From Vagococcus hydrophili (GTDB lineage: Bacteria > Bacillota > Bacilli > Lactobacillales > Vagococcaceae), in the NCBI RefSeq assembly GCF_011304195.1, contig NZ_CP049887.1:1302001-1366000 (forward strand): a DNA stretch of 64,000 nt. Direction: 5' to 3'. Positions within the stretch are counted from its first letter, which is position 1, and each line of letters opens with the position of its first letter. Position numbers and translations under genes: made by a program. Positions 1 through 64,000 of the stretch are shown in pieces. The notes beneath the pieces are model-generated. The model was not told the DNA's origin. It saw only the letters and a program-made list of their open reading frames with translations, and made no database searches.

Positions 1-62
1 TAGACTGGTTGCCACTTGAAGAAAAAGGCAATTTTTTAAATAGTGGAAACGTGACGGAATAA
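1..62 (+). CDS. 3' end of an unidentified gene
   Basis: The third forward frame is open from the window edge to a TAA at 60-62 and encodes 19 residues ending NSGNVTE. A strong terminator follows directly, which supports a real gene end. Too little protein is present to name a family. The start lies outside the window. Confidence 0.5.
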   Translation, partial: DWLPLEEKGNFLNSGNVTE

Positions 63-67
63 TTAAG

Positions 68-104
68 AAAAGTGATGAACTGAGAAAGTTCATCACTTTT
101 TTTA
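68..104. terminator. Bidirectional intrinsic terminator
   Basis: A 12-bp stem (AAAGTGATGAAC with GTTCATCACTTT) around a short GAGAAA-type loop is followed by a T-tract on the plus strand and preceded by A residues. It separates the convergent partial gene at the left edge and the minus-strand membrane protein gene whose stop codon is at 102-104. Confidence 0.85.
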
Positions 105-464
105 ATTATTAAACTCCAAATAATGAATAATCGTCACAAAACTAAAATAAGAAGCACCAATAATCGGAATAATAAAAATAAACAGACCTTCATTGAACCC
201 AATCCAACCAGAAAAAAACAAGATAAGAAACAAACTATGAACGGTACCTAAAGTTTTAACCATCGTTTTTCTTTTACGGGATAATTTGACTTTAAAGGCA
301 GACAAGCAGATAAAAAGGGAAATTCCACTTAGTAAATAGGCGACCAACTGATTATCATCAAAGCTGATCCCAATACCTTTCCCGGTGGCAAAAATAAGGG
401 ATAAAAAGCAAATGACTGTAAAAAGTAAGGTGAGATAAATTGTTTGATGGTAGTCTGATTTCAT
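102..464 (-). CDS. Small four-TM membrane protein, unknown function
   Basis: This 120-residue protein is almost entirely hydrophobic. Roughly four membrane segments can be seen (about residues 8-27, 40-55, 72-90 and 93-113), with a basic loop KLSRKRKTMVK between the second and third. The start is supported by the ribosome binding site AGGAGG six to eight bases upstream. The stop codon of the upstream gene lies just ahead of that site, so the two are probably co-transcribed. I do not recognise a family. It could be an immunity-like or accessory membrane protein for the neighbouring secreted proteins, but nothing in the sequence proves that. Confidence 0.7.
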   Translation of the reverse strand: MKSDYHQTIYLTLLFTVICFLSLIFATGKGIGISFDDNQLVAYLLSGISLFICLSAFKVKLSRKRKTMVKTLGTVHSLFLILFFSGWIGFNEGLFIFIIPIIGASYFSFVTIIHYLEFNN

Positions 465-479
465 ATATAGTCCTCCTAA

Positions 480-905
480 CTATGGTTTAGGGATGTCGTA
501 ACCAATAGCCTTTAATTCTTTATTACTTGGTGGAAAGGCAAATTCATTCTTAATAAAATTTATATCTTCTGGTGTATTACCATTATAAACAGGGTAATAG
601 GAAAAGTCGTGGTGTTTCAGGTTATATCGAATGAAATAATCCCTTCCAGTTTCATTTTTGCTCACGAGAGGATCTGTGTTATCCATTTCTTTATCAGATT
701 TAGTCGTAAACGTCATCATGTATTCATTACCTGTAAAATTTAAAAAAGTTTTTTCTAAAATAATCAGTTCACTACTGGAAATATTTTTTTCCTTTTTTAA
801 ATAGTGTTTGATTTTCCAATCTGCCCATTTATTTAAGGCTAATGGTGATAGGCATAAGATTGTTATGATCACGAGAAAGATGAGGCTGATTCTTTTTTTA
901 GTCAT
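480..905 (-). CDS. Membrane-anchored or secreted small protein, unknown
   Basis: The 141-residue protein begins with a basic MTKKR and one hydrophobic segment (about residues 6-23) that reads as an uncleaved anchor or signal peptide. The remainder is polar and probably extracellular, ending in a Pro-rich region (FAFPPSNKELK). It resembles the architecture of small DUF3139/YfjL-type proteins, but the sequence match I can see is weak, so I leave the family open. It lies between a secreted papain-like protein and a small membrane protein, all on the minus strand with short gaps, suggesting one operon. Confidence 0.65.
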   Translation of the reverse strand: MTKKRISLIFLVIITILCLSPLALNKWADWKIKHYLKKEKNISSSELIILEKTFLNFTGNEYMMTFTTKSDKEMDNTDPLVSKNETGRDYFIRYNLKHHDFSYYPVYNGNTPEDINFIKNEFAFPPSNKELKAIGYDIPKP

Positions 906-922
906 GGTGAGAAGTCCTTTCT

Positions 923-1981
923 TTAATAATCTCCAATTTTTCGAGGAGTATAGCCATTTTGAAAAATATCAGGTAATGCAGAAGGATAGATATACTGAAC
1001 GTGTGCATAGTAGTCTTTAACAACTGGCGAGTTACCACTACCATACCAGTAAGAATTAAAAACAAGTTTTGAACAATAATTTGGATTGGTAACTAATGGA
1101 CCGGGAGAGATTAGGTATTTAAGGTTAATATTGCGTGAATAACTACCTGAATAACTAAAATAATGTTTATCTGCATAACTAGCTACTTGATTAGCCATAT
1201 TTTTATTTGGAATTCTCCATATTTGAATTTTATAGTTAATGTTTTGATCAGGGGTCCAACCTTGTTCAGAATAACCGAACAACCAGTTATTAGCTTTAAA
1301 TTGATGATTATTTTTTTCGATACCGCCAGCAAACCATTTTACAGGATTTCTTCCTCCAGTCATTTCTAGAATATAATTATCAGTTGTAGCAATGGCGGCA
1401 TGTCCAGGACCTTTTGAATTAACAACAATAATATCACCTTTTCGTAAATCTTTCTTAAAACGATTTGCACTTCTTTTTTGAGCGTCTGAAAAACCACGTG
1501 TGCTGATATCAGTAATGGAATTTTCTGAATAGGCTTCTCCTTGACCATCAGGTAACGCACCAAAACGTATTTGTTCAAACCATTCATCAAAGCTTTCCTC
1601 TAGCTTAAAGATTTCTTTAGTTTCAGGGTATTCATTTAAGGATATTTTGTAATTATAAATAAAATCTTCCAAAGAATATAGTTCTCTTTTTATTTTACCA
1701 GTTGATATCGCATATTCATAAAATTTTTCTATCTTATCATCTCCGATAATTTGAGTATCTGGTATGTTGTTTTCTAAACTATCAGATATGTTGGTTATAT
1801 CTGATATAGGTGTAACAGCTTCTTTTTTTGCTGATTCTTCTGTAGTAGTTGATAAAATTTCTGAATCAATATCAGTTGAAAATTTAGTGGATGTCGAATT
1901 TTCTGTAGCAGCGATACCGATTGAATTTGAAATTAGTAGAGAAAAAATAAGTAAACTTGAACTTAACAATTTTCTTTTCAT
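923..1981 (-). CDS. Secreted YiiX/YaeF-type permuted papain-like protein
   Basis: The preferred start gives 352 residues. The frame could open at 2023, but the ATG at 1981 has an AGAAAGAAGG ribosome binding site and is followed at once by a typical signal peptide (KRKLLSSSLLIFSLLISNS). After cleavage comes a Ser/Thr/Glu-rich linker of about 60 residues, then a helical region and a C-terminal enzyme-like domain. That domain has the order expected for circularly permuted NlpC/P60-type hydrolases: GDIIVVNSKGPGHAAIA, supplying the His, precedes YCSKLVFNSYWYGSG, supplying the candidate Cys. Known relatives act on amide or ester bonds at the cell surface; the substrate here is unknown. The following gene starts only 18 bases on. 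Confidence 0.7.
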   Translation of the reverse strand: MKRKLLSSSLLIFSLLISNSIGIAATENSTSTKFSTDIDSEILSTTTEESAKKEAVTPISDITNISDSLENNIPDTQIIGDDKIEKFYEYAISTGKIKRELYSLEDFIYNYKISLNEYPETKEIFKLEESFDEWFEQIRFGALPDGQGEAYSENSITDISTRGFSDAQKRSANRFKKDLRKGDIIVVNSKGPGHAAIATTDNYILEMTGGRNPVKWFAGGIEKNNHQFKANNWLFGYSEQGWTPDQNINYKIQIWRIPNKNMANQVASYADKHYFSYSGSYSRNINLKYLISPGPLVTNPNYCSKLVFNSYWYGSGNSPVVKDYYAHVQYIYPSALPDIFQNGYTPRKIGDY

Positions 1982-2039
1982 TAATAACAACCTTCTTTCT
2001 TTTTGATGCCCTAAATATCCCATAAACTTTCCTTTTAAG

Positions 2040-2185
2040 TAAGCAATCAGCAGTTTACATCATGTCAACCAGAGCGAGCAACGTTGTTATATCAATGTTT
2101 AGAACACGCGTTTTTAAACCGTTAATAACTTTCTTTTTTTGAGACGCACGCAAAAAGTGCTGAGATGTACATCAATGATTGCTTA
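2040..2185. repeat. 146-bp region bounded by inverted TAAGCAATCA repeats
   Basis: The ten bases TAAGCAATCA at 2040-2049 recur inverted as TGATTGCTTA at 2176-2185. Inside each arm a further TACATC/GATGTA match is at a similar distance. The left arm continues as AGCAATCAGCAGTTTACATC, which closely matches the hairpin at 3517-3558. The region lies between divergent genes. It may be a small palindromic mobile element or a remnant of one; no coding potential is visible. Confidence 0.4.
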
Positions 2186-2194
2186 TTTTTTTCT

Positions 2195-2226
2195 TTGATA
2201 CTCGTTATAGTTAAGGTAAATAACTA
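2195..2226 (+). promoter_or_regulatory. Candidate promoter and operator of the Xre pair
   Basis: TTGATA at 2195-2200 is a possible -35 box, with TAAATA at 2217-2222 as a weak -10 box. Overlapping them is the inverted repeat TAGTTA-N7-TAACTA (2208-2226), a plausible binding site for one of the two downstream Xre regulators. Inferred from spacing and symmetry only. Confidence 0.35.
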
Positions 2227-2248
2227 AAATGAGAGAGGAAGAGTTTTT

Positions 2249-2473
2249 ATGAATTTCGGGACTTTTATAAAAAACAATCGTATAATAAAAGAAAAGAGTC
2301 AAAAAGAGATGGCAAAATTTTTAGGGGTCAGAAGACAGTCGGTTTCGAGGTGGGAAAATAACTTAGCTTTTCCTTCTTTGGAACATTTATATGACTTGTC
2401 CGAATTTTTAGAGATATCCATGGAGGATGTCTTGATCAATTTGCGTTATTCCCTAATGGAAAAGAAAGGTTGA
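2249..2473 (+). CDS. Small Xre-family DNA-binding protein
   Basis: This 74-residue protein is a single helix-turn-helix domain of the Cro/CI type. The recognition region reads GVRRQSVSRWENNLAFPSLE and is followed by the usual YDLSEFLEISMEDVL helix. GAGAGAGGAAG upstream provides the ribosome binding site. The downstream gene encodes a second protein with a nearly equivalent domain (NISRQSISRWETDKAYPDLD) and starts at the stop codon, so the two are translationally coupled. A tandem Xre pair like this probably regulates itself or the adjacent secreted-protein genes; the target is not evident. Confidence 0.8.
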   Translation: MNFGTFIKNNRIIKEKSQKEMAKFLGVRRQSVSRWENNLAFPSLEHLYDLSEFLEISMEDVLINLRYSLMEKKG

Positions 2474-2478
2474 TTCAT

Positions 2479-3003
2479 GTGACATTGGGTAGACGGTTGA
2501 AGCAAGTCAGAGTAGAAAAAGGTTTTTCTCAAGCAGAGGTGGCTGATTTTTTAAATATATCACGGCAATCAATTTCAAGGTGGGAAACAGATAAAGCATA
2601 CCCCGATTTGGATAATTTGGTTGAGTTAAGCAAATATTATGAAGTGTCGATTGATGAATTATTAACAGAAACTAAAGTTCTCCAACATGAGATTAATCAA
2701 AAAACAGATCAAATGAATAAAAATATAGAAGAAATAGAAAAGAAGCAACAAAAGCTAAACCAATTATTATCCTCAGATAGTGATGAAAGTTGGGTGTTAC
2801 TATTATTTACTGCTTTGTCTATTGCCATCGCTCCTTTTGGGTTAATTGCACTTCCTCTTGTTCTATGGCGTAATAAAAAAGACAATCAATTTTATAAATT
2901 AATCGTCTTTTTATCAATATTGATTTTTGTATATAATATTTATGTTTTACAGCTAGGTATAACAACTAGTCTGGATATTGGAACGACAGTGAATGTGGAA
3001 TGA
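2479..3003 (+). CDS. Xre-family regulator with C-terminal membrane segments
   Basis: The protein has an N-terminal Cro/CI helix-turn-helix (about residues 5-60), a heptad-rich coiled coil (KTDQMNKNIEEIEKKQQKLNQ) and two hydrophobic segments at the C terminus, an architecture common for membrane-tethered Xre regulators in this phylum. The frame is open from TTG 2470, but GTG 2479 lies at a better distance from the AAAGAAAGG ribosome binding site, giving 174 residues. It overlaps or abuts the preceding Xre gene. Membrane tethering suggests it senses envelope state or a partner membrane protein, but the signal is unknown. Confidence 0.75.
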   Translation: MTLGRRLKQVRVEKGFSQAEVADFLNISRQSISRWETDKAYPDLDNLVELSKYYEVSIDELLTETKVLQHEINQKTDQMNKNIEEIEKKQQKLNQLLSSDSDESWVLLLFTALSIAIAPFGLIALPLVLWRNKKDNQFYKLIVFLSILIFVYNIYVLQLGITTSLDIGTTVNVE

Positions 3004-3004
3004 T

Positions 3005-3454
3005 TTATTCAACAACGAGTGAATTATTTTTAACAGTGGTTTTTACTTGGACATTAGAAGTATAAGAACGATTTTTCCAAACACCCTTCCCAATCGCCAG
3101 AGAATCAGAATGTCGTTTAACAGAAGTGTTTGAAAAACTACCTTGTATCGCTGTGAATTGTCCACTATGAGCGGCAGTTATTTTGTTTTTTTTTACATTA
3201 ACTTTGTAAGAAATGGTCCAAGAGTTATTTTTACTTTTAGAAACAGTATAGGTCTTATCAGGCATTCTAGAAAAAAGCGAGTTATCTAAAATAGTGATCG
3301 TCACCTTTTCTCCCTGTTCTTCTAAAGTGAAGGTTTCTAGTAGTTGATGATTGTCTAGGTCGTAGTTGACTTTTGTCTCACTTGCTAAAGCATCGTGTCC
3401 ATTTAAGAAAAAGCCACCACCAAAAACAGAGAGACTTAAAACTAATTTTTTCAT
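3005..3454 (-). CDS. Secreted DUF5626-like protein
   Basis: The protein has 149 residues with an N-terminal signal sequence (KKLVLSLSVFGGGFFLNG, cleavage probably after DALAS). The mature part follows the layout I associate with the DUF5626 family: a charged FTLEEQGEKVTITI strand, a YTVSK element, an NNSWTISYKVNV strand, then FTAIQGSFSNTS and a final VKTTVKNNSLVV. Members are small secreted beta-sandwich-like proteins of Firmicutes with no assigned function. It converges tightly with the Xre gene, with one base between the two stops. No operon partner is visible; a palindromic hairpin lies upstream of the start. Confidence 0.6.
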   Translation of the reverse strand: MKKLVLSLSVFGGGFFLNGHDALASETKVNYDLDNHQLLETFTLEEQGEKVTITILDNSLFSRMPDKTYTVSKSKNNSWTISYKVNVKKNKITAAHSGQFTAIQGSFSNTSVKRHSDSLAIGKGVWKNRSYTSNVQVKTTVKNNSLVVE

Positions 3455-3516
3455 AAATACATTCCTCCTAAATAAATGTGATAGTAAAAGTTTACCGTTT
3501 TTTAGGAGAAAAAAAG

Positions 3517-3558
3517 AGCAATCAGTGGTTTACATTAGGCAACCACTGATTGCTTTTT
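3517..3558. repeat. Perfect hairpin related to the 2.04-kb repeat
   Basis: AGCAATCAGTGGTT pairs perfectly with AACCACTGATTGCT around the loop TACATTAGGC, with T-tracts on both strands. It could work as an intrinsic terminator in either direction, yet it does not directly follow any intact gene; it lies upstream of the minus-strand DUF5626-like gene. The left half and loop are nearly the same as 2041-2068, so the two are copies of one element. Confidence 0.7.
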
Positions 3559-3816
3559 GGGTTGAAGCCTAAGAACATAGTAGAAAAATTAACTGAATAA
3601 TAGTAATAAAGTATCTCTATTCATTTTATAATGTTCAATTTTTTTATTATTTTGTAAGTTATAATAACCGATAGTTTTATTATAATCATTTATTTATCCA
3701 TGTAAAGTAGCTTTTACATGGGTAGATTGAGTAATGTAAAACTACTTACTATCGTTTAATTTTATCTCTTAACTCATAATGATTAAAGAACAAAAAAATA
3801 AAAAGGAAGTGTCTAT

Positions 3817-4521
3817 TTGGAAATAAGCAAAAAAATTATTGAAATTAGAAAAAATAGTAACATGACACAACAACAGTTTGCTGAGCATCTATTTGTTACG
3901 AGGCAAACTATTTCTAATTGGTAAAACGAAAGGAGTTATCCGGATTTAGAATCATTAATATTGATTAGTGACAAGTTCGAGGTATCGTTAGATGAACTAA
4001 TTAAGGAGGATACAGTCATGGTAAAGAAAATCAATTTTTGGGTAAAAAATAGAAGAGGATTAAGAAATTTATTAGTGATAACATGTTTAATTTTATTTTT
4101 ATCATCAATGTATAGAGTATGGTGGTTGAAATGTGAAGCTGATTCAATTAATAAAATTGAAACAAAGTTAGAATGGGATGGGTATGATCAAAATGGGGAT
4201 TATATTGAAGATAGGCAATATAAAATTAATTCTTCCAGACAGGAAAATAAATTTCCTAATCCTATTTTTAAACCATATTCTGTAGAAGTAGAAGATATGT
4301 CAGAGGGAATTGTAATTCAAACTACTAATAATAAGATATATAGACTTTTTAATGGGAAAGGATTAAGCTTTGATTTAAATTCTAATTTAGAAATTAGTAA
4401 CAATCAAAATTTAATTGAGAAGAGTGAAGGTCAGGCTGAATTATTTCTTGAAGAACATAAACAAGAAATACAATCGCTATTAGAAGTAAGTGATGAATAT
4501 TATAAAAAAATTAATACTTAA
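3817..4521 (+). pseudogene. Xre-family membrane regulator, broken by a nonsense codon
   Basis: Reading from TTG 3817 (ribosome binding site AAGGAAG) gives a typical Cro/CI domain (KIIEIRKNSNMTQQQFAEHL, then TRQTISNW). Codon 36 is TAA (3922-3924) where relatives have Glu in the W-E-N-E-R-S-Y-P-D motif. The same frame continues without further stops through NERSYPDLESL, KFEVSLDELI, a single membrane segment (LLVITCLILFLSSMYRVWW) and a polar extracellular tail to 4521. One GAA to TAA change therefore accounts for the break, in a gene of about 234 codons. Reinitiation at TTG 3961 or ATG 4018 could still yield the membrane part without the DNA-binding domain. Confidence 0.85.
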
Positions 4522-4528
4522 AAAGGAT

Positions 4529-4562
4529 AAAGAGCTATGTGTCAATTGACGCATAGCTCTTC
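4529..4562 (-). terminator. Intrinsic terminator of the signal peptidase gene
   Basis: AAGAGCTATG with CATAGCTCTT forms the stem and GTC-AATT-GAC an inner extension. On the minus strand it is followed by a T-rich stretch. It lies between the convergent Xre pseudogene and lepB. Confidence 0.7.
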
Positions 4563-4566
4563 ATCT

Positions 4567-5121
4567 CTACTTAATCATTCCCCACTTTTCAGGTGGCCAG
4601 AATGAAACTTTTGCTTTTCCAATAATATTATCTTTAGGAATAAACCCAACTTCGGGATAGCGGCTATCTTTTGATACGCGGCGATTATCCCCTAAAACAA
4701 AATAAGTATTCTCAGGAACTGTTTGTTGTCCAGTCAGTTCTGACAGGGTAAAATTCGGAGTTAATGGCTCAGCGTTACCGGCATCTTTCCATTTTTGTTG
4801 GTAATCAGTTAGGTAAGGCTCATTCAAAGCTTGTCCATTAATCAGTAACTGATCCTCTTTATATTCAACCGTATCTCCTGGTAATCCAATCACACGTTTC
4901 ACATAAAAAAGGGCGGGATCATCAGGTGCTTTTAAAGGAACCACATCAAATCGTTTGATGTCTCCTAATTTATAGGCGATAGCTTTTTCTCCATCAACGA
5001 GTGTGGGCATCATAGAAAGTCCCTCTACTTTAATGGGTGAGAAGACAAAGACTCTAATCGCAACTAAAATAGCCACAAGTGAAACTAGCCAAAGTAATTC
5101 TTTTATCCAATGTTTGATCAT
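4567..5121 (-). CDS. lepB: Signal peptidase I (housekeeping)
   Basis: The 184-residue type I signal peptidase removes signal peptides from exported proteins on the outer face of the membrane. There is one N-terminal membrane anchor (about residues 9-28). The nucleophile Ser36 lies in GLSMMPT and the general base Lys75 in YVKRVIGLPGD, with a later LGDNRRVSKDSR box. All catalytic elements are intact. This makes it a useful reference for the two signal-peptidase-like proteins in the csc supercluster, which lack some of these residues. The length is normal for Gram-positive Sip proteins. The gene is transcribed alone and ends at a hairpin. Confidence 0.93.
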   Translation of the reverse strand: MIKHWIKELLWLVSLVAILVAIRVFVFSPIKVEGLSMMPTLVDGEKAIAYKLGDIKRFDVVPLKAPDDPALFYVKRVIGLPGDTVEYKEDQLLINGQALNEPYLTDYQQKWKDAGNAEPLTPNFTLSELTGQQTVPENTYFVLGDNRRVSKDSRYPEVGFIPKDNIIGKAKVSFWPPEKWGMIK

Positions 5122-5211
5122 TCCTTAACCACCTTTAGTAATTTCGTTTATCATACCATAAAAACGTGTGGTACCATTCACCCCATAAAAAATTTCATAA
5201 ATTATTAAAAT

Positions 5212-6858
5212 TTAAGAGTGCCATGCTTTGTTTGTATCAAAGTAAGTTGCTGATTCAAAAGCATGTGCCACAATCTCATCTGGAAACCCAAGGGCGTCAA
5301 TCAGTTTAATGGCGTTTCGAGAAGTCGCCACGCCGTCTTTGAGTAAGTAATCAAAGGTGATTCCTTGATCCTTTTCCACTGTTTCTTCGAAATGAATATT
5401 GTCGCAAGCACCACCTAGAATTTGAGGTAATTCAATATCATGAGTTGCCACAAATGTCAGTTGATGTTGTTGATTTAACCACTGAATCACACTAGAGGAA
5501 GCTGCGATTCGTTCAATAGTATTGGTGCCTTTTAAAATCTCATCAATAAAGGTATAACAAAATTCCCCAGTAGCGACTTGATTGATCAGACGACGGAGGG
5601 ATTTGATTTCGGCGATAAAGTAACTATCTCCATCAATCACACTGTCGCTCACTCCCATAGAAGATAGGATATGTCCTCGTTTTAATTGGAATGAAGTCGC
5701 CAAGCAAGTATTAAGTGTTTGTGCTAACAAGCAATTGATGGCAACACTTCGTACATAAGTTGATTTACCAGAAGCGTTTGAGCCTGTAATCAGAGTGCTT
5801 TTCTGCCAAGCAACAGGATTTGGGACAGGTTCGCTAAGTAAAGGATGAATGACATTTTCGCCTACGACTTCGTTTTTATCTGTAAATTCTGGCAGACACC
5901 AGTGATCCCCGTAGACTTCCCGAAGATTTAAAATCGCAATGCTTACTTCTAGTTGTCCTAGTAAATCCCAAATGTCTTTAGCATCTTGTTGGTGATGACT
6001 GAGTGCTTTTGAAACAGTCCCATAAGAGATGAAAGGTAGTAAAAAGGCCCCACCTAACATTTCGACCATCATCTCCATTTCGCCACCAGTTTTAGTTTTA
6101 AAGGCAAAAGCGAAAGGTAAGACTTTTTGAAAAGGCGCTATTTTTTTCTGTAAGTCTTCTTTGACAGGTGAATTTTTCTTACTTAATTTAGTCCCAAGAG
6201 ACAAGCTTTGAACCAAGTAGCTCATGGTTCCTAGTTCCACATCTAGTTTTCCTTTTTGGATGAAGTAAAAAATAGTGTTAAAACAAAGAGAAGCCAAACC
6301 AACAAACAAGCCAACAGGACCAATAAAGATAGCTGAAAGTAAGCTAATAATAGGTAACAGACCAAGAAAAGCAAACAGTCCTTGTTGTTCAAACACAGGT
6401 TTTGTCTGTTCATTCAAATAAGCTTGAATATAGTTAAAATCCTTTTTCCCTAATTGGGCAAATTGATATGAAAAAGCTTCACGTTCTGCAGGATGTTCTT
6501 TAAAGTAAGCGATAATTTCTTCTGAGGAGGTTTTATCATCACTTAAAGAATAACTACGTAGTGTTTCATAGAGCTTTTCTGAGCCGATACTTGAGTAAGT
6601 GAGATTGAGTCGTTGAAAGACCTCAAACATATCCAAATCTTGCCAAGTTAAATCATCAATCAGACTATTCTCTTGCTGATTTTTTAAACTAAACGCTTTA
6701 TAGAGACTTTTCTCCGTGTCTCTTTTAGTGCCACGTGGAATATTTCCCCAATCTGATTTAATCTGTTTTCTTAATTTCACACGACTGACATAATCAAGAT
6801 AATAAAAAAAGCCAGTAATGCCAAGCACGAATAAGACTACAATTCCTATTTCATTCAT
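5212..6858 (-). CDS. Membrane-anchored MutS-family ATPase
   Basis: The 548-residue protein carries the MutS-type ATPase at its C terminus: Walker A TGSNASGKST near residue 358, Walker B TFIDEILKGTN and a final switch region ATHDIELPQI. The N terminus is not the mismatch-recognition domain of true MutS. It has a membrane segment at residues 4-21 and two more hydrophobic segments around 160-200. Proteins of this kind are often annotated as DNA mismatch repair MutS in lactic acid bacteria but form a separate branch with no proven repair role. It stands alone between lepB and a divergent phosphatase gene. Confidence 0.85.
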   Translation of the reverse strand: MNEIGIVVLFVLGITGFFYYLDYVSRVKLRKQIKSDWGNIPRGTKRDTEKSLYKAFSLKNQQENSLIDDLTWQDLDMFEVFQRLNLTYSSIGSEKLYETLRSYSLSDDKTSSEEIIAYFKEHPAEREAFSYQFAQLGKKDFNYIQAYLNEQTKPVFEQQGLFAFLGLLPIISLLSAIFIGPVGLFVGLASLCFNTIFYFIQKGKLDVELGTMSYLVQSLSLGTKLSKKNSPVKEDLQKKIAPFQKVLPFAFAFKTKTGGEMEMMVEMLGGAFLLPFISYGTVSKALSHHQQDAKDIWDLLGQLEVSIAILNLREVYGDHWCLPEFTDKNEVVGENVIHPLLSEPVPNPVAWQKSTLITGSNASGKSTYVRSVAINCLLAQTLNTCLATSFQLKRGHILSSMGVSDSVIDGDSYFIAEIKSLRRLINQVATGEFCYTFIDEILKGTNTIERIAASSSVIQWLNQQHQLTFVATHDIELPQILGGACDNIHFEETVEKDQGITFDYLLKDGVATSRNAIKLIDALGFPDEIVAHAFESATYFDTNKAWHS

Positions 6859-6940
6859 AGTAGGACTCCTTTAAAAAAATAATAAATTCATTATATCACG
6901 TTTGTTTTGAGAGTTTACGGTATACTAGAAAGAAAAAGTG

Positions 6941-7507
6941 ATGTGGCGTAAGATGAGAAAGGTTTATTTTATCAGACATGGTTTAAGAGATACGACAGTC
7001 AAAGATGACATGCTTGCTCCTTTAACAGAACAGGGAAGAAGAGATGTTGAAATTTTAAGTGAAAAACTATTAAAAGAAGAAATTACTCAAATTTATACGA
7101 GTCCCTTTTTACGAGCTAAAGAAACAATCATGCCTTTAGCAAGGCAATTGAACCTAGAAATGAATGTCATCGAGGAATTAAAAGAGCGAGAAGTCGGCAG
7201 TTGGGTGAAGGATTACCAAGAGTTTACGAAAAATCAGTGGGCAGATAAAGCGTATAAATTAGAGTCAGGAGAATCTTTAAATGATGTTTCAAAGCGAGGT
7301 ATCGCTACATTTAATCAACTGCAAAAGAAAAGTTCCGGGGATTTTGTGATTAGTGGTCACGGAACATGGTTGGCTGTGTTGTTTAATCATTTAACTAATG
7401 GGGAGTTTGATTATGAAGGATTTAGAGAGATGAACTTTCCAGATGTCTACTACGGCGAATTTACTGAGGATGACCAATTTATTTCTTTGAAAAAATACTT
7501 GACCTAA
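6941..7507 (+). CDS. Histidine phosphatase family protein
   Basis: This 188-residue protein belongs to the phosphoglycerate-mutase-like histidine phosphatases. FIRHG near the N terminus holds the catalytic phosphohistidine, YTSPFLRAKET supplies the conserved Arg of the phosphate pocket, and VISGHGTW holds the second His. Members remove phosphate from sugar phosphates, nucleotides or other small metabolites; the substrate here cannot be read. The start is uncertain among GTG 6938, ATG 6941 and ATG 6953; 6941 fits the AGAAAG sequence best. A Cof-type HAD phosphatase follows after about 50 bases and is probably in the same transcript. Confidence 0.85.
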   Translation: MWRKMRKVYFIRHGLRDTTVKDDMLAPLTEQGRRDVEILSEKLLKEEITQIYTSPFLRAKETIMPLARQLNLEMNVIEELKEREVGSWVKDYQEFTKNQWADKAYKLESGESLNDVSKRGIATFNQLQKKSSGDFVISGHGTWLAVLFNHLTNGEFDYEGFREMNFPDVYYGEFTEDDQFISLKKYLT

Positions 7508-7556
7508 AACCCGTTTCAGTCGGTATAGTGTGATTAAAACTACGAGGAGCAAACAC

Positions 7557-8366
7557 ATGATTACACATATATTTTCAGATTTAGACGGGACATTATTAAA
7601 CGAGACGGGGGACGTTACAGAAACCAACGCTGCTATGATTATTAATAGTGGTATTCCTTTTAGCTTAGTTTCAGCAAGAACCCCAAATGACATGGCGCCC
7701 ATTGTTGAGAAACTGCAATTAAACTCGCCTCAGGTGGCTTTTAATGGTGGTTTGATTTACCGTAATGAATCAGGGAAACGGGTGATTATTTCAGAAGAAT
7801 TTATTGAGTGGGAGATGGCTCAAAAGATCATCACCTTGATTCAGACTTACTATCCAAGTTTGAGTTTTAGTTTCTATGACGATGATAACTGGTATACGTG
7901 TAAGATCGATGAAGGAATCAAAAGAGAAGAAAGTATTGGTAGTCAAATCCCACAAGTTGTAGAAAGAGAAGTCTTTTTTAGCCAAGACCCACGTAAATTA
8001 TTTAAAATTATGTTGTGGATTTTTGATGCTGAGGTGATGGAAGAGGTCAAAGAGTTTTTTGCTAAATTAGAAATAGAAGAATTAGCTTTTACCCAGTCTA
8101 GTCCGTATACTTTAGAAATCACGAATATCAAGGCGCAAAAGTCTAAAGGGATTGATTATATTCTGTCTCATTATGATTTAGATAAGGAGCATGTGGCGGC
8201 TTTTGGAGATGGGCATAATGACATTTCCATGTTAGAAAAAGTGGGGCATCCTGTGGTCATGGAAAATGCCAGTGATGAAGTCAAAGCTTACGGTCGCTAT
8301 ATTACTAAAACCAATTTAGAAGACGGCGTGGGGTACGGCATTGAAACGTATTTTTTGAAAAAATAG
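7557..8366 (+). CDS. Cof-type HAD-IIB sugar phosphatase
   Basis: This 269-residue HAD hydrolase has motif I as FSDLDGTLLN (two nucleophile/acid Asp residues), motif II as LVSARTP, a Lys in the cap-adjacent region, and motif III as AAFGDGHNDISML. The large alpha/beta cap in the middle is typical of Cof/YidA proteins, which dephosphorylate sugar phosphates and cofactors. The frame could open earlier at GTG 7530, but ATG 7557 has an ideal GAGGAG ribosome binding site. The LacI-type regulator that follows within 14 bases points to a role in sugar-phosphate turnover under local control. Confidence 0.9.
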   Translation: MITHIFSDLDGTLLNETGDVTETNAAMIINSGIPFSLVSARTPNDMAPIVEKLQLNSPQVAFNGGLIYRNESGKRVIISEEFIEWEMAQKIITLIQTYYPSLSFSFYDDDNWYTCKIDEGIKREESIGSQIPQVVEREVFFSQDPRKLFKIMLWIFDAEVMEEVKEFFAKLEIEELAFTQSSPYTLEITNIKAQKSKGIDYILSHYDLDKEHVAAFGDGHNDISMLEKVGHPVVMENASDEVKAYGRYITKTNLEDGVGYGIETYFLKK

Positions 8367-8379
8367 AGGAGTGACGTGA

Positions 8380-9336
8380 GTGGCAAACATACATGATATT
8401 GCGAAGAAAAGTGGCTATTCAGCAGCAACCGTTTCTAGGGTCTTGAATCAGCGTAAGCATGTGTCAAAAGAAGCCCAAGAAAAAATTAAAGCAGCCATTA
8501 AAGAGCTGGACTATGTGCCAAGTGAAATCGCTCGAGATTTAAGTCGAGGGAAAACTTTAAATATTGGGATTGTTTTACCACACACCAAGCATCCTTTTTT
8601 TACAGAAATTTTGCGAGGAGCCATCGATGCCTCTTTTCAAACGGACTATCATTTGGTTATTCTGCCCTCTGCTTACGACAAGGAAAGAGAGCTGGCTTAT
8701 TTAGAGCAGTTAAGAAGGAATGCCTATGACGGCTTGATTTTCACCTCCCGTGGCTTGTCACTTGAAACCTTAGTCAGTTACACAAAATATTCTCCCATCG
8801 TGTGCTGTGAAGACCCTGGAGAAGTTGAAATTTCAGCAGTGTATTCTGAGAGAAACATCGCCTATGAAGCAGGTATGAGATGGTTAAAGGAAAAGAACTA
8901 TCAGAAAATTGGTTTTTTCTTTAGTCGGGAAGCTAAAATAAGCGCCACAAGTCGTGAAACAGTTAAAGCTTATCAAAAAGTGTATGGACAAGAATTGACA
9001 GAACAGTGGATTAAAACTGGCATTGCCACTTATGAAGAAGGCTATCAAGCAGCGAAAGAATGGCATGAGTCAGGGGTGGAAATCGAAGCCATATTTTCTA
9101 ATGGAGATGATGTGGTAGCTGGTGCTAGACAATTTTATCTTGATTACAAATTATCAGTGCCATTTTTAGTGGGACAAGAGATGCAGTTAAGTAGCCAATT
9201 ACTTAATATTTCAACTATAGACAATCGATTTGCTGAAATAGGTAAGAAAGCTTTTGAATTAATTTTAGACAGCTCGAGAGTGGAAAAAATCGGGATACCT
9301 TCAAGGTTTGTTGTGAGGGAAGATAATAAGTCATAG
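8380..9336 (+). CDS. LacI-family transcriptional regulator
   Basis: The 318-residue protein begins with a classical LacI helix-turn-helix (IHDIAKKSGYSAATVSRVLNQ) and hinge helix (YVPSEIARDLSRG), followed by a periplasmic-binding-protein-like ligand domain (NIGIVLPHTKHPFFTEILRG). GTG is the start, with GAGGAG upstream. Members bind a sugar or sugar-phosphate effector and repress nearby catabolic genes. It is the last gene of a run with two phosphatases, so it may regulate those genes. A long palindromic repeat follows the stop codon and probably ends the transcript. Confidence 0.9.
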   Translation: MANIHDIAKKSGYSAATVSRVLNQRKHVSKEAQEKIKAAIKELDYVPSEIARDLSRGKTLNIGIVLPHTKHPFFTEILRGAIDASFQTDYHLVILPSAYDKERELAYLEQLRRNAYDGLIFTSRGLSLETLVSYTKYSPIVCCEDPGEVEISAVYSERNIAYEAGMRWLKEKNYQKIGFFFSREAKISATSRETVKAYQKVYGQELTEQWIKTGIATYEEGYQAAKEWHESGVEIEAIFSNGDDVVAGARQFYLDYKLSVPFLVGQEMQLSSQLLNISTIDNRFAEIGKKAFELILDSSRVEKIGIPSRFVVREDNKS

Positions 9337-9340
9337 AGGC

Positions 9341-9446
9341 TGTGACAGAAGTGTTCAACTTCAAGAAATAAGAAGGAAATCACGAAAAATGCTTTTCAAA
9401 TTTTTGTGATTTTCGGCTTATTTCCAAAGAAGCTACTTCTGTGACG
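9341..9446. repeat. Long nested palindrome after the LacI gene
   Basis: Three successive arms pair: GTGACAGAAGT with ACTTCTGTGAC (one mismatch), GAAATAAG with CTTATTTC, and AAATCACGAAAAA with TTTTTGTGATTTT, making one imperfect hairpin of about 105 bases. The right half (TTATTTCCAAAGAAGCTACT) is nearly repeated at 53587-53606. This looks like a dispersed palindromic repeat that may double as a terminator. Confidence 0.6.
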
Positions 9447-9549
9447 CCGTTTAGAGTGCAACTTAATTATATCTTATTTTTCCTTAAAAACTAACCGATA
9501 GTATAAATAATGAGGTATATTTATATTGAAAAGTTGGAAGGGAGTTTTG

Positions 9550-9990
9550 ATGAAATTAAACAAAAGAATGAAAAGGCAAATGATTGCAGTAACTATTTTA
9601 CTAATTATGCACCTAATATGTGGATGGTTACTAGAGGATGTTAATATTATCTTTAATCCTAATTATGGTTTAATTATTTGGATAACAGTGTTGAGTATTC
9701 CAATTATCTCGTCGATTTTAATGGTTTTAACTCATGATTATTTTAAGCCGAAAGTGAAAGGTGTGGTGTCTGTTTATCTAGCCCCTATTATTTTCTTTGT
9801 GTGTGGTTTAATCCTGTATTTATTATCAATCAAGGGGATAAAAGATGTTGAAAAAATAAATTTTCTAGTAGATTCTTATTTTATTATGTGGGTTCTTAGC
9901 TTTTTGATGGTTGGTGTAGGATTTATGGGAGTAATCGGTGTAACATTACGAGAAATTGTAAGAAAAATAGTAGAGAAGATGAAAAATTAA
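9550..9990 (+). CDS. Four-TM membrane protein, unknown function
   Basis: The ATG at 9550 follows a strong GGAAGGGAG ribosome binding site and gives 146 residues. After a basic N terminus (KLNKRMKRQ) there are four hydrophobic segments, roughly residues 11-29, 40-60, 75-95 and 115-135, and a basic C terminus (REIVRKIVEKMKN). No family motif is apparent. It stands alone, preceded by the palindrome behind the LacI gene. Its stop codon adjoins a tandem palindromic repeat that separates it from the convergent minus-strand membrane protein genes. Confidence 0.65.
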   Translation: MKLNKRMKRQMIAVTILLIMHLICGWLLEDVNIIFNPNYGLIIWITVLSIPIISSILMVLTHDYFKPKVKGVVSVYLAPIIFFVCGLILYLLSIKGIKDVEKINFLVDSYFIMWVLSFLMVGVGFMGVIGVTLREIVRKIVEKMKN

Positions 9991-10215
9991 AAAGGCGTTT
10001 AGCTCCTGCGGCAACTTCGCAAATATTAATCAATCCGAAAAACATGGATTGTTTAATATTCACTCCAGTTGCTTGGAGCTAGACGCCTTTTCATCACGCT
10101 TATGTAGTCCGTATTCAAAAGGCAGCTCCTGCGGCAACTTCGCAAATATTAATCAATCCGAAAAACATGGATTGTTTAATATTCACTCCAGTTGCTTGGA
10201 GCTAGACGCCTTTTT
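9990..10215. repeat. Tandem doublet of a 90-100 bp palindrome (locus 1)
   Basis: Unit 1 (9990-10091) and unit 2 (10117-10215) are nearly identical. Each folds as an outer stem (AGCTCC with GGAGCT, flanked by GGC/GCC), a middle stem (GCAACT with AGTTGC) and an inner stem (AATATTAATCAATCC with GGATTGTTTAATATT) capped by loop GAAAAACAT. Unit 2 lacks the GTTT found in the left arm of unit 1. T-tracts on the right and A-tracts on the left let it serve as a bidirectional terminator between convergent genes. A second doublet of the family is at 63348-63560. Confidence 0.85.
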
Positions 10216-10222
10216 CATCACT

Positions 10223-10576
10223 CTATACGCCATATCTTTTTTTCTTAATCAAATAAACAACGGCTAGGACGAAGCAATCGAAGAAGAAGCTATCGATGTG
10301 TGGTTTTGGTACGTTTCCTCCAGCAATACCTAGGCGATTGCCGGTAGTAATTAGTAGTGGCCAATCAATATCAAAAAGATTGATATTAAGTTGGATAAAA
10401 TGTACTAGTAGAATAATCAAAAAACTAAGTGCGAAAGATTCATAAACTGCTTTTTTTTGGAGTTCATCATAACGATGTAAAATCAGTAACATAATAAATA
10501 AGCGAACAACAGAATACAGAGCAAAAATGGTAACACCAAACTGTAAAAAAGCTAATAAATAATACCCAATCATCAT
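10223..10576 (-). CDS. Three-TM membrane protein, paralogue of next gene
   Basis: This 117-residue protein has hydrophobic segments at about residues 5-33, 46-64 and 95-110. A conserved cytosolic-type loop RYDELQKKAVYESFA lies between the first two. The protein upstream in the same operon shares this loop and the C-terminal FVLAVVYLIKKKRYG, so the pair arose by tandem duplication. Small membrane proteins encoded beside a short Xre regulator are frequent in Firmicutes (DUF2178/DUF3796-type partners), and this arrangement matches. No biochemical role is established. The ribosome binding site is GGAGGT. Confidence 0.7.
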   Translation of the reverse strand: MMIGYYLLAFLQFGVTIFALYSVVRLFIMLLILHRYDELQKKAVYESFALSFLIILLVHFIQLNINLFDIDWPLLITTGNRLGIAGGNVPKPHIDSFFFDCFVLAVVYLIKKKRYGV

Positions 10577-10600
10577 CTCTACACCTCCAAATGTGTGTGA

Positions 10601-10948
10601 TTAAATCCCATAACGTTTTTTCTTAATAAAATAAACAATGGCTAAAACAAAGCTATCAAAGAAAAAGCTATTAATATGAAGTGGTGGACTGCCAATAATG
10701 ATGCCTGGTACCGTACCAGGACCAACAATCAGCGGTAAGTTAATCTCGAAAACGTTGATCGTCAGTTGGATGAGATGAACAACAAGAATAATCAAGAAAG
10801 TAATAGCAAATGATTCATAAACAGCCTTTTTCTGAAGTTCATCGTAACGATCCATTAAAATCAACGTTAGAAATAAGCGACCAACAGAATAAATCGAGAA
10901 GACACCAATTAATATAAGTGAAAACATGAGCAAAACATTCCAAATCAT
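10601..10948 (-). CDS. Three-TM membrane protein, partner of Xre regulator
   Basis: The 115-residue protein is a clear paralogue of the gene downstream: both have the loop RYDELQKKAVYESFA, a following FLIILVVHLIQL segment and the ending IKKKRYG. It begins four bases after the stop of the Xre gene, so the three genes form one operon. The variable stretch between the second and third membrane segments (NVFEINLPLIVGPGTVPG) is the main difference from the paralogue. The function is unknown; the context suggests a membrane protein whose amount or activity is set by the Xre regulator. Confidence 0.7.
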   Translation of the reverse strand: MIWNVLLMFSLILIGVFSIYSVGRLFLTLILMDRYDELQKKAVYESFAITFLIILVVHLIQLTINVFEINLPLIVGPGTVPGIIIGSPPLHINSFFFDSFVLAIVYFIKKKRYGI

Positions 10949-10951
10949 TTC

Positions 10952-11164
10952 CTACACCTCCGAATTTAATTCAAAAATCTCTTCCACACTAAGTTCAAAA
11001 TAGCTAGCAATTTTAAGTGAGAGCTCTAAACTGGGATTGTACTTCATTTTTTCAATGGCAGTCATGGTTTGTCTTGAAACCCTCAAACTATCTGCCATTT
11101 CATTTTGTTTAATCCCACGAGTTTCTCGAATGTCTTTAATTTGATTTTTTACGGTAATAGTCAT
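10952..11164 (-). CDS. Short Xre-family regulator
   Basis: The whole 70-residue protein is a Cro/CI helix-turn-helix (IKDIRETRGIKQNEMADSLR, recognition helix SRQTMTAIE, then YNPSLELSLKIASYFELSVEEIF). This belongs to the compact YozG/immunity-repressor-like type that regulates adjacent small membrane proteins. The ribosome binding site is AGGAGG. Two near-identical 16-bp palindromes in the upstream region (11188-11203 and 11232-11247) fit operators for this dimeric protein, and the likely promoter lies between them, so autorepression of the three-gene operon is probable. Confidence 0.85.
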   Translation of the reverse strand: MTITVKNQIKDIRETRGIKQNEMADSLRVSRQTMTAIEKMKYNPSLELSLKIASYFELSVEEIFELNSEV

Positions 11165-11187
11165 TGTTAGCCTCCTTTTTACTATGA

Positions 11188-11247
11188 GTAAAGATATCTT
11201 TACGTATAGTGTAATTCTTTTTGTACAGAAAGTAAAGTTATCTTTAC
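11188..11247 (-). promoter_or_regulatory. Two operator palindromes around the Xre operon promoter
   Basis: GTAAAGATATCTTTAC at 11188-11203 is a perfect palindrome, and GTAAAGTTATCTTTAC at 11232-11247 differs from it by one base. On the minus strand TTTACT (-35, inside the upstream palindrome) and TACACT (-10) are spaced 17 bases, so the palindromes cover the -35 box and the region just after the -10 box. The starts are 44 bases apart, about four helical turns. Operator function is inferred. Confidence 0.65.
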
Positions 11248-11269
11248 TTATATTTTGTGGACTCGAATA

Positions 11270-11315
11270 ATGTCACAAGTTTTTTTGTGACAATCAACGA
11301 AATAAGAGTTATAAT
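11270..11315 (+). promoter_or_regulatory. Promoter and operator of the Xre/ImmA operon
   Basis: The inverted repeat TGTCACAA-N6-TTGTGACA precedes a promoter whose -35 box GTGACA (11287-11292) is part of the right arm; a 17-base spacer leads to TATAAT at 11310-11315. Binding of a repressor here would block the promoter. The predicted transcription start is very close to the ribosome binding site, implying a very short leader. Confidence 0.65.
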
Positions 11316-11333
11316 TAAAAAGAGGTGATAGAC

Positions 11334-11669
11334 TTGGAACGGATAATAATTAATATAAATAAAGCTATTGATAGAAGTGGAGTGACTCATGAAGAGCTTT
11401 CTAAAAAAATGGAACTCTCACGTAGTTATGTGACAATGATTTTAAAAGGTGAACGAAAAATAAATAAGGAATTAGTTGTCTGTTTTTCAGAAGCCTTATC
11501 ATTAAGTGTGGAGGAATTATTTTCTTTTGATTTAGATCAAGAATATGAAGTTAGAACTCGAGGAGAATTTAAAACGAGAGCATCGAAAAATAAATTGGCG
11601 AAATTGAAAGTAAGAATGGACGACTATTTAAGATTGAAAGGTATGTATGAAAATGAATACATTGACTAA
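11334..11669 (+). CDS. Xre-family repressor of the ImmA/IrrE operon
   Basis: The 111-residue protein has an N-terminal Cro/CI domain (AIDRSGVTHEELSKKMELSR, then SYVTMILKGERKINKELV) and a basic C-terminal tail. The open frame includes GTG 11325, but TTG 11334 is better spaced from AGAGG. It overlaps the next gene by 23 bases. In ImmR/ImmA and DdrO/IrrE systems the metallopeptidase cleaves or inactivates such a repressor after a stress signal, and the operator palindrome over the -35 box fits that scheme. The actual target set is unknown. Confidence 0.8.
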   Translation: MERIIININKAIDRSGVTHEELSKKMELSRSYVTMILKGERKINKELVVCFSEALSLSVEELFSFDLDQEYEVRTRGEFKTRASKNKLAKLKVRMDDYLRLKGMYENEYID

Positions 11670-12351
11670 AAAAGATATTCATAACAATGCTAGAAATAGT
11701 GCTATTTTATTTTTAAATGCTATAGGAAGTAAAGATTTTATAGGTCCAACGTTAAGTACTATTTTAGATATCAAGAAAATAATTTTGATTAAAGATGTTA
11801 TTGAAGATCCAGAAGCTGAAGGATTTAGTGCGAAAAAACAAGGAGAAAAATTTTTATTTGTTAACACTAAGTTTAATCAACGACTTCAAAATTTCACCAT
11901 TGCTCATGAACTATTTCATTTAGATGAAATGATAGTCCAACTAGAAGATGATCAGGAAAATGAGCGAGCAGCAGATCATTTTGCAGCAAATATTTTATTA
12001 CCAGAAAATATACTTTTTGATAAGAAGAGAGCTTTAGAAAATTTAGGCTTAAAGGAAATAGAAGTTTTCTTTAAATTAGCTGATTTATCAGAAGTCCCTT
12101 ATGAAACGTTATTTGAAAGATATAAGGAACTGAAAATAAGTGTGATTGTTTTAAAAAGGGAGTTAGAGCTAATGAAGGTTAAAGCTGATAATCCATTTTT
12201 AGGAGAGAAAGAAGAGGGATTTCAGCAGTTACGAAAAACTTATATGATAGATGAAGTGACCCTTGATAAAGCGAATTGTGAGACTGCTTTTGTGAAATTA
12301 GACATGTTAACTAATTATTTTGAAAATACTGGTACAGGACATGGGAAATAA
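11647..12351 (+). CDS. ImmA/IrrE-family metallo-endopeptidase
   Basis: The 234-residue protein has the zinc-binding motif of the family in FTIAHELFHLDE (HExxH), followed by the third acidic ligand region NERAADHFAANILLPE. This is the standard ImmA/IrrE core; the C-terminal 80 residues form a helical extension. Family members cleave or otherwise inactivate a partner Xre repressor and occur in mobile elements, stress responses and toxin-antitoxin-like operons. Here it overlaps both neighbours: the Xre gene upstream and the PIN gene downstream. The frameshift in the PIN gene leaves this protein intact. Confidence 0.88.
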   Translation: MKMNTLTKKDIHNNARNSAILFLNAIGSKDFIGPTLSTILDIKKIILIKDVIEDPEAEGFSAKKQGEKFLFVNTKFNQRLQNFTIAHELFHLDEMIVQLEDDQENERAADHFAANILLPENILFDKKRALENLGLKEIEVFFKLADLSEVPYETLFERYKELKISVIVLKRELELMKVKADNPFLGEKEEGFQQLRKTYMIDEVTLDKANCETAFVKLDMLTNYFENTGTGHGK

Positions 12352-12972
12352 ATTAGCAACCTTTATTGATACGAATATATTACTATATATTTTCACGTAT
12401 CAAAAACAGGATGTCTTTCAATGGATTGATGAATTATATGACACTATCTATGTTCATAAAGATATTTTAGAGGAGTTAAATAGTCAAAAGAGTAAAGAGA
12501 TTATTGAAGAAAAAATAAAGAGTAACTCTAAATGGGTGTTGTTTGACCCAGAAGATGAAAATCGACTAACAGATGATGAGTACACTATCTACTTAGAAAT
12601 ATATAATGAAATACGTAGGCAATTTACGGAGTATAAGGAGCTACGATTACATAAAAATACAACAGATTACGAGATTACGGCGATATAGGAATTTTGGCGG
12701 GATGTTTATTTTTAGAGACAACGATTATTACCTCCCATGATAGTGATTTCAAACAAGTGATTCAGACAAACGATTTGAAAATATCTTTTGGAAAAGAAGA
12801 GATTCCAGATGAAGAAATAGTTATTCATGATTTGCTAGTTTTAGGGAATCAATTGATTCAACAAAAAATTTGTAGAAGAAGTGAGTATCGAAAATTTATC
12901 AAAGCTATTCTTGGAAAAAATAGCTTTGATATTATCGATAGACAATTAGTTGATGAGATGAATGAAAGGTGA
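12341..12972 (+). pseudogene. PIN-domain protein, frameshifted by an 8-bp duplication
   Basis: ATG 12341 opens a protein with the PIN hallmark FIDTNILLYIF and helical VHKDILEEL. The frame breaks at TAG 12686-12688. The tandem 8-mers GATTACGA and GATTACGG (12665-12680) explain this: removing one copy restores the reading TTDYGDIGILAGCLFLET and joins the second open frame, which runs to 12972 with TIITSHDSDFKQV. The downstream acidic residues of a PIN nuclease (DYGDIG, HDSDF) lie after the shift, so the truncated product should lack nuclease activity. It resembles DUF4411-type PIN proteins found behind ImmA/IrrE genes. An assembly error is less likely for an 8-bp repeat than for a homopolymer, but is not excluded. 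Confidence 0.8.
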
Positions 12973-13012
12973 GCGGTATGATGTGAGTCATTTCGCTTCT
13001 TTTTTTCAACTT

Positions 13013-13549
13013 TTACCCTTTAACGTAAGTTCGATACACAATATTGTTGATAACCTTAACGTCTTTCACACGGAGTCCTAAAGGTTCTTTAACGGGTTTA
13101 AATAAAGGAACCCCTTCGCCTAAAATCACAGGAATGGTTGCCAATTGATACTCATCAATCAGATTGGCATCCATAAGAGGTTGCACGATACTCGCACCAC
13201 CTACAACGAAAACATCTCCGCCATCAGTTTCTTTTAAGTTATTAACAATATCAACGACAGATTGATCAGTGAAAATTAGTTTTTCATTCGCTTCACCAGA
13301 ACGAGAGGTTAAAATATAAGATGTACTATCACTATAAGGATAATGATCAGGTGAAAGAACTTGAGTAACTTGATCATAGGTTGTTCTACCTAGAATAACC
13401 GTATCCACATGTTGATAAAAATCTTCATAAGAGGTATCTGTTTCAGAGTTGTCCACATTTGTGGATAACCAATCAATCCCCCCTTTATTATCAGCAATGT
13501 AACCATCTAAACTTGTCGCGATATAAAGAATAATTTTTCTATTTGTCAT
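13013..13549 (-). CDS. RibD C-terminal / dihydrofolate-reductase-like protein
   Basis: The 178-residue protein has the features of the YyaP/YwjB-type reductases: IILYIATSLDGYIAD at the N terminus, GGIDWLS, VILGRTTYDQV and the nucleotide-binding GGDVFVVGGASIVQPLM. Relatives bind NADPH and are often annotated as dihydrofolate reductases, but are not essential folate enzymes; the substrate is unknown. A TetR-family regulator is transcribed divergently 109 bases away, and a palindrome in between probably controls both genes. The stop lies close to the downstream end of the convergent PIN pseudogene. Confidence 0.85.
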   Translation of the reverse strand: MTNRKIILYIATSLDGYIADNKGGIDWLSTNVDNSETDTSYEDFYQHVDTVILGRTTYDQVTQVLSPDHYPYSDSTSYILTSRSGEANEKLIFTDQSVVDIVNNLKETDGGDVFVVGGASIVQPLMDANLIDEYQLATIPVILGEGVPLFKPVKEPLGLRVKDVKVINNIVYRTYVKG

Positions 13550-13578
13550 AAGACACGCTCCTTTTTATTTCTATCTTA

Positions 13579-13625
13579 AGTATACAAGGCTATCCCTTGT
13601 TTGATAAGAGACAAAACTGTATAAT
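13579..13625. promoter_or_regulatory. Divergent promoters with a shared operator
   Basis: The palindrome ACAAGG-N5-CCTTGT (13584-13600) sits between two promoters. For the TetR gene, TTGTTT (13597-13602) and TATAAT (13620-13625) are 17 bases apart. For the reductase gene, TATACT on the minus strand (13579-13584) has TTATCA 17 bases upstream. A regulator on the palindrome would affect both; the TetR protein is the natural candidate. Confidence 0.55.
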
Positions 13626-13658
13626 GTCGCTATAAGAAATGTGAAAAGAGGGTTGAAA

Positions 13659-14198
13659 ATGAAAGAAAAAAGTATGGATATGCGAATTTGGCAATCTTTT
13701 TTTGAAATGATGGTAGATGAAAAATATCAATTTAGCCAAATTCGAGTAAAAGAAATATGTGAGGTAGCAGATATTCACCGTTCCACGTTTTATCGTCACT
13801 TTGAAGATAAATATCAACTTTTAGAGTTTGGCTTATTTGTTCTTTGGAATGACTATTTCGAAATTGATGAACGAGACAAATTTTATACCCCATTTAAAAC
13901 TTCTGTTGATTTTTACGAAAAATCGGAAGCACAGCGTTTAATTAATCGAAATTATTTAGATCAATCCTTTATTGAAACAGTCGACGCTTTTTTCTTGAAA
14001 CAAATGTCAGCTTCATTTGGCGTCATTTTAAAAGAAGATAGTAGAAATGGCTTACCGAACGATCTTTTAACGAGGCACGTTGCAAGCAGCATTCAGATGT
14101 TAGAGGAGTGGGCCTTTCACCAAGAGGAAGAAATAACACCTGATGAGTTAGATAATTACTATAAAATATTAATATTGGATACTTTGGCGTTGAAATAG
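13659..14198 (+). CDS. TetR-family transcriptional regulator
   Basis: The ATG at 13659 follows AGAGGG and gives 179 residues. The N-terminal helix-turn-helix reads RVKEICEVADIHRSTFYRHF, a good TetR match; an earlier in-frame GTG at 13641 is less well placed. The C-terminal half resembles the YfiT/DhaS-type TetR proteins with a helical ligand domain. It most likely represses its own gene and the divergent reductase gene through the palindrome between them. The inducer is not predictable. Confidence 0.85.
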   Translation: MKEKSMDMRIWQSFFEMMVDEKYQFSQIRVKEICEVADIHRSTFYRHFEDKYQLLEFGLFVLWNDYFEIDERDKFYTPFKTSVDFYEKSEAQRLINRNYLDQSFIETVDAFFLKQMSASFGVILKEDSRNGLPNDLLTRHVASSIQMLEEWAFHQEEEITPDELDNYYKILILDTLALK

Positions 14199-14289
14199 CT
14201 TTAATTACTATCTTTTGCGTATTTTTTATCGTAAAATGTAGATATTACTCTGTAAAAAAAATGGAGTTAGAGGAGGTTGTGAATGTTTT

Positions 14290-15363
14290 ATGCTTGATTT
14301 TTGGAACCGATTAAAAGCTAACGACACCGCTCGGAGAACGTTGGTTTTAATCTCAGTTTGTATCATTTTGTATCTCATTAGAAATATCTTAAGTTTAGTT
14401 TTATTAACCTTCATATTAACTTACTTAATTTTAAGAAGTGTGGACGGAATTCATAAGTTAATTAAGATACCTAAAAAAATAATAGTGGTGCTAGTTTACT
14501 TACTGATAGTCGTCTTTCTATACTTCTCGGTGACAGTCTATGTCCCAAGATTATTCAATCAAACCGTTAAAATGATCGAGGAAGTTTTCTCATTCTATCA
14601 ACGAATGAACAGTGATAACCGCTTGTTCGAATGGGTGTTATCAAATGTGAATTTCCAGGACATTAAACAGCAATTAACCACAGGTGCTAAAGTTATCTTT
14701 AGTACCATTACGAGTATTGGCTCAATGGGGATTACCTTCTTTATGTCATTTATTTTAAGTTTCTTTTTCATTATCGAAAAAGAATGGGTGACCGACTTTG
14801 GACGTGCCTTCTTCAATAGTAAGATTGGCACATTTAGTAAAGATGTGGGTTACTTAGGTAAAAAATTTGTGAATACATTTGGTGTGGTGATTGAAGCGCA
14901 ATTTATTATTGCCATGATTAATACAATCTTAACAACATTTGGCTTGTACTTTATGAAATTCCCTCAAGATCAATTACTAAGTTTAGCTTTAATGATTTTC
15001 TTACTAAGTTTGATCCCAGTAGCAGGTGTGATATTGTCATGTATCCCATTAAGTTTAATCGCCTATACCAATGGTGGCGTTCATGATATCATTTACGTCC
15101 TCATCATGATTATGATAATTCACGGGATTGAGTCTTACTTACTGAATCCTAAATTAATGAGTAGTAAAACAGATTTACCTGTTTTCTATGTGTTTATTAT
15201 TTTAATGTTTTCAGAAAAATTCTTCGGTATCTGGGGACTGATTATTGGAATTCCAGTCTTTGTGTTCTTATTAGATTTACTTGAAGTCAAAACAAATCAT
15301 AAGAAACCAACATTACCAGCAATAAGCCTTCCCATGAAGGAAAAAAATGAAGAAGAAACGTAA
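14290..15363 (+). CDS. AI-2E family membrane transporter
   Basis: The 357-residue protein belongs to the AI-2E (formerly PerM/UPF0118) family. It has an N-terminal hydrophobic pair (residues 18-60), a soluble middle region (PRLFNQTVKMIEEVFSFYQR) and a C-terminal membrane block with FPQDQLLSLALMIFLLSLIPVAG and the terminal EKFFGIWGLIIGIPVFVFLLDL. E. coli TqsA of this family affects autoinducer-2 export, but other members move ions or have no known substrate, so export of a signal should not be assumed. AGGAGG lies 13 bases ahead of the start, rather far. It is monocistronic with its own terminator. Confidence 0.85.
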   Translation: MLDFWNRLKANDTARRTLVLISVCIILYLIRNILSLVLLTFILTYLILRSVDGIHKLIKIPKKIIVVLVYLLIVVFLYFSVTVYVPRLFNQTVKMIEEVFSFYQRMNSDNRLFEWVLSNVNFQDIKQQLTTGAKVIFSTITSIGSMGITFFMSFILSFFFIIEKEWVTDFGRAFFNSKIGTFSKDVGYLGKKFVNTFGVVIEAQFIIAMINTILTTFGLYFMKFPQDQLLSLALMIFLLSLIPVAGVILSCIPLSLIAYTNGGVHDIIYVLIMIMIIHGIESYLLNPKLMSSKTDLPVFYVFIILMFSEKFFGIWGLIIGIPVFVFLLDLLEVKTNHKKPTLPAISLPMKEKNEEET

Positions 15364-15365
15364 AT

Positions 15366-15413
15366 AAAAAGATTGTGAGTCAAGTTTTTTAAACTTCGCT
15401 CACAATCTTTTTT
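15366..15413 (+). terminator. Intrinsic terminator of the AI-2E family gene
   Basis: AAAAAGATTGTGAG pairs with CTCACAATCTTTTT, and an inner AAGTTT/AAACTT pair extends the stem. A T-tract ends the structure on the plus strand. Confidence 0.85.
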
Positions 15414-15438
15414 GTTATTTTTAATTTATCAGAAAGCG

Positions 15439-15467
15439 TTGACATCTATTAAGATGAATTATATACT
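15439..15467 (+). promoter_or_regulatory. Sigma-A promoter of the thiosulfate uptake operon
   Basis: A consensus TTGACA (15439-15444), a 17-base spacer and TATACT (15462-15467) precede the start codon by about 40 bases. No operator is obvious. Confidence 0.8.
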
Positions 15468-15505
15468 TATTGTGAAAAAAATAACAATACAGTAAGGAGC
15501 GTTGG

Positions 15506-16543
15506 ATGGAAACTTTATTTTTAGGAATTATTGTTGGTTTTTTATTTGGATTTCTATTGAAAAGAAGTCGTTTTTGTATGACAGGAATTATTAGAGATAT
15601 GTATTTAGAGAAGAAAAAAACAAATATTTATTTGGTGTTAACTGTTATATTTATTCAGTCAGTGATCTATTTTTCTTTCGTTGGCTTAGGATTGATTCCA
15701 GAAACTGAATATAAGAGCTTTTCTGTCATGGCTATTATGTTGGGAAGTTTTATCTTTGGTTTTGGTGCAGTGATGTCTCAAGGGTGTATCGTAAGCACCT
15801 TGATTAAAGTTGGTGATGGTAGGCTAGTGGGACTGATGTCTTTACTGAGTTTCATGTTGTTTACATCTATGTCTAAAAAAGGAGTCTTAAATGGATGGAT
15901 AGAAGGAACTCAAAGTAAAAGTCAACTATCAGATGATCTGTTAGAGAAGCTGAGTATATCGCCAATTTTAGTGGTTATCCCAATTACAGCATTGGTTTTA
16001 GTTGCTTTGTTTAAAACGAATAAGCCGAAACCTAAAAAATTTGTGATGCCCACTCAGTATACTGGTGCGAGACATTTGTTCTTTGAAAAAATTTGGAACA
16101 AAAAAATCACAGCAATTCTCTTTGGTATCTTAGCAGGATTGGGTTGGTATGCAAGTAATTTAACAGGAAGAAATGGTGGTTTTGGTATGACGACACCGAT
16201 TTTTTCATGGTTTGATTTCTTAACAACTTCTAATTTTGAAGGTATCAATTGGGGCAGTTATTTTGTGTTAGGGATTATTGTCGGTTCATTTTTATGTACA
16301 TTAGGTAGTCAAGAATTTTGGTTAAAAGGAACAGACGGAGCGACGCTATTAAAAGCTTTTATTGGTGGTGGTTTAATGGCCTTTGGTTCAGTTATGGCCC
16401 AAGGGTGTTTGATTGGTAATGGTTTAGTTGGGACAGCTACCTTATCAATAAAAGGCTGGCTAGGGTTAATTTTTATTAGTTTTGGTATTTGGTTTGGAAC
16501 ATTTATTTTTTATAAACAAGGTGAAAGGAAGTTATCAAGATGA
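15506..16543 (+). CDS. tsuA: YeeE/YedE (TsuA)-type thiosulfate transporter
   Basis: The 345-residue membrane protein belongs to the YeeE/YedE family. It shows the internal duplication of the family, with paired short motifs around a Cys: FGAVMSQGCIVSTL in the first half and FGSVMAQGCLIGNGLVG in the second. An SRFCMTG motif near the N terminus adds another conserved Cys. In TsuA these cysteines line a path that carries thiosulfate ions inward. The next gene encodes a TusA-like partner and overlaps it by four bases, the arrangement of tsuA-tsuB. Some family members serve selenium metabolism instead; no selenium gene is visible here. Confidence 0.85.
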   Translation: METLFLGIIVGFLFGFLLKRSRFCMTGIIRDMYLEKKKTNIYLVLTVIFIQSVIYFSFVGLGLIPETEYKSFSVMAIMLGSFIFGFGAVMSQGCIVSTLIKVGDGRLVGLMSLLSFMLFTSMSKKGVLNGWIEGTQSKSQLSDDLLEKLSISPILVVIPITALVLVALFKTNKPKPKKFVMPTQYTGARHLFFEKIWNKKITAILFGILAGLGWYASNLTGRNGGFGMTTPIFSWFDFLTTSNFEGINWGSYFVLGIIVGSFLCTLGSQEFWLKGTDGATLLKAFIGGGLMAFGSVMAQGCLIGNGLVGTATLSIKGWLGLIFISFGIWFGTFIFYKQGERKLSR

Positions 16544-16761
16544 CAAAAGAGATTAATACGAATGGATTAGATTGTCCAATTCCATTGATTAAACTAAAAG
16601 AGGCACTAAAAGAAAGTCAAGATGGAGAAGTAATCAAAGTATTATTTACCTGTCCAGAAGCCGTAGAAAATTTACCAAATTATGCAGAAGAACAAGGACA
16701 TGAAGTGTTAGACTTTAAAAAACTTGGTAAAAAAGGTTGGGAAATTACTGTTAAAAAGTAA
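16540..16761 (+). CDS. tsuB: TusA-family sulfur-carrier protein (TsuB-like)
   Basis: The 73-residue protein has the hallmark GLDCPIPLIKLKEAL, in which the Cys of CPxP carries the persulfide in TusA, YeeD and TsuB proteins. The rest (VLFTCPEAVENLPNYAEEQGHEV) matches the compact two-layer fold of the family. It overlaps the transporter gene by ATGA, so the pair is translationally coupled. The likely role is to accept or process thiosulfate sulfur brought in by the transporter. A strong bidirectional terminator follows. Confidence 0.85.
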   Translation: MTKEINTNGLDCPIPLIKLKEALKESQDGEVIKVLFTCPEAVENLPNYAEEQGHEVLDFKKLGKKGWEITVKK

Positions 16762-16815
16762 AAGGATGTGGAAAAAGCGGTTAGCTTTTGGAACACCATC
16801 TATCATAGATTAAAT

Positions 16816-16858
16816 AAAAAATGTGAGTGAAGTTTTAAAAACTTCACTCACATTTTTT
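16816..16858. terminator. Bidirectional terminator
   Basis: ATGTGAGTGAAGTTTT pairs with AAAACTTCACTCACAT, with T-tracts in both directions. It separates the sulfur-carrier gene from the convergent HdeD-like gene. Confidence 0.9.
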
Positions 16859-17391
16859 TACATTTCGAAATTTCTAAATCTAATAAACGTGATTAATTCT
16901 GAGATACCGGCGATTAGTAAAGTGATACCAAAGAATTGGAAAAAAATCATAGCTGTTGAGAAAGGATTAGCAACAAGTAAGATACCAGCTCCAATCATCA
17001 CACCACCGTAAATACACATTGGTAACCAACGAACGTTAACATATTGTCTTAATTTTAAAGATTGAGATAAACGAACTCCACCACCAATGATAATCATGAT
17101 TCCTAATAGGAAAGGAAGAGCTGCGACTAAAGGTTTCGCAAATAGGAAAAGAATAAGTGCGAAAATAAAGTAGAAAATAGCAATCGGTGTTGCCGAATTA
17201 TAGCCATTTGTTTTATTTTTACGCGCGCTGATTAAGTTGAAAATTCCCATTAAAACATTGTAAGAAACAATCAAGTATAAAATCATTTGAGACACTTTGT
17301 TAGGTTCAAGAAAAATCGCAATACCAAGTAAGATATAAGCAATACTTCTAAGTAAAGCATGTTTTTGAATTGATTTGAAAAAAGAAGCCAT
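16858..17391 (-). CDS. HdeD/DUF308-family membrane protein
   Basis: The 177-residue protein consists of about six membrane segments arranged as repeated pairs, with Gly-rich turns such as LLGIMIIIGGGVRL and CIYGGVMIGAGILL; this is the DUF308 (HdeD) pattern. E. coli HdeD contributes to acid resistance at high cell density, but Gram-positive members have no proven role. The frame also opens at 17400; the ATG at 17391 is better spaced from AAAGGAA. The stop codon is built into the shared terminator hairpin. It is transcribed alone. Confidence 0.8.
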   Translation of the reverse strand: MASFFKSIQKHALLRSIAYILLGIAIFLEPNKVSQMILYLIVSYNVLMGIFNLISARKNKTNGYNSATPIAIFYFIFALILFLFAKPLVAALPFLLGIMIIIGGGVRLSQSLKLRQYVNVRWLPMCIYGGVMIGAGILLVANPFSTAMIFFQFFGITLLIAGISELITFIRFRNFEM

Positions 17392-17450
17392 AAGAATCAT
17401 TCCTTTAAATTAGTTTGTAAAACATAAGATAACTTTAATCATAATAACGC

Positions 17451-17479
17451 AAAAAATCAAGAGAAAACCTCTTGATTTT
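17451..17479 (-). terminator. Terminator overlapping the pgsA stop codon
   Basis: AAAATCAAGAG with CTCTTGATTTT forms a short stem followed on the minus strand by T residues; the stop codon of pgsA is within the first arm. Confidence 0.75.
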
Positions 17480-18056
17480 ACATAGAATCTTTAAAAACGT
17501 CTTTATTTTTAGCAAAGTAATCGACACCTGAATAAATCGTAAAGGCTAAACAAGTGTAAAGCATGATTTGATCCAGTGGAAGACCTAGACTAGCAAAAGG
17601 AACGTTGTTCAGTAATAGCAAGATAATCGCTACCATTTGTGTGGCTGTCTTGATTTTTCCAGGCCATGCAGCTGCCATCACTTCGCCACCTTCAACAAGA
17701 AGTAAACGTAAGCCAGTTACAGCTAATTCACGACAAACAATCACTGCTACAATCCATGCTGCAGCTTTTCCTTGTTCAACTAAGACGATGAAAGCTGTCA
17801 TGACTAACATTTTATCAGCTAATGGGTCAGCAAATTTACCGAAATTAGTGACTAAATTGTGTTTTCTAGCAATTTTACCGTCTAACCAGTCAGTAATACT
17901 TGCTACAGCAAAAATGATCGCGGCAACGAATTGAGTGACTTCAAGTGACGTACCTAAAATACTGACTTCACCCCAATTTAATGGGACAACAGCGACTACG
18001 ATGAAAATCGGGATCATGAAAATTCTTAATACGGTTAACTTATTTGGTAGGTTCAT
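17478..18056 (-). CDS. pgsA: Phosphatidylglycerophosphate synthase
   Basis: The enzyme joins CDP-diacylglycerol and glycerol-3-phosphate in the membrane, the committed step to phosphatidylglycerol. The CDP-alcohol phosphotransferase motif is visible as DWLDGKIARKHNLVTNFGKFADPLADK, with the four conserved Asp residues. Several membrane segments follow. The reading frame extends upstream to 18104, but ATG 18056, directly after the stop of the rodZ-like gene, gives the usual length of 192 residues and starts MNLPNKLTVLRI. The order M16 peptidases, rodZ-like gene, pgsA is the conserved ymf cluster of Bacilli. Confidence 0.95.
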   Translation of the reverse strand: MNLPNKLTVLRIFMIPIFIVVAVVPLNWGEVSILGTSLEVTQFVAAIIFAVASITDWLDGKIARKHNLVTNFGKFADPLADKMLVMTAFIVLVEQGKAAAWIVAVIVCRELAVTGLRLLLVEGGEVMAAAWPGKIKTATQMVAIILLLLNNVPFASLGLPLDQIMLYTCLAFTIYSGVDYFAKNKDVFKDSM

Positions 18057-18057
18057 C

Positions 18058-19011
18058 TTATCTATTGACCTCTTTCTCTTCGATTGAATTATTAGTAGTA
18101 GCACTATTCAACTTCAATGTTATCATTTTTTTGCCTGTAACGGGAGTTTTTTCGTTGAATTTTAATTGTTCTCCGTTCACACTAATTTTAACATTGTTGG
18201 CAGCACCCACAATAATATCAAGAGATTCTAAACCTTCAGGAGCAATCGTTTCTAATTCTTCACCTGGTTGAATCGTATATTGATAGAATAATTCTTGTGT
18301 TGTTGTTGATTGAAGACCAACCCACGCAGGACCTTCTAAGCCTTTAAACGTTACTTTCACAGGTTGTTTAACGTTCTTAGCCGTGTAAGTTGCCAAGTCG
18401 CCAGTATCGGATTCTAAAGCAAAAGAACTTTTTTCTTTTTTCTTTTTCTTCTCTTCTTTGGTTGAATCTGTTGTCGAAGACTCACTTGTTTTTTCTGAGC
18501 TGTCTGTTTCTTTTTCAGAACTTGCCTCAGTAGAAGAGTTAGAACCTTGGACAACCGTTGTTTTCTCAGGTTTTGGCACGATAGGTCCTTTTTCAGAATC
18601 TAACATAATCGCCCAAGTAATCGTTCCAACAATTGCTAGAACAACTAAAACTAACAGCGTCACAGGAATATAAGATTTAATGGTTGTTTTCTTTGAATTG
18701 GTTTCGTTGTATTTAGACTTTCTAGAACCTCTTACAGGTAAAGAAAGAATCATGGTATTTGATAAGCCTTTATTTTCTTCTTCAGGTTTACCATCTAAGC
18801 GACGTAAAAGAGGCTTAGGATTTAGACCAACGGCTTCAGCAAATTGTCTAATGAATGTTCGCGTATAGTAATCACTCGGCATCGCATCAAAATCATTGTC
18901 TTCAATAGCCTCTAAGTAGCGACGTTGAATTTTAGTTATTTTCTGTAAATCACCGATTGTCAGTCCGCGATCTAAACGGGCTGCTTTTAATTTTTCTCCA
19001 ATCGTTTCCAA
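18058..19011 (-). CDS. RodZ/YmfM-like cell-shape protein
   Basis: The 317-residue protein has an N-terminal HTH_25 domain (IGEKLKAARLDRGLTIGDLQ, KIQRRYLEAIEDNDFDAMPS), a basic stretch, a single membrane segment (YIPVTLLVLVVLAIVGTITWA), a Ser/Thr/Glu/Lys-rich extracellular linker and a C-terminal DUF4115 beta domain. This is the RodZ/YmfM architecture; RodZ bridges MreB filaments and the wall-synthesis machinery. The TTG at 19011 has AAGAAGGAG at the right distance, while the upstream in-frame TTG at 19041 does not. The stop is one base from the pgsA start. Confidence 0.9.
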   Translation of the reverse strand: METIGEKLKAARLDRGLTIGDLQKITKIQRRYLEAIEDNDFDAMPSDYYTRTFIRQFAEAVGLNPKPLLRRLDGKPEEENKGLSNTMILSLPVRGSRKSKYNETNSKKTTIKSYIPVTLLVLVVLAIVGTITWAIMLDSEKGPIVPKPEKTTVVQGSNSSTEASSEKETDSSEKTSESSTTDSTKEEKKKKKEKSSFALESDTGDLATYTAKNVKQPVKVTFKGLEGPAWVGLQSTTTQELFYQYTIQPGEELETIAPEGLESLDIIVGAANNVKISVNGEQLKFNEKTPVTGKKMITLKLNSATTNNSIEEKEVNR

Positions 19012-19150
19012 ATGTATGCTCCTTCTTTCTATACTAGTCAATCAGGTGATTGACGGTGGCTTTTACGCTTTTAAATTTAGGTCTCAAATAGCTCTTAATA
19101 ACGACTATACAAAAGATTTAAGTATTTGCCAATCCGACTAGGGACTGAAC

Positions 19151-20452
19151 TTAGGCTCTTTCTTTTGGATAGATGAAGAAACGACTTAATCCATCAGGAC
19201 GGACAAAGTTTTCTTGAGCTTCTAGGACATCTTTTAGTTCAATGCTATCAATGACTTCAGCAAAATCAAAGAGGGTTGTTTCACCAAATTTCATACTACT
19301 AAATTGGTTGGCAATATATTCCAGTGAATCAAGTGATTGCAAGTGTTTACCCATCATTTTTCGTTTAGCTAAATTTAAGTTACGCTCAGTTAATTCGGGA
19401 CTGTCTTTTGATTTTAAAATCAAGTTAATCATTTGATTAGCAAAACGTTCAGGTTCATTGGTATCAGTACTAAAATCAGCAAAATGGAAACTACGATCTA
19501 GTGTGAATTCATAAGAAAATGAATCATCAATTAGGCCGTCATTGTACATTTCTAAGTAACTAGCAGAAGTATCACTAAAAAGTAAATGGAGTAATAATTG
19601 TAAGCTAGTTTGATATTTTAATAGCTCGAATCCGTCTTCTGGCAATGTATCAAGTCCTTTTAAGCCAACAATCGCTTTAGGTCGGCTGACTGACAACTCA
19701 ATGCGATCTTCTTTGATGATTTCCTTAGGTGTTTCAACCGGGAAACGTCTTTTGATTGGTTGACTTGGAACAAATTCTTTTTGAGCTTGGTTTTCTATAA
19801 TGAACGTCATTAATTGTTCAGGTTCTAAGTTCCCCACAATAAATAAATTCATGTTACTTGGGTGGTAAAACGTATTGTAGCAAAGGTATAAATCCTCAGC
19901 CGTAATGTGTGTAATACTTTCTTCCGTTCCAGCAATATCAATATGAAGTGGGTGTTTAGGATACAAATTGTTAAGTATACCAAAGTAAAGACGCCAGTTA
20001 GGATCGTCTTGGTACATTCTGATTTCTTGGGCGATGATGCCTTTTTCTTTATTAACAGATTCGTCAGTAAAATAAGGGTCTTGAACGAAATCTAGAAGTG
20101 TTTGGATGTTTTGTAAGGTATTATCCGTACTTGAAAAAAGGTAACTTGTACGCGTAAAGCTAGTAAAAGCGTTACTTGAGGCACCTTGGCGACCAAATTT
20201 TTGGAAAACATCTTCGTCTTCTTTTTCAAACAATTTGTGCTCTAAAAAATGAGCAATCCCGTCAGGAACTTTGGTAAAATCTTCTTGACCTAAGGGAACA
20301 AATTCATTGTCAATGGAGCCGTAATTGGTAGTAAACAGCCCATATGTTTTATGGAAATCTGGTTTAGGAAGTAAGGTTACTTCTAGACCATTATCCAGTA
20401 TTCCAGTGTAAAGTGTTTCTTTAATTGAAGGGTAAAAAATCTTTTTCATCAT
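19151..20452 (-). CDS. M16 peptidase, YmfH-like
   Basis: The 433-residue protein is an M16 (pitrilysin/insulinase-type) peptidase with the inverted zinc motif HFLEH in GIAHFLEHKLFE and the further Glu in NKEKGIIAQEIRMY. Family comparison places it with YmfH, named in databases as associated with EF-P 5-aminopentanol modification because of its gene neighbourhood. The start overlaps the stop of the preceding M16 gene by one base (TAATG), so the two are coupled. The partner lacks the zinc motif, as expected for the heterodimer type in which one subunit is catalytic. Confidence 0.88.
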   Translation of the reverse strand: MMKKIFYPSIKETLYTGILDNGLEVTLLPKPDFHKTYGLFTTNYGSIDNEFVPLGQEDFTKVPDGIAHFLEHKLFEKEDEDVFQKFGRQGASSNAFTSFTRTSYLFSSTDNTLQNIQTLLDFVQDPYFTDESVNKEKGIIAQEIRMYQDDPNWRLYFGILNNLYPKHPLHIDIAGTEESITHITAEDLYLCYNTFYHPSNMNLFIVGNLEPEQLMTFIIENQAQKEFVPSQPIKRRFPVETPKEIIKEDRIELSVSRPKAIVGLKGLDTLPEDGFELLKYQTSLQLLLHLLFSDTSASYLEMYNDGLIDDSFSYEFTLDRSFHFADFSTDTNEPERFANQMINLILKSKDSPELTERNLNLAKRKMMGKHLQSLDSLEYIANQFSSMKFGETTLFDFAEVIDSIELKDVLEAQENFVRPDGLSRFFIYPKERA

Positions 20453-21717
20453 TAATTTTCCTCTCCTTCCATAAAGTAAACAGCTTGTAAGCGGACATGT
20501 TTTGCCACTTCTTGAACGTCTTGAATAGTAACCGCGTCAAGACGAGCTATCCATTCTTCTTGAGTAATATCAGCCGCAGGGACTTTTAATTTTAAATAAG
20601 CCTGCTCCATTAAGTTACGTTGATTGTCTTGTCCTAATAAATAGTGATTTTTTAACATCACTTTTGTTTGATCAAGCGCTTCGTTTGTTACTTTACCAGC
20701 AACTAATTCTCGTAATTGTTCGTTAATTAAACGTAAAACTTTCTCACGGTTTTTACCATCAATACCGGTTTGAACTGTCACTAATCCTCTAAAAGGTTCT
20801 AGCGAACTACTAGCATAATAAGCTAAGCTATGTTTCTCACGTACATTTAAAAATAATTTAGAGTGAGGGAAACCACCGAATAGCCCATTAAAAATCATCA
20901 ACGCAAAATAAAGGTCATCGTAATAATAGATGTCACAATGATAAGCGAGATTTAATTTTGATTGGACAACAGGTAATTGTTCCATTTTTTGGTGAATAAT
21001 ATTTTGAAACGGTTGTTGATAAAATAAAGGAGTAGCGATATTTTCACGGTCAGTAAAACCAAAATCTTTAAAGACGCGCTGAACATATCCTTCAGCTACG
21101 TCACCAATGACCATAATATCAACTTTATCTGTGGCAATCATTTCTTGGTAGTAACTTGCAAGAGAAGCAGCAGTTTCTTCTTTGATTGAGTCAATATCAC
21201 CAAAACTAGGTGTTTTTTGACTGCTTGAGCGGTTAAAGAATAAATTTTGTAATGAAAGAGCAGCATAAGTTTGCTTATCATCAAAAATTGAATCAATATA
21301 CTCGATTAAATTTTCTTTCTCACGTAGAAAAGTTTCTTGATCAAAAGCCCCATCAATAATATGAGGGGAGAAAATAACTTCTTTTAAAAATTCAACCCCA
21401 GATTCTAAAACAGAAGTACCACTTGGGACTAAATTGTCGTTGATAATGTTCAGGCCAACGGTAAAATAATGTTGATTTCCGTTACGGCTAATACCTATAC
21501 CAAAACCAGCGCCGTAAAGGTCAGATAACTTTTTACTGATGGCTGTTTGGTTAGGAAAGTTCAAGCTGTTTGTTTCCATTAAGCTTGCTAAAAGTGATCG
21601 TTTACTACTAGTTTCTTTATTTAAAGGTGCCGCAAAACGAACTAAAAGGCGGACCGTTTTATATTTATTAGTTGGGAAAACATGTAAATTCACGTTTTTG
21701 TTTAATTCATAGGTCAT
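20452..21717 (-). CDS. M16-family protein without zinc motif, YmfF-like
   Basis: The 421-residue protein has the M16 fold signatures (VRLLVRFAAPLNKETSSKRS, LSDLYGAGFGIGISR, SLAYYASSSLEPFRG), but the usual HxxEH site is missing at the matching place near the N terminus. It therefore reads as the non-catalytic half of an M16 pair, with the downstream YmfH-like protein as the active half. The YmfF/YmfH pair is conserved next to rodZ and pgsA in Bacilli. The substrate is unknown. Confidence 0.87.
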   Translation of the reverse strand: MTYELNKNVNLHVFPTNKYKTVRLLVRFAAPLNKETSSKRSLLASLMETNSLNFPNQTAISKKLSDLYGAGFGIGISRNGNQHYFTVGLNIINDNLVPSGTSVLESGVEFLKEVIFSPHIIDGAFDQETFLREKENLIEYIDSIFDDKQTYAALSLQNLFFNRSSSQKTPSFGDIDSIKEETAASLASYYQEMIATDKVDIMVIGDVAEGYVQRVFKDFGFTDRENIATPLFYQQPFQNIIHQKMEQLPVVQSKLNLAYHCDIYYYDDLYFALMIFNGLFGGFPHSKLFLNVREKHSLAYYASSSLEPFRGLVTVQTGIDGKNREKVLRLINEQLRELVAGKVTNEALDQTKVMLKNHYLLGQDNQRNLMEQAYLKLKVPAADITQEEWIARLDAVTIQDVQEVAKHVRLQAVYFMEGEEN

Positions 21718-21991
21718 GGATCTAATCTCCTTCGTTGATCAGATAGGTGTCTTCATTTTGTAAAATAAGATACACCCACTAGAGTACCAAAAATCATTCG
21801 ATATTGGTAGGGAAAAGCTAGATTTTAAAATGAAAAATACAATTTTAATAAAAGATTAAGGTTTGCAATAAACGACATCTTTTTTCTATCTTTACAATAT
21901 CTTATCATATATTACAAATAGGTTACATGTCAAATCAAAATAAATGAAAATTAACACTTGTTTTTGTATAATAAACAAAAAGGGGAGAGTG

Positions 21992-22441
21992 ATGCGTATG
22001 TTAAAAGAGTTTAAAGAATTTATTTCACGAGGAAGTGTTCTAGATTTAGCAGTCGGGGTAATTATTGGGGGAGCGTTTACGAGTATCGTAACAGCGTTAA
22101 CTGCCAATATAATTACACCTTTGATTAATTTAGTAATCAAATGGATTACTAAATCGAAGGATATGAAAGATGCAACAAAAGGTATGATTTTAGATGTTAA
22201 CGGAGTAAAATTTGATTACGGTTCAGTGATTTCAGCAGTGATTACTTTCTTGATTACCGCATTTGTTTTATTTTTAATCATTAAAGCAGTGAACAAAGCT
22301 AACAAGATTGTTCCGAAAAAAGAAGAAGAGGTTGAAGAGGAAGAAGTGGAACCAGAAACGTCTGAAGCTATTCTAAATGATATTCGTGACTTATTAAAAG
22401 CTCAACAAGAAAACAACAACAAAAATACGCCAGACAAATAG
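21992..22441 (+). CDS. mscL: Large-conductance mechanosensitive channel
   Basis: The protein opens under membrane tension to release solutes during osmotic downshock. Its first membrane helix contains the typical MscL stretch SRGSVLDLAVGVIIGGAFT and the second is VISAVITFLITAFVLFLIIKAV. The C-terminal cytosolic part is extended and acidic (EEEVEEEEVEPE) before the usual helix SEAILNDIRDLLKAQ. Starts at 21992 and 21998 are both compatible with AGGGGAG. The frame extends upstream to 21944, but that part is not MscL-like. A hairpin overlapping the stop codon ends the gene. Confidence 0.95.
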   Translation: MRMLKEFKEFISRGSVLDLAVGVIIGGAFTSIVTALTANIITPLINLVIKWITKSKDMKDATKGMILDVNGVKFDYGSVISAVITFLITAFVLFLIIKAVNKANKIVPKKEEEVEEEEVEPETSEAILNDIRDLLKAQQENNNKNTPDK

Positions 22442-22457
22442 TCTGACGTATTTTTTT
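22425..22457 (+). terminator. Intrinsic terminator of mscL
   Basis: AATACG-C-CAGAC with GTCTG-A-CGTATT around AAATA, then a T-tract. The stop codon of mscL lies within the loop region. Confidence 0.85.
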
Positions 22458-22462
22458 AATGA

Positions 22463-22500
22463 TATAATAAGGTTGTCGCCCATCCTATAGTTTTTGCGAC
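22463..22500 (+). promoter_or_regulatory. Promoter and 5' stem-loop of the fst toxin RNA
   Basis: TATAAT at 22463-22468 is the -10 box; no good -35 match is seen. The presumed leader contains GTCGC (22475-22479) and GCGAC (22496-22500), which can form the 5' stem-loop typical of Fst messages just ahead of the ribosome binding site GGGAGG. Confidence 0.6.
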
Positions 22501-22517
22501 TGAGGGAGGTGCTATAA

Positions 22518-22604
22518 ATGTACGAATATCTAATCTGCCCCCTTCTTGTAGGTTTAATTGTGACTTTATTTGATTATTGGCTAAATAGTCTAAACAAGAA
22601 GTAA
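22518..22604 (+). CDS. fst: Fst-family type I toxin peptide
   Basis: A 28-residue peptide (MYEYLICPLLVGLIVTLFDY, then WLNSLNKK) has the pattern of Fst toxins: a short N terminus, a conserved Pro within one membrane segment and a charged C terminus. Fst peptides act on the cell membrane from inside when the antitoxin RNA is lost. The start codon lies inside the direct repeat GTGCTATAAATGTAC, repeated at 22670-22684 in the antitoxin gene, as in the par locus of plasmid pAD1. The ribosome binding site is GAGGGAGG. It is too short for most gene finders. The locus is chromosomal here, between mscL and prs. Confidence 0.9.
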   Translation: MYEYLICPLLVGLIVTLFDYWLNSLNKK

Positions 22605-22629
22605 AGAAAATAGTGGCGACATTAGCCCA

Positions 22630-22693
22630 CAAAAAATCCCCAAGAGAATCCTACCTCTCTTGGGGATTAGTGCTATAAATGTACTCTATCTGC
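22630..22693 (-). ncRNA. RNA II-type antisense antitoxin of fst
   Basis: On the minus strand TATAAT (22705-22700) with TAGTCA 17 bases upstream starts a small RNA. It runs through the second copy of the direct repeats (GTGCTATAAATGTAC 22670-22684 and ATCTGC 22688-22693) and ends at the hairpin 22635-22668 (AATCCCCAAGAGA with TCTCTTGGGGATT) followed by T residues. The predicted length of about 64 bases agrees with the 65-base RNA II of pAD1. The RNA would pair with the fst message at the repeats and at the common terminator to block translation. Confidence 0.8.
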
Positions 22694-22773
22694 AAATTCA
22701 TTATATCATATTATCAATCATATGACTATTTGGAGTTAGCTAGTCATTAAAGAGTAGCGTCTCAAAAGAAAAT

Positions 22774-22811
22774 AAAAAAATCACGAAAATTAAATAAATA
22801 ATTTTCGTGAC
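22774..22811 (-). terminator. Intrinsic terminator of prs
   Basis: TCACGAAAATTA with TAATTTTCGTGA forms the stem; on the minus strand seven T residues follow. Confidence 0.85.
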
Positions 22812-22818
22812 GTCATAC

Positions 22819-23787
22819 TTATTTTTTTGATTCGAAAAGTGGACTTACTGGTTTGTTTTCGTGGATGCGTTTGATGGCATCTCCCATTAATTCACCAACA
22901 CTTACGATTTCAATTTTATCTGATTTTTTATCTTCAGGTAAAAGAATTGAATCTGTGATGATTAATTTTTCGATTGAAGAATTATCAATTCGGTCAATCG
23001 CAGGACCTGAAAGGACAGGGTGAGTACAACATGCAACAACTTCAGTTGCGCCTTTTTCTTTTAATGCTTCGGCAGCAAGCGTAATTGTTCCAGCAGTATC
23101 AATCATGTCGTCAATCAAGACACATTTTTTACCTTTTACTTCCCCGATGATGTTCATTACTTCAGCAACATTTGCTTTTGGACGGCGTTTATCAATAATA
23201 GCAATCGGTGATTTCAAGCTTTCTGCTAATTTACGAGCGCGAGTTACTCCACCGTGATCAGGAGAAACAACAACAACGTCATCGCCTTCATAACCATGAT
23301 CTTTAAAGTAATCAGCAAGTAATGGAGCAGCCATTAAGTGATCCACTGGGATATCAAAGAAACCTTGGATTTGAGACGCATGTAAATCAAGAGTTAACAT
23401 ACGAGTCGCTCCAGCTTTTTCTAGCATATTAGCTACTAATTTAGCTGTGATTGGTTCACGAGAACGAGCTTTACGATCTTGGCGTGCGTAACCGTAATAC
23501 GGCATAACAACGTTGATTGTTTCAGCACTCGCGCGTTTAAGAGCATCAATCATAATTAGTAACTCCATTAAATGGTCATTTACTGGGTTGCTTGTTGATT
23601 GGATTAAGTACACGTGACCACCACGGATACTTTGTTCGATATTGATTTGAATCTCACCGTCGCTGAATTGTTTCACTTCAGACTTTCCTAATTCTACTCC
23701 AACCGCGTCTGCAATTTTAGCTGCAAGTGGTTTATTTGAGTTTAATGAAAATATTTTTAGTCTTGGATCAAAGTAATGATTAGACAT
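22819..23787 (-). CDS. prs: Ribose-phosphate pyrophosphokinase
   Basis: This enzyme makes PRPP from ribose-5-phosphate and ATP for purine, pyrimidine, His and Trp synthesis. The 322 residues show the class I features: [20 protein letters not shown], the [11 protein letters not shown] loop, [11 protein letters not shown] with the catalytic-site His, and the PRPP-binding [13 protein letters not shown]. The length is normal. GGAGG precedes the ATG. It lies downstream of glmU, the common gcaD-prs order in Bacilli; the gap of about 95 bases may hold its own promoter. Confidence 0.96.
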
Positions 23788-23881
23788 GAGGACCTCCGCT
23801 TTCTATTTCTATAACTGTGATTATTCTTCCACCTAAATAGTAGTCATTTTTTACGAATAAATCAAGTGATTTCCTATCTTT

Positions 23882-25255
23882 TTATTCGTTATATGGCATT
23901 TTTTTAGAATAACCATCTAAATTTGATTGACGACTACGAGCAATTCCAAGGGCGTCATCAGGGACATCTTCAGTAATGGTCGAGCCGGCTGCAGTCGCGC
24001 TGTTAGTACCGATTGTGACTGGTCCAATTAAATTGGTACCACTGCCAATAAAGCTGTGATCGCCAATCGTTGTATGGAATTTATTTTTTCCGTCATAGTT
24101 AACAAAAACAGTGCCACAACCCACATTAATATCTTTTCCTAACGTCGCATCTCCCACATAAGTTAAATGTCCGACTTTAGAGCCTTCACCAACCGTTGCC
24201 TTTTTAATTTCTACAAAGTTCCCAATATGAGCATTTTCAGAAATAATCGCTTCTGGACGTAAGTGAGCATAAGGGCCCACGTCAGCGCCGTCTTTAACGA
24301 TGGCATTTTTAAGCGTTGAAGAATAAATTTTAACGTTGTTGCCAAGGGTTGAATTTGAAATATCTGAGTTGGCACTAACAAGACAGTTATCACCAATGAC
24401 CGTTTGACCGCGTAATACCACACCAGGTTCGATTAGAGTATCTTGTCCAATTACAACATCACTTTCGATATAAGTCGTACTTGGGTCAATAAACGTTACT
24501 CCATTGCGCATATGATCTTCGTTAATACGAGCCGTCATAATTTGGTTGGCTTTAGCAAGTGCTACACGGTCGTTGATTCCCATAGACTCATCTTCTGAAT
24601 CCATCACGAAAGCTGTCACGATTTCACCTTGATTTTTCAAGATACTGATCACGTCAGGTAAGTAGTACTCGCCTTGAGCGTTGTCATTGCCAACATTATT
24701 TAAAGCTTCGAATAAAAATTCATTATCAAAACAATAAGTTCCCGTGTTAAATTCGTTAACTAACAATTCAGCTTCAGAAGCGTCTTTGTGCTCAACGATT
24801 TTCTCAACTAAGTTTTTATCGTTACGAATAATACGACCATAACCAGACGCATCTTTTGCTACAGCAGAAAGAATCGTTGCTTTAGCTTTTGTTTCTTCGT
24901 GATGTTGAACCAATTTGCTTAATGTATCAGAAGTTAAAAGAGGTGTGTCACCACAAATGACAAGGGTAGTTCCTTTTTTATCTTTTAATAAATCAGCCGT
25001 TGCAAGAACAGCGTGTCCTGTCCCTAATTGTTCTTTTTGTAAAGCGTATTCTGAACGGTTACCCACATGCTCTTTCACCATTTCAGCACCAAATCCGACA
25101 ATAGTGACAATTTCATCTACGTTAATTGCTTCTACTTGCTCAATAACGTGCTCAACCATTGGTTTTCCTGCAACTGGATGAAGAACTTTATATAAAGAAG
25201 ACTTCATACGTGACCCTTTACCAGCTGCTAAAATAATTGCATAACGATTTTCCAC
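23882..25255 (-). CDS. glmU: Bifunctional UDP-N-acetylglucosamine synthesis enzyme
   Basis: GlmU acetylates glucosamine-1-phosphate and then transfers UMP to give UDP-GlcNAc, a precursor of peptidoglycan and teichoic acids. The N-terminal pyrophosphorylase domain has [20 protein letters not shown] and the C-terminal half is a left-handed beta helix of hexapeptide repeats ([38 protein letters not shown]). The length of 457 residues is standard. GTG is the start codon, with AAGGAGTG as the ribosome binding site. It follows purR and precedes prs, a conserved order in this group. Confidence 0.96.
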
Positions 25256-25316
25256 TTATTTAACACTCCTTATTTTCATTCAGACTAAACTAAAGTTTTC
25301 AGTTCATTGTACCAAA

Positions 25317-25343
25317 AAAAGAGCTTGAAAGACAAGCTCTTTG
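25317..25343 (-). terminator. Intrinsic terminator of purR
   Basis: AAAGAGCTTG pairs with CAAGCTCTTT around a five-base loop, followed on the minus strand by T residues. It separates purR from glmU, so glmU needs its own promoter or readthrough. Confidence 0.8.
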
Positions 25344-25366
25344 TGTATTTCTAGGACTAGACCAAT

Positions 25367-26197
25367 TTATTTGTTGTCAGCCTCTTCAAAATAATTACCA
25401 GGAACAACTGTAATATTCTTCGTTCTAGTATCCACATCTTTCACACATAATAGTGATGTGTAATCTTCAATCATGCGACGACCGCTGAAAGTTGATTCAG
25501 CAAAAACAGTGATACCCACAAGTTCAGCTTCGAATTCTTCAATCAAAGCAGTCATTCCGTTAACTGTTCCGCCACCTTTCATGAAATCGTCCACTACAAG
25601 AACACGTGAACCACGTTTTAAGCTACGTTTTGATAATTCCATTTTTTCGATGCGCTCAGAACTACCTGAGACATAGTTGACACTAACGGTTGAGCCTTCC
25701 GTAATTTTAGAATCGCGACGTACGATAACGAAAGGAACATTTAAGTAATGTGACACAGCTTGCGCAATTGGTACACCTTTTGTCGCTACTGTCATAACAG
25801 CATCAATTTCTTTTCCTACATATTGAGAGGCAATAATTTGACCAATTTGTTTTAATAATTGTGGTTCACCAAGTAAATCAGAAAGATAAACATACCCACC
25901 AGGTAATAAACGATCTTGTTCTGATAAACGCTCACATAAACCATCCACCATTTCACGGGCAGTGTCAAAAGGAATTTCAGGGGTGAAAATAACCCCACCA
26001 GCAGCACCTGCCACTGTTTCTAGGGTTCCAAAACCACGGTCTTTAAAGGTTTTTTTAATAATTGTTAAGTCTTCACTAATAGATGATTTGGCTGACTCAT
26101 ATTTTTTTACAAAAAAAGTTAAAGGAGTCAGAGTGTGCGGGTGGCTTAAAATATAAGCGGTCATATCGATCAATCGTTCACTTCGTTTTATCTTCAT
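25367..26197 (-). CDS. purR: Purine operon regulator PurR
   Basis: The 276-residue protein combines an N-terminal winged helix (KRSERLIDMTAYILSHPHTL) with a phosphoribosyltransferase-like domain that retains the PRPP motif VLVVDDFMKGGGTVNGM. This is the Bacillus/Lactococcus PurR type, which senses PRPP and controls purine genes. It is distinct from the LacI-type PurR of enteric bacteria. The position next to glmU and prs, itself a PRPP-producing enzyme gene, is typical. No PurBox was identified upstream. Confidence 0.94.
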   Translation of the reverse strand: MKIKRSERLIDMTAYILSHPHTLTPLTFFVKKYESAKSSISEDLTIIKKTFKDRGFGTLETVAGAAGGVIFTPEIPFDTAREMVDGLCERLSEQDRLLPGGYVYLSDLLGEPQLLKQIGQIIASQYVGKEIDAVMTVATKGVPIAQAVSHYLNVPFVIVRRDSKITEGSTVSVNYVSGSSERIEKMELSKRSLKRGSRVLVVDDFMKGGGTVNGMTALIEEFEAELVGITVFAESTFSGRRMIEDYTSLLCVKDVDTRTKNITVVPGNYFEEADNK

Positions 26198-26304
26198 AGT
26201 ACAACTCCTTCATTAGATTAAGTATTATTAACCATTATAGTATGTTTGAAGTAAAAAACAAAGTATTTTTGAAAAATAAAAGAAAATGTTCGGTAAATAA
26301 AACA

Positions 26305-26361
26305 AAAATAAGGATGACCTTATCTTTTATTTTAGAAAAAGAGTAAGGCAATCCTTATTTA
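26305..26361 (-). terminator. Terminator of the dicarboxylate carrier gene
   Basis: AAATAAGGAT (left) and ATCCTTATTT (right) pair, with a second inner match ACCTTATCTTTT/AAAGAGTAAGG. On the minus strand the structure is followed by CCTTATTTTTG. Confidence 0.7.
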
Positions 26362-26380
26362 TGTTTATTGTAATGGAGCG

Positions 26381-27667
26381 TTAAATAAACAATGTGAGTC
26401 CGTAAGATAGGATAATGGAGAAGGCAGTAATCGCGAAACCTGGAATAATGAAGCTAAATGGTTTCGTTCGTCCTGTTTTATCTAGCTCGCAGGCTAAAAG
26501 CAAGGTTGGTTGTGCTGGAATGATGAAATTAATATTCAAACATTGAACAATAATGATTAATGTAATCGGCGAGATATTTAAACTTAAAGCTAGTGGGAAA
26601 ACAATTGCTGCAACAGCAGTTTGAGCTCCGACAATCATAGCGACAAACCCACAAATCAAAATAATTACCCAAGGGTTACTTGCTAAAATCTGACCAATCG
26701 TTGTTTGAAGAACGACTTGATTACCAGGAGAGCCAAAGACCGTTGCGCCGACCCAACCAAGACCAAGAACAATCAAAGCGGCACCGAGAGCGTTTCTAAC
26801 TGCAGAGGTTGCTAAAATGGTTTTTGATTTCACACTGAAAACTAGAATATTAATCGCAGCAGATAGGTACATAAACATTTGAACTAAATCAGAAGCGGCA
26901 ATTTTAACGACTTTATCATCTACTTTGTATTGAGGCAGTAAATCCGGCATTAAACCAAAGAGGATAATACAGAACACACAGCCAAGAAAAACAAAAGTAG
27001 AGTATTTTGCTGATTTAGAGTGAGATGTGGCAATCGTTGACGCTTCGTATTCGTCTAGGACACTTTCGTCGAAAGGCGTTTTTTTCTCTAATGCCATAAG
27101 AATCAGACTTAAAATAACAATTGCAGCTAAAGTCGAAGGTAAAACGATACCTAAGTAAGTCACAAGAGAAACACCAAACGGCATTAAAAGCATGATGACA
27201 AAAGCAGTAGAAGAAGAGGCCGGGCTACATAATAGCGCCATGTTGGAAGCTAAAACGGAACTGATTAGAGCACCTTTTGGATTTACTTTTGATTTTGTGG
27301 CAGTTTCAGCAATGATCGGCTCTAAAGATAAACTAATCATGGCAGTTCCCATACCAAAAACGAAAATAAAACAAACAAGAGGAGCGACTAAGGTGATAAT
27401 TTTTGGAAATCGGCGAATAATTTTGGTGGCAATGGATATCATGTAATCCATTCCCCCAGAAGCTTGAAGCGCCCCACTAGCGATACCAATGGAGATAATG
27501 ATGAGGACAGCCGTTACAGGGGGTGCTGAGGGTGGTAAATGGAAAACAAATAACATAATAAAAAGTGCAACAACAGAAGCTACCCCAGAACCAAGCGTTC
27601 CTCCTTTAACCAGACCTAAAATAATTGTACAGGACATAATCAATATTTCGATTAATAATAAAACCAT
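26381..27667 (-). CDS. DcuA/DcuB-type C4-dicarboxylate carrier
   Basis: This 428-residue membrane protein has about eleven hydrophobic segments. The stretch GIASGALQASGGMDYMISIA, followed by PLVCFIFVFGMGTAMISLSLEPIIAE, matches the DcuA/DcuB family, which exchanges fumarate, aspartate, malate and succinate under anaerobic conditions. Another motif, LLCSPASSSTAFVI, corresponds to the SPISAAV region of DcuA. No fumarase, aspartase or two-component system is nearby, so the physiological substrate is open. GGAGGA lies directly upstream of the ATG. The gene is monocistronic. Confidence 0.75.
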   Translation of the reverse strand: MVLLLIEILIMSCTIILGLVKGGTLGSGVASVVALFIMLFVFHLPPSAPPVTAVLIIISIGIASGALQASGGMDYMISIATKIIRRFPKIITLVAPLVCFIFVFGMGTAMISLSLEPIIAETATKSKVNPKGALISSVLASNMALLCSPASSSTAFVIMLLMPFGVSLVTYLGIVLPSTLAAIVILSLILMALEKKTPFDESVLDEYEASTIATSHSKSAKYSTFVFLGCVFCIILFGLMPDLLPQYKVDDKVVKIAASDLVQMFMYLSAAINILVFSVKSKTILATSAVRNALGAALIVLGLGWVGATVFGSPGNQVVLQTTIGQILASNPWVIILICGFVAMIVGAQTAVAAIVFPLALSLNISPITLIIIVQCLNINFIIPAQPTLLLACELDKTGRTKPFSFIIPGFAITAFSIILSYGLTLFI

Positions 27668-27869
27668 AAAAATTCCTCCTTTTTATAATTAATTACTAGT
27701 CAATAATATTAGATATATGTCCTGTTACCAGAATGATAGGATGATATAAATAACAGAACATCATCTAATATAGTTAAACTTTAACACACTTAAAAGCGTT
27801 ATCAAATAACAATAAGTATAATTAAATGAACGAAAACATAGACAACAGAAACCTGAATATATGTATAAA

Positions 27870-27905
27870 AAAACCTCTATGCGAGTTTTGGGTCGCATAG
27901 AGGTA
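27870..27905 (-). terminator. Terminator of the zinc-type ABC operon
   Basis: ACCTCTATGCG pairs with CGCATAGAGGT; on the minus strand a run of seven T residues follows. Confidence 0.9.
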
Positions 27906-27923
27906 ATCTGTTAAAAAAGATAT

Positions 27924-28742
27924 TTATTTTTTGGTGGATTTCTTTTTCAAAATTTCCATCACATTAACAAGAATGAAGATAAAAATAAAGACTAACGTAA
28001 TCGTCGCCCCAGGTGGTGTATCCAGTTGATAAGAACCAATCAATCCGGAAATCATCCCAATAAAGCCAACAATAATACTAATAATAATCACCCAGTTAAA
28101 TGTTCGACCAAGTTTCATAGAAATCGTCCCTGGTAAAATCATAATTGCGGAAACCAGTAAAGCACCAGCAATCGGAATCATTACCGTAATCGCGACACCT
28201 GTAATCACATTAAACAATGTCGAAAGTAAGCTAACAGGTAAACCGTCCACGTGTGCAGTATCTTCATCAAAGGTTAAAACGTACATTGGACGCTTTAAGA
28301 AGGTGAAGAGTACAAGGACAACCACCATTAAAATGCCTAATATCTTCACTTGATCCCAATTAATCGTAATGATCGAACCAAATAAATATTGTTGGATATT
28401 CATTTGAGACTCACCTTTGTTTAAATTCATTAAAACAAGAGCAACAGCCAAGCCACCAGACATTAAAACAGCAGTGGAAACTTCTGAATAAGAGCTATAC
28501 AGCTTGCGAATATATTCTAACGCCAACGCCGAGATTACCACTACAATTAAAGTGGTGATGGTAGGGTTCATATTAATGAAGAAACCTAAAGCAATCCCTG
28601 CTAAGGAAACGTGAGACAAGGTATCTGCTAAAAGTGACTGACGACGAAGAACGAGAAAGACACCTAAAAGTGGGGCAATCACTGCCATGAATGAAGCGGC
28701 AATGAGGGCACGTATCATGAATTCATATGAAAACATCTCCAT
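27924..28742 (-). CDS. ABC-3 family metal permease (ZnuB/AdcB-like)
   Basis: The 272-residue permease has about eight membrane segments and the ABC-3 features [21 protein letters not shown] near the N terminus (contact with the ATPase) and [17 protein letters not shown]. Members import zinc or manganese. It overlaps the ATPase gene by 28 bases. No metal-binding lipoprotein gene is present in this operon, so the transporter probably uses a substrate-binding protein encoded elsewhere. The Zur-like box upstream of the operon favours zinc. Confidence 0.9.
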
Positions 28743-29395
28743 TCTGTGTCCTCCTTTCTAACTAACTGGATATGACGATCCATGTATTCTTTAATATCTT
28801 CGTGATCATGAGTAATCATTAAAATCGCTTTTTGATGCACATGAGAACTGTGACGCAGTAATTTATAGAAAGAGCGACGTGACGCCTCATCCATCCCAGT
28901 CGTTGGTTCATCTAAAATAAATAAATCCGGGTCAGATGCAAAAATCCGTGCTAAACAAATACGTTGTTTTTGTCCACCGGATAATTCGCCAATTCGTTTA
29001 TGGCGCATCTCCCACATATTCACAGACTTTAAGGCTTTCTCCACATGCTCATGATCTGTTTGGTTCAAACGCTTGAACCACTTGCCACGACTAAAGCGAC
29101 CAGACTCAACCATTTCTAAAACTGTACTGGGAAAACCAGCATTAAATGAGGCAATTTGTTGGGGGCTATAGCCAATTTTTAGTTTGTTTCCTTCTATATT
29201 AGTAGAAGAAATCGTAATATCACCTTTAGCAGGTGTTAAAAGGCCTAAAGTATTTCGAATCAAGGTGGATTTCGCCGCGCCGTTCTCACCAGTTAAGATG
29301 ACAAACTCACCAGCATTCACATGATAAGAAATATCCTGAAGGACAGGTTCTTCACCGTAGTAAAAAGTTAATCCTTTAACATCAATATATTTCAT
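28715..29395 (-). CDS. Metal ABC transporter ATPase (ZnuC/AdcC-like)
   Basis: The 226-residue ATPase shows Walker [12 protein letters not shown] (Ala replaces the usual Gly before the Lys), Q-loop GYSPQQ, signature LSGGQKQR, Walker [13 protein letters not shown] and the H-switch ITHDHED. It resembles the ZnuC/MntB branch and is encoded just before its permease. The Ala in the P-loop (usual GxxGxGKS/T) is unusual but is also seen in some metal transporter ATPases. A zinc-box-like palindrome lies 22 bases upstream of the start. Confidence 0.9.
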
Positions 29396-29416
29396 AGGAA
29401 GATTCCTTTCTTTTTT

Positions 29417-29437
29417 AAATCGTAACCGTTACATTTT
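29417..29437 (-). promoter_or_regulatory. Zur-like zinc box upstream of the ABC operon
   Basis: The core TCGTAACCGTTACA is an imperfect palindrome that closely follows the Bacillus Zur consensus TCGTAATnATTACGA, including the flanking A and T tracts. Its location just ahead of the ATPase gene fits repression by a Zur-type Fur homologue when zinc is plentiful. The consensus is established; binding here is inferred. Confidence 0.65.
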
Positions 29438-29813
29438 GAGGCAAGAGAAATTGTAACATGATATGGGGGAAAGGGCAAGAAGTTGATAATATTTCACAAA
29501 AAAATAAATCGACTTATATTTATTAGCTTTAAAAATTAAGTGATTTTTTCTAATCATAAAAGTTTAACAATGTGTAATTGTTTATTTTTTTCATATAAAG
29601 ATCTTTTAATGTAAAAATAAAGAAGAAGAAAGTGGGTTTATGAAACAATCTATTGAAATATGTTTTTTTTGATGTAAAATGTATTTGTAAGTGACTATTA
29701 AAGATGGATGTAACTATTTGTAAAATAAAAATAAGTTATTATGTATATTTAAATAAAAAATGAATTCTAAAAGTAAAGTAAGAAGATAAAAAGGGAAAAG
29801 GAGATGTGGAGTA
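29438..29813. promoter_or_regulatory. Divergent intergenic region with csc block 1 promoter
   Basis: This AT-rich region separates the zinc operon from the first csc block. A candidate promoter is TTGAAA (29653-29658), a 16-base spacer and TAAAAT (29675-29680). Directly after it is ATGTATTTGTAA (29679-29690), and CTATTTGTAAA recurs near 29717; related ATTTGTA motifs occur ahead of two other WxL transcription units. The leader is about 130 bases long. No hairpin stands out. Confidence 0.45.
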
Positions 29814-32800
29814 ATGCGACAGTTTCTTAATAAAAAAAACGGTATATGTCTATTAGTAGTTTTAGGTATATTGTGGATACTACCTTTATCTGCTAAAGCA
29901 GAAAAGGTAGAAAGAATAGCTGGATCAATGACAAAAATTCAGTATCAATCTAAATATGATGACTTAAATAAGCAACAGAATGAGGCTTGGAATAATAAAT
30001 ATAATTTTAAACCAGAGACGAATGCGGTAACGGTTACCACATGGGATCAATTTAAAAATGCGTTTTCTAGTAATAACATCTCAAAAATAAGAATGAAAAA
30101 TGATATTACAGCCCCAAGTGGTCAGCATTTATCTAGAACTGAGTCAATAGAGATAGACGGACAGGGAAACAAACTAACAATGTTACAAGGAACTTTAAAT
30201 ACAGAAGGTTTAGCTACTATGAATCAATTCACTAAAAATTTCTCAGATACTCCTTTATTTCACATACATGATATTGAAGTAGTCAATGGAGCAGATGGTG
30301 CTACATATGGAGGTAATTATTGGGCATTTATAAACGGAAATTCTGGATTAGAAGGCACAGGCGGACGTTTTAGTGGACGAAGAGGCATATGGCGGTACCG
30401 AATTGGAAATTTGATTACTCCAAAGGGAAGTAAAGGAGGAACGCAAGTCGGCGGTAGACTAATCAATGGTTGTTTAGCAGAAACAAGTATGTGGGGATAT
30501 AATTATATCGTTACTGGAGCTGAGAATTTTTACACAGGTGGAATTACAATAGAACCTTATTCATATTATAGAGGTGAAAATACAATTAATAATTTCTCAA
30601 CTGTATGGTTTAGAATTGGTCCTGACGGTGTGTCTAATTCTAATGCAAATAAAGCGTATTTGACAGGTACTCAAAATTTTGATATTGGGGAAGGTTCGTT
30701 TGTATATTTAAATAATACTAGAGATACAAGTAAAACGTTTCCAGCTGTTTTTGAATGGTATAAGGAATTAAGAGTAGGTAAAAATGCAACATATAATGCT
30801 AATATTCCAGGAACTGCAGTATCTTTTAATCTTGAGGGTGCAAAATTTATTGGCGAAACTGGCTCTAAAGTCAACCTTCTTTCGCGATCATCAGGAGAAC
30901 CTACAGTGTCAATGAGTAATTCAGCCAATGTAACAGCCGGAAATTCACCTAAGAATACAAGTTTCCAAATGGCTAAAGGATCAGAGTTGTACGTTGTAGG
31001 AACTAATAGCAAAGCAAGTGGAAATGTAGATTATGGTAATAATCTTAATGGAACGTTTACTTTAGATAATCCAGATGCTTTTGATATTCGAAATCTGGTT
31101 AATAGTCCTTTCTTAGGGCAAGCGACTGGGACTAATGGATTTAACATCGTTAATTCAGATATATCTCTTTGGAAAAACGCAACACAAATTGATGGCATTC
31201 CAGATATAGATACGAATAATGTTACGCTGTTTTCTGTAGTACCTGTAGGAGCAAATGGACAAGTAACTAGTTCAGATCCCAAATTGAGCAATGGATACGT
31301 TCGAAATCAATTCAAGCGAATTTCTGGTTTTAATTCTGAACCTGAATTATTGTGGGAACCAGTGACAGATGCAGATGCTAGTCAAAAAGCTCGAATTTTA
31401 TTAGGGTATGTCCCATTAGGAGGGTCAGATCCGTTTGATGAGAATGGAGATGCAAAAGTAATACCAGTGTATGCGGATGGAAATAGAATTGCAAAAGCTG
31501 ATTTTACTGATACATTAGGTAATAAATATACAGCTAAAAGTGAAGCCGATAGTTATTTATATTGGACTGGTGCTAATCACGATAAAAAAGGTTTCCAAAT
31601 AGCTGGACAAGAAGTATCGGGAGTTCCTTTTAGAGTAGATAGCAACAATCAACGATATAGAGACGGTGAAAAAGCATCAACAAAAGTTGTAGATGCAACG
31701 CCTCCTGAACCAGCAAAAGTAGATAATTCTGTGACAACAGTATCTAAAAATTTAACAGGTACAGGAGAACCAGGTAGTAAATTAACAGTTACAATTAATG
31801 ATGTGAAACAAAATGATATCGCAACAACTGTTGGTGCCGATGGAAAGTGGTCTGTTTCTATTCCTGATAAACGATTGAAGAAAAACGATAAAGTACAAAT
31901 ATTCTTACAAGATAATGCACCGCAAATTGTATCAGATAAGAAACTTGCTGAAGAGAAAAATTTAGCGTACTTACCAGCAAATAGAATTCCAGCGACTAAC
32001 TCTGCTACAGGAAATATTAATCCTAAAGATGATTCTAATTATAGTGATGCTAAATTCAAAGCGGCTACAATATTAGTTGTTAAAGAAGTAGAACCACCAA
32101 TGCCTAAAATAAACAAAGTGGCAAGAGCATTAACAAAAGATGATAAAGGGAATCAAATCCCACAAAGTGATGGATCACCAATCACGCAAGCAGATTGGAA
32201 AGGTAAAATAACTAAAGTAAATAATACGTTATCTTATCGCGTTGCTGTGCAGATTCCTGGGAAATCAGGGGAAGAGTTAGAACGGATTTTATACAATGCT
32301 AAAATTACTGATAAAATACCAGATTATTTAACATTTAAAAAAGAAGATGTGAAAGTTTGGAAGTACACAACAGGTGATGCTCAAGGATGGCCACAGAGAT
32401 ATCCGGATAATATAGTAGGTAGTGATGGCAAGTTCACAGCAAACATGGGTGATATTGATTTAAGTAAATCTGGAGGAACACCTATCCAAAATCCGATAGT
32501 TGAATACGATCAGAATTCAAGACTCTTAACAGTAGGTGTCGGTGATAGAAGTAAAAATGATACTGAAAATAAATATAATAAATTTGGTTATGAAGGAAGT
32601 AATAAGTATGGATACGTACTTCCAGGAGACAAAGTTGTGATTGAATTCCCAACGAAAGTTACACCAGAGTCTGTAAAAAATACAATTAAAAACACCGGTA
32701 AAATTTCAGGATACAGTGCTGAACAAGATTCATCTAAACCAGGCGAATATTTAGAAGTTTCTGCTACATCAAATGAAGCTCTAAGTCCGGGTGGAGATGT

Positions 32801-33257
32801 CATCGGTGAACTATTAATCTCATCAGCACCTGAAAAAATCACCTTCTCTAACACTAAATTAATTGATTATCAGAAAACAATTGGTGTAGATGGTGGGGAT
32901 AAGACAAGCATTGACAAACCGTTAATCGTTAAAGACACATTAAAAGATAAAAAATGGCAAGTGAATGTGACTCTAACAGAAGATATGACCTTCCGAAAAA
33001 ATGGTAGAGCATACACATTACCAAACTCATTGAATATGAGATATCAAGATACAGATCATATTTTAAAAGTTGGGCAACCGGAAGTAGCTTATAAATCAAA
33101 TGATAGTGATTTAGTTTCTCTTGATGAAGAGTTCAACATTTCAGATGGTTGGGAAAAAGCTGAAAATAAAGATGGTCTTAAAATGAAAGCTTCTAAAATT
33201 CCTCAAACAGGGACATATGTTGGTTCGGTTAGATGGAGCTTGGAAAATACGCAATAA
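29814..33257 (+). CDS. Large WxL-domain adhesin with beta-helix region (csc block 1)
   Basis: The 1147-residue protein starts with a signal peptide (GICLLVVLGILWILPLSAKA). Residues of about 80-460 form a pectate-lyase-like parallel beta helix typical of WxL-cluster adhesins (WDQFKNAFSSNNISKIRMKN, ESIEIDGQGNKLTM). An Ig-like segment follows (TGTGEPGSKLTVTIN), then a DUF11/isopeptide-type region (YRVAVQIPGKSGEELERILYN). The C terminus carries the WxL features KKWQVNVTL and GSVRWSLENTQ, which bind peptidoglycan and DUF916 partners in studied systems. It heads the block, with a small LPXTG gene following. A GGAGATG ribosome binding site precedes the ATG. The ligand is unknown. Confidence 0.88.
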   Translation: MRQFLNKKNGICLLVVLGILWILPLSAKAEKVERIAGSMTKIQYQSKYDDLNKQQNEAWNNKYNFKPETNAVTVTTWDQFKNAFSSNNISKIRMKNDITAPSGQHLSRTESIEIDGQGNKLTMLQGTLNTEGLATMNQFTKNFSDTPLFHIHDIEVVNGADGATYGGNYWAFINGNSGLEGTGGRFSGRRGIWRYRIGNLITPKGSKGGTQVGGRLINGCLAETSMWGYNYIVTGAENFYTGGITIEPYSYYRGENTINNFSTVWFRIGPDGVSNSNANKAYLTGTQNFDIGEGSFVYLNNTRDTSKTFPAVFEWYKELRVGKNATYNANIPGTAVSFNLEGAKFIGETGSKVNLLSRSSGEPTVSMSNSANVTAGNSPKNTSFQMAKGSELYVVGTNSKASGNVDYGNNLNGTFTLDNPDAFDIRNLVNSPFLGQATGTNGFNIVNSDISLWKNATQIDGIPDIDTNNVTLFSVVPVGANGQVTSSDPKLSNGYVRNQFKRISGFNSEPELLWEPVTDADASQKARILLGYVPLGGSDPFDENGDAKVIPVYADGNRIAKADFTDTLGNKYTAKSEADSYLYWTGANHDKKGFQIAGQEVSGVPFRVDSNNQRYRDGEKASTKVVDATPPEPAKVDNSVTTVSKNLTGTGEPGSKLTVTINDVKQNDIATTVGADGKWSVSIPDKRLKKNDKVQIFLQDNAPQIVSDKKLAEEKNLAYLPANRIPATNSATGNINPKDDSNYSDAKFKAATILVVKEVEPPMPKINKVARALTKDDKGNQIPQSDGSPITQADWKGKITKVNNTLSYRVAVQIPGKSGEELERILYNAKITDKIPDYLTFKKEDVKVWKYTTGDAQGWPQRYPDNIVGSDGKFTANMGDIDLSKSGGTPIQNPIVEYDQNSRLLTVGVGDRSKNDTENKYNKFGYEGSNKYGYVLPGDKVVIEFPTKVTPESVKNTIKNTGKISGYSAEQDSSKPGEYLEVSATSNEALSPGGDVIGELLISSAPEKITFSNTKLIDYQKTIGVDGGDKTSIDKPLIVKDTLKDKKWQVNVTLTEDMTFRKNGRAYTLPNSLNMRYQDTDHILKVGQPEVAYKSNDSDLVSLDEEFNISDGWEKAENKDGLKMKASKIPQTGTYVGSVRWSLENTQ

Positions 33258-33277
33258 AAGGTAGGAGAGTAAATAAA

Positions 33278-33610
33278 ATGAGAAATAAAAAATTATTATG
33301 GAAATCCTGCCTACTATTGGTAATGTTGGTTGGATTAGTAGGAGTATCAACGAAAGCTTTTGCAGATAAAAAAGCAAATGAAGGTCAAAATACTGCTGAT
33401 ATTGAGTTTTATGAACCGACACCTGAAAAAGTTAAACCAGTTCTTCCAGAAACAAAAAAACCTGAAATCAAACCAACAGGCATCAAGCGTTTATTGCCTA
33501 AGACAGGAGAAACAACGTCTAATTTTAGTTATCTTTTAGGTTTGAGTATTCTTAGTTTGGTGTTTGTGGTAGGAGTTAAACGAAGAAAAGTAGGTGATGT
33601 GGATGAGTAA
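33278..33610 (+). CDS. Small LPXTG wall-anchored protein (CscD-like)
   Basis: The 110-residue precursor has a signal peptide (LLWKSCLLLVMLVGLVGVST), a short Pro/Lys/Glu-rich mature part (EPTPEKVKPVLPETKKPEIK) and a sortase signal LPKTGE with a membrane segment and a basic KRRK tail. The mature part is only about 60 residues, so it probably acts as a small anchor or linker in the csc complex rather than an adhesin. ATG 33278 has GGAGAG; the frame opens earlier at 33233 but without a signal. The stop overlaps the start of the next WxL gene. No sortase gene is present in the window. Confidence 0.85.
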   Translation: MRNKKLLWKSCLLLVMLVGLVGVSTKAFADKKANEGQNTADIEFYEPTPEKVKPVLPETKKPEIKPTGIKRLLPKTGETTSNFSYLLGLSILSLVFVVGVKRRKVGDVDE

Positions 33611-34415
33611 AAATAAAAAAATAGCAACAATCATCTCACTATCGTTACTAGGTATATCATTAACACCGTTCTACCAATCATTAGCAGCAGAAGATGCAAA
33701 AAACTTAACTGGGAAAGGCAATATCACCTATGAAACATCAGATATTGAAACACCGCCAGTTGATCCAGAACATCCAGAAAAAGTGGTTGATCCAGGGACA
33801 GAGTATACAAAAACAACTGGTTTACTAAGATTTGATATGATTCCTGCGTTCCACTTTGGAGCACAAGAAATATCTAAAAAAGATATGGTGTACAGTGTTA
33901 ACGCCCAGCTATTTATGGATGATACACCAGCAAGACCTAATTACATTCAAATAACAGATAATCGAGGGACTTTGGATGGTTGGGAAGTGTCTGTGAAACA
34001 AGACACGCCTTTTGAAAGTCAAAAGGACAAAACGAAGATTTTAAAGGGTGCAGTATTATCCTTTGATAAACAGTGGTTAAATTCAACGATGCCAAAAGAC
34101 ACGCAGCCAACAGTTATGAAAGATGCCATTAAGATGGATGAAGTTGGCGCAAGTTACCCAATTGCCAAAGCCGAACAAGGCAAAGGTGCTGGAACGTGGG
34201 TAATTCCTTTTGGATCAACAGGGGAGGTGGAAGGTCAAGAAAAGACTCTAAGCCCATTATTGAATGCAGACGGTAAACCGGTCACTGATGCTTCATTCAA
34301 TAATAAACCCATTTATAAAAATTCAGGGATACAATTATTTGTACCTGGAGCAATACAAAAGGACCCGGTAAAATATAAAACCGTGCTAACTTGGACGTTG
34401 TCTGAGCTATCATAG
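33603..34415 (+). CDS. WxL-domain cell-wall protein (csc block 1)
   Basis: This 270-residue protein has a signal peptide ending at SLAAED, an acidic Pro-rich N terminus (PPVDPEHPEKVVDPG) and a WxL domain filling the rest. The first WxL-type site is GWEVSVKQ and the last is LTWTLSELS at the very end. WxL domains bind peptidoglycan non-covalently. The start at 33603 overlaps the stop of the LPXTG gene by eight bases. The motif PVDPEHPEKVVDPG recurs almost unchanged in the corresponding protein of block 2 (VDPENPDKLVDPG), evidence that the blocks are duplicates. Confidence 0.9.
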   Translation: MSKNKKIATIISLSLLGISLTPFYQSLAAEDAKNLTGKGNITYETSDIETPPVDPEHPEKVVDPGTEYTKTTGLLRFDMIPAFHFGAQEISKKDMVYSVNAQLFMDDTPARPNYIQITDNRGTLDGWEVSVKQDTPFESQKDKTKILKGAVLSFDKQWLNSTMPKDTQPTVMKDAIKMDEVGASYPIAKAEQGKGAGTWVIPFGSTGEVEGQEKTLSPLLNADGKPVTDASFNNKPIYKNSGIQLFVPGAIQKDPVKYKTVLTWTLSELS

Positions 34416-34441
34416 ATAAAAAAATAGGAGGAAATAGTATA

Positions 34442-35254
34442 ATGAAATCGACAAAATTAGTAACAACAGCAGCAGTAGCAACATTAGGTTTAACTTTATT
34501 AGCTCCATCTGTATTAGCAGCAGGAGTAGAAGAAGCAAAAGAATTAAATGGAAAAGGTACAATTGAATATGTGGAAGATAACGGCCCAGTAGATCCGATT
34601 GACCCTGAAATTGTTACTCCAATCGTTGACCCACCAGGTGAAAAAAATGATAAAGCTGGATCTTTACGTGTTGACTTTATTTCACAATTAAACTTTAAAG
34701 GCGATGGCGCAGACGGTAAAGCTAAAATCACTACAAATCAAGGTAAGTACAATGCGGCTGAAGCAACATACAAAAAAGATATTAATGGTGTAAGCACTGA
34801 TGTAAAACGTGGTAACTGGGTACAAGTAACTGATAAACGTACTCTTAACGACGAAGGTATTGCAGCTGGTTGGACATTATCTGCTAAATTATCTAAACAA
34901 TTTACAACAGGTAAATCAACATTAAATGGCGCTACAATCGCTTATAACAATCCTTACGTAAGTATGAAAACAGCAACTGGTATGGTTGAAAGTGATCAAG
35001 TAAAAACAGTAGCTGGTAACGTTTTAAAATTAGATGAATCAAAAGTAATGGCTAATGCTGAAAAAGGTAAAGGTTTTGGTACTTACACTGTTGAGTATGG
35101 TCGTCCTGCAGCGGATGCTGAAAATGCTAATGGTTTCACAGAAGATACTAAAACTTCTCACAAATCAGTAGAATTAACTGTACCTGCTAACACTCCATTA
35201 CAAGCTGGTAAAAAGTATGAAGCTGAAATTACTTGGACAATGGCTGAACTTTAA
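34442..35254 (+). CDS. WxL-domain cell-wall protein (csc block 1, last gene)
   Basis: The 270-residue secreted protein has a signal peptide (AAVATLGLTLLAPSVLAAG), a Pro/Asp-rich stretch (GPVDPIDPEIVTPIVDPPG) and a WxL domain with AGWTLSAKLSKQF and the C-terminal EITWTMAEL. The wording of the mature protein differs more from its neighbours than they do from each other, so it may play a distinct structural role. AGGAGGAAA lies before the start. Codon use looks strongly biased toward frequent codons (many GCT, GGT, AAA, CGT), suggesting high expression. A terminator follows, ending the block-1 WxL transcript. Confidence 0.9.
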   Translation: MKSTKLVTTAAVATLGLTLLAPSVLAAGVEEAKELNGKGTIEYVEDNGPVDPIDPEIVTPIVDPPGEKNDKAGSLRVDFISQLNFKGDGADGKAKITTNQGKYNAAEATYKKDINGVSTDVKRGNWVQVTDKRTLNDEGIAAGWTLSAKLSKQFTTGKSTLNGATIAYNNPYVSMKTATGMVESDQVKTVAGNVLKLDESKVMANAEKGKGFGTYTVEYGRPAADAENANGFTEDTKTSHKSVELTVPANTPLQAGKKYEAEITWTMAEL

Positions 35255-35280
35255 GAAATAAATAAACGAACGAATTATAG

Positions 35281-35318
35281 AGAAAAGTGCTAAATAATCC
35301 TTTAGTACTTTTCTTTTT
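35281..35318 (+). terminator. Terminator between WxL genes and DUF916 genes (block 1)
   Basis: AGAAAAGT-G-CTAAA pairs with TTTAG-T-ACTTTTCT around TAATCC and a T-tract follows. It separates WxL structural genes from the DUF916/two-TM/signal-peptidase-like operon. Confidence 0.85.
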
Positions 35319-35321
35319 ATA

Positions 35322-35350
35322 TTGCAAGGTTTCTTTTAGTCAATTATAAT
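35322..35350 (+). promoter_or_regulatory. Promoter of the DUF916 operon, block 1
   Basis: TTGCAA (35322-35327), a 17-base spacer and TATAAT (35345-35350) form a good sigma-A promoter right after the terminator. The four genes to 38887 can thus be expressed apart from the WxL genes. Confidence 0.7.
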
Positions 35351-35399
35351 GAGGATGTAGGATTTTTCAACATTATATAAAGAATAGCGGGGATTTTAA

Positions 35400-36458
35400 G
35401 TGAGAAAAATAGAGAAATTTAGTTTGTTTATTGGTTTTATCGCATTATTTATTAGTTATCCGATATTTGCTTCTGCTGATGCTGGAGGCTTCACCAAAAA
35501 AGTACAGCATCCGGAGAATCAAATAACATCTGGAGAACCATTAAATTTAATGATGAAACCAGGTCAAAAGCAAAAAGTAAACGTTGTTTTAGAAAATCTA
35601 GGCGAAAAAGAAACGACAATCGAAGTTAAACTATCAGGGGCAAGAACAAATGGTAGTGGTGGTTTAGAATATGGACCAAATACTTTTAAAAAAGATAAAA
35701 GTATGAAATATGATTTAGCTGACCTAGTAAAAGTACCAGCTGAAGTTAAGATTCCGGGAAAAAGTAAAGAAAATCTTGTCCTAGATATTACTATGCCAGA
35801 AACTAGTTACGACGGGGTTGTGACTGGTGGTATTCAGTTAATGGAAAAAGGAAAAGACATGGGGAAAACAGAAGAAAATGGCGCACTTGTTACGAATAAA
35901 TTTGCTTTTTTATTCGGAGTGACATTACATATGACGGATAAAGAAGTGAAACCTGATTTTGATTTAAGAAGTGCTAAAGCAGGATTAGCCAATTATCGTA
36001 ATGCTGTATTTTTAGATATTGGGAGTACACAAGCCTTTTTAGCTAAGGGGATGACTCTTAATGCTGAAATTACTGAAAAAGGAAAAAAAGAAGTCTTGTA
36101 TCAAAAGAAAAGTGCCGATGTTTCTATCGCACCTAATTCATTATTATCGTTCCCAGTAACTATGGACGGAGACAGAATGAAGCCAGGTGATTTTACGGCT
36201 AATGTAGTTTTAAAAGGATATGACAAAGAGTGGAAGTGGAGCAAAAACTTCACGATTACCAAAGAAGAAGCTGACAAATTTAATCAACAAGATCCTTATC
36301 TAGTCCAAGAAAGAGGATTGAATTGGAAAATGATCGCTTTAATTGTCGGTGGCGTTATCTTATTAGTTGTGATTGTTGTGGTTATCTTAAAAGTGACGAA
36401 AAAGAAAACACCCCAAAAAGGAAAAAAAGCTAAGAAAAAATCATCAAAAGGAAAGTAA
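35400..36458 (+). CDS. DUF916/DUF3324 WxL-interacting protein (CscA-like)
   Basis: The 352-residue protein has a signal peptide, a DUF916 domain (about residues 35-155; QHPENQITSGEPLNLMMKPG), a DUF3324 domain (about 165-300), a single membrane segment (WKMIALIVGGVILLVVIVVV) and a Lys-rich cytosolic tail (KKKTPQKGKKAKKKSSKGK). DUF916 and DUF3324 regions are known to bind peptidoglycan and WxL partners, linking the wall complex to the membrane. GTG is the start. It leads an operon with the two-TM protein, a signal-peptidase-like protein and a second DUF916 protein. Confidence 0.92.
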   Translation: MRKIEKFSLFIGFIALFISYPIFASADAGGFTKKVQHPENQITSGEPLNLMMKPGQKQKVNVVLENLGEKETTIEVKLSGARTNGSGGLEYGPNTFKKDKSMKYDLADLVKVPAEVKIPGKSKENLVLDITMPETSYDGVVTGGIQLMEKGKDMGKTEENGALVTNKFAFLFGVTLHMTDKEVKPDFDLRSAKAGLANYRNAVFLDIGSTQAFLAKGMTLNAEITEKGKKEVLYQKKSADVSIAPNSLLSFPVTMDGDRMKPGDFTANVVLKGYDKEWKWSKNFTITKEEADKFNQQDPYLVQERGLNWKMIALIVGGVILLVVIVVVILKVTKKKTPQKGKKAKKKSSKGK

Positions 36459-36477
36459 TGAGAAAGTAGGAGAGTAG

Positions 36478-37143
36478 ATGGATAAGTTTGAAATTATATT
36501 AATAGCGGGTATTGCCATTTCTATCTTACTTTTTATTTTGATGATTACTTCTATTATTCAATTTATTTTAGTAAAAAAAGAACTAAAAACCTTAGAGATT
36601 AATAAGCCAAAAGATCGCAAGAAAAGAAGAAGTTGGAAAAAACAGCGTCGCTTGCTTGAAAATAATAAATCTAAAAAGATGAGATATATCTTATTTAGTT
36701 TGTTGGGAACACTTATTATTGGTGGGGCTACAGGCTATGCCAAATACTACCAGTCAACAACAATTAGTGAGCAAGACACGGATAATATTGTTTATGGTTA
36801 TTATTTACTTGAACAATTAGAACAACAAATTAAAAATATTGGTAAAGAAGACGACAAGAAAGTATCAGATAACATCCATACGCTAGCTGTTTCAACCTCT
36901 TCATTTGCTTCAAAAAGAGGTAGTGATAGAAGTGTTGAGGAAGCACAGATTCTTCTAAATCAATACTACGCTCGGATTGGACAATTAGGTGTTAATGTAA
37001 GTTCTCAGAATTTTTCGGAATTGAAAAAAGATAAAAAGAAACAAGATGAGTATTTAGACGACATTAAAACCGTTAGAAACGCACAGAAAAAAGTAATTAC
37101 TTACTATAAAATTGACGAAGCCTCTTTGAAAGAGAAAAAATAG
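36478..37143 (+). CDS. Two-TM csc-associated protein with coiled extracellular region
   Basis: The 221-residue protein is of no family I recognise. It has a first membrane segment (residues 5-31), a very basic loop (KKRRSWKKQRRLLENNKSKK), a second segment (about 68-86) ending GGATGYAKYYQ, and a helical outer part of about 130 residues ending near a conserved YYKIDEASLKEKK. A homologue of exactly the same length, encoded at 46082-46747, has the same features (GSASGYTSYYQ, YYLLEDFDKEL, FYKVDEKSLAKE). Both lie directly between a DUF916 gene and a signal-peptidase-like gene, so the three products probably work together. Confidence 0.85.
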   Translation: MDKFEIILIAGIAISILLFILMITSIIQFILVKKELKTLEINKPKDRKKRRSWKKQRRLLENNKSKKMRYILFSLLGTLIIGGATGYAKYYQSTTISEQDTDNIVYGYYLLEQLEQQIKNIGKEDDKKVSDNIHTLAVSTSSFASKRGSDRSVEEAQILLNQYYARIGQLGVNVSSQNFSELKKDKKKQDEYLDDIKTVRNAQKKVITYYKIDEASLKEKK

Positions 37144-37161
37144 TGATAAGGATGACTAACT

Positions 37162-37851
37162 ATGAGTGAACATCATAAAAAAAGTCATAAAAGAAAAACG
37201 AATAGTAGTTCTAAAAAATCAAAAAAAAAGCATCCACAGATTAAAAAAGTAAAAAAGAAAACAAAAAGTCATAGCACTAAAAAGCATAGAAACAGTAAAA
37301 AAAGAAAAATAAAGCAAAGAAAGAGTAAGGCCATAAAAATTGTATTAGCTATATTTTGTTCTGTTTTAATTTATATTACTGCCTTTTCTGTGTTTTTTAC
37401 GCTTGGGAAAATGGATGGCTATTCGATGATATCTACATTGAATAACAAGGATGTAGTGGCGGTTAGTAGAAGGCAAAAAATAAGTAGATTTGATTTAGTC
37501 TATATGAAAAGTCCAACTAATGGTAAAGACAACTCTATTAGAAGAGTAATAGGTGTACCAGGAGATGTCATCGAGTTTAAAGGCGATGAACTATTCATTA
37601 ATGGGGAAGGAAAAGCTGAAAAGTACCTTGCCTCAAAGAAAAAGATGATGAAATCTATGGTCTTAACAGATGACTTTACACTAGAGGATATCGCAGGTAA
37701 AAAAGAAGTACCAAAAGACACTTATTTTGTCTTAGGAGATAACAGGAAAAGTGCTACAGACAGTAGGTATTATGGCTTTGTCTCAAAAAAAAATGTTATA
37801 GGTAAAGTTCAATTTCGGATTTTTCCTATTGCAAAATTTAAGGTCTTTTAA
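37162..37851 (+). CDS. Signal-peptidase-I-like protein with Lys to Arg change
   Basis: The protein has 229 residues. Residues 1-57 are an extreme Lys/Arg/Ser/His tail on the cytosolic side, then one membrane segment (59-81) and a peptidase S26-like domain. Ser88 is kept in DGYSMISTL. The position of the catalytic Lys is Arg127 (NSIRRVIGVPGD) in an ungapped alignment with lepB of this window (YVKRVIGLPGD). The LGDNRKSATDSR box (191-202) is intact. The Lys is the general base in type I signal peptidases and its replacement inactivates studied enzymes, so activity is doubtful. Co-location with DUF916 genes suggests a binding role for WxL precursors or complexes. Confidence 0.88.
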   Translation: MSEHHKKSHKRKTNSSSKKSKKKHPQIKKVKKKTKSHSTKKHRNSKKRKIKQRKSKAIKIVLAIFCSVLIYITAFSVFFTLGKMDGYSMISTLNNKDVVAVSRRQKISRFDLVYMKSPTNGKDNSIRRVIGVPGDVIEFKGDELFINGEGKAEKYLASKKKMMKSMVLTDDFTLEDIAGKKEVPKDTYFVLGDNRKSATDSRYYGFVSKKNVIGKVQFRIFPIAKFKVF

Positions 37852-37873
37852 TAATTTTTAAGGATACGAGAGA

Positions 37874-38887
37874 ATGGAAAATAAAAAAAATGTAAGATTC
37901 AGTTTGATATTATTTACCCTATGTAGCTTCTTTTTTGCAGTGACAGCTAATGAAGTTTCTGCTGAATCGAGTAAGGGATTAAACTTTTCGTATGAAAATG
38001 TTATTCCGAAAAATCAAATTAGTGACAATTCTTATTTTGAATTAAAAGTTAAACCAGGTGACAAGCAAACATTGGTGACTAAGCTAACTAATGAGTCTGA
38101 TAAAGAAGTGGTTGTCCAAGTTAGCGTGAGTAATGCGACAACAAGTTCTTCTGGAATTATCAATTACGGAGCGAATAAAGAAAAGTTAGTAGGGAAAAAC
38201 AACCTATCAATTAATGATATGATTGAGTTTCCAACACAAGTGAAGCTGAAAGCTCATGAGACGAAAGATTTGAAGTTTAAACTGAATATTCCCAAAAAAG
38301 AATTTGAAGGACTTATTCTAGGTGGGATTGAATTAAAAGAATTAGAAAAATCAGATGATAAAAAGGCAGAAACAGGTGCTTCACTGAAGAATGAATATTC
38401 GTATGTTTACTCAGTGTCCTTAAAAGAAAATGAAGAGGTAGTAACACCGGAATTTACGTCTTCTGGCACTGACTATGAACAAGGTGCTTTTACAACAATC
38501 AACAATGAAAAATCTTTGATTGCTTCAAAGGTTAAAATAGAAACAACATTGATGGGAAAAGAAACGGATAAGGTGATTAATACATTCAAAGTAGAAGATT
38601 ACCGCTTCGCACCGAATAGTACGTTGGTGTTGCCCTTAAACGGCACAGAGGAACTTCCGATTGGTGATTATAGAACTAAGACTACTCTAACTATGAACGA
38701 TCAAAATTGGACCTTTGAGGGTGCTTTTAAAGTGAGTAAGGAGAATCAAAAGAAAAAAGATGTATTCATTGATGAAACGCCAGAAGAAAAGAAGGTTAAT
38801 TGGTTAATTATTGTATTGGTTGTGACATCATTCATTGGTTTAACCGTAGGAATATTTTATTTATTAAATAGGAAGAAAAGAGACTGA
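37874..38887 (+). CDS. DUF916/DUF3324 WxL-interacting protein, second copy
   Basis: The 337-residue protein has a signal peptide (FSLILFTLCSFFFAVTAN), DUF916 (YENVIPKNQISDNSYFELKV, TTSSSGIINYGANKEK), DUF3324 with the usual YRFAPNSTLVLPLNG, and a membrane segment (WLIIVLVVTSFIGLTVGIFYL) followed by only NRKKRD. It thus lacks the long polybasic tail of the other copies. It lies 22 bases after the signal-peptidase-like gene and closes the operon at a strong hairpin. Block 2 has no counterpart in this place, so this copy was gained in block 1 or lost from block 2. Confidence 0.9.
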   Translation: MENKKNVRFSLILFTLCSFFFAVTANEVSAESSKGLNFSYENVIPKNQISDNSYFELKVKPGDKQTLVTKLTNESDKEVVVQVSVSNATTSSSGIINYGANKEKLVGKNNLSINDMIEFPTQVKLKAHETKDLKFKLNIPKKEFEGLILGGIELKELEKSDDKKAETGASLKNEYSYVYSVSLKENEEVVTPEFTSSGTDYEQGAFTTINNEKSLIASKVKIETTLMGKETDKVINTFKVEDYRFAPNSTLVLPLNGTEELPIGDYRTKTTLTMNDQNWTFEGAFKVSKENQKKKDVFIDETPEEKKVNWLIIVLVVTSFIGLTVGIFYLLNRKKRD

Positions 38888-38911
38888 TATTTTGTCAGTC
38901 TCTTATTTTTT
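38876..38911 (+). terminator. Terminator of the block 1 DUF916 operon
   Basis: AAGAGACTGA pairs with TCAGTCTCTT around TATTTTG; a T-tract follows. Confidence 0.9.
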
Positions 38912-39359
38912 TGAAAAAGTGCAAGGAAAATAGAGACGCAATGGAAACGAAAACACTGTTCGTTTCTTAGCGAAAAATTATAAAACAAAAAAGTTTTTTT
39001 CATCTTTTTTATTTCCATATAAAAAATGAAAAACAGAAATAAGATAACAAGGTAAAAATTAGAGAAAATTAAGAATATTGCTTTTTAAATAAATCAATTA
39101 GTATATTTTTTTATTACAAAAGTTATTTAATAATCTAATATATATATGTGTGTATCTTTAGTTGGTTTAAATTTAATTTATGTTTAAAGAACGAATAATA
39201 TGTGTTTTGATATATTTTTTGTTATCTTATCATTAAAAAATAATAATAAAACTAAATAATAACTAAAAATAATATTTTTGTATAAAAATAGCCACAATTC
39301 CGCCTGCTGACTATTTTGTTCATAAAAGAACCGTTTATGTATCAATTTTAAAAAACGGG
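38912..39359. other. AT-rich gap between csc blocks 1 and 2
   Basis: About 450 bases with very high A+T content and no credible gene. A minus-strand open frame (39184-39420) has poor composition and no ribosome binding site. No repeat or long hairpin was seen. Confidence 0.5.
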
Positions 39360-39398
39360 TTGAAAAAAATAACCTGTATAATATAATGGGATTTGTAA
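39360..39398 (+). promoter_or_regulatory. Promoter of csc block 2 with ATTTGTA motif
   Basis: TTGAAA (39360-39365), a 16-base spacer and TATAAT (39382-39387) are followed at once by GGGATTTGTAAAG. The same relation of -10 box and ATTTGTA is seen near 29679 and 58412. This gives a leader of about 340 bases before the first gene. Confidence 0.6.
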
Positions 39399-39595
39399 AG
39401 GAAATGTAAATTAGTGTCACAGTAATGACTAATAAGTATTTCCTTAATCTACTTAGTAACTTTTTTAGAAACTCTATGGATATATCATGTTAATCATGTG
39501 AATAGGGTAACTTTCTTGTAAATAAAAGTTTCTAAAGTAGATAGAACTATGAATAAATGTACGACAGTTTCTATATGGATCAAGTATAGGAAGTA

Positions 39596-39626
39596 TCTCT
39601 TTTTTCACAAAAGAGATGTTTTTTAT
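39596..39626 (+). terminator. Terminator-like hairpin inside the block 2 leader
   Basis: ATCTCTTTT pairs with AAAAGAGAT and is followed by GTTTTTTATAAA. Lying between the promoter and the first gene, it would stop transcription early unless overcome, so it may act as an attenuator. The earlier leader holds competing complements such as AGAAACTCTATGG and AAAGTTTCT. Confidence 0.6.
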
Positions 39627-39665
39627 AAAGGTTAACTAGCTACAAAAGGAGTTAATCAGTCTAAA

Positions 39666-39719
39666 ATGGTTCAACGTTCAACTAATGAATTAATGAGCAA
39701 TTTAGATGATAAAAACTAG
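39666..39719 (+). CDS. Possible 17-residue leader peptide
   Basis: A short frame MVQRSTNELMSNLDDKN lies after the leader terminator and before the block 2 adhesin, ending 17 bases ahead of its start. The nearest AAAGGAG is 14 bases from the ATG, which is rather far. It may be a translated leader or a chance frame. Confidence 0.25.
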   Translation: MVQRSTNELMSNLDDKN

Positions 39720-39736
39720 AGGAAAGGAGGATATAA

Positions 39737-42640
39737 ATGAGAAAGAAAACAATAGCAAGAATAGGTTCGTTATTGCTGTTCTTTAGTGTAGCGGTTGTTG
39801 GAGTTAAGGCGGAGGCGGAGCCGTGGTTAAGAGATTATCCTGGAATTAATACTGTGAATAATGATACTGGTCTGACGACTGACGGAAAGCCAATTCCCGG
39901 AGAGTATTCTACGCTGTTAAGGTTAACAGATGATATGTATTATACCTTTAAAGGAACTACTAGCGATGAAAGAAATAATAGTCGATACAGACAAGCTACT
40001 GGGAAACCAACTGTAACTTTTAATAAAGATTATATGAAAAGTACACCAGAGGAAAGTAGTTCTGTTAGATTGAATAAAATTGCGATTTTTCAAGGAGAGT
40101 ATATTGATTTACGAGTGAGCCTTGGGTCAGCAGATAGAAGTGGTAGCGTAGATTTATTTGTTCCTTCTTATAAAGGTAATAAAAAGGAACAAAAAGAATT
40201 TTTGTATTTTAGTAACAAAGGTGGAGGGAAAAACACAGACGTATTGTTTAAATATGAATTTCTCTATCATGGAACTGAACAAAAAGTGAAAAATTATAAA
40301 GGAACTTGGAATTACAAAAGGATCAATAGTTTTAAATCTATAACGCTAGATGTAGAAGATTCTAAAGCGATGTATGTTTATGATGATTCAACAATTCAAT
40401 ATAAAACTAATAGTAATATTAAGCAAATAGTGCCATTTGGGACTGTAAATTCAGAACCGTATACAACTAACCTTACGAACCTATTAGATTTAAAAAATGG
40501 TGAATTTAAGACAACGATGACTACTTTGAAGGGATCTGCAGCTTATCTGAAATATGAACTAAACCCTATTACAAAAATGGAGTTACCTTATCCTGAAGTG
40601 ATGGGACTTACTACAGAAGATGGTGATTCTAGAAATATTGAATATATTGTTATTCAGGATATGCCTGAGCAATTGAAAACAGAATTTTATCCTAGATACT
40701 ATAATTTGACAGTTCAATTTGATAATGAAGTAGATGTGAATACAGTCGGAATGAATGTTAAGGACGTTAATGGTGAAGATGCTACTTCTAATTTTAGAAT
40801 TTCTCAAAGAATTCCAGAAAGTAACCAAATTAAGATTAGTGTGGATAGTTCAACTCTTTCTAGAGAATCATTTGTAGATAATTCATACAGAATAAAACTA
40901 AATGCCAAGCTAAAACCATCTTTCGAGGATACTAAAGGTAACTACTACGATAAAGCAACTGGCTACTATAAAGTACCTGCTAGTGCGTACTATCAAACTA
41001 ATGACAACACATCAGCAGTTGCTAAAGCTGATGCAAAATTAAAAGCTGGTATATCCGCTACCCCAATCACCCAAACTGTAGCCAGAGGTTCTAACACTGA
41101 CGGTTGGGATAAAAAAGCAATCACTGATTATTTCAACAACATCAAAGGGGCATACCCAGAGGATGTGCTGAAAATCAAATCAGTGGAAAACAAAGTCTTT
41201 AACCCAAGCGGTAATTCAGACACAGTGAAGATTACCTTAGTTGGAACAAAAACAGGCATTGAAAAAACATTTACAGTACCTGTCGTAGTTCTGAACGAAC
41301 GTAAAGCCAATCTTCACTACGTTGATCAAAATGGCGTGAAAATTTCTGATCCTGAGTTGAGAAAAGGGTTTGAAACCAAAGCTTATGACTTTACAGAGGA
41401 GAAGAAACAAATTCCTAATTACAAATTTGTGAAGATGGATGATTCTGGTAAGTACGATCCGGTCAAAGGAACGTTCCCATCAACGGATAAAGAATTAAAC
41501 ATCTACTTCGTTTACGAATTAGATCAACATCCTGTGACGATTCAATACTTAGATATTAAAAATGCGAATCGCTCAATTTTAGACAACAAAACAGAAGAAG
41601 TTAAAGTTGGGGATAAACATAAAGTCAAAGTGGAGAAAGTCCCAGGTTACAAACTCGTTAATGTAACAGTTGACGGCAAAGAAGTCCCTGTTGTTAAAGA
41701 CGAGATTGAGTTTGAAATGCCAACGAAACCAGCTGTGGTGAAATTCAACTACGAACCAAACCACATGGATGTCAGCATTAAAGCGGCTCAAAGTACAGCC
41801 ACTCAAACAGACCCAGTCAACATCACAGCAAAAATTAATAGTTTAATGTCTTATGGCACGAATCAAAAAGTGAATGACTATTCAAGTGATTTCTTGATTA
41901 CTATTCATACTAAAGATGCCAATCAGCATGCTGAAAAGCCTAAAAATATCAAACTCGTCACAGATGATAAAAAAGACGTGACAGGTGATGTTTCCGAATA
42001 CTCTGATTTCTTTACAGTGAAACTGAAAAGTGGCACGAAACTAGCTGATACAGAAAACCTAACCCTGACTTTTGATACAAAAGTGAAGGCAGACGCAGTA
42101 ACAGATAGTGAAATCAAGTACGGCACAGAAGTTAAAAATACTTACAAGCTCAATACAAGTAAGGCAAATGATTCTTACGAAAGTATTGTCAAAGCGAAAA
42201 AAGATAGTTTAACCAAAGTGACAGGTAGTTTGAGAATTGTAGAAGGACCAACTGAAATTGATTTTGGTAAAGTGGATTACTTAGCTAAAAATCAACGAGT
42301 GGAAGATCCTAAAATCAAAGGAAAACTAGAAGTAGCAGATACAAGACATGGTGCTAAAAAATGGACACTTCAAGCAACTTTAGAAGAACCATTAAAAGAC
42401 GGCACAAAAGTATTACCATCTGAAGTTAAGTACAAAACAGATACAGACGATATTACTTTATCTTCAGCAGCTAAACCAATTTACGAAAATACCCAGCAAA
42501 CTAACAATGTCGTGGTTTCAGATTCTTGGGGAACTAAACCAGGAAGTAACGGAATCAAACTAAACGTCAAATCGACAGATAAGTTAAGCAAAGGAACATA
42601 CGTTGGGAAAATTCGTTGGACAGTGCTAGAAGCAGAGTAG
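39737..42640 (+). CDS. Large WxL adhesin with MucBP-like repeats (csc block 2)
   Basis: The 967-residue surface protein has a signal peptide (IARIGSLLLFFSVAVVGVKA), a long unassigned N-terminal region without the beta-helix signature seen in its block 1 counterpart, a DUF5011-like Ig segment near residues 430-530, and MucBP-type units (NLHYVDQNGVKISDPELRKG; PVTIQYLDIKNANRSILDNK). The C terminus is a WxL domain with AKKWTLQATLEEPL and GKIRWTVLEAE. MucBP units bind mucin or glycans in other lactic acid bacteria, so host-surface attachment is possible. AAAGGAGG precedes the start. Confidence 0.88.
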   Translation: MRKKTIARIGSLLLFFSVAVVGVKAEAEPWLRDYPGINTVNNDTGLTTDGKPIPGEYSTLLRLTDDMYYTFKGTTSDERNNSRYRQATGKPTVTFNKDYMKSTPEESSSVRLNKIAIFQGEYIDLRVSLGSADRSGSVDLFVPSYKGNKKEQKEFLYFSNKGGGKNTDVLFKYEFLYHGTEQKVKNYKGTWNYKRINSFKSITLDVEDSKAMYVYDDSTIQYKTNSNIKQIVPFGTVNSEPYTTNLTNLLDLKNGEFKTTMTTLKGSAAYLKYELNPITKMELPYPEVMGLTTEDGDSRNIEYIVIQDMPEQLKTEFYPRYYNLTVQFDNEVDVNTVGMNVKDVNGEDATSNFRISQRIPESNQIKISVDSSTLSRESFVDNSYRIKLNAKLKPSFEDTKGNYYDKATGYYKVPASAYYQTNDNTSAVAKADAKLKAGISATPITQTVARGSNTDGWDKKAITDYFNNIKGAYPEDVLKIKSVENKVFNPSGNSDTVKITLVGTKTGIEKTFTVPVVVLNERKANLHYVDQNGVKISDPELRKGFETKAYDFTEEKKQIPNYKFVKMDDSGKYDPVKGTFPSTDKELNIYFVYELDQHPVTIQYLDIKNANRSILDNKTEEVKVGDKHKVKVEKVPGYKLVNVTVDGKEVPVVKDEIEFEMPTKPAVVKFNYEPNHMDVSIKAAQSTATQTDPVNITAKINSLMSYGTNQKVNDYSSDFLITIHTKDANQHAEKPKNIKLVTDDKKDVTGDVSEYSDFFTVKLKSGTKLADTENLTLTFDTKVKADAVTDSEIKYGTEVKNTYKLNTSKANDSYESIVKAKKDSLTKVTGSLRIVEGPTEIDFGKVDYLAKNQRVEDPKIKGKLEVADTRHGAKKWTLQATLEEPLKDGTKVLPSEVKYKTDTDDITLSSAAKPIYENTQQTNNVVVSDSWGTKPGSNGIKLNVKSTDKLSKGTYVGKIRWTVLEAE

Positions 42641-42732
42641 CGTTTCTGTCATTGTAATTAAATGTGCAAAAGGTGTTGGAATGATGACAAAGACATGATT
42701 CATCCTTGTTGTATGTAGGTGGGAGGTAAATA

Positions 42733-43065
42733 GTGAGAGTGAAAAGAAAAATGGCGATTGTTGGTACGATATTATTAAGTTGTTTGATGATTTTTACCCT
42801 AAATAGCAAGCAAGTTTTTGCTAGCGACAATGGTGGTGGCAGTATCACAACACCAGGGAAAATCACCTTCGAAGTAGAAAAAACTGAACCATCTAAAGAA
42901 AAAGAGAAGGATGAACCAAAAATATTGCCGAAAACATTCGCAAAAATGTTACCTAAAACGGGAGAAAGTACTTCTCCTCTAGGTAGTTTGATGGGTGTCA
43001 TGTTGATAGGTGGAAGTTTAGTCTATCTTGCTAAAAAAAGAAAACAGGGCGGTGAGCAATCGTGA
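42733..43065 (+). CDS. Small LPXTG wall-anchored protein (CscD-like, block 2)
   Basis: The 110-residue precursor has a signal peptide (AIVGTILLSCLMIFTLNSKQ), a short Gly/Lys/Glu-rich mature part and LPKTGE with a membrane segment and a KKRKQGG tail. It is the counterpart of the block 1 protein at 33278-33610, with the same length and position between the large adhesin and the first WxL gene. GTG is the start, with GGGAGG upstream. The stop overlaps the start of the next gene (GTGA). Confidence 0.87.
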   Translation: MRVKRKMAIVGTILLSCLMIFTLNSKQVFASDNGGGSITTPGKITFEVEKTEPSKEKEKDEPKILPKTFAKMLPKTGESTSPLGSLMGVMLIGGSLVYLAKKRKQGGEQS

Positions 43066-43850
43066 AAAAAAAGGTAATGATTGTCCCACTTGCTATGCTT
43101 CTGTCACTAGGAGTAACTGCAACATCTGTTTCTGCTGATGGTGGAACAGACGCAGTAACTGATGGTCGAGTAACAGTGGAAGATTCTGGAAAAACGGGAA
43201 TCGTTGATCCGGAGAATCCTGATAAGTTAGTTGATCCTGGGGAACTGAGAGCGACAGAAGGTTCTTTAAGATTTGATTATGTTTCAGCTCTTGATTTTGG
43301 AAAAGTGAAGATTGGACCGAAAAATCGTGAATTCGATAGCTTGGCTCAAAACTTCATGAATAAAGAAACAGATGCGAGAGGATTCTTTCTTCAAATATCT
43401 GATTTCAGAGAGAAAAAAAGTGGTTGGACATTACAAGTCAAACAAGAAGAACAATTCAAAACACCTGAATATGATGAGTTAACGGGTGGTGTACTATCCT
43501 TTGATAATGGTTGGGCAAACAACCAATCTAAAAAAGGCACACCAACGGTAACAAGAAACACCATCAAAATCAACAACATTGGGGAGAGTTACGACGTTGC
43601 CAGTGCAGCAACAGGTGAGGGAACAGGTATCTGGTCCATTGCCTTTGGTGCATCTGATAAAAATAGCAACAATCAGAAAGCAACGTTAAAAGCTGAAAAG
43701 GATGACAAAGGAAAACCGCTGATGGATGCGACGTATAATAAGCCGGTCTATCGTAACAGCGCAGTATCACTATCCATCCCCGAATCAACAAATGTTTTAC
43801 CCAAGGAATACCAAACGAAAATCACTTGGATTCTTGGCGAATTACCATAA
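43062..43850 (+). CDS. WxL-domain cell-wall protein (csc block 2)
   Basis: The 262-residue protein has a signal peptide (MIVPLAMLLSLGVTATSVSA), a VDPENPDKLVDPG linker shared with its block 1 relative and a WxL domain with KSGWTLQVKQEEQF and the terminal KITWILGELP. GTG is the start and overlaps the LPXTG stop. Like other WxL proteins it should sit on peptidoglycan and contact the DUF916 protein. It belongs to the same orthologous group as 33603-34415: both have SLRFDYVSAL/LLRFDMIPAF and SFDNGW/SFDKQW elements at matching places. Confidence 0.9.
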   Translation: MKKKVMIVPLAMLLSLGVTATSVSADGGTDAVTDGRVTVEDSGKTGIVDPENPDKLVDPGELRATEGSLRFDYVSALDFGKVKIGPKNREFDSLAQNFMNKETDARGFFLQISDFREKKSGWTLQVKQEEQFKTPEYDELTGGVLSFDNGWANNQSKKGTPTVTRNTIKINNIGESYDVASAATGEGTGIWSIAFGASDKNSNNQKATLKAEKDDKGKPLMDATYNKPVYRNSAVSLSIPESTNVLPKEYQTKITWILGELP

Positions 43851-43927
43851 ACCTGTTTTAACAATCTGACTCGAAAAGTTTAGATTTTAAAAAATAAAAA
43901 GAACATATTTATAGGAGGAAGAAAATA

Positions 43928-44809
43928 ATGAAATTATCAACAAAAAGCGCAGCAGCATTAATCGCATTATTAGCAGCATCAACAGTTGGAGGAGTTTACG
44001 TATCAGCTGACGAGGCATCAGAAGCGGCAGAAGCAGAAGCAGCAAAAACAATCAAATCAGACGGAAGAGTAGAAATTGGTAATGCAAAAGATACTGGTGA
44101 TGACCTTAAAAAAACTCTTGACCCTGAAACTAGTGGTTACTTAGTACAACCAGGAAAAACTAATGGATTAGATCAAATGGTTGTTAATACTAAAAAAGGT
44201 CCAATGAAAATTGAACGTGTACCAAACTTTGATTTTGGAAAAATTGAACCACAAGCCAATGATGTTTTCCAATATGCAAAAGATTATGATTACAAAAAAA
44301 ATGTAGCAGCTAAAGATCAACCAGAAGATCTTAAAGATGTAAAACGTGGCGCTATTATCCAATTTGCAGACGTACGTAATGATCAATTTGGTTATACAGT
44401 TAAAGCAAGCATGTCAGAACAATTTAAAAATGCTGAAAACAAAATGTTAGCTGGATCTACAATCTTACTTAATCATGGTATTATGAAAGCAGAAGATACT
44501 AATGAAAATAAAGTACCTACAACCTTCAAAACTGGTGATTTAAAATTAGTTGAAGGTACAGATGGATTAAATGGTGCAGCAGTTGAAGTTGTGACTGCAG
44601 CAGCTACTGAAGGTAAAGGTCGTTTTGTAGTTGAATACGGACAAAGTGGAACGTTTGATAAAACTGATAAATTTGCAGGGATTGGTGCTGATGAAAAAGA
44701 TTCAGCAGATAAATCTGTCCAATTAATGATTCCTAACAAAACAGCTTCAAACATGGCTAAAGGTAACTACACAGCTAAAATCACTTGGACTATTGGAGCA
44801 ACTGAATAA
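43928..44809 (+). CDS. WxL-domain protein with Tyr in the first WxL site
   Basis: The 293-residue protein has a signal peptide (AAALIALLAASTVGGVYVSA), an Ala/Glu-rich mature N terminus (ASEAAEAEAAKTIKS) and a WxL domain. The proximal site reads FGYTVKASMSEQF, where Trp is replaced by Tyr; the distal site KITWTIGATE is normal. It takes the place of the block 1 protein at 34442-35254 but is longer. AGGAGGAAG precedes the ATG, and codon use is biased toward frequent codons, consistent with high expression. A long hairpin ends the transcript. Confidence 0.9.
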   Translation: MKLSTKSAAALIALLAASTVGGVYVSADEASEAAEAEAAKTIKSDGRVEIGNAKDTGDDLKKTLDPETSGYLVQPGKTNGLDQMVVNTKKGPMKIERVPNFDFGKIEPQANDVFQYAKDYDYKKNVAAKDQPEDLKDVKRGAIIQFADVRNDQFGYTVKASMSEQFKNAENKMLAGSTILLNHGIMKAEDTNENKVPTTFKTGDLKLVEGTDGLNGAAVEVVTAAATEGKGRFVVEYGQSGTFDKTDKFAGIGADEKDSADKSVQLMIPNKTASNMAKGNYTAKITWTIGATE

Positions 44810-44836
44810 TATTTAATTATTCAACCGAGAGTAATT

Positions 44837-44890
44837 AAAATTAGTAAGTTATGTCGTTATTTATAACGCATAACTTACTAATTTGTTTTT
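44837..44890 (+). terminator. Terminator between WxL and DUF916 genes (block 2)
   Basis: AAATTAGTAAGTTATG pairs with CATAACTTACTAATTT and an inner CGTTAT/ATAACG extends the stem; T-rich sequence follows. It matches the location of the block 1 terminator. Confidence 0.85.
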
Positions 44891-44930
44891 ATAAAGGTAT
44901 ATTTTCTGTGAAAAATATACGGATAACTTA

Positions 44931-44939
44931 TGTTATAAT
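44931..44939 (+). promoter_or_regulatory. Extended -10 promoter of the block 2 DUF916 operon
   Basis: TGTTATAAT fits an extended -10 element (TGnTATAAT). No good -35 box is present at 17 bases. The start codon follows after about 30 bases. Confidence 0.55.
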
Positions 44940-44967
44940 AGTAAGAAAGACTTGAAGAGGTAGAAAA

Positions 44968-46050
44968 ATGATCAATAAACCAAAAAAATCCATCGTAGTA
45001 ATGATAGTTTCATTTTTGTTATGTGTGTTTTTTATCAGTAGTCCCAAACAAGCCTTCGCACAAGGAAAAACGGGATTTACTTATAACGTAGAATTTCCAG
45101 AGAATCAAATGCGTAAAGATGTGGGGTTCTTTCATTTAAAAATGAAACCTAGTCAAAAACAAACTTTAGTTATCAAAATGGGAAATGTGAGTACAGAAAA
45201 AACGACGGTCAATATTTCCTTAAATGGAGCTAAAACCAATACAAACGGGGTTATCGAATACGGTAACAACAGTATTAAAAATGATAAATCTTTAAAGTAT
45301 GATTTTAAAGATGTGGTCAAAGGTCCTGATAAAGTTGAATTAAAACCAGGTGAAGAAAAAAACGTTGAGTTTAAAATAGCTATGCCTGAAACAAGTTATG
45401 AAGGTGTTATCTCTGGTGGGATTCAAATGATTGAAGCCGGTCAAGGTGAAGATCAGAAAAAAGCCGGCGGTTCAGTTGTTATTAACGAATATGCCTATGT
45501 GGTTGGGTTACAACTTCAAGAAGAAGATAAAGTGGTTGTCCCTGAGTTAAAACTAAATAGTGTGAAACCAGGACAATCTAACTTTAAAAACACGATTTTT
45601 GTAAACTATTCAAACGTCAAAGCGGCCTACTTGAATAATATGACCACAGAAGTTCAAATTGCTGAAAAAGGCAAAGACACAGTTATCTTTGAAAAGAAAC
45701 AAGCTAAAATGCGTATGGCACCGAATACCATGATTGATTTTCCAATTGACATGAACGGGGAAGCCATGAAAGCGGGCGATTACACCGCCAAAATTTTAGT
45801 CACAGCAGATAATGATATCAGAGAAGAATGGACCAAAGATTTCAAAATCACACAAGAAGACGCAGATAAATTTAACGAGCGTGATGTCGGTTTAGTTCAA
45901 GAAAAAGGATTGAACTGGAAGATGATTATCCTCATCGTTGTTGGCTTCTTTGTAGTTGTTGTTCTAATCTTTATTGCAGTGCATCTTCTTAGAAAAAATA
46001 ATAAGAAATCAAAATCAAGTAAGAAAAAATCAAAAAGTAAAAAGAAGTAA
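44968..46050 (+). CDS. DUF916/DUF3324 WxL-interacting protein (block 2)
   Basis: This 360-residue protein has a signal peptide, DUF916 (VEFPENQMRKDVGFFHLKMK, KTNTNGVIEYGNNSIKND), DUF3324 with the MRMAPNTMIDFPIDM strand, a membrane segment (MIILIVVGFFVVVVLIFIAV) and a Lys/Ser tail (KNNKKSKSSKKKSKSKKK). It is the counterpart of 35400-36458, sharing the sequence around VQEKGLNWKMI/VQERGLNWKMI just before the membrane. It should anchor the WxL layer of block 2 to the membrane. Confidence 0.92.
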   Translation: MINKPKKSIVVMIVSFLLCVFFISSPKQAFAQGKTGFTYNVEFPENQMRKDVGFFHLKMKPSQKQTLVIKMGNVSTEKTTVNISLNGAKTNTNGVIEYGNNSIKNDKSLKYDFKDVVKGPDKVELKPGEEKNVEFKIAMPETSYEGVISGGIQMIEAGQGEDQKKAGGSVVINEYAYVVGLQLQEEDKVVVPELKLNSVKPGQSNFKNTIFVNYSNVKAAYLNNMTTEVQIAEKGKDTVIFEKKQAKMRMAPNTMIDFPIDMNGEAMKAGDYTAKILVTADNDIREEWTKDFKITQEDADKFNERDVGLVQEKGLNWKMIILIVVGFFVVVVLIFIAVHLLRKNNKKSKSSKKKSKSKKK

Positions 46051-46081
46051 CTAGATAGAGTATGTGATAGGGGTAAATAGA

Positions 46082-46747
46082 ATGACAAATTTAGAATGGA
46101 TCTTTTTAATAACTTTCATTGGTGCGCTGATAACTTTATTATCATCGGTGACATTTCTTGCTTTGTTTGTGGTATATAAGAAAAAGTATAAACACCTTGC
46201 ATCAGAAAAAGTAAAAAGTAAATCCAAGAAAAGAGCAAGAAGAAAAGAATTAAAGCAGTTAGCAAAAGTGAAGAAAAGAAGTTTGATTGCTTTTATCACG
46301 TTCTTTATCCTAGCTTTAGGATTAGGCTCAGCGTCAGGCTATACCTCTTATTACCAAGCGGTCAATCTAAGTGATAAAGATAGTAAATCAGTGGTTTCTG
46401 CCTATTATTTATTAGAAGATTTTGATAAAGAACTTCAAAAGGCAGAAAAAGCAGAGAATAAAGAAAAAAGTGTTGATAATATTAGAAGTTTATCTGGTAA
46501 AATGGCGAGTTACGGTGTCTTAAAAGCCAGTCACCTTAACAAAGAAGAGGGACAAATCGTTCTTAACCGCTACTATAATGTGGTGAAAGAGTTAGGTGTC
46601 AATGGTAGCTCTCAAGCAAGTGAAATCGTTGAAAATAAAGAGATGTTGGAAACTTTCAGAAAAGATATTAAGAAGGCTAAAACCTATCAGGCGGAAGTCT
46701 TTAAATTCTACAAAGTGGACGAAAAATCTTTAGCCAAGGAAGTCTAA
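46082..46747 (+). CDS. Two-TM csc-associated protein (block 2 homologue)
   Basis: The 221-residue protein equals its block 1 homologue (36478-37143) in length and plan: first membrane segment, basic loop (KSKSKKRARRKELKQLAKVKK), second segment ending GSASGYTSYYQ, and an outer helical region with SVVSAYYLLEDFDKEL, QIVLNRYYNVVKELGVN and FYKVDEKSLAKE. ATG 46082 is chosen because AGGGG precedes it and it makes the lengths equal; a GTG at 46064 is in frame. It has no recognised domain. The constant linkage to a DUF916 gene and a signal-peptidase-like gene is the only clue to function. Confidence 0.85.
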   Translation: MTNLEWIFLITFIGALITLLSSVTFLALFVVYKKKYKHLASEKVKSKSKKRARRKELKQLAKVKKRSLIAFITFFILALGLGSASGYTSYYQAVNLSDKDSKSVVSAYYLLEDFDKELQKAEKAENKEKSVDNIRSLSGKMASYGVLKASHLNKEEGQIVLNRYYNVVKELGVNGSSQASEIVENKEMLETFRKDIKKAKTYQAEVFKFYKVDEKSLAKEV

Positions 46748-46763
46748 CAGTAGGGTTGATCCT

Positions 46764-47399
46764 ATGAAAAAAAAGAAGAAACAAAACCAGAAAAAGAAGA
46801 GCCATAAAAGAGTAGTCCATTCTAAAGGAAAGAAACGTAAAAAACGCAAGAAAAAGAATTCACGTGTGACTCTGGTGATAAAAGAATTGGCAATTTCTTT
46901 AATCGTAGGGACGCTTATTGGAGCCATGATATTCTTTTATGTTTATTCCTTCCAACGGATGACAGGAAACGGAATGGCACCAGTGATTGAGAAGAATGAC
47001 ATGCTTCTAGTGAATAAACGATTCAAAGAACTCAATCGATTTGATGTTGTCTTTTTAGAAGGTAGTAACAAAGACGGTGCTGTTCGTGTGATTGGCTTAC
47101 CTGGTGAGAGTGTTCGCTATAAGGAAGATTATCTTTATGTGAACGAACAACCAGTGGACGAAAAATTTTTAATCAAGACAATCAATACATATAATAAAGA
47201 TGGAAAAACATTTACTGAAGGAGAATCAAGTGATCAGCTCCTTCAAGTGGATAAGATACCAAAAGGCTATTATTTTGTCTTAGGGGATAATCGTCCTCAT
47301 GCGACAGATAGTCGGTATTATGGATTGGTGAGTAAGGATGATATCAAAGGAAAAGTTCCGATGACCTTACTGCCGATTAAGAGAATTGATCATTATTAA
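46764..47399 (+). CDS. Catalytically dead signal-peptidase-I homologue
   Basis: The 211-residue protein begins with a polybasic tail (residues 1-34), one membrane segment (38-62) and a peptidase S26-like domain. The usual Ser site GxSMxP reads GNGMAP, so Gly70 replaces the nucleophile. The Lys site reads DGAVRVIGLPGE, so Val107 stands where lepB has Lys75. Fold elements are kept: RFDVVFLEG, VIGLPGE and LGDNRPHATDSRYYG (173-187). With both catalytic residues gone it cannot be a signal peptidase of the known type. It may recognise signal peptides or exported segments without cutting them, for example as a holdase, inhibitor or scaffold of the csc machinery. Confidence 0.9.
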   Translation: MKKKKKQNQKKKSHKRVVHSKGKKRKKRKKKNSRVTLVIKELAISLIVGTLIGAMIFFYVYSFQRMTGNGMAPVIEKNDMLLVNKRFKELNRFDVVFLEGSNKDGAVRVIGLPGESVRYKEDYLYVNEQPVDEKFLIKTINTYNKDGKTFTEGESSDQLLQVDKIPKGYYFVLGDNRPHATDSRYYGLVSKDDIKGKVPMTLLPIKRIDHY

Positions 47400-47404
47400 G
47401 AGAG

Positions 47405-47441
47405 AATCATGTTAACGAAATTTGTTAACATGATTTTTTTG
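47405..47441 (+). terminator. Terminator of the block 2 DUF916 operon
   Basis: AATCATGTTAAC pairs with GTTAACATGATT around GAAATTT; a T-tract follows. Confidence 0.92.
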
Positions 47442-47621
47442 TTTTTTTAACGTTCATATACTCCTCTTATTAAAATACAAAAAGCTATAATTCATTGAAT
47501 TAAACTTATATTTTGTATATACTTAACTGATAAGCAAAATCAGTATATATAGTACTGTGTTGTACTAAAATATATATGTTAAAAATGATAATTGCATTAA
47601 AAATATAAGGAGAAGATGAGA

Positions 47622-50462
47622 ATGAAGAAACAACCAACTTTTTTATTGGTTCTGATTGCCCTATTTTCCATACTTATAATCACGATTAAGCCAGAGTGTA
47701 CAGAAGCAGCGAATTATACAGCCTACTCTGAATCTGATTTGAAAAGGTATTTAGAATTACCCACTAGCGATACAGTTACATTAGGTGGACCAATTAGTTT
47801 AAATAGTAGAATTACGGTGAAATCAAATAAAGTATTGGATTTGAATAAGCAGGTGCTTACTGCAAATGAATCGTCATTTAGTAGGTCAGGCGGCTTTAAT
47901 TTAACAAATACAACAGGTTTTACTAATTTTACAATCAAAAATGGACTTGTTACAGGAGGTCCAACTGAAGGTTTAGATGCAAAATTACAAGGGTTAATTT
48001 TTGCGGATGCTAGTGCGTATAATCTAACGGTTACGGCAGAAAATATGAAACATGATGGACCAGGATTTTTCTATGGTCGAAGCAGCGATATAGTCTTTAA
48101 AGGAAAAATAGATTTGCAGAACGAAGTGTTCAATGCACGGGCCTTAAATATGACAATGTATGGTAACCCACTTAATCCTAATGACGCCAATAACACTGAT
48201 TTTTATGGTTATGTGGATGCTCCAGGTAGTGCTAATCCAGGTGCAACGGGAAAAGGAGGAGTAAATCTTTCTTTTGATGGATACAAAATTAATTCTGCTA
48301 GAAGCATAGGTAAGCCTACTAAAAATTTATATGTTTCTAAAAATGCAAAAGTTGAGTTAAAAAATGATAAACCAGATAAAGACTTAATTTATAGAAATAA
48401 TGTAGGGAACTTTGCTGAGATGCGCATAGATGGAGAATTTATTGCTGAAGCGCAAGGGTCGTCTTTGAGAACAACCTCAGCATTTGATAGAAATGAAGTA
48501 GGGACTAAATCAGATCAATCAGAGATTAACGTAAATCCTGGTTCGATTTTTAAGATTTCAACAGTTAATGAGAAAAATACCCATGGAGTTGTTTATACTT
48601 ATAATGTGGATATCAATGTAAATAATGCAGAAGTATTTGATATTCGAAATTTTGGTAGTGGCGTTTTTTTTCATGGGTGGAATAATAGACCGTACAATAA
48701 TTTTAGGATATACAATAGCGATATAGGCGTTTGGACAGAGAGTTCTAAAGGAATTGGTAATCCGTTATATTTATGGCAAGATGTAAAATTTACAACTATT
48801 CTTGATTTTCACTATAAAATGAAAGGGAATAAGTTAACTGACAAAGTATCCTCAAGTAATCCAGATATTCCAGATAAATTTAACATCAATGAATTCAGCC
48901 GTATCTCAAACGATGTTGCCTTACCTCGTATCATTCCTGATAAAAAAACAGTAGGAAACAACGAGAAAAGTATTAGTGGTGGCACCAAATATGTTTTACC
49001 AGATGGACGAGTGATTGATAAACCAGCTGCCAATGCTAAAGTTACTTTAAAGATTGATGGTGGCGGAATATATAATACAACAACGGATGCTAATGGAAAG
49101 TGGTCACTTAATAATTTAGATTTAACAAGTGTTAAAGGCGGTTCTACTGGAACCTTTACAATGGTTGATGCCGATCAAAGGTACGGAGATGCTGCTTATA
49201 TTACAATTGAAGATAGAATTCCTCCAAAAGTAGTACCTAAGCTAGTTAAAGAAAAGTTAAATATTTTTGATAATTTAAAAACAGTAACCAATGCATTAGC
49301 TTCATATTCAGACGAAACCAGTACTAAGTTTGATATCCAATTTCTGACTAGTCAAAAAGAACGTGAAGAGATGGTTAAAGCAGTCGGTAAATACGATGTA
49401 AAAGTTAAAGTGACAGATGAAGCAGGCAATTCAACAACTGTAACTGCGCCTGTTATTGTATATGAACCGACCAATCCACCAACGACAAATGGTTTTGCAT
49501 CTGGAAAAGACTTCGAAGTTGACTATGATAAATGGACGAAGGGAACAGACGCTGAGAAACGTCAAATTATGATTGATGAAAAGTATGGTGCTACGAAAGG
49601 ATATGAAATTTCTGGTGATAAAGTCACTGAAGTAACGGATAATCCAGATAAAATGACTATCGATTTTTCTGGTCATAAGTGGGAACCTAAGAAAACATAT
49701 CCGATTACAGTGAAAGTAGGGACATTTAAAACAACAATTAATGTGAAGCTTGTTCCAGCTGCTGTAAAGATGAATGTAAAACAAGTGTATAAGGGAACGG
49801 ATAAACCAATCTTTACTAATCTATCCGAGGATAAGCCGATTGATAATTCAAAAGAAATTGAAGTTAAAATTGGAGACTCGTTAGAAACAATTGTTGATGA
49901 GATGATCAAATCTGGGAAATTTCAATTGAATTATTCAGGATACAATAAAGTGAAAATAAAAGATTATAAAGTGAAAATTAATAATCAACTAATTGAAACA
50001 GATAAAGTTCCTGATCAAGGGTTTCAATTAATTTATGAATATGAAGGTCAAATGAAATTTGCTAAGGCTCCTACTCTTGACTTTGGTAACGTCGAAATCA
50101 GTAGTAAAGATAAAATAAGTAAGTTATCGAGTGAATCTCAGGATGAAGTGTCAATTATTAACACATTTTTAGATTATGGTTGGACACTGAAGGCATCTTT
50201 ACCTAAAGGGATTACTAATAAACAAACAGGTGAAGAGTTCTTAGGGCAACTTCTCTATTTTGATAATGACGGAGAGAAACATGCGATTACTGATTCGGGT
50301 GCTAATTTGACTTCTCAGAAGAAGACCGATAAATCATTAAGTACCATTGATATTCGAGGGAATCAAAATTCAGGTATGCGTTTAGAACAGCATATAGGTA
50401 ATACCAAGGATGAGTATAGTGGTGAACTTATTTGGAGTCTAGAAGATGGACCAAAAGAGTAA
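47622..50462 (+). CDS. WxL adhesin of about 950 residues, paralogue 1
   Basis: The 946-residue protein has a signal peptide (FLLVLIALFSILIITIKPEC), a parallel beta-helix-like N-terminal half with the shared opening NYTAYSESDLKRYLELPTSD, a carboxypeptidase-like or Ig segment (KVTLKIDGGGIYNTTTDANG), a DUF5011-type segment (EMVKAVGKYDVKVKVTDEAG), a distal linker and a C-terminal WxL domain (DYGWTLKASLPKGI, ELIWSLEDGPKE). ATG 47622 is better spaced from AAGGAG than ATG 47616. The next gene encodes a close paralogue in the same order of domains. It is transcribed alone, with a terminator behind it. Confidence 0.88.
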   Translation: MKKQPTFLLVLIALFSILIITIKPECTEAANYTAYSESDLKRYLELPTSDTVTLGGPISLNSRITVKSNKVLDLNKQVLTANESSFSRSGGFNLTNTTGFTNFTIKNGLVTGGPTEGLDAKLQGLIFADASAYNLTVTAENMKHDGPGFFYGRSSDIVFKGKIDLQNEVFNARALNMTMYGNPLNPNDANNTDFYGYVDAPGSANPGATGKGGVNLSFDGYKINSARSIGKPTKNLYVSKNAKVELKNDKPDKDLIYRNNVGNFAEMRIDGEFIAEAQGSSLRTTSAFDRNEVGTKSDQSEINVNPGSIFKISTVNEKNTHGVVYTYNVDINVNNAEVFDIRNFGSGVFFHGWNNRPYNNFRIYNSDIGVWTESSKGIGNPLYLWQDVKFTTILDFHYKMKGNKLTDKVSSSNPDIPDKFNINEFSRISNDVALPRIIPDKKTVGNNEKSISGGTKYVLPDGRVIDKPAANAKVTLKIDGGGIYNTTTDANGKWSLNNLDLTSVKGGSTGTFTMVDADQRYGDAAYITIEDRIPPKVVPKLVKEKLNIFDNLKTVTNALASYSDETSTKFDIQFLTSQKEREEMVKAVGKYDVKVKVTDEAGNSTTVTAPVIVYEPTNPPTTNGFASGKDFEVDYDKWTKGTDAEKRQIMIDEKYGATKGYEISGDKVTEVTDNPDKMTIDFSGHKWEPKKTYPITVKVGTFKTTINVKLVPAAVKMNVKQVYKGTDKPIFTNLSEDKPIDNSKEIEVKIGDSLETIVDEMIKSGKFQLNYSGYNKVKIKDYKVKINNQLIETDKVPDQGFQLIYEYEGQMKFAKAPTLDFGNVEISSKDKISKLSSESQDEVSIINTFLDYGWTLKASLPKGITNKQTGEEFLGQLLYFDNDGEKHAITDSGANLTSQKKTDKSLSTIDIRGNQNSGMRLEQHIGNTKDEYSGELIWSLEDGPKE

Positions 50463-50472
50463 TTTAATAAGT

Positions 50473-50509
50473 AAAAGTCATGAAACATTTACGTTTTGTG
50501 GCTTTTTTT
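50473..50509 (+). terminator. Terminator after adhesin paralogue 1
   Basis: AAAAGTCATGAAAC pairs with GTTTTGTGGCTTTT, using G-T pairs at three places, and a T-tract follows. Confidence 0.65.
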
Positions 50510-50714
50510 GTTCTTTATTTTTGTTAAATAACAACAAAAGGAACTTCACCTAATGAATTTAAAAAATAAATAAAAAATATTTGTTTATTAAATGAGGAGT
50601 TTTAATTTTAATGAGTCATATTTGTTGTATGTGGAGAGTAAACGTTATATAATGAGTAATAAAAATTAAAAAGTTGAATGATAAAAATAAATAACCTAAG
50701 GAAGGGGAGTTAGA

Positions 50715-53558
50715 ATGCGTATAAATGCTAAACGTGGCTTTATATTGTGTGCTTTTTTTTCTTTACTAATTATTATAGGGCTTCCAACAAGTACAAAAGC
50801 TGCCAATTATACAGCTTACAATGAGACTCAGTTAAAACAGTATTTAGAGTTACCAAGCAGTGACACAGTCACATTAGGTAGTACGATAATTTTAAACAGT
50901 CGAATTACGATAAAAGCAAATAAGGTTCTAGATTTGAATAATCAAATTCTTCTGGCAAAAACAGGAGCTTTCGCTAGCTCAGGAGGATTTAATTTAACAA
51001 ACACACAAAATTTCACAGATTTTACGATTAAAAATGGTTCTATTCAAGGAGGACCAACGAATGGCTTAGGCGCTGATTCTAGCAATGCCGGTGTCATTTT
51101 TGCTGAAGATAAAGCCTATAATTTAAAAGTAACTGCGGAAAATATCCGGCATGATGGTGATGGCTTTTTTAAAGGTCATAGTACAGATTTAATTTTTAAG
51201 GGAAAGATGTATCTTCAAAATACTAAATTTAATGCAAGGGCTCTAAATATAACAATGTTTGGGAATCCTTTTAATGAAAATGATCCTGGAAATGTTGATT
51301 TTTATGGATATGTAGACTTTGAAGGTACAACAGATCCTTGGGCAATTGGGCAAGGTGGAGTCAACTTAAGTTTTGATGGTTATGACCATAATAACGCTAC
51401 AGCAATAGGCAAAACAACTAAAAATTTAGAAGTTCCAAAGAATGCTAAAGTAAAGTTAGTTAATAAACAAAAAAAGTATAATTTGGAGTACTCTAATAAT
51501 GTTGGTAATTTTGCTCAAATTAACGTAGATGGTGAATTTATAGCAGAAGCAGAAGGAACACCACTTAGAACAACAGCGGCTAGATATAACAATCAAGTGG
51601 GAACACCAAGCGATCAATCTGAAGTAAATGTTAAACCAGGTTCAATTTTTAAAATTTCTTCTTTTGATGTGAATTCTACTTATGGAACGATTTACACATA
51701 TTCAGTGGATATTAATGTTAATAATCCAAAAATTTTTGATATTCGAGCTTTTGGTAATGGTCGTTTTTTCCATGGTTGGCCTGAGCGAAATAAAAATAAT
51801 TTTAGGATTTACAATTCAGATGTAGGTGTTTGGGCTAAAAAAGAAAAAGGAATTGGAAACCCACTCTATTTATGGCAAAATGTAAAATTAATAGAAATTC
51901 TAAAATTTGATAATGGTGATAGTCAAGCAAGTTTACTAAAAAAAACAACAACTAACCCAGCAGAAATCGCGCCTAAGTTCTATATCAACGATTTCAGCCG
52001 TATCTCAAACGACGTTGCCCTACCTCAAATCGTTCCGGATAAAAAGGTAGTGGGAAACAACGAAACGAGTATCAGCGGTCGAACTGAGTATGTGTTACCT
52101 GATGGGACAGTAGTCGATAAAGTTGCAGCAGGAGCAAAAATGACCATGATTGTTGGTGGTAAAGACTACACAACAACAGCAGATCAGAACGGTAAATGGA
52201 GCTTTAATAATTTACCTCTCTCAACAGTTAGTGGTGGCTCAACGGCTACAATTACCTTAGTTGATGCAGATAAACGTTACGGTAATCCAGCCTATGTGGT
52301 GTTAGAAGATAAAACGCCGCCTAAAGCTGAACCAAAATTAATTAAAGCTAAGCTAAATGATATGAACAATTTAAATGATCCAAAGTTATCACTTGTTGAT
52401 TATTCAGATGAAACGACAGCAAAAAGTCTCTTGAAAGTTGAGTATGTCACAACCTTAGAAGAACGCCAAAAAATGCTTAAAGAAGTTGGGAAATATGATG
52501 TAAAAATTAAGGTGACGGATGCTGCAGGGAACTTCACGATTGTTGATGCTCCTGTCATTGTCCATAACCCAACAGAAGTCATTACAAATGGCTTTGCATC
52601 TGCTAAGGATTTTGAAATAGATTATGATAAATGGGTATCAGCAACAGACGCTCAGAAACGCAGCATTATGTTGTCAGAAGAATACGGGAACTTAAAAGGG
52701 TATGAAATTCAAGGAAACACAGTAACGGATGTCTCAAATATCTTAGCAAAAATGACCATCGATTTTTCTGGTCGCACATGGGAACCTAAGAAAACTTATC
52801 CGATTCAAGTAAAAGTCATGTCATATACAAAAACAGTGAATGTCACGCTAATTCCTGCAGCTGTGAAAATGAACGTTAAGCAGATTTACTCAGGAACAGA
52901 CAAACCAATTTATCAAGATTTATCTGCTAATCAACCAGTGGACAATGGGAAAGAATACGAAGTGAAAATTGGTGATTCTCTAGAAGAGGTTGTGAATAAT
53001 CTAATTGCAACCGGAAAAATTAAATTAAATTATGCAGGTTATAATCAAGTGAGCGTGAAAGACTTTGTTGTTAAAGTGAATAATAATGTGGTTGCGACAA
53101 CGAAAGTACCAGATCAAGCCTTTCAATTGATTTATCAATATCAAGGTCAGATGAAATTTGATAAAGCACCAGATCTTAATTTTGGTAAAATTGAAGTGAG
53201 TAAAGATGATCAAATTAGCAAGTTAGCAACGACGTCTCAAGATCAAGTGTCCATCATTAATACCTTCTTAGATTATGGTTGGACCCTAAAAGCGTCACTA
53301 CCAAAAGGAATTACGAACAAACAATCTGGGGAAGAGTTCTTAGGTGAGTTACTTTATATCGACAGTGCGGGTGTCAGACATTCGATTAATAAGTCGGGTG
53401 CTGAATTAATTTCTCAAAAATCAACGGACAAATCTTTAAGTACGATTGATATTAGAGGAAACCAAACCTCAGGAATGCGCTTAGAACAACACATAGGGAA
53501 CACAAGAAACGACTACAGCGGAGAATTAGTCTGGACATTAGAAGACGGTCCAAAATAA
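50715..53558 (+). CDS. WxL adhesin of about 950 residues, paralogue 2
   Basis: This 947-residue protein repeats the plan of paralogue 1: signal peptide, NYTAYNETQLKQYLELPSSD opening, beta-helix region, FSRISNDVALPQIVPDKKVV hinge (nearly the same in paralogue 1), Ig and DUF5011-like segments, and the WxL C terminus (DYGWTLKASLPKGI, ELVWTLEDGPK). The C-terminal 150 residues are far more alike between the paralogues than the N-terminal halves, as expected if the wall-binding end is fixed and the tip varies. AAGGAAGGGGAG precedes the ATG. A palindromic repeat and a bidirectional terminator follow. Confidence 0.9.
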   Translation: MRINAKRGFILCAFFSLLIIIGLPTSTKAANYTAYNETQLKQYLELPSSDTVTLGSTIILNSRITIKANKVLDLNNQILLAKTGAFASSGGFNLTNTQNFTDFTIKNGSIQGGPTNGLGADSSNAGVIFAEDKAYNLKVTAENIRHDGDGFFKGHSTDLIFKGKMYLQNTKFNARALNITMFGNPFNENDPGNVDFYGYVDFEGTTDPWAIGQGGVNLSFDGYDHNNATAIGKTTKNLEVPKNAKVKLVNKQKKYNLEYSNNVGNFAQINVDGEFIAEAEGTPLRTTAARYNNQVGTPSDQSEVNVKPGSIFKISSFDVNSTYGTIYTYSVDINVNNPKIFDIRAFGNGRFFHGWPERNKNNFRIYNSDVGVWAKKEKGIGNPLYLWQNVKLIEILKFDNGDSQASLLKKTTTNPAEIAPKFYINDFSRISNDVALPQIVPDKKVVGNNETSISGRTEYVLPDGTVVDKVAAGAKMTMIVGGKDYTTTADQNGKWSFNNLPLSTVSGGSTATITLVDADKRYGNPAYVVLEDKTPPKAEPKLIKAKLNDMNNLNDPKLSLVDYSDETTAKSLLKVEYVTTLEERQKMLKEVGKYDVKIKVTDAAGNFTIVDAPVIVHNPTEVITNGFASAKDFEIDYDKWVSATDAQKRSIMLSEEYGNLKGYEIQGNTVTDVSNILAKMTIDFSGRTWEPKKTYPIQVKVMSYTKTVNVTLIPAAVKMNVKQIYSGTDKPIYQDLSANQPVDNGKEYEVKIGDSLEEVVNNLIATGKIKLNYAGYNQVSVKDFVVKVNNNVVATTKVPDQAFQLIYQYQGQMKFDKAPDLNFGKIEVSKDDQISKLATTSQDQVSIINTFLDYGWTLKASLPKGITNKQSGEEFLGELLYIDSAGVRHSINKSGAELISQKSTDKSLSTIDIRGNQTSGMRLEQHIGNTRNDYSGELVWTLEDGPK

Positions 53559-53559
53559 G

Positions 53560-53615
53560 GTTGTTACAAAAGCGTTTAGATTTATTTCCGAAGAAGCTGC
53601 TTTTGTAACACTGTT
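53560..53615. repeat. Short copy of the LacI-downstream palindrome
   Basis: GTTACAAAAGC pairs with GCTTTTGTAAC. The sequence between, TTATTTCCGAAGAAGCT, matches the right half of the element at 9341-9446 (TTATTTCCAAAGAAGCT). This copy lacks the nested inner stem. Confidence 0.6.
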
Positions 53616-53653
53616 AATAAAGCGTGAGATAAAAGTCGTTATGCTTCAATAAA

Positions 53654-53706
53654 AAAGATAACCTGAAACGTCAATCAGCAAAATGACGTTTCAGGTTATC
53701 TTTTAT
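53654..53706. terminator. Bidirectional terminator with a 14-bp core stem
   Basis: GATAACCTGAAACGTCA pairs with TGACGTTTCAGGTTATC around ATCAGCAAAA. A-tract and T-tract flanks serve both the adhesin gene and the convergent DUF916 gene. Confidence 0.92.
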
Positions 53707-54806
53707 TTTTTCTTTTTCTTAGATCCAGATTTTTTCTTACTTGAAGACTTTTTTGAAGAGCTACTTTTCTTTTTTTTCTTCTTCTTCGTTTTTTCTCTAA
53801 CAATCACAAAGACTAAAATTAAAATAATAAGGACAAAGGCACCAGATAACACATACCAAAGAGTGTTATCTTTAGGCTCTTCTTTTAAATCCACTGCTTT
53901 ATTATTAATATTATAGCTATCTTCTTTTGAAATAGTAAAATCTTCTTCAAATTTAAAGTCCTTTTTATTGGCAGTCACCGTCATTTTTAGGGTGTACTTA
54001 CCAGCTTCAAGTGGTGTGTTGTCCCACATAATTGGAAAGTTGAAATTTGAATTAGGCGCAAATTCAACGTTATCTCGTTTTTCAGATTTTAAGACGTCTG
54101 TTGAACCCTTTTTAGTAATTTGTGCGTCTACATTGACTTTGCCTAAGAGAATAGGTGTTGTATTTTGAAGGTTAGCCACAACTGCTGTTCGGTAAGTGAC
54201 AAGTGCTGGTTTGACATCATTAATTTTTAATACAGGTTCCACTTCTTTTTCAGAGCTTCTAAGAACCACTGCTTTGACTAATTGAAATTTATTAACAAAA
54301 CTAATATTTTCTTCTTTTTTCTCTGTTTTACCTTCATCGTCCAAATCAGCAACAAAACCACCTAAGATAATCCCGTCAAAGCTTTCAGCTGGGGCTTCAA
54401 AATCAAAAATTAGGGTTTCTGTTTTACCAGGCTTCACTGTAATGCTTTGAGGGTTTGAAACCAATGAAGTGAATTGTATTTTTAGTGATTCATCGTATTT
54501 ATAATCTTTCTTTTGCTTAGAATAATCTACCAATCCATTAGCGTTGGTAATGGCGTTAGTAGGGGTTACTCGGATTTTCTTTTCCGTTTTCCCGGTGTTA
54601 CTAACATTCACTTCTAATTTCTGCTTTTCAGAAGGTTTGACCATCATATCAAAATAAGTCACATCTTTTTTGAACTGATTAGCTGGTGGTGTAACACTTA
54701 TGGAAAAATTCATATTTTCTGAATCGGCGGAGACAGTTGTTGAGTGAAATTGTAATGTGATAAACATTAAAAGAGCAACGAGTATTATTTTTCTTAATTT
54801 ACACAT
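53703..54806 (-). CDS. DUF916/DUF3324 WxL-interacting protein (minus strand)
   Basis: The 367-residue protein has a signal peptide, DUF916 (SVTPPANQFKKDVTYFDMMV, ITNANGLVDYSKQKKDYKYD), DUF3324 (VEFAPNSNFNFPIMWDNTPL), one membrane segment (LWYVLSGAFVLIILILVFVI) and the longest polybasic tail in the window (more than 30 residues of Lys and Ser only near the end). It is the only csc gene on the minus strand and has its own promoter. It probably serves the two adhesins of about 950 residues upstream, which otherwise have no DUF916 partner next to them. Confidence 0.92.
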   Translation of the reverse strand: MCKLRKIILVALLMFITLQFHSTTVSADSENMNFSISVTPPANQFKKDVTYFDMMVKPSEKQKLEVNVSNTGKTEKKIRVTPTNAITNANGLVDYSKQKKDYKYDESLKIQFTSLVSNPQSITVKPGKTETLIFDFEAPAESFDGIILGGFVADLDDEGKTEKKEENISFVNKFQLVKAVVLRSSEKEVEPVLKINDVKPALVTYRTAVVANLQNTTPILLGKVNVDAQITKKGSTDVLKSEKRDNVEFAPNSNFNFPIMWDNTPLEAGKYTLKMTVTANKKDFKFEEDFTISKEDSYNINNKAVDLKEEPKDNTLWYVLSGAFVLIILILVFVIVREKTKKKKKKKSSSSKKSSSKKKSGSKKKKK

Positions 54807-54846
54807 GTCTAGTCCTTTCTTGGTTCAGGAATGGTAATATACCTCT

Positions 54847-54875
54847 ATAATATAGGACTGCTAGGTGAATATCAA
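54847..54875 (-). promoter_or_regulatory. Promoter of the minus-strand DUF916 gene
   Basis: On the minus strand TTGATA (54875-54870), a 17-base spacer and TATTAT (54852-54847) form a good sigma-A promoter. Confidence 0.65.
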
Positions 54876-54976
54876 TGATTTAAAAAAGATAAGTTTTAGC
54901 TATAATAACTCAAATAGGTGCAATAAAAAAACAAGTAGAACTTAATGAGTCAAAGATGCCTAAAAATGGATGCTTC

Positions 54977-55005
54977 TTTTCAAAAATGAGACTTAATGAT
55001 ATAAT
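54977..55005 (+). promoter_or_regulatory. Promoter of the third csc operon
   Basis: TTTTCA (54977-54982), a 17-base spacer and TATAAT (55000-55005) precede the small WxL gene by 35 bases. Confidence 0.5.
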
Positions 55006-55040
55006 GAATAGTGAATAAATATATAGTAAGGGGGAGTAAA

Positions 55041-55652
55041 ATGAAAAAAGTAACATTTTTGATTGGAATGTTAAGTTTTTTAACCATTAGCGGTATGAGT
55101 GTTGATGCGGCACAACAAGATTCCAGCCAGAAAAAAGCTGAATTTCAAATAACAGAAAATGAAAATGGAACGATTAAAGTGGAAGCAGAACTTCTTAGAT
55201 TTGGTGATCATACCCTACTACCATCCGATATCAATGCTAAAACTAAAGAGGATACAAGAGTCAAAGTGACCGAATTTAGTGGAAACCGCCCAGGATGGAC
55301 CTTAAAAGTAAAATTAGACAAATTTAAATCTGGTACTGATGAAGCTAACGGAACCCGTTTGTTTTATCCGATTGTGACACCGACAACGACAACAGGTGGA
55401 GATGCGAGCACAAAGGCACCTGTGACAGTAGGAGCACAAGATTCATTCTTAGATGATTTAAAAGGGACGATTGTTAATGATGATAACGTTCCAACAAAAA
55501 TTGCGGTAGCTGAAAAAGGTAAAGGCTACGGTGAATGGACGATGTCTTACTCAGGTAACAACCGTATCCAATTAAATGTACCTGCAGGACAAAAAGTTGG
55601 CGCCTATAGCGCGGAACTGATTTATATGATAGAAGATGCACCAACACCATAA
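55041..55652 (+). CDS. Small WxL-domain protein with degenerate distal site
   Basis: The 203-residue protein starts at ATG 55041 (AGGGGGAG upstream; the frame opens earlier at 55011) with a signal peptide ending SVDAAQ. It consists of a WxL domain alone: PGWTLKVKLDKF is the proximal site, while the distal one reads ELIYMIEDAP with Tyr in place of Trp. It lacks the acidic Pro-rich N terminus of the block 1 and 2 proteins. It heads a group with an unrecognised membrane protein, a DUF916 protein and an LPQTG protein, a third and divergent csc unit. Confidence 0.87.
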   Translation: MKKVTFLIGMLSFLTISGMSVDAAQQDSSQKKAEFQITENENGTIKVEAELLRFGDHTLLPSDINAKTKEDTRVKVTEFSGNRPGWTLKVKLDKFKSGTDEANGTRLFYPIVTPTTTTGGDASTKAPVTVGAQDSFLDDLKGTIVNDDNVPTKIAVAEKGKGYGEWTMSYSGNNRIQLNVPAGQKVGAYSAELIYMIEDAPTP

Positions 55653-55656
55653 TAAA

Positions 55657-55713
55657 ATGATTGAGGAGAAAAAATAGAAATAAGTGTTTTTCTGTTTTTT
55701 CTTTTTCTCATTA
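55657..55713 (+). terminator. Weak hairpin after the small WxL gene
   Basis: AGAAAAAATAGAAA can pair with TTTCTGTTTTTTCT around TAAGTG, followed by T-rich sequence. It may give partial termination before the membrane-protein gene. Confidence 0.45.
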
Positions 55714-55723
55714 ATTAAGTATT

Positions 55724-56413
55724 GTGGACTTTACTAAGAAGGGAAGCCGTGATTTTATTTTGAAAATAAAAAAAATAGGAAAAGAACTTGCGATAATAGT
55801 TGTTTTAGCTGTTATCTGGGGTGTGTACTACTATCAAGCTTATCCAATTTTTGCGGAAGTTACTGATTTAATAACACCAGGTAGTTCTTATATCGTGAAA
55901 ATTTTAGAGTTTACAAATTACAGAGCAGAGCAATTATCCTTTATATTAATTGAATTCTTCTTATTAACATCAATTAGTAGTATTTTATCTCTATATATTT
56001 ATAAAACAATAGAGTATACTAAAAATAAAGTGTTATTGGGTCTTATTGTCATTAATATTGTGTTTGTCGGGATCATCTGTGTGATAGCTAATATATTTTG
56101 GTCTGTTTATTTGATACTAACAGTTTTATCTTTACTCATTATTGCAGCGTCAGTTTATGTATCCAGTGTTCTTTTTGGATCAGCTGTAAAATTTGATGAA
56201 GGTGAAGTTGTTTATACGAGTAAAGCTTTTGAAACAGAAGATCTTGCTCAAGACAGTTTAAATAACCGAATAAATCAGTTAGATAAGAAAGCTAAGTCGA
56301 AGTTGGACGGTGAGGTTTTCGAAGATAATAAACAATATTTTTTTGAAATATATGCCAATGACAGAATAATTCTAGATAATAAAGGAGAATTTAACTTTCA
56401 TGAAAAAATTTAA
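55724..56413 (+). CDS. Four-TM csc-linked membrane protein, unknown family
   Basis: The 229-residue protein has hydrophobic segments at about residues 21-46, 68-92, 103-125 and 127-153, then a cytosolic or outer polar domain of about 75 residues (KFDEGEVVYTSKAFETEDLA; YFFEIYANDRIILDNKGEFN). The start is uncertain: GTG 55724 has no clear ribosome binding site, while TTG 55760 follows AAGGGAAG at 13 bases. The stop overlaps the start of the DUF916 gene by 14 bases, so the two are coupled. I do not recognise a family. It stands where blocks 1 and 2 have no gene. Confidence 0.75.
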   Translation: MDFTKKGSRDFILKIKKIGKELAIIVVLAVIWGVYYYQAYPIFAEVTDLITPGSSYIVKILEFTNYRAEQLSFILIEFFLLTSISSILSLYIYKTIEYTKNKVLLGLIVINIVFVGIICVIANIFWSVYLILTVLSLLIIAASVYVSSVLFGSAVKFDEGEVVYTSKAFETEDLAQDSLNNRINQLDKKAKSKLDGEVFEDNKQYFFEIYANDRIILDNKGEFNFHEKI

Positions 56414-57461
56414 TTATTTAATTAAACTATTTTTTGCGTTAGCTGTCATTTTTTCATTTTCAGTGACAAGTCAAGCAGCAGAAAAAGGGATTGGTTATGA
56501 GGTTCGACCGATTTTCCCAAGTACTCAAATTGAGCAAAATCGAGGCTACTACTACTTACAAACCGAACCAGGTGTGAAGCAGAAGTTAGAGATGTCACTT
56601 TTAAATACCAGTGACAAACCAGTGACTCTTGAGTTAGTCATTGAGAATGCTATTTCAACAACGAATGGTAATATTGACTATACGGATGATATCAAAAAAA
56701 TCCATGAGTCTTTAGTTAATCCGATGACAGAAATACTACAACCAAAAACTAAAGAAGTTAAAGTGAAAGCTGGGGAAGAAAAAATTGTTAATTTTGAGTT
56801 AACACCGCCAGAAAAATCTTATGATGGATTAAAAATGGGTCGTATTCTTGTTAAGAAGAAAAAAGAAAAAGATGCCAAGGGGATTAACCAAGAGTATCAA
56901 TATGCCGTGGGTGTCATTACTGCTGAGTCAGGAAAACCTTTTAATGACGGAGATAAATTAGAGTTAAACGGTGAAATCGAACCAAACGTGGTTAACGGAA
57001 GTAAGTTAGTTCAAGGTGAGATTGTTAATCCAACACCTAAAACCATTGAAAATTTAAAAGTTAGATCTTATGTGACTAAAAAGGGTGATAAGAAAAGAAT
57101 TAAAGAAAAAAATATCGATAACTTTTCTTTTGCACCAAACTCTAAAGTAATGTATACCATTCCTTGGGGCTTGAGTAATTTTGAAACAGGCGAGTACACC
57201 TTCTACTTTACTGGAAGTAATGACTTTGAGAGTTTTGAGCTTAAAAAAGATTTTAAAATCCGTGGGGAAGATGCTAAGAAATTAAATAATGAAGCAGCCT
57301 TTTCTGTAGGAACACCAACTAAAATGATTATTTTAATCGTGGTATTAAATGCATTATTACTTGTTTTATGTGGTACTATTTTTGTCAGAAATAAAAAATG
57401 GGTTGAAGAACTAAAAACAAATAAAAAACGTAAAAGTAGAAAGAAAGTGAAAACAAAATAA
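56400..57461 (+). CDS. DUF916/DUF3324 WxL-interacting protein (third unit)
   Basis: The 353-residue protein has a signal peptide (IKLFFALAVIFSFSVTSQAA), DUF916 (VRPIFPSTQIEQNRGYYYLQ, SYDGLKMGRILV) and DUF3324 (NFSFAPNSKVMYTIPWGLSN), a membrane segment (MIILIVVLNALLLVLCGTIF) and a basic tail (KTNKKRKSRKKVKTK). The DUF916 part departs more from the consensus than the other copies, consistent with pairing to the unusual small WxL protein upstream. It overlaps the preceding membrane-protein gene and is followed after 24 bases by the LPQTG gene. Confidence 0.9.
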   Translation: MKKFNYLIKLFFALAVIFSFSVTSQAAEKGIGYEVRPIFPSTQIEQNRGYYYLQTEPGVKQKLEMSLLNTSDKPVTLELVIENAISTTNGNIDYTDDIKKIHESLVNPMTEILQPKTKEVKVKAGEEKIVNFELTPPEKSYDGLKMGRILVKKKKEKDAKGINQEYQYAVGVITAESGKPFNDGDKLELNGEIEPNVVNGSKLVQGEIVNPTPKTIENLKVRSYVTKKGDKKRIKEKNIDNFSFAPNSKVMYTIPWGLSNFETGEYTFYFTGSNDFESFELKKDFKIRGEDAKKLNNEAAFSVGTPTKMIILIVVLNALLLVLCGTIFVRNKKWVEELKTNKKRKSRKKVKTK

Positions 57462-57485
57462 AAAAAGAATAGGAGGTAGTGTTGT

Positions 57486-57809
57486 ATGAAGCTTTTTAAG
57501 CTAAGTTGCCTTGTCCTTTTATTTATTTCCTTAAGTCTAGCAGTACCTAGTCTAGTATCTGCTAATGATGATCACAAAACTCAAGCAGAAGTTATCTTGA
57601 AGAAGACCAAAGACTCAGAACCAAAACCAACTAAGCCGAAAGAATCAATTTATACCCCTGAAAAAGCAAAACCAGTTAGATTTCTCCCTCAAACAGGAGA
57701 AATAGTAGCGTCGTTCATGTATATTATTATTGGCTTATGCTTTTTGATTTTTATACTAGGGATGTTGATGAATCGAGCGACTAAAATTGATGTTAGGTGG
57801 GATTATTAA
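57486..57809 (+). CDS. Small LPQTG wall-anchored protein (third unit)
   Basis: The 107-residue precursor has a signal peptide (KLSCLVLLFISLSLAVPS), a short Lys/Pro-rich mature part (TKDSEPKPTKPKESIYTPEK) and a sorting signal LPQTGE with a membrane segment. The tail NRATKIDVRWDY is longer and less basic than usual for sortase signals. AGGAGG lies before the ATG. The gene after it starts four bases on. Blocks 1 and 2 have LPKTG proteins of similar size, so the role as a small wall-linked component is probably the same. Confidence 0.85.
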   Translation: MKLFKLSCLVLLFISLSLAVPSLVSANDDHKTQAEVILKKTKDSEPKPTKPKESIYTPEKAKPVRFLPQTGEIVASFMYIIIGLCFLIFILGMLMNRATKIDVRWDY

Positions 57810-57812
57810 GAA

Positions 57813-58043
57813 ATGAAAGATTATTTATGGATTATTGTCGCAGGAACGTTTGCTTTAGTTGCTTTTATCTACTTTATTATGACAATTGCAACAAGTTCGA
57901 CGTTAATTAAAAAATTAAAGAAGAAAAAAGCACATATTTTACTCAATGTGGCGGTCTTAATTATTGGATTAGCTAATATAGGTATTGGCTTTTATTTACT
58001 CCAAGATATCAGACATCAGATTGAAGTATTTAGTAAGTTATAA
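57813..58043 (+). CDS. Two-TM small membrane protein, unknown
   Basis: The 76-residue protein has two hydrophobic helices (residues 4-28 and 42-64) separated by a basic turn (IKKLKKKKAH). It starts four bases after the LPQTG gene and ends the operon at a hairpin. Its only link to the csc unit is position. It resembles the first half of the two-TM proteins of blocks 1 and 2 in having a Lys-rich loop between helices, but it lacks their outer domain, so homology is not supported. Confidence 0.7.
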   Translation: MKDYLWIIVAGTFALVAFIYFIMTIATSSTLIKKLKKKKAHILLNVAVLIIGLANIGIGFYLLQDIRHQIEVFSKL

Positions 58044-58057
58044 AAACAAAGTAGTCT

Positions 58058-58099
58058 AAAGCTAGAAATGAGGGGTTCAATTCATTTTTAGCTTTTTTT
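58058..58099 (+). terminator. Terminator of the third csc operon
   Basis: AAAGCTA-G-AAATGA pairs with TTCATTT-T-TAGCTTT around GGGGTTCAA; a T-tract follows. Confidence 0.8.
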
Positions 58100-58562
58100 G
58101 TTATTTTAATTTTGATTAATGTAGTGTTAATGAATATAAAGATTAAAAAATGTGTTATTAATCAAAATGATGAAATTATGACTTTTATACTGTTAAAACA
58201 AAAGAAGGTAGGGTTTTTTATGCTTAGAATGTCTTTTTGTGTACAAAAAATAACAATTAATATGATTAATTAATATGTGAAAAAATTAAGCTAGTTATTT
58301 TAAAAAAAAGGATATTATATGAATTATTTTAACAAATATTATTAAAAAAATTAGATTTTAATACGAGAGTATGTTAATATGTATTTGTAGAGATTAGTAC
58401 ATACGTTTATCATGGGATTTGTAGTGATATAGTTATTATGTATTGGATCTCTAATGTTTTCTATTTAATTACAGTAGCTTGTTTGTATAAAACAACAGTT
58501 ATGTACGGACTACTGGTTACTTTGGTTAAAAATAAATAATAAAAAAGAAGGGAAGTTTTAAA
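58100..58562. promoter_or_regulatory. AT-rich leader region with two ATTTGTAG motifs
   Basis: The 460-base gap has no gene. GTATTTGTAGAGAT (58381-58394) and ATGGGATTTGTAGTGAT (58412-58428) are related to the motifs beside the promoters of csc blocks 1 and 2. No clear sigma-A promoter could be fixed. GAAGGGAAG before 58563 is the ribosome binding site of the WxL gene. Confidence 0.45.
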
Positions 58563-59282
58563 ATGAAAAAAAATATTTTAGCCGCAGCTCTTTTATCAGG
58601 TTTAGTACTTTCAATCGCAGCACCAACAGCTTTAGCAGTAGAGGATAAAGATGGTAAATCAGTAGAAACTTCAAAAGTGGAAGTTAAATTAAATAAAGAT
58701 GATGGTCACGAACCAGGAACAGGTCCTTTTAAAGATAAACTTGCAATTGTTCACAAACCAACAATCTTTAAGTTTGAAGGGGACACAACAACAGGTTCTT
58801 TAAACTTAAAAAACAAACACCCAGAAAAAGCAAAACAATTTATCTCAGTTAACGATGATCGTAAAAATGATAAAAAAGAAGCTATTTCTAGTCCATGGAC
58901 TTTAACAGGTCAATTATCTGAAGTTAAAGAAGGAACTAAAACTTTAGCTGGAACAATGGATTTTAAAACATCTGAATTACAACAATATGATATTGGTGAA
59001 TTAGTAACAAAACCTAATGGGGTTCAAGATTACGCTCCTGCTGCAATTAAAGCAGATGCAGCTAAAGCAGACGCAACTAAATATACATTACAACCAAAAT
59101 TCTCTTTAGATGCAGCTGGAACAGCGGTTAAATTCTTAGAATCAACAAATACTGATGTAACAGATCCACATGGTGTATTCACTAATTTAGGTGATGTTGA
59201 CTTTAACGTAGCTTCAGGTAACGCTAGCGAAGCTGGAACATACGATGGTACTATCACTTGGACTTTAGCAGCTCAAAAATAA
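58563..59282 (+). CDS. WxL-domain cell-wall protein, monocistronic
   Basis: The 239-residue protein has a signal peptide (ILAAALLSGLVLSIAAPTAL), a charged N-terminal part (EVKLNKDDGHEPGTGPFKDK) and a WxL domain with SSPWTLTGQLSEV and the C-terminal TITWTLAAQK. An Ala/Lys/Asp repeat (IKADAAKADATKY) sits in the middle. Codon use is strongly biased (GCT, GGT, GTA, CGT), suggesting high expression. It has its own terminator and stands just ahead of the frameshifted adhesin, so it may be a stand-alone wall component shared by several complexes. Confidence 0.9.
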   Translation: MKKNILAAALLSGLVLSIAAPTALAVEDKDGKSVETSKVEVKLNKDDGHEPGTGPFKDKLAIVHKPTIFKFEGDTTTGSLNLKNKHPEKAKQFISVNDDRKNDKKEAISSPWTLTGQLSEVKEGTKTLAGTMDFKTSELQQYDIGELVTKPNGVQDYAPAAIKADAAKADATKYTLQPKFSLDAAGTAVKFLESTNTDVTDPHGVFTNLGDVDFNVASGNASEAGTYDGTITWTLAAQK

Positions 59283-59335
59283 GTTCGTTTATGAACGGTA
59301 AAACGTTCAAGTAGTTATGATGTCTAGTTAGTATA

Positions 59336-59371
59336 AAAGGTCTAGAAAACAACTTTTCTAGACCTTTTTCT
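59336..59371 (+). terminator. Terminator of the monocistronic WxL gene
   Basis: AAAAGGTCTAGAAAA pairs with TTTTCTAGACCTTTT around a CAAC loop, followed by T residues. Confidence 0.95.
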
Positions 59372-59455
59372 ATTTCTTTTTGTTCGTAAAAGGTGTATAA
59401 TTAATATAACGAGAGGTTAAAAAATACTAATTTAAGTAGAGAGAGGTGTGGAACT

Positions 59456-62304
59456 ATGAAAAGAGTCTTATATCCTTTAACTTTGTTGATTGGGTTCATT
59501 TTTTTAATGACAGCAACGTCAATCGATACTGACGCAGCTTCATGGGTAAGCACTAAAAATGATTTAGTCACAGCATTAACGAAAACGGCCGATGATGAAG
59601 TAATTCTTTCTAATGATATCTATTTAGATCAAAGAATTGATGTTGTTGGAAATAAAGAGTTGAATTTAAATGGTAAGAATTTAATGCTTGGAACAGGTGC
59701 AAGTGATTCAGGAAATGTAGGTAAATTTTACTTGAATCGTTCAGATAATCTACGTTTTGGGCTTAAAAATGGTGTCATCACCGGTGGAGATACGAGAGGG
59801 TTAGGTTCTCACGGTAGTATTATTGGTGTCATATCTGTTAATAATAGTGCCAATACTAATTTAGTCACAACGGTTCAGGATATATCTCATACCAGTCAGG
59901 GTGGCTTTTATAAAGGGAAACAAAGTAAAGTCGTTTTTAAAGGGAAAGTAACGTTGAATAACGATCAGTTTAACGTGAGAGCCAAAAACATGGATTTTTA
60001 TGGAAACCCTTTAAATGAAGAGGACCCAGAAAATACTGATTTTTATGGCTACACCTCAGCCAATGGGGAACCGAATGATTGGAGTCAAGGAAATGGAGGG
60101 TTAAACCTCAGCTTTGATGGTTATGAGAATTTTAGAGGTCCAGGGCAACGGATACTAAATATAAATAAAAATGCCAAAGTAAAACTAAAAAATGATAACA
60201 ATACAACCTCTAATAGTCGTGCTTACGCTAATAACATTGCAAACTTTGCTGTGATTAATTTGGATGGTAGTTTAGATACTGAGGCTATCGGAACAACTCT
60301 TAGAACGACAGCTTCAAGGTATGATTATGGGGCAGGAACAGCAAGTGGGCAAGCCGAAATTAATATTCGACCAGGTTCGACGTTTAAAACACTATCCACA
60401 GCGATAACTAATACGAATTACGGAACAATTTTTACGTATTCTTTAGATATTAATGTAGATAATCCCAAAATATTTGATATTCGCTTCTTTGGAACAGGTC
60501 AATTTTTCTATAGTTGGGCCAATCGTGGGGAAGTAATTTGAACATTAAGAATTCTAATATTGCGGTTTGGGATAAAAGTCGTAAGGGAATTGGAAACCCA
60601 AATGACATTTGGCAAGATGTGGATTGGATGATGATTCGAGGGTTTACCAATTCAGGGAATCCTAAAGCGATGTCTAGTAATAATGATTTAGCGAATCGTT
60701 TTACAATTAATAACTACAGTCGGATTTCTAATGATATAAAATTACCGATTATTATTCCAGATGAAGAGTTTCAGGTTGGAAATACGGTAGTTTTAAAAAA
60801 TAATGCCACAAGTTTTTACGGGAGCACCGATTATTATTTACCAGATGGCTCTTTAGTTGGTCAAGCAGCACCAGGCGCGGCCGTTTTATTTGAATTAGCG
60901 GGTCGAAAATATACAACAGTAACAGACAGTAATGGTAATTGGCGATTTAATAATTTAGATATCACTTCAGTCAGTGGTGGTACATATGGGCAGTTGAGCA
61001 TGATAGATCAGGATAAACGGATTAGTAAAATAGTTCCTGTCTTGATTGAAGACAAAGTTCCGCCAACAGGTGATCCTCGGTTGATTAAAGCTAAAAAAGG
61101 GGACATGACTAATTTAACTGATCCTAAGTATGCGGTTCTTAACTCTAAAGATGAAACCACACCGACCAATCAATTAATCTATGAATATGTGACAAGTTTA
61201 GAAGATCGTCAGAAAATGGTGTCAGAAGTGGGAACTTATGAAGTCGAAGTGAAACTTTCAGACTTAGCAGGTAACTACACCATTATTAAAGCACCAGTCA
61301 TTGTTCATGAACCACCCGAAGTAATTACAGACGGTTTCATTACAGGGAAAGATTTTGAAATTGATTTTGATACCTGGGTTTCTGCGAATGATGCAGGAAA
61401 ACGTCAATTAATGATTTCTGAGGAATATGGTAATTTGAGAGGTTTTGAGATTACAGGACAAAATTTAATCGATATCACGAATATTCCTTCTAAATTAGGA
61501 ATTAATTTTTCAGGACATAACTGGGAACCTAAGAAGACCTATCCAATAACAGTTAAAGTGAAATCTTATACGAAAGTTATTCGTGTTACTTTAGTGCCAG
61601 CAGAAGTTGAGATGAATCCAAATCAAGTTTATAGTGGGACAATCACACCTATTTATATTGATTTAACGAATAATGCTAAAGTAGATAATTCGAAAATCGA
61701 AAAAGTTAAAATTGGTGATGATCTAGAAACGATTGTGAATCAGATGATAACGGATAAAAAAATGACGCTTAACTATACTGGATACGGGGAAGTAAAAGTA
61801 AAAGATTATAAGGTAATTGTGAATGGAAATGAGCTTAAGACCTCTGTCGTTCCTGATCAAAATTTTCAATTAGTCTATAATTACACGGGACAAATGAAAT
61901 TTGCGAGTGCTCCGAATCTTGATTTTGGAAAAATTGAAACGAGTCAAAAACAAGAGTCTTACAAGTTAGTAAGTACTTCAGAATCAGACGTTTCAGTGAT
62001 TAATACTCTTCTTAATGACAACTGGAATTTACAGGTTTCTTTACCACAAGGAATTAAAAACAAGAAGACTCAAGAAGAATTTATTGGGCAATTGGTTTAC
62101 TTTGATTCAGCAGGAAAAGAAACAGTGATTGATAAGTATGGAAAAAAAATCATGGAACAAAAACCGGAGATGATGTCTTTAAGTAAAGTGGATGTTAGAG
62201 GGTCTGGTAAGAGTGGGATGACACTTAAACAAGAAATTGGTAATAGTAATGGTGATTACGAGGGTGAACTCATTTGGAGTTTAGAAGATAGTCCGAAGCC
62301 ATAA
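59456..62304 (+). pseudogene. WxL adhesin of about 950 residues, paralogue 3, frameshifted
   Basis: From ATG 59456 (GAGAGAGGTG upstream) the frame encodes a signal peptide and the beta-helix half, then ends at TGA 60539-60541. A frame shifted by -1, open from 60514, continues with NIKNSNIAVWDKSRKGIGNP to a normal WxL end (ELIWSLEDSPKP). Alignment with paralogues 1 and 2 at GTGQFFYSWANRG, then SNLNIKNSN, shows exactly one base missing in the GGGGAA run near 60530. The rebuilt protein would have about 949 residues, like its paralogues. The gene is broken, phase-variable or a homopolymer error; as read, the first half would be secreted without a wall anchor. Confidence 0.85.
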
Positions 62305-62306
62305 AA

Positions 62307-62345
62307 AAATAGACTGTGATTTCATTTAGGAATCACAGTCTATTT
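62307..62345. terminator. Bidirectional terminator before ispE
   Basis: AATAGACTGTGATT pairs with AATCACAGTCTATT around TCATTTAGG, with A- and T-tract flanks. It closes the csc region on one side and ispE on the other. Confidence 0.92.
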
Positions 62346-63203
62346 CTATTTATTTAACGTTCTCACAACATAAACTTCCTGACAAAATCCTTTGAGGGAG
62401 TTTGCCACATGAAGAGCACGCGTTTTTTTGTCACATAAACCAATCACAGTTGGTCCACTTCCACTCATTACTGCAGCATCTGCACCAAATTGAATCATCT
62501 TGTCTTTAATATGTTGTACCACAGGAAATTTTCTAGTTGTATAATCTTCTAGAGAGTTACCTAAATGTTGTGTCATCGATTGATAATCGCCCATTTCAAT
62601 GCTTGATTTGAGTGATGAAATATCTGGGTGGCTTAAAGAATCAACCTCAATTTTTGAGAAAACACGAGGAGTTGAGACGCTTATTTTAGGTTTAACTAGA
62701 ACAACCCAACATTGTGGAATCGGGTTTTTTAAGGGTGTGACAATTTCGCCTAGACCTGTAACAAGGGCAGTTTCACCTTGTAAGCAAAAAGGGATATCAG
62801 TGCCGATTGGAATTGCTAGACGAGTTAAATCATCTAGATTGGCATTTAAATCGAATAAACGATTAACTCCTCTAAAAGTAGCAGCAGCATCACTACTACC
62901 ACCACCTAAACCTGCGGCAACTGGAATGTTTTTTTGTAGAATAGCGTGAACGCCACCGTCGAATTGATACGTTTTTTGCATCGCTTCAATGGCTTGAAAA
63001 ATATTGTTTTTACGGTCTGTTGGTAAAAAACCACTATTTGTTTCAATAATAATTTCGTTTTTTGGAAGTCGTTTAAAGGTTAAACGATCTGATAAATCGA
63101 TACTGGCCATGACCATTTCAAGTTCGTGGTAACCATCGTCTCGTTTGTATAAAACATCTAAGCCGAGGTTGATTTTTGCAGGTGCTTTTTCGATGATTTC
63201 CAT
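62346..63203 (-). CDS. ispE: 4-diphosphocytidyl-2-C-methyl-D-erythritol kinase
   Basis: IspE phosphorylates CDP-methylerythritol in the MEP pathway of isoprenoid synthesis. The 285-residue GHMP kinase starts with EKAPAKINLGLDV and has the ATP loop PVAAGLGGGSSDAAATF and a C-terminal MSGSGPTVIGL. The length is normal. Many enterococci use the mevalonate route, and ispE is kept in a number of Firmicutes beside it, so presence of the rest of the MEP pathway cannot be assumed from this window. It is transcribed toward the csc region and ends at a shared hairpin. Confidence 0.93.
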   Translation of the reverse strand: MEIIEKAPAKINLGLDVLYKRDDGYHELEMVMASIDLSDRLTFKRLPKNEIIIETNSGFLPTDRKNNIFQAIEAMQKTYQFDGGVHAILQKNIPVAAGLGGGSSDAAATFRGVNRLFDLNANLDDLTRLAIPIGTDIPFCLQGETALVTGLGEIVTPLKNPIPQCWVVLVKPKISVSTPRVFSKIEVDSLSHPDISSLKSSIEMGDYQSMTQHLGNSLEDYTTRKFPVVQHIKDKMIQFGADAAVMSGSGPTVIGLCDKKTRALHVANSLKGFCQEVYVVRTLNK

Positions 63204-63347
63204 AGCGTCATCTCCTTATCTACGTAAATGAATAGTTACTCTAATTATACATTAAAAAAAAAGACTTTTAAATCATTGTTAACAAAAAGAAGAGACGAAC
63301 ACTAATTAAAATGTCTGTCTCTCTTTTTTAGTGTAGATAAGTGGGGT

Positions 63348-63560
63348 AAAAAAGGTAACTTCAGAAAGTAAAATTAATTCGAAAAGCGTGAATTATTTTT
63401 AAGTTCCTCCAGTTACTTGGAGCAGAAGGCCTTTTTTATCACCTATTGTAGTCGGGATAAAAAAGGCAGCTCTTTCGGTAACTTCACAACTTAAAATTAA
63501 TTCGAAAAGCGTGAATTATTTTTAAGTTCCTCCAGTTACTCAGAGCTAAACGCCTTTTTT
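63348..63560. repeat. Tandem doublet of the 90-100 bp palindrome (locus 2)
   Basis: Two units (63348-63437 and 63459-63560) match the doublet at 9990-10215. Middle stems here are GTAACT with AGTTAC, and inner loop stems AATTC with GAATT, against GCAACT/AGTTGC and AATCC/GGATT at locus 1, so both changes are compensatory. Loop GAAAAGCGT resembles GAAAAACAT. Unit 1 lacks about 12 bases of its left outer arm. The linker between units (ATCACCTATTGTAGTCGGGA) also resembles locus 1 (ATCACGCTTATGTAGTCCGT). It lies between ispE and the potD-like gene and contains no open frame. Confidence 0.85.
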
Positions 63561-63569
63561 ATCATCCTT

Positions 63570-64000
63570 TTATTTCCTATACATTTTAAATTCTAAAAAG
63601 CGGTCGTTGTAGATTTCTAGGTATTTTGAGCCTAGGTCTTCGTAGACTTCTAGGTTTTTCATTGTTTCTTCGTCAGGGTAGAACTGTTTATCTTCTGTTA
63701 ATTCTTTTGGTAATATTTCTTTGGCTTTTTTGTTTGGTGTTGAGTAGCCGATGTATTCTGAGTTGGCGGCTGCGTTTTCGGGTTCTAGCATGAAGTTGAT
63801 AAAATCGTAGGCGCCGTCTACATTTTTGGCGGTTTTTGGAATCACAATATTATCAAACCATAAATTAGAGCCTTCTTCTGGGATAACGTAGTGCAGATGC
63901 TCATTATTATCTAGCATTTCACGAGCTTCACCAGAAAAAGTAACGGCAGCAGCACTTTCTTCATTAATCATATACATTTTAATTTCATCTGCGACAATGG
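63570..64000 (-). CDS. potD: Spermidine/putrescine-binding protein, 3' part
   Basis: The visible 142 residues are the C-terminal part of a PotD/PotF-type polyamine-binding lipoprotein; the start lies beyond the window. Recognisable pieces are AVTFSGEAREML, VIPEEGSNLWFDNIVIPK (the ligand-pocket strand of the family) and YDFINFMLEPENAAANSEYI. Such proteins deliver spermidine or putrescine to the PotABC importer. The frame runs on without a stop to the window edge. The palindromic doublet follows the stop codon within ten bases and probably ends the transcript. Confidence 0.88.
   Translation of the reverse strand, partial: IVADEIKMYMINEESAAAVTFSGEAREMLDNNEHLHYVIPEEGSNLWFDNIVIPKTAKNVDGAYDFINFMLEPENAAANSEYIGYSTPNKKAKEILPKELTEDKQFYPDEETMKNLEVYEDLGSKYLEIYNDRFLEFKMYRK

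What the first reader, a model, noticed from the sequence alone, without database searches (positions are those of the whole stretch)
46764..47399. Signal-peptidase homologue without nucleophile or general base inside a WxL cluster
Against the intact lepB of this same window (Ser36 in GLSMMP, Lys75 in YVKRVIGLPGD), this protein has Gly70 in GNGMAP and Val107 in GAVRVIGLPGE. The rest of the fold is retained, including VIGLPGE and LGDNRPHATDSR, so it is not a decayed gene. It also carries a 34-residue polybasic cytosolic tail. The natural inference is a pseudo-enzyme that binds exported WxL, DUF916 or LPXTG precursors, or regulates the true signal peptidase. I know of no described role for such a protein.
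Basis: partly seen in the sequence, partly recalled or inferred. Interest (0 to 1): 0.85.

Follow-up and report, generated by a model that had tools for sequence, protein, structure and literature searches.

The report
Dead signal peptidase of WxL clusters
In Vagococcus-like bacteria and enterococci, a signal-peptide-cutting enzyme seems to have become a conserved non-cutting protein that travels with a set of cell-surface proteins, and in many enterococcal loci it sits directly in front of an intact copy of the enzyme.

Summary
Window 46764-47399 encodes an S26 (signal peptidase I) protein with Gly70 and Val107 in place of the catalytic Ser and Lys, and Ala180 where the enzymes keep a helper Ser. 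It closes a DUF916 / two-TM / S26 gene run in a WxL cluster. It is not an oddity of this genome. I used the two-TM gene as a bait that does not depend on the S26 residues. Of 80 distinct S26 proteins encoded right behind it, one keeps Ser and Lys, and that one has Ser at a Gly kept in most others. Lys is lost in 77 of 80 (Arg in 73), Ser in 38 of 80. The class is under purifying selection (median dN/dS 0.135, 43 usable of 75 overlapping pairs); for the target itself this could not be measured. In Enterococcaceae a second S26 often follows at once and keeps Ser and Lys in 41 of 41. A described role for a dead S26 exists: SipA/LepA in streptococcal pilus assembly. This lineage scores closer to active enzymes than to SipA. 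Best reading: a non-proteolytic, peptide-binding assembly factor for WxL-cluster proteins. New variant of a known kind; mechanism inferred.

The parts
46764..47399 (+). Pseudo-signal peptidase (S26), 211 aa; Gly70, Val107, Ala180 at the Ser90, Lys145, Ser278 positions (E. coli numbering)
46764..46865 (+). Polybasic cytosolic tail, residues 1-34 (21 Lys/Arg, no acid)
   Evidence: sequence; class trait
46971..46973 (+). Codon gga, Gly70 at the nucleophile position
   Evidence: alignment
47082..47084 (+). Codon gtt, Val107 at the general-base position (Arg in 73 of 80 bait-found S26)
47301..47303 (+). Codon gcg, Ala180 at the Ser278 position
46064..46747 (+). Two-TM partner gene (start as listed, GTG; relatives align from Met7): basic loop between the TM helices, helical bundle after them; no Pfam match over its cut-off
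44968..46050 (+). DUF916/DUF3324 protein (WxLIP), polybasic C-terminal tail
43928..44809 (+). Small WxL-type protein of the same cluster
   Evidence: motif by eye
43062..43850 (+). Small WxL-type protein of the same cluster
   Evidence: motif by eye
42733..43065 (+). Short LPXTG protein (EF2685/EF0750 family) of the same cluster
47400..47440 (+). Terminator-like hairpin and T run behind the gene (4 such sites found in 42500-47700, 2.5 expected by chance)
37162..37851 (+). Second pseudo-S26 of the window (Ser kept, Lys to Arg), same gene order
36478..37143 (+). Two-TM partner of the second pseudo-S26
35400..36458 (+). DUF916 gene upstream of the second pair
4567..5121 (-). Intact lepB used for comparison (Ser36, Lys75)

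Best explanation
Shown: the gene belongs to one clade of S26 proteins, selectively maintained as a class, that have lost the Ser/Lys dyad. Members are encoded directly behind a two-TM membrane protein, which nearly always follows the DUF916 (WxLIP) gene of a WxL cluster. Inferred: the protein sits in the membrane with its basic tail inside and its S26 domain outside. It does not cut. It keeps the signal-peptidase fold and so probably the peptide cleft, and uses it, together with the two-TM protein and WxLIP, to hold the exported N- or C-terminal ends of WxL-cluster proteins (WxL, WxLIP, small LPXTG) while they are assembled on the surface. That is how SipA is proposed to work in pilus assembly. 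Cleavage itself is left to the intact S26 enzymes, either the one next door (many enterococcal loci) or the housekeeping ones (this genome). The target is one of the most altered members.
For: Dyad table: 80 bait-found S26 genes, 1 with Ser and Lys, and that one has Ser at the Gly272 position, where any side chain is said to clash with the catalytic Lys (PMC4049620 section 8). Gene order: of 79 two-TM genes in L062-L141, 76 have DUF916 directly upstream and 67 are followed by an S26. One clade: 79 altered first-position proteins plus that Ser/Lys one stand apart from housekeeping and second-position S26 (SH-aLRT 97, quick tree). Asp280 and Arg282 are invariant in 107 of 107 and the Ser site stays small (S/G/A) in 104 of 107, as for a kept cleft. 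Class dN/dS median 0.135. Model of the target: pLDDT 85.1; best solved folds are SpsB with bound peptide (4wvi, Z 14.3, rmsd 2.7, 130 aligned) and then SipA (4n31, Z 12.8, rmsd 2.9, 126 aligned). Precedent: SipA/LepA.
Against: No binding or phenotype data exist here. SipA itself showed no binding to pilin, peptides or sortase in vitro (PMC4049620 section 12 part 1), so the precedent's mechanism is also unproved. Of 21 two-TM genes in the own family 7, and of 61 in f3 loci 5, have no S26 behind them, so the S26 is not always needed. No sortase lies in the window; the five found in the genome are elsewhere, unlike SipA pilus operons. The target departs from class features (Val for Arg; Asn69 and His179 for aromatics), so class constraint may not fully carry over to it. 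Cleft retention rests on fold and conserved motifs, not on coordinates, which I could not read.
Confidence: 0.5

Rival explanations
1. Pseudo-subunit of a two-part signal peptidase: the dead S26 pairs with an intact S26 (the tandem one, or a housekeeping one) and steers or restrains its cutting of WxL-cluster pre-proteins.
For: 41 distinct intact S26 sit directly behind a first-position one and 41 of 41 keep Ser and Lys; 20 of 61 two-TM genes in f3 loci and 20 of 36 in named loci have the pair; the intact partners group together, apart from housekeeping S26 (SH-aLRT 96, 23 rows). SpsA/SpsB of S. aureus is a known dead/active set (PMC12445088 and PMC2721850 passages).
Against: 0 of 21 two-TM genes in the window's own family have the intact partner beside it. 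Tandem genes may simply be two parts of one pathway. No interaction data; complexes could not be predicted here.
Confidence: 0.22
2. The class is functional but this copy is drifting: Gly/Val/Ala plus loss of the class's own features mark relaxed constraint in the window's lineage.
For: The target lacks the class Arg and both aromatics (Asn69, Val107, His179). Its near kin in the own family also vary at these sites. The genome holds a paralogue with Ser/Arg in a similar cluster. dN/dS of the target is unmeasured.
Against: Open frame, neighbours in the usual order, hairpin behind it; core motifs kept; nearest relative 48.5% identical over 200 aligned residues; a confident S26 model.
Confidence: 0.17
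3. Still a peptidase: Arg replaces Lys as base in the class, or another residue serves, and the target uses a different route.
For: Ser is kept in 58 of 107 and Arg in 100 of 107; 68 of 68 members tested match NCBIfam's signal peptidase I model at E <= 1e-5.
Against: Ser lost in 49 of 107 with Arg still there in 44 of those 49; the fewest changes of the Ser state on the tree of 100 are 19; the target has neither Ser nor Lys nor Ser278.
Confidence: 0.04
4. Shield or decoy: it binds signal peptides and delays their removal so that cluster proteins stay membrane-tethered until assembly.
For: Same cleft argument as the best explanation; signal peptides in the cluster look cleavable by ordinary peptidase (read by eye).
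Against: No direct evidence; hard to separate from a scaffold without kinetics.
Confidence: 0.07

Closest known systems
SipA/LepA of streptococcal pilus operons (S. pyogenes FCT-2/3/4; homologues in S. agalactiae PI-2b and S. pneumoniae PI-2)
   Same: S26 fold without Ser/Lys (Asp48/Gly85 in S. pyogenes), in an operon for a surface structure, no peptidase activity seen, required for assembly (PMC4049620 abstract, section 8, section 12 part 1; PMC7900414 passages). Model of the target matches 4n31 at Z 12.8, rmsd 2.9, 126 aligned.
   Different: Sequence is closer to active enzymes: class profile scores 171.6 bits on a Bacillus SPase I (4nv4) and 52.2 on SipA. Different dead residues, no sortase in the window, regular two-TM and DUF916 neighbours, long polybasic tail, intact S26 next door in many relatives.
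SpsA of Staphylococcus aureus
   Same: Dead S26 paralogue of an active one (SpsB) in one genome (PMC12445088 and PMC2721850 passages).
   Different: Dispensable. That it lies outside WxL clusters, that its function is unknown and that spsA lies directly upstream of spsB are recalled, not checked.
Signal peptidase I (SpsB, LepB, S26)
   Same: Fold, motifs C to E, Asp280 and Arg282 equivalents.
   Different: No nucleophile, no general base, no Ser278 in the target.
Csc/WxL clusters (CscA-D; WxL, WxLIP, LPXTG)
   Same: DUF916, WxL and short LPXTG genes as described (PMC1534035 passages; PMC10599100 and PMC9772566 passages).
   Different: In the main text of the two later papers 'peptidase' occurs zero times; the 2006 paper names signal peptidase I only as the processing enzyme in the passages shown. 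The two-TM gene and the dead S26 are additional members in Vagococcaceae and Enterococcaceae.

Membership tests
Peptidase S26 / signal peptidase I fold family | Family profile match | tested here: met
   PF10502 119.5 bits (cut-off 22.9); TIGR02227 129.9 (cut-off 47)
Peptidase S26 / signal peptidase I fold family | Fold | tested here: met
   SpsB 4wvi Z 14.3, rmsd 2.7, 130 aligned
Active signal peptidase I | Ser nucleophile and Lys general base | tested here: not met
   Gly70 and Val107; also Ala180 for Ser278
Active signal peptidase I | Cleaves signal peptides | not testable with these tools
   needs assay
SipA/LepA pilus assembly factor | Dead S26 encoded in a surface-protein operon | tested here: met
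SipA/LepA pilus assembly factor | Closest sequence kinship to SipA among S26 | tested here: not met
   active enzymes score above SipA for the target and for the class profile; no tree with SipA was made
SipA/LepA pilus assembly factor | Operon holds a sortase | tested here: not met
   no PF04203 match in the window at E <= 0.001; five in the genome at other places. Pilins were not sought
SpsA | Dead S26 orthologous to S. aureus SpsA | not tested
   no SpsA sequence was compared
WxL cluster component | Conserved place next to DUF916/WxL genes | tested here: met
   65 of 67 two-TM/S26 runs in L062-L141 have DUF916 directly upstream
WxL cluster component | Physical or functional link to WxL proteins | not testable with these tools
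   complex prediction and assays not available

The most novel reading that the evidence does not exclude
These clusters encode a bacterial signal peptidase complex with a pseudo-subunit. A dead S26, in Enterococcaceae with its old active site rebuilt around a fixed Arg and two aromatics (63 of 66 there, 0 of 91 intact S26; columns chosen after the fact), forms a unit with a two-TM helical protein and often a dedicated intact S26. The unit receives WxL-cluster pre-proteins and couples their cleavage to surface assembly. The window's copy would be a variant that works with housekeeping peptidase only.
Probability: 0.2. Interest if true: 0.82.

Novelty: new variant of a known kind. Interest (0 to 1): 0.62.

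Why it matters
The curated model that names signal peptidase I matches 68 of 68 class members tested (E <= 1e-5; 68 of the 80 were given), so annotation by that model would hide a class of pseudo-enzymes in enterococcal and vagococcal genomes, often several per genome. If they act as assembly factors, they extend the SipA case from pili to WxL complexes and give many natural dead/intact pairs in which to ask what a signal peptidase fold does without cutting. How SipA works is still open (PMC7900414 passages); this set makes the question easier to test.

Tried and rejected
Plasmid search for closer relatives: 143 records, all under 60% identity, 20 listed; the two opened were ordinary lepB loci, so no help for dN/dS. 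Direct dN/dS of the target: dS not computable (saturated) against the three nearest relatives tried, so only the class was measured; its 75 pairs share sequences and 32 were outside the usable range. Reading the Arg-plus-aromatics signature as a feature of the target: rejected, the target lacks it and only 2 of 14 own-family members have it. SipA orthology: rejected by scores. Known fold for the two-TM protein: Foldseek gave no PDB match at E <= 0.001. Paper PMC13104630 looked relevant by counts, but the passages shown held signal-peptide names such as SPSasD and not SpsA.

Bias to note: the named-genome scan used two patterns, one of which excludes Lys at the base position, so its 27 additional first-position proteins (0 with Lys) are kept apart; the bait-found count is 80. 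The regions (80 in all) were picked by hand from the places listed; for own-family loci I had already seen the S26 residues, for the rest not; one (L082) held no two-TM gene, and many listed places were not fetched. First-position means within 400 nt behind a two-TM gene on the same strand; L182 (Gly/Arg, farther away) fell outside and was counted as other. Sets were made distinct by identical sequence only; near-copies remain. The class 'second' (45) included four genes outside WxL clusters; the WxL figure is 41. In the dN/dS yardstick one of the six usable second-position pairs is outside WxL clusters (L199, 0.501). The careful tree holds only first-position rows (100 of 107, those under 93% alike) and 10 second-position rows, and its bootstrap had not settled; kinship to housekeeping S26 comes from the quick tree, whose columns included the dyad. 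The signature columns were picked from the most divergent columns, on the same data.

Full report
What is there. The ORF at 46764-47399 is complete (211 aa). It starts 16 nt after a two-TM gene (46064-46747 as listed), which starts 13 nt after a DUF916/DUF3324 gene (44968-46050; Pfam WxLIP domains). Upstream lie two small WxL-type genes (by eye) and a short LPXTG gene. A terminator-like hairpin follows at 47400-47440. The protein is an S26 member by profile. Its model (pLDDT 85.1) resembles S. aureus SpsB (Z 14.3, rmsd 2.7, 130 aligned) and S. pyogenes SipA (Z 12.8, rmsd 2.9, 126 aligned). At the catalytic centre it has Gly70, Val107 and Ala180 in place of Ser, Lys and the Lys-supporting Ser.

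The genome. Eight S26 matches are found. Four keep Ser and Lys. The other four do not: the target (Gly/Val), window 37162-37851 (Ser/Arg), one in a further WxL cluster at L009:15475-16074 (Ser/Arg), and one away from DUF916 and two-TM genes at L009:7955-8752 (Ser/Leu). Three of these four follow DUF916 and two-TM genes in the same order.

Survey. I used the two-TM protein as bait, since it says nothing about the S26 residues. It was found in 10 of 29 genomes of the family, 35 of 395 sampled from the order and 6 of 398 sampled from the class, all in two families. In genus g25 of f3, 15 of 20 genomes show seven copies, the most that the search scored. From fetched loci, 80 distinct S26 proteins lie directly behind it: Ser/Arg 40, Gly/Arg 24, Ala/Arg 7, Met/Arg 2, Ala/Lys 2, and one each of Ser/Phe, Gly/Val (target), Arg/Leu, Gly/Leu and Ser/Lys. 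The one Ser/Lys (L016) reads VLSDNR, where the other 106 first-position proteins have Gly (104) or Ala (2) before Asp. A motif scan of named genomes (one of two patterns biased against Lys) added 27 more, all Arg, which makes 107. Named hosts include E. plantarum, E. moraviensis, E. ureasiticus, E. crotali, E. larvae, E. caccae, E. termitis and V. allomyrinae.

The intact neighbour. In L062-L141, 79 two-TM genes were seen; 67 are followed by an S26 and 20 of those by a second S26. In own-family loci the figures are 21, 14 and 0; in f3 loci, 61, 56 and 20; in named loci, 36, 35 and 20. The second gene keeps Ser and Lys in 41 of 41. In a tree with housekeeping S26 included, first-position proteins form one group (80 rows, SH-aLRT 97) and second-position ones another (23 rows, 96).

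How it evolved. On a tree of 100 first-position and 10 second-position proteins made without the dyad columns, the Lys column needs 6 changes and the Ser state at least 19 among the first-position rows (fewest changes on that one tree, root not inferred). I read this as early loss of the base and repeated later loss of the nucleophile, as expected once catalysis is gone. The Ser site stays small (S, G or A in 104 of 107) and Arg stays in 44 of 49 that lost Ser, so the site seems still constrained for some other reason. An aromatic residue next to the Ser site, the Arg, and an aromatic in GDNRx[YF] occur together in 65 of the 80 bait-found proteins: 2 of 14 in the own family and so 63 of 66 in Enterococcaceae, against 0 of 91 intact S26. 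These columns were picked after the fact. The target has none of the three. dN/dS between close first-position pairs is 0.135 at the median (43 of 75 pairs usable, maximum 0.252), against 0.174 for second-position pairs (6 of 10 usable, one of them outside WxL clusters). For the target itself dS is saturated.

Mechanism. Fold, motifs and small Ser site argue for a kept peptide cleft; the dyad loss argues against cutting. The basic tail is a class trait: median net charge +23 in first-position genes, +12 in the second group, +2 in others (tails delimited by a rough rule). The two-TM protein has a basic loop between its helices and a confident helical bundle after them (pLDDT 94.4), and the DUF916 protein ends in a basic tail. 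By the positive-inside rule all three membrane proteins of the unit would expose strong positive charge to the cytosol, which could gather them at one site; this is inference. I therefore favour a non-cutting, peptide-binding assembly factor. The pseudo-subunit of a two-part peptidase is the main rival: it fits the tandem pairs but not the own family, where no pair is seen. Drift of this copy is also open.

Known things. SpsA is a dead S26 paralogue of active SpsB in S. aureus. Phage 186 CI, in the related LexA family, has Arg at the base position, contacting a main-chain oxygen (PMC12984324 passages), a possible structural reason for Arg. I saw no paper on dead S26 in WxL clusters in the listings of my searches for WxL with signal peptidase (1 paper; 10), WxL or WxLIP (40 listed of 464) and inactive or odd signal peptidases (0; 1; 19 listed of 21). 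Of the WxL papers I looked into passages of five (PMC1534035, PMC10599100, PMC9772566, PMC6152273, PMC8262879); the library holds open-licence papers only.

Noticed in passing
window 37162-37851: A second pseudo-S26 (Ser kept, Lys to Arg) in the neighbouring WxL cluster, with the same DUF916/two-TM/S26 order and another DUF916 gene behind it.
   Followed up: yes
L009:7955-8752 (own genome): A fourth odd S26 (Ser kept, Lys to Leu, long basic tail) away from any two-TM/DUF916 run, on a very long branch of the tree; its context was not studied.
   Followed up: partly
window 59456-62304: A large WxL-type gene appears split into two frames (59456-60541 and 60514-62304), similar in sequence by eye to the unbroken 47616-50462 and 50715-53558; a frameshift or sequencing error near 60510-60545.
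   Followed up: partly
L210:8373-9056 and L219:8490-9068 (Ktedonobacter): S26 proteins with Gln at the Lys position lie under 1 kb downstream of an intact S26, a possible separate pseudo/active pair in Chloroflexota.
   Followed up: no
L199 (MAG, Candidatus Bathyoplasma): Four S26 genes with Ser and Lys in direct tandem.
   Followed up: no
L016:2149-2733: Only first-position S26 with Ser and Lys, but the Gly before Asp-Asn-Arg is Ser; it may be dead by another route.
   Followed up: partly
window 55724-56413: A further membrane-type protein of unknown family between a WxL-type and a DUF916 gene; no Pfam match over a cut-off and no NCBIfam match.
   Followed up: no
G000:C1:1565513-1565794: A short two-TM relative (about 100 aa open frame) in the same genome, perhaps a remnant.
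   Followed up: no
L182:6926-7534 (Enterococcus rivorum): A Gly/Arg S26 about 3.5 kb away from its two-TM/DUF916 genes, an unusual split of the unit.
   Followed up: no
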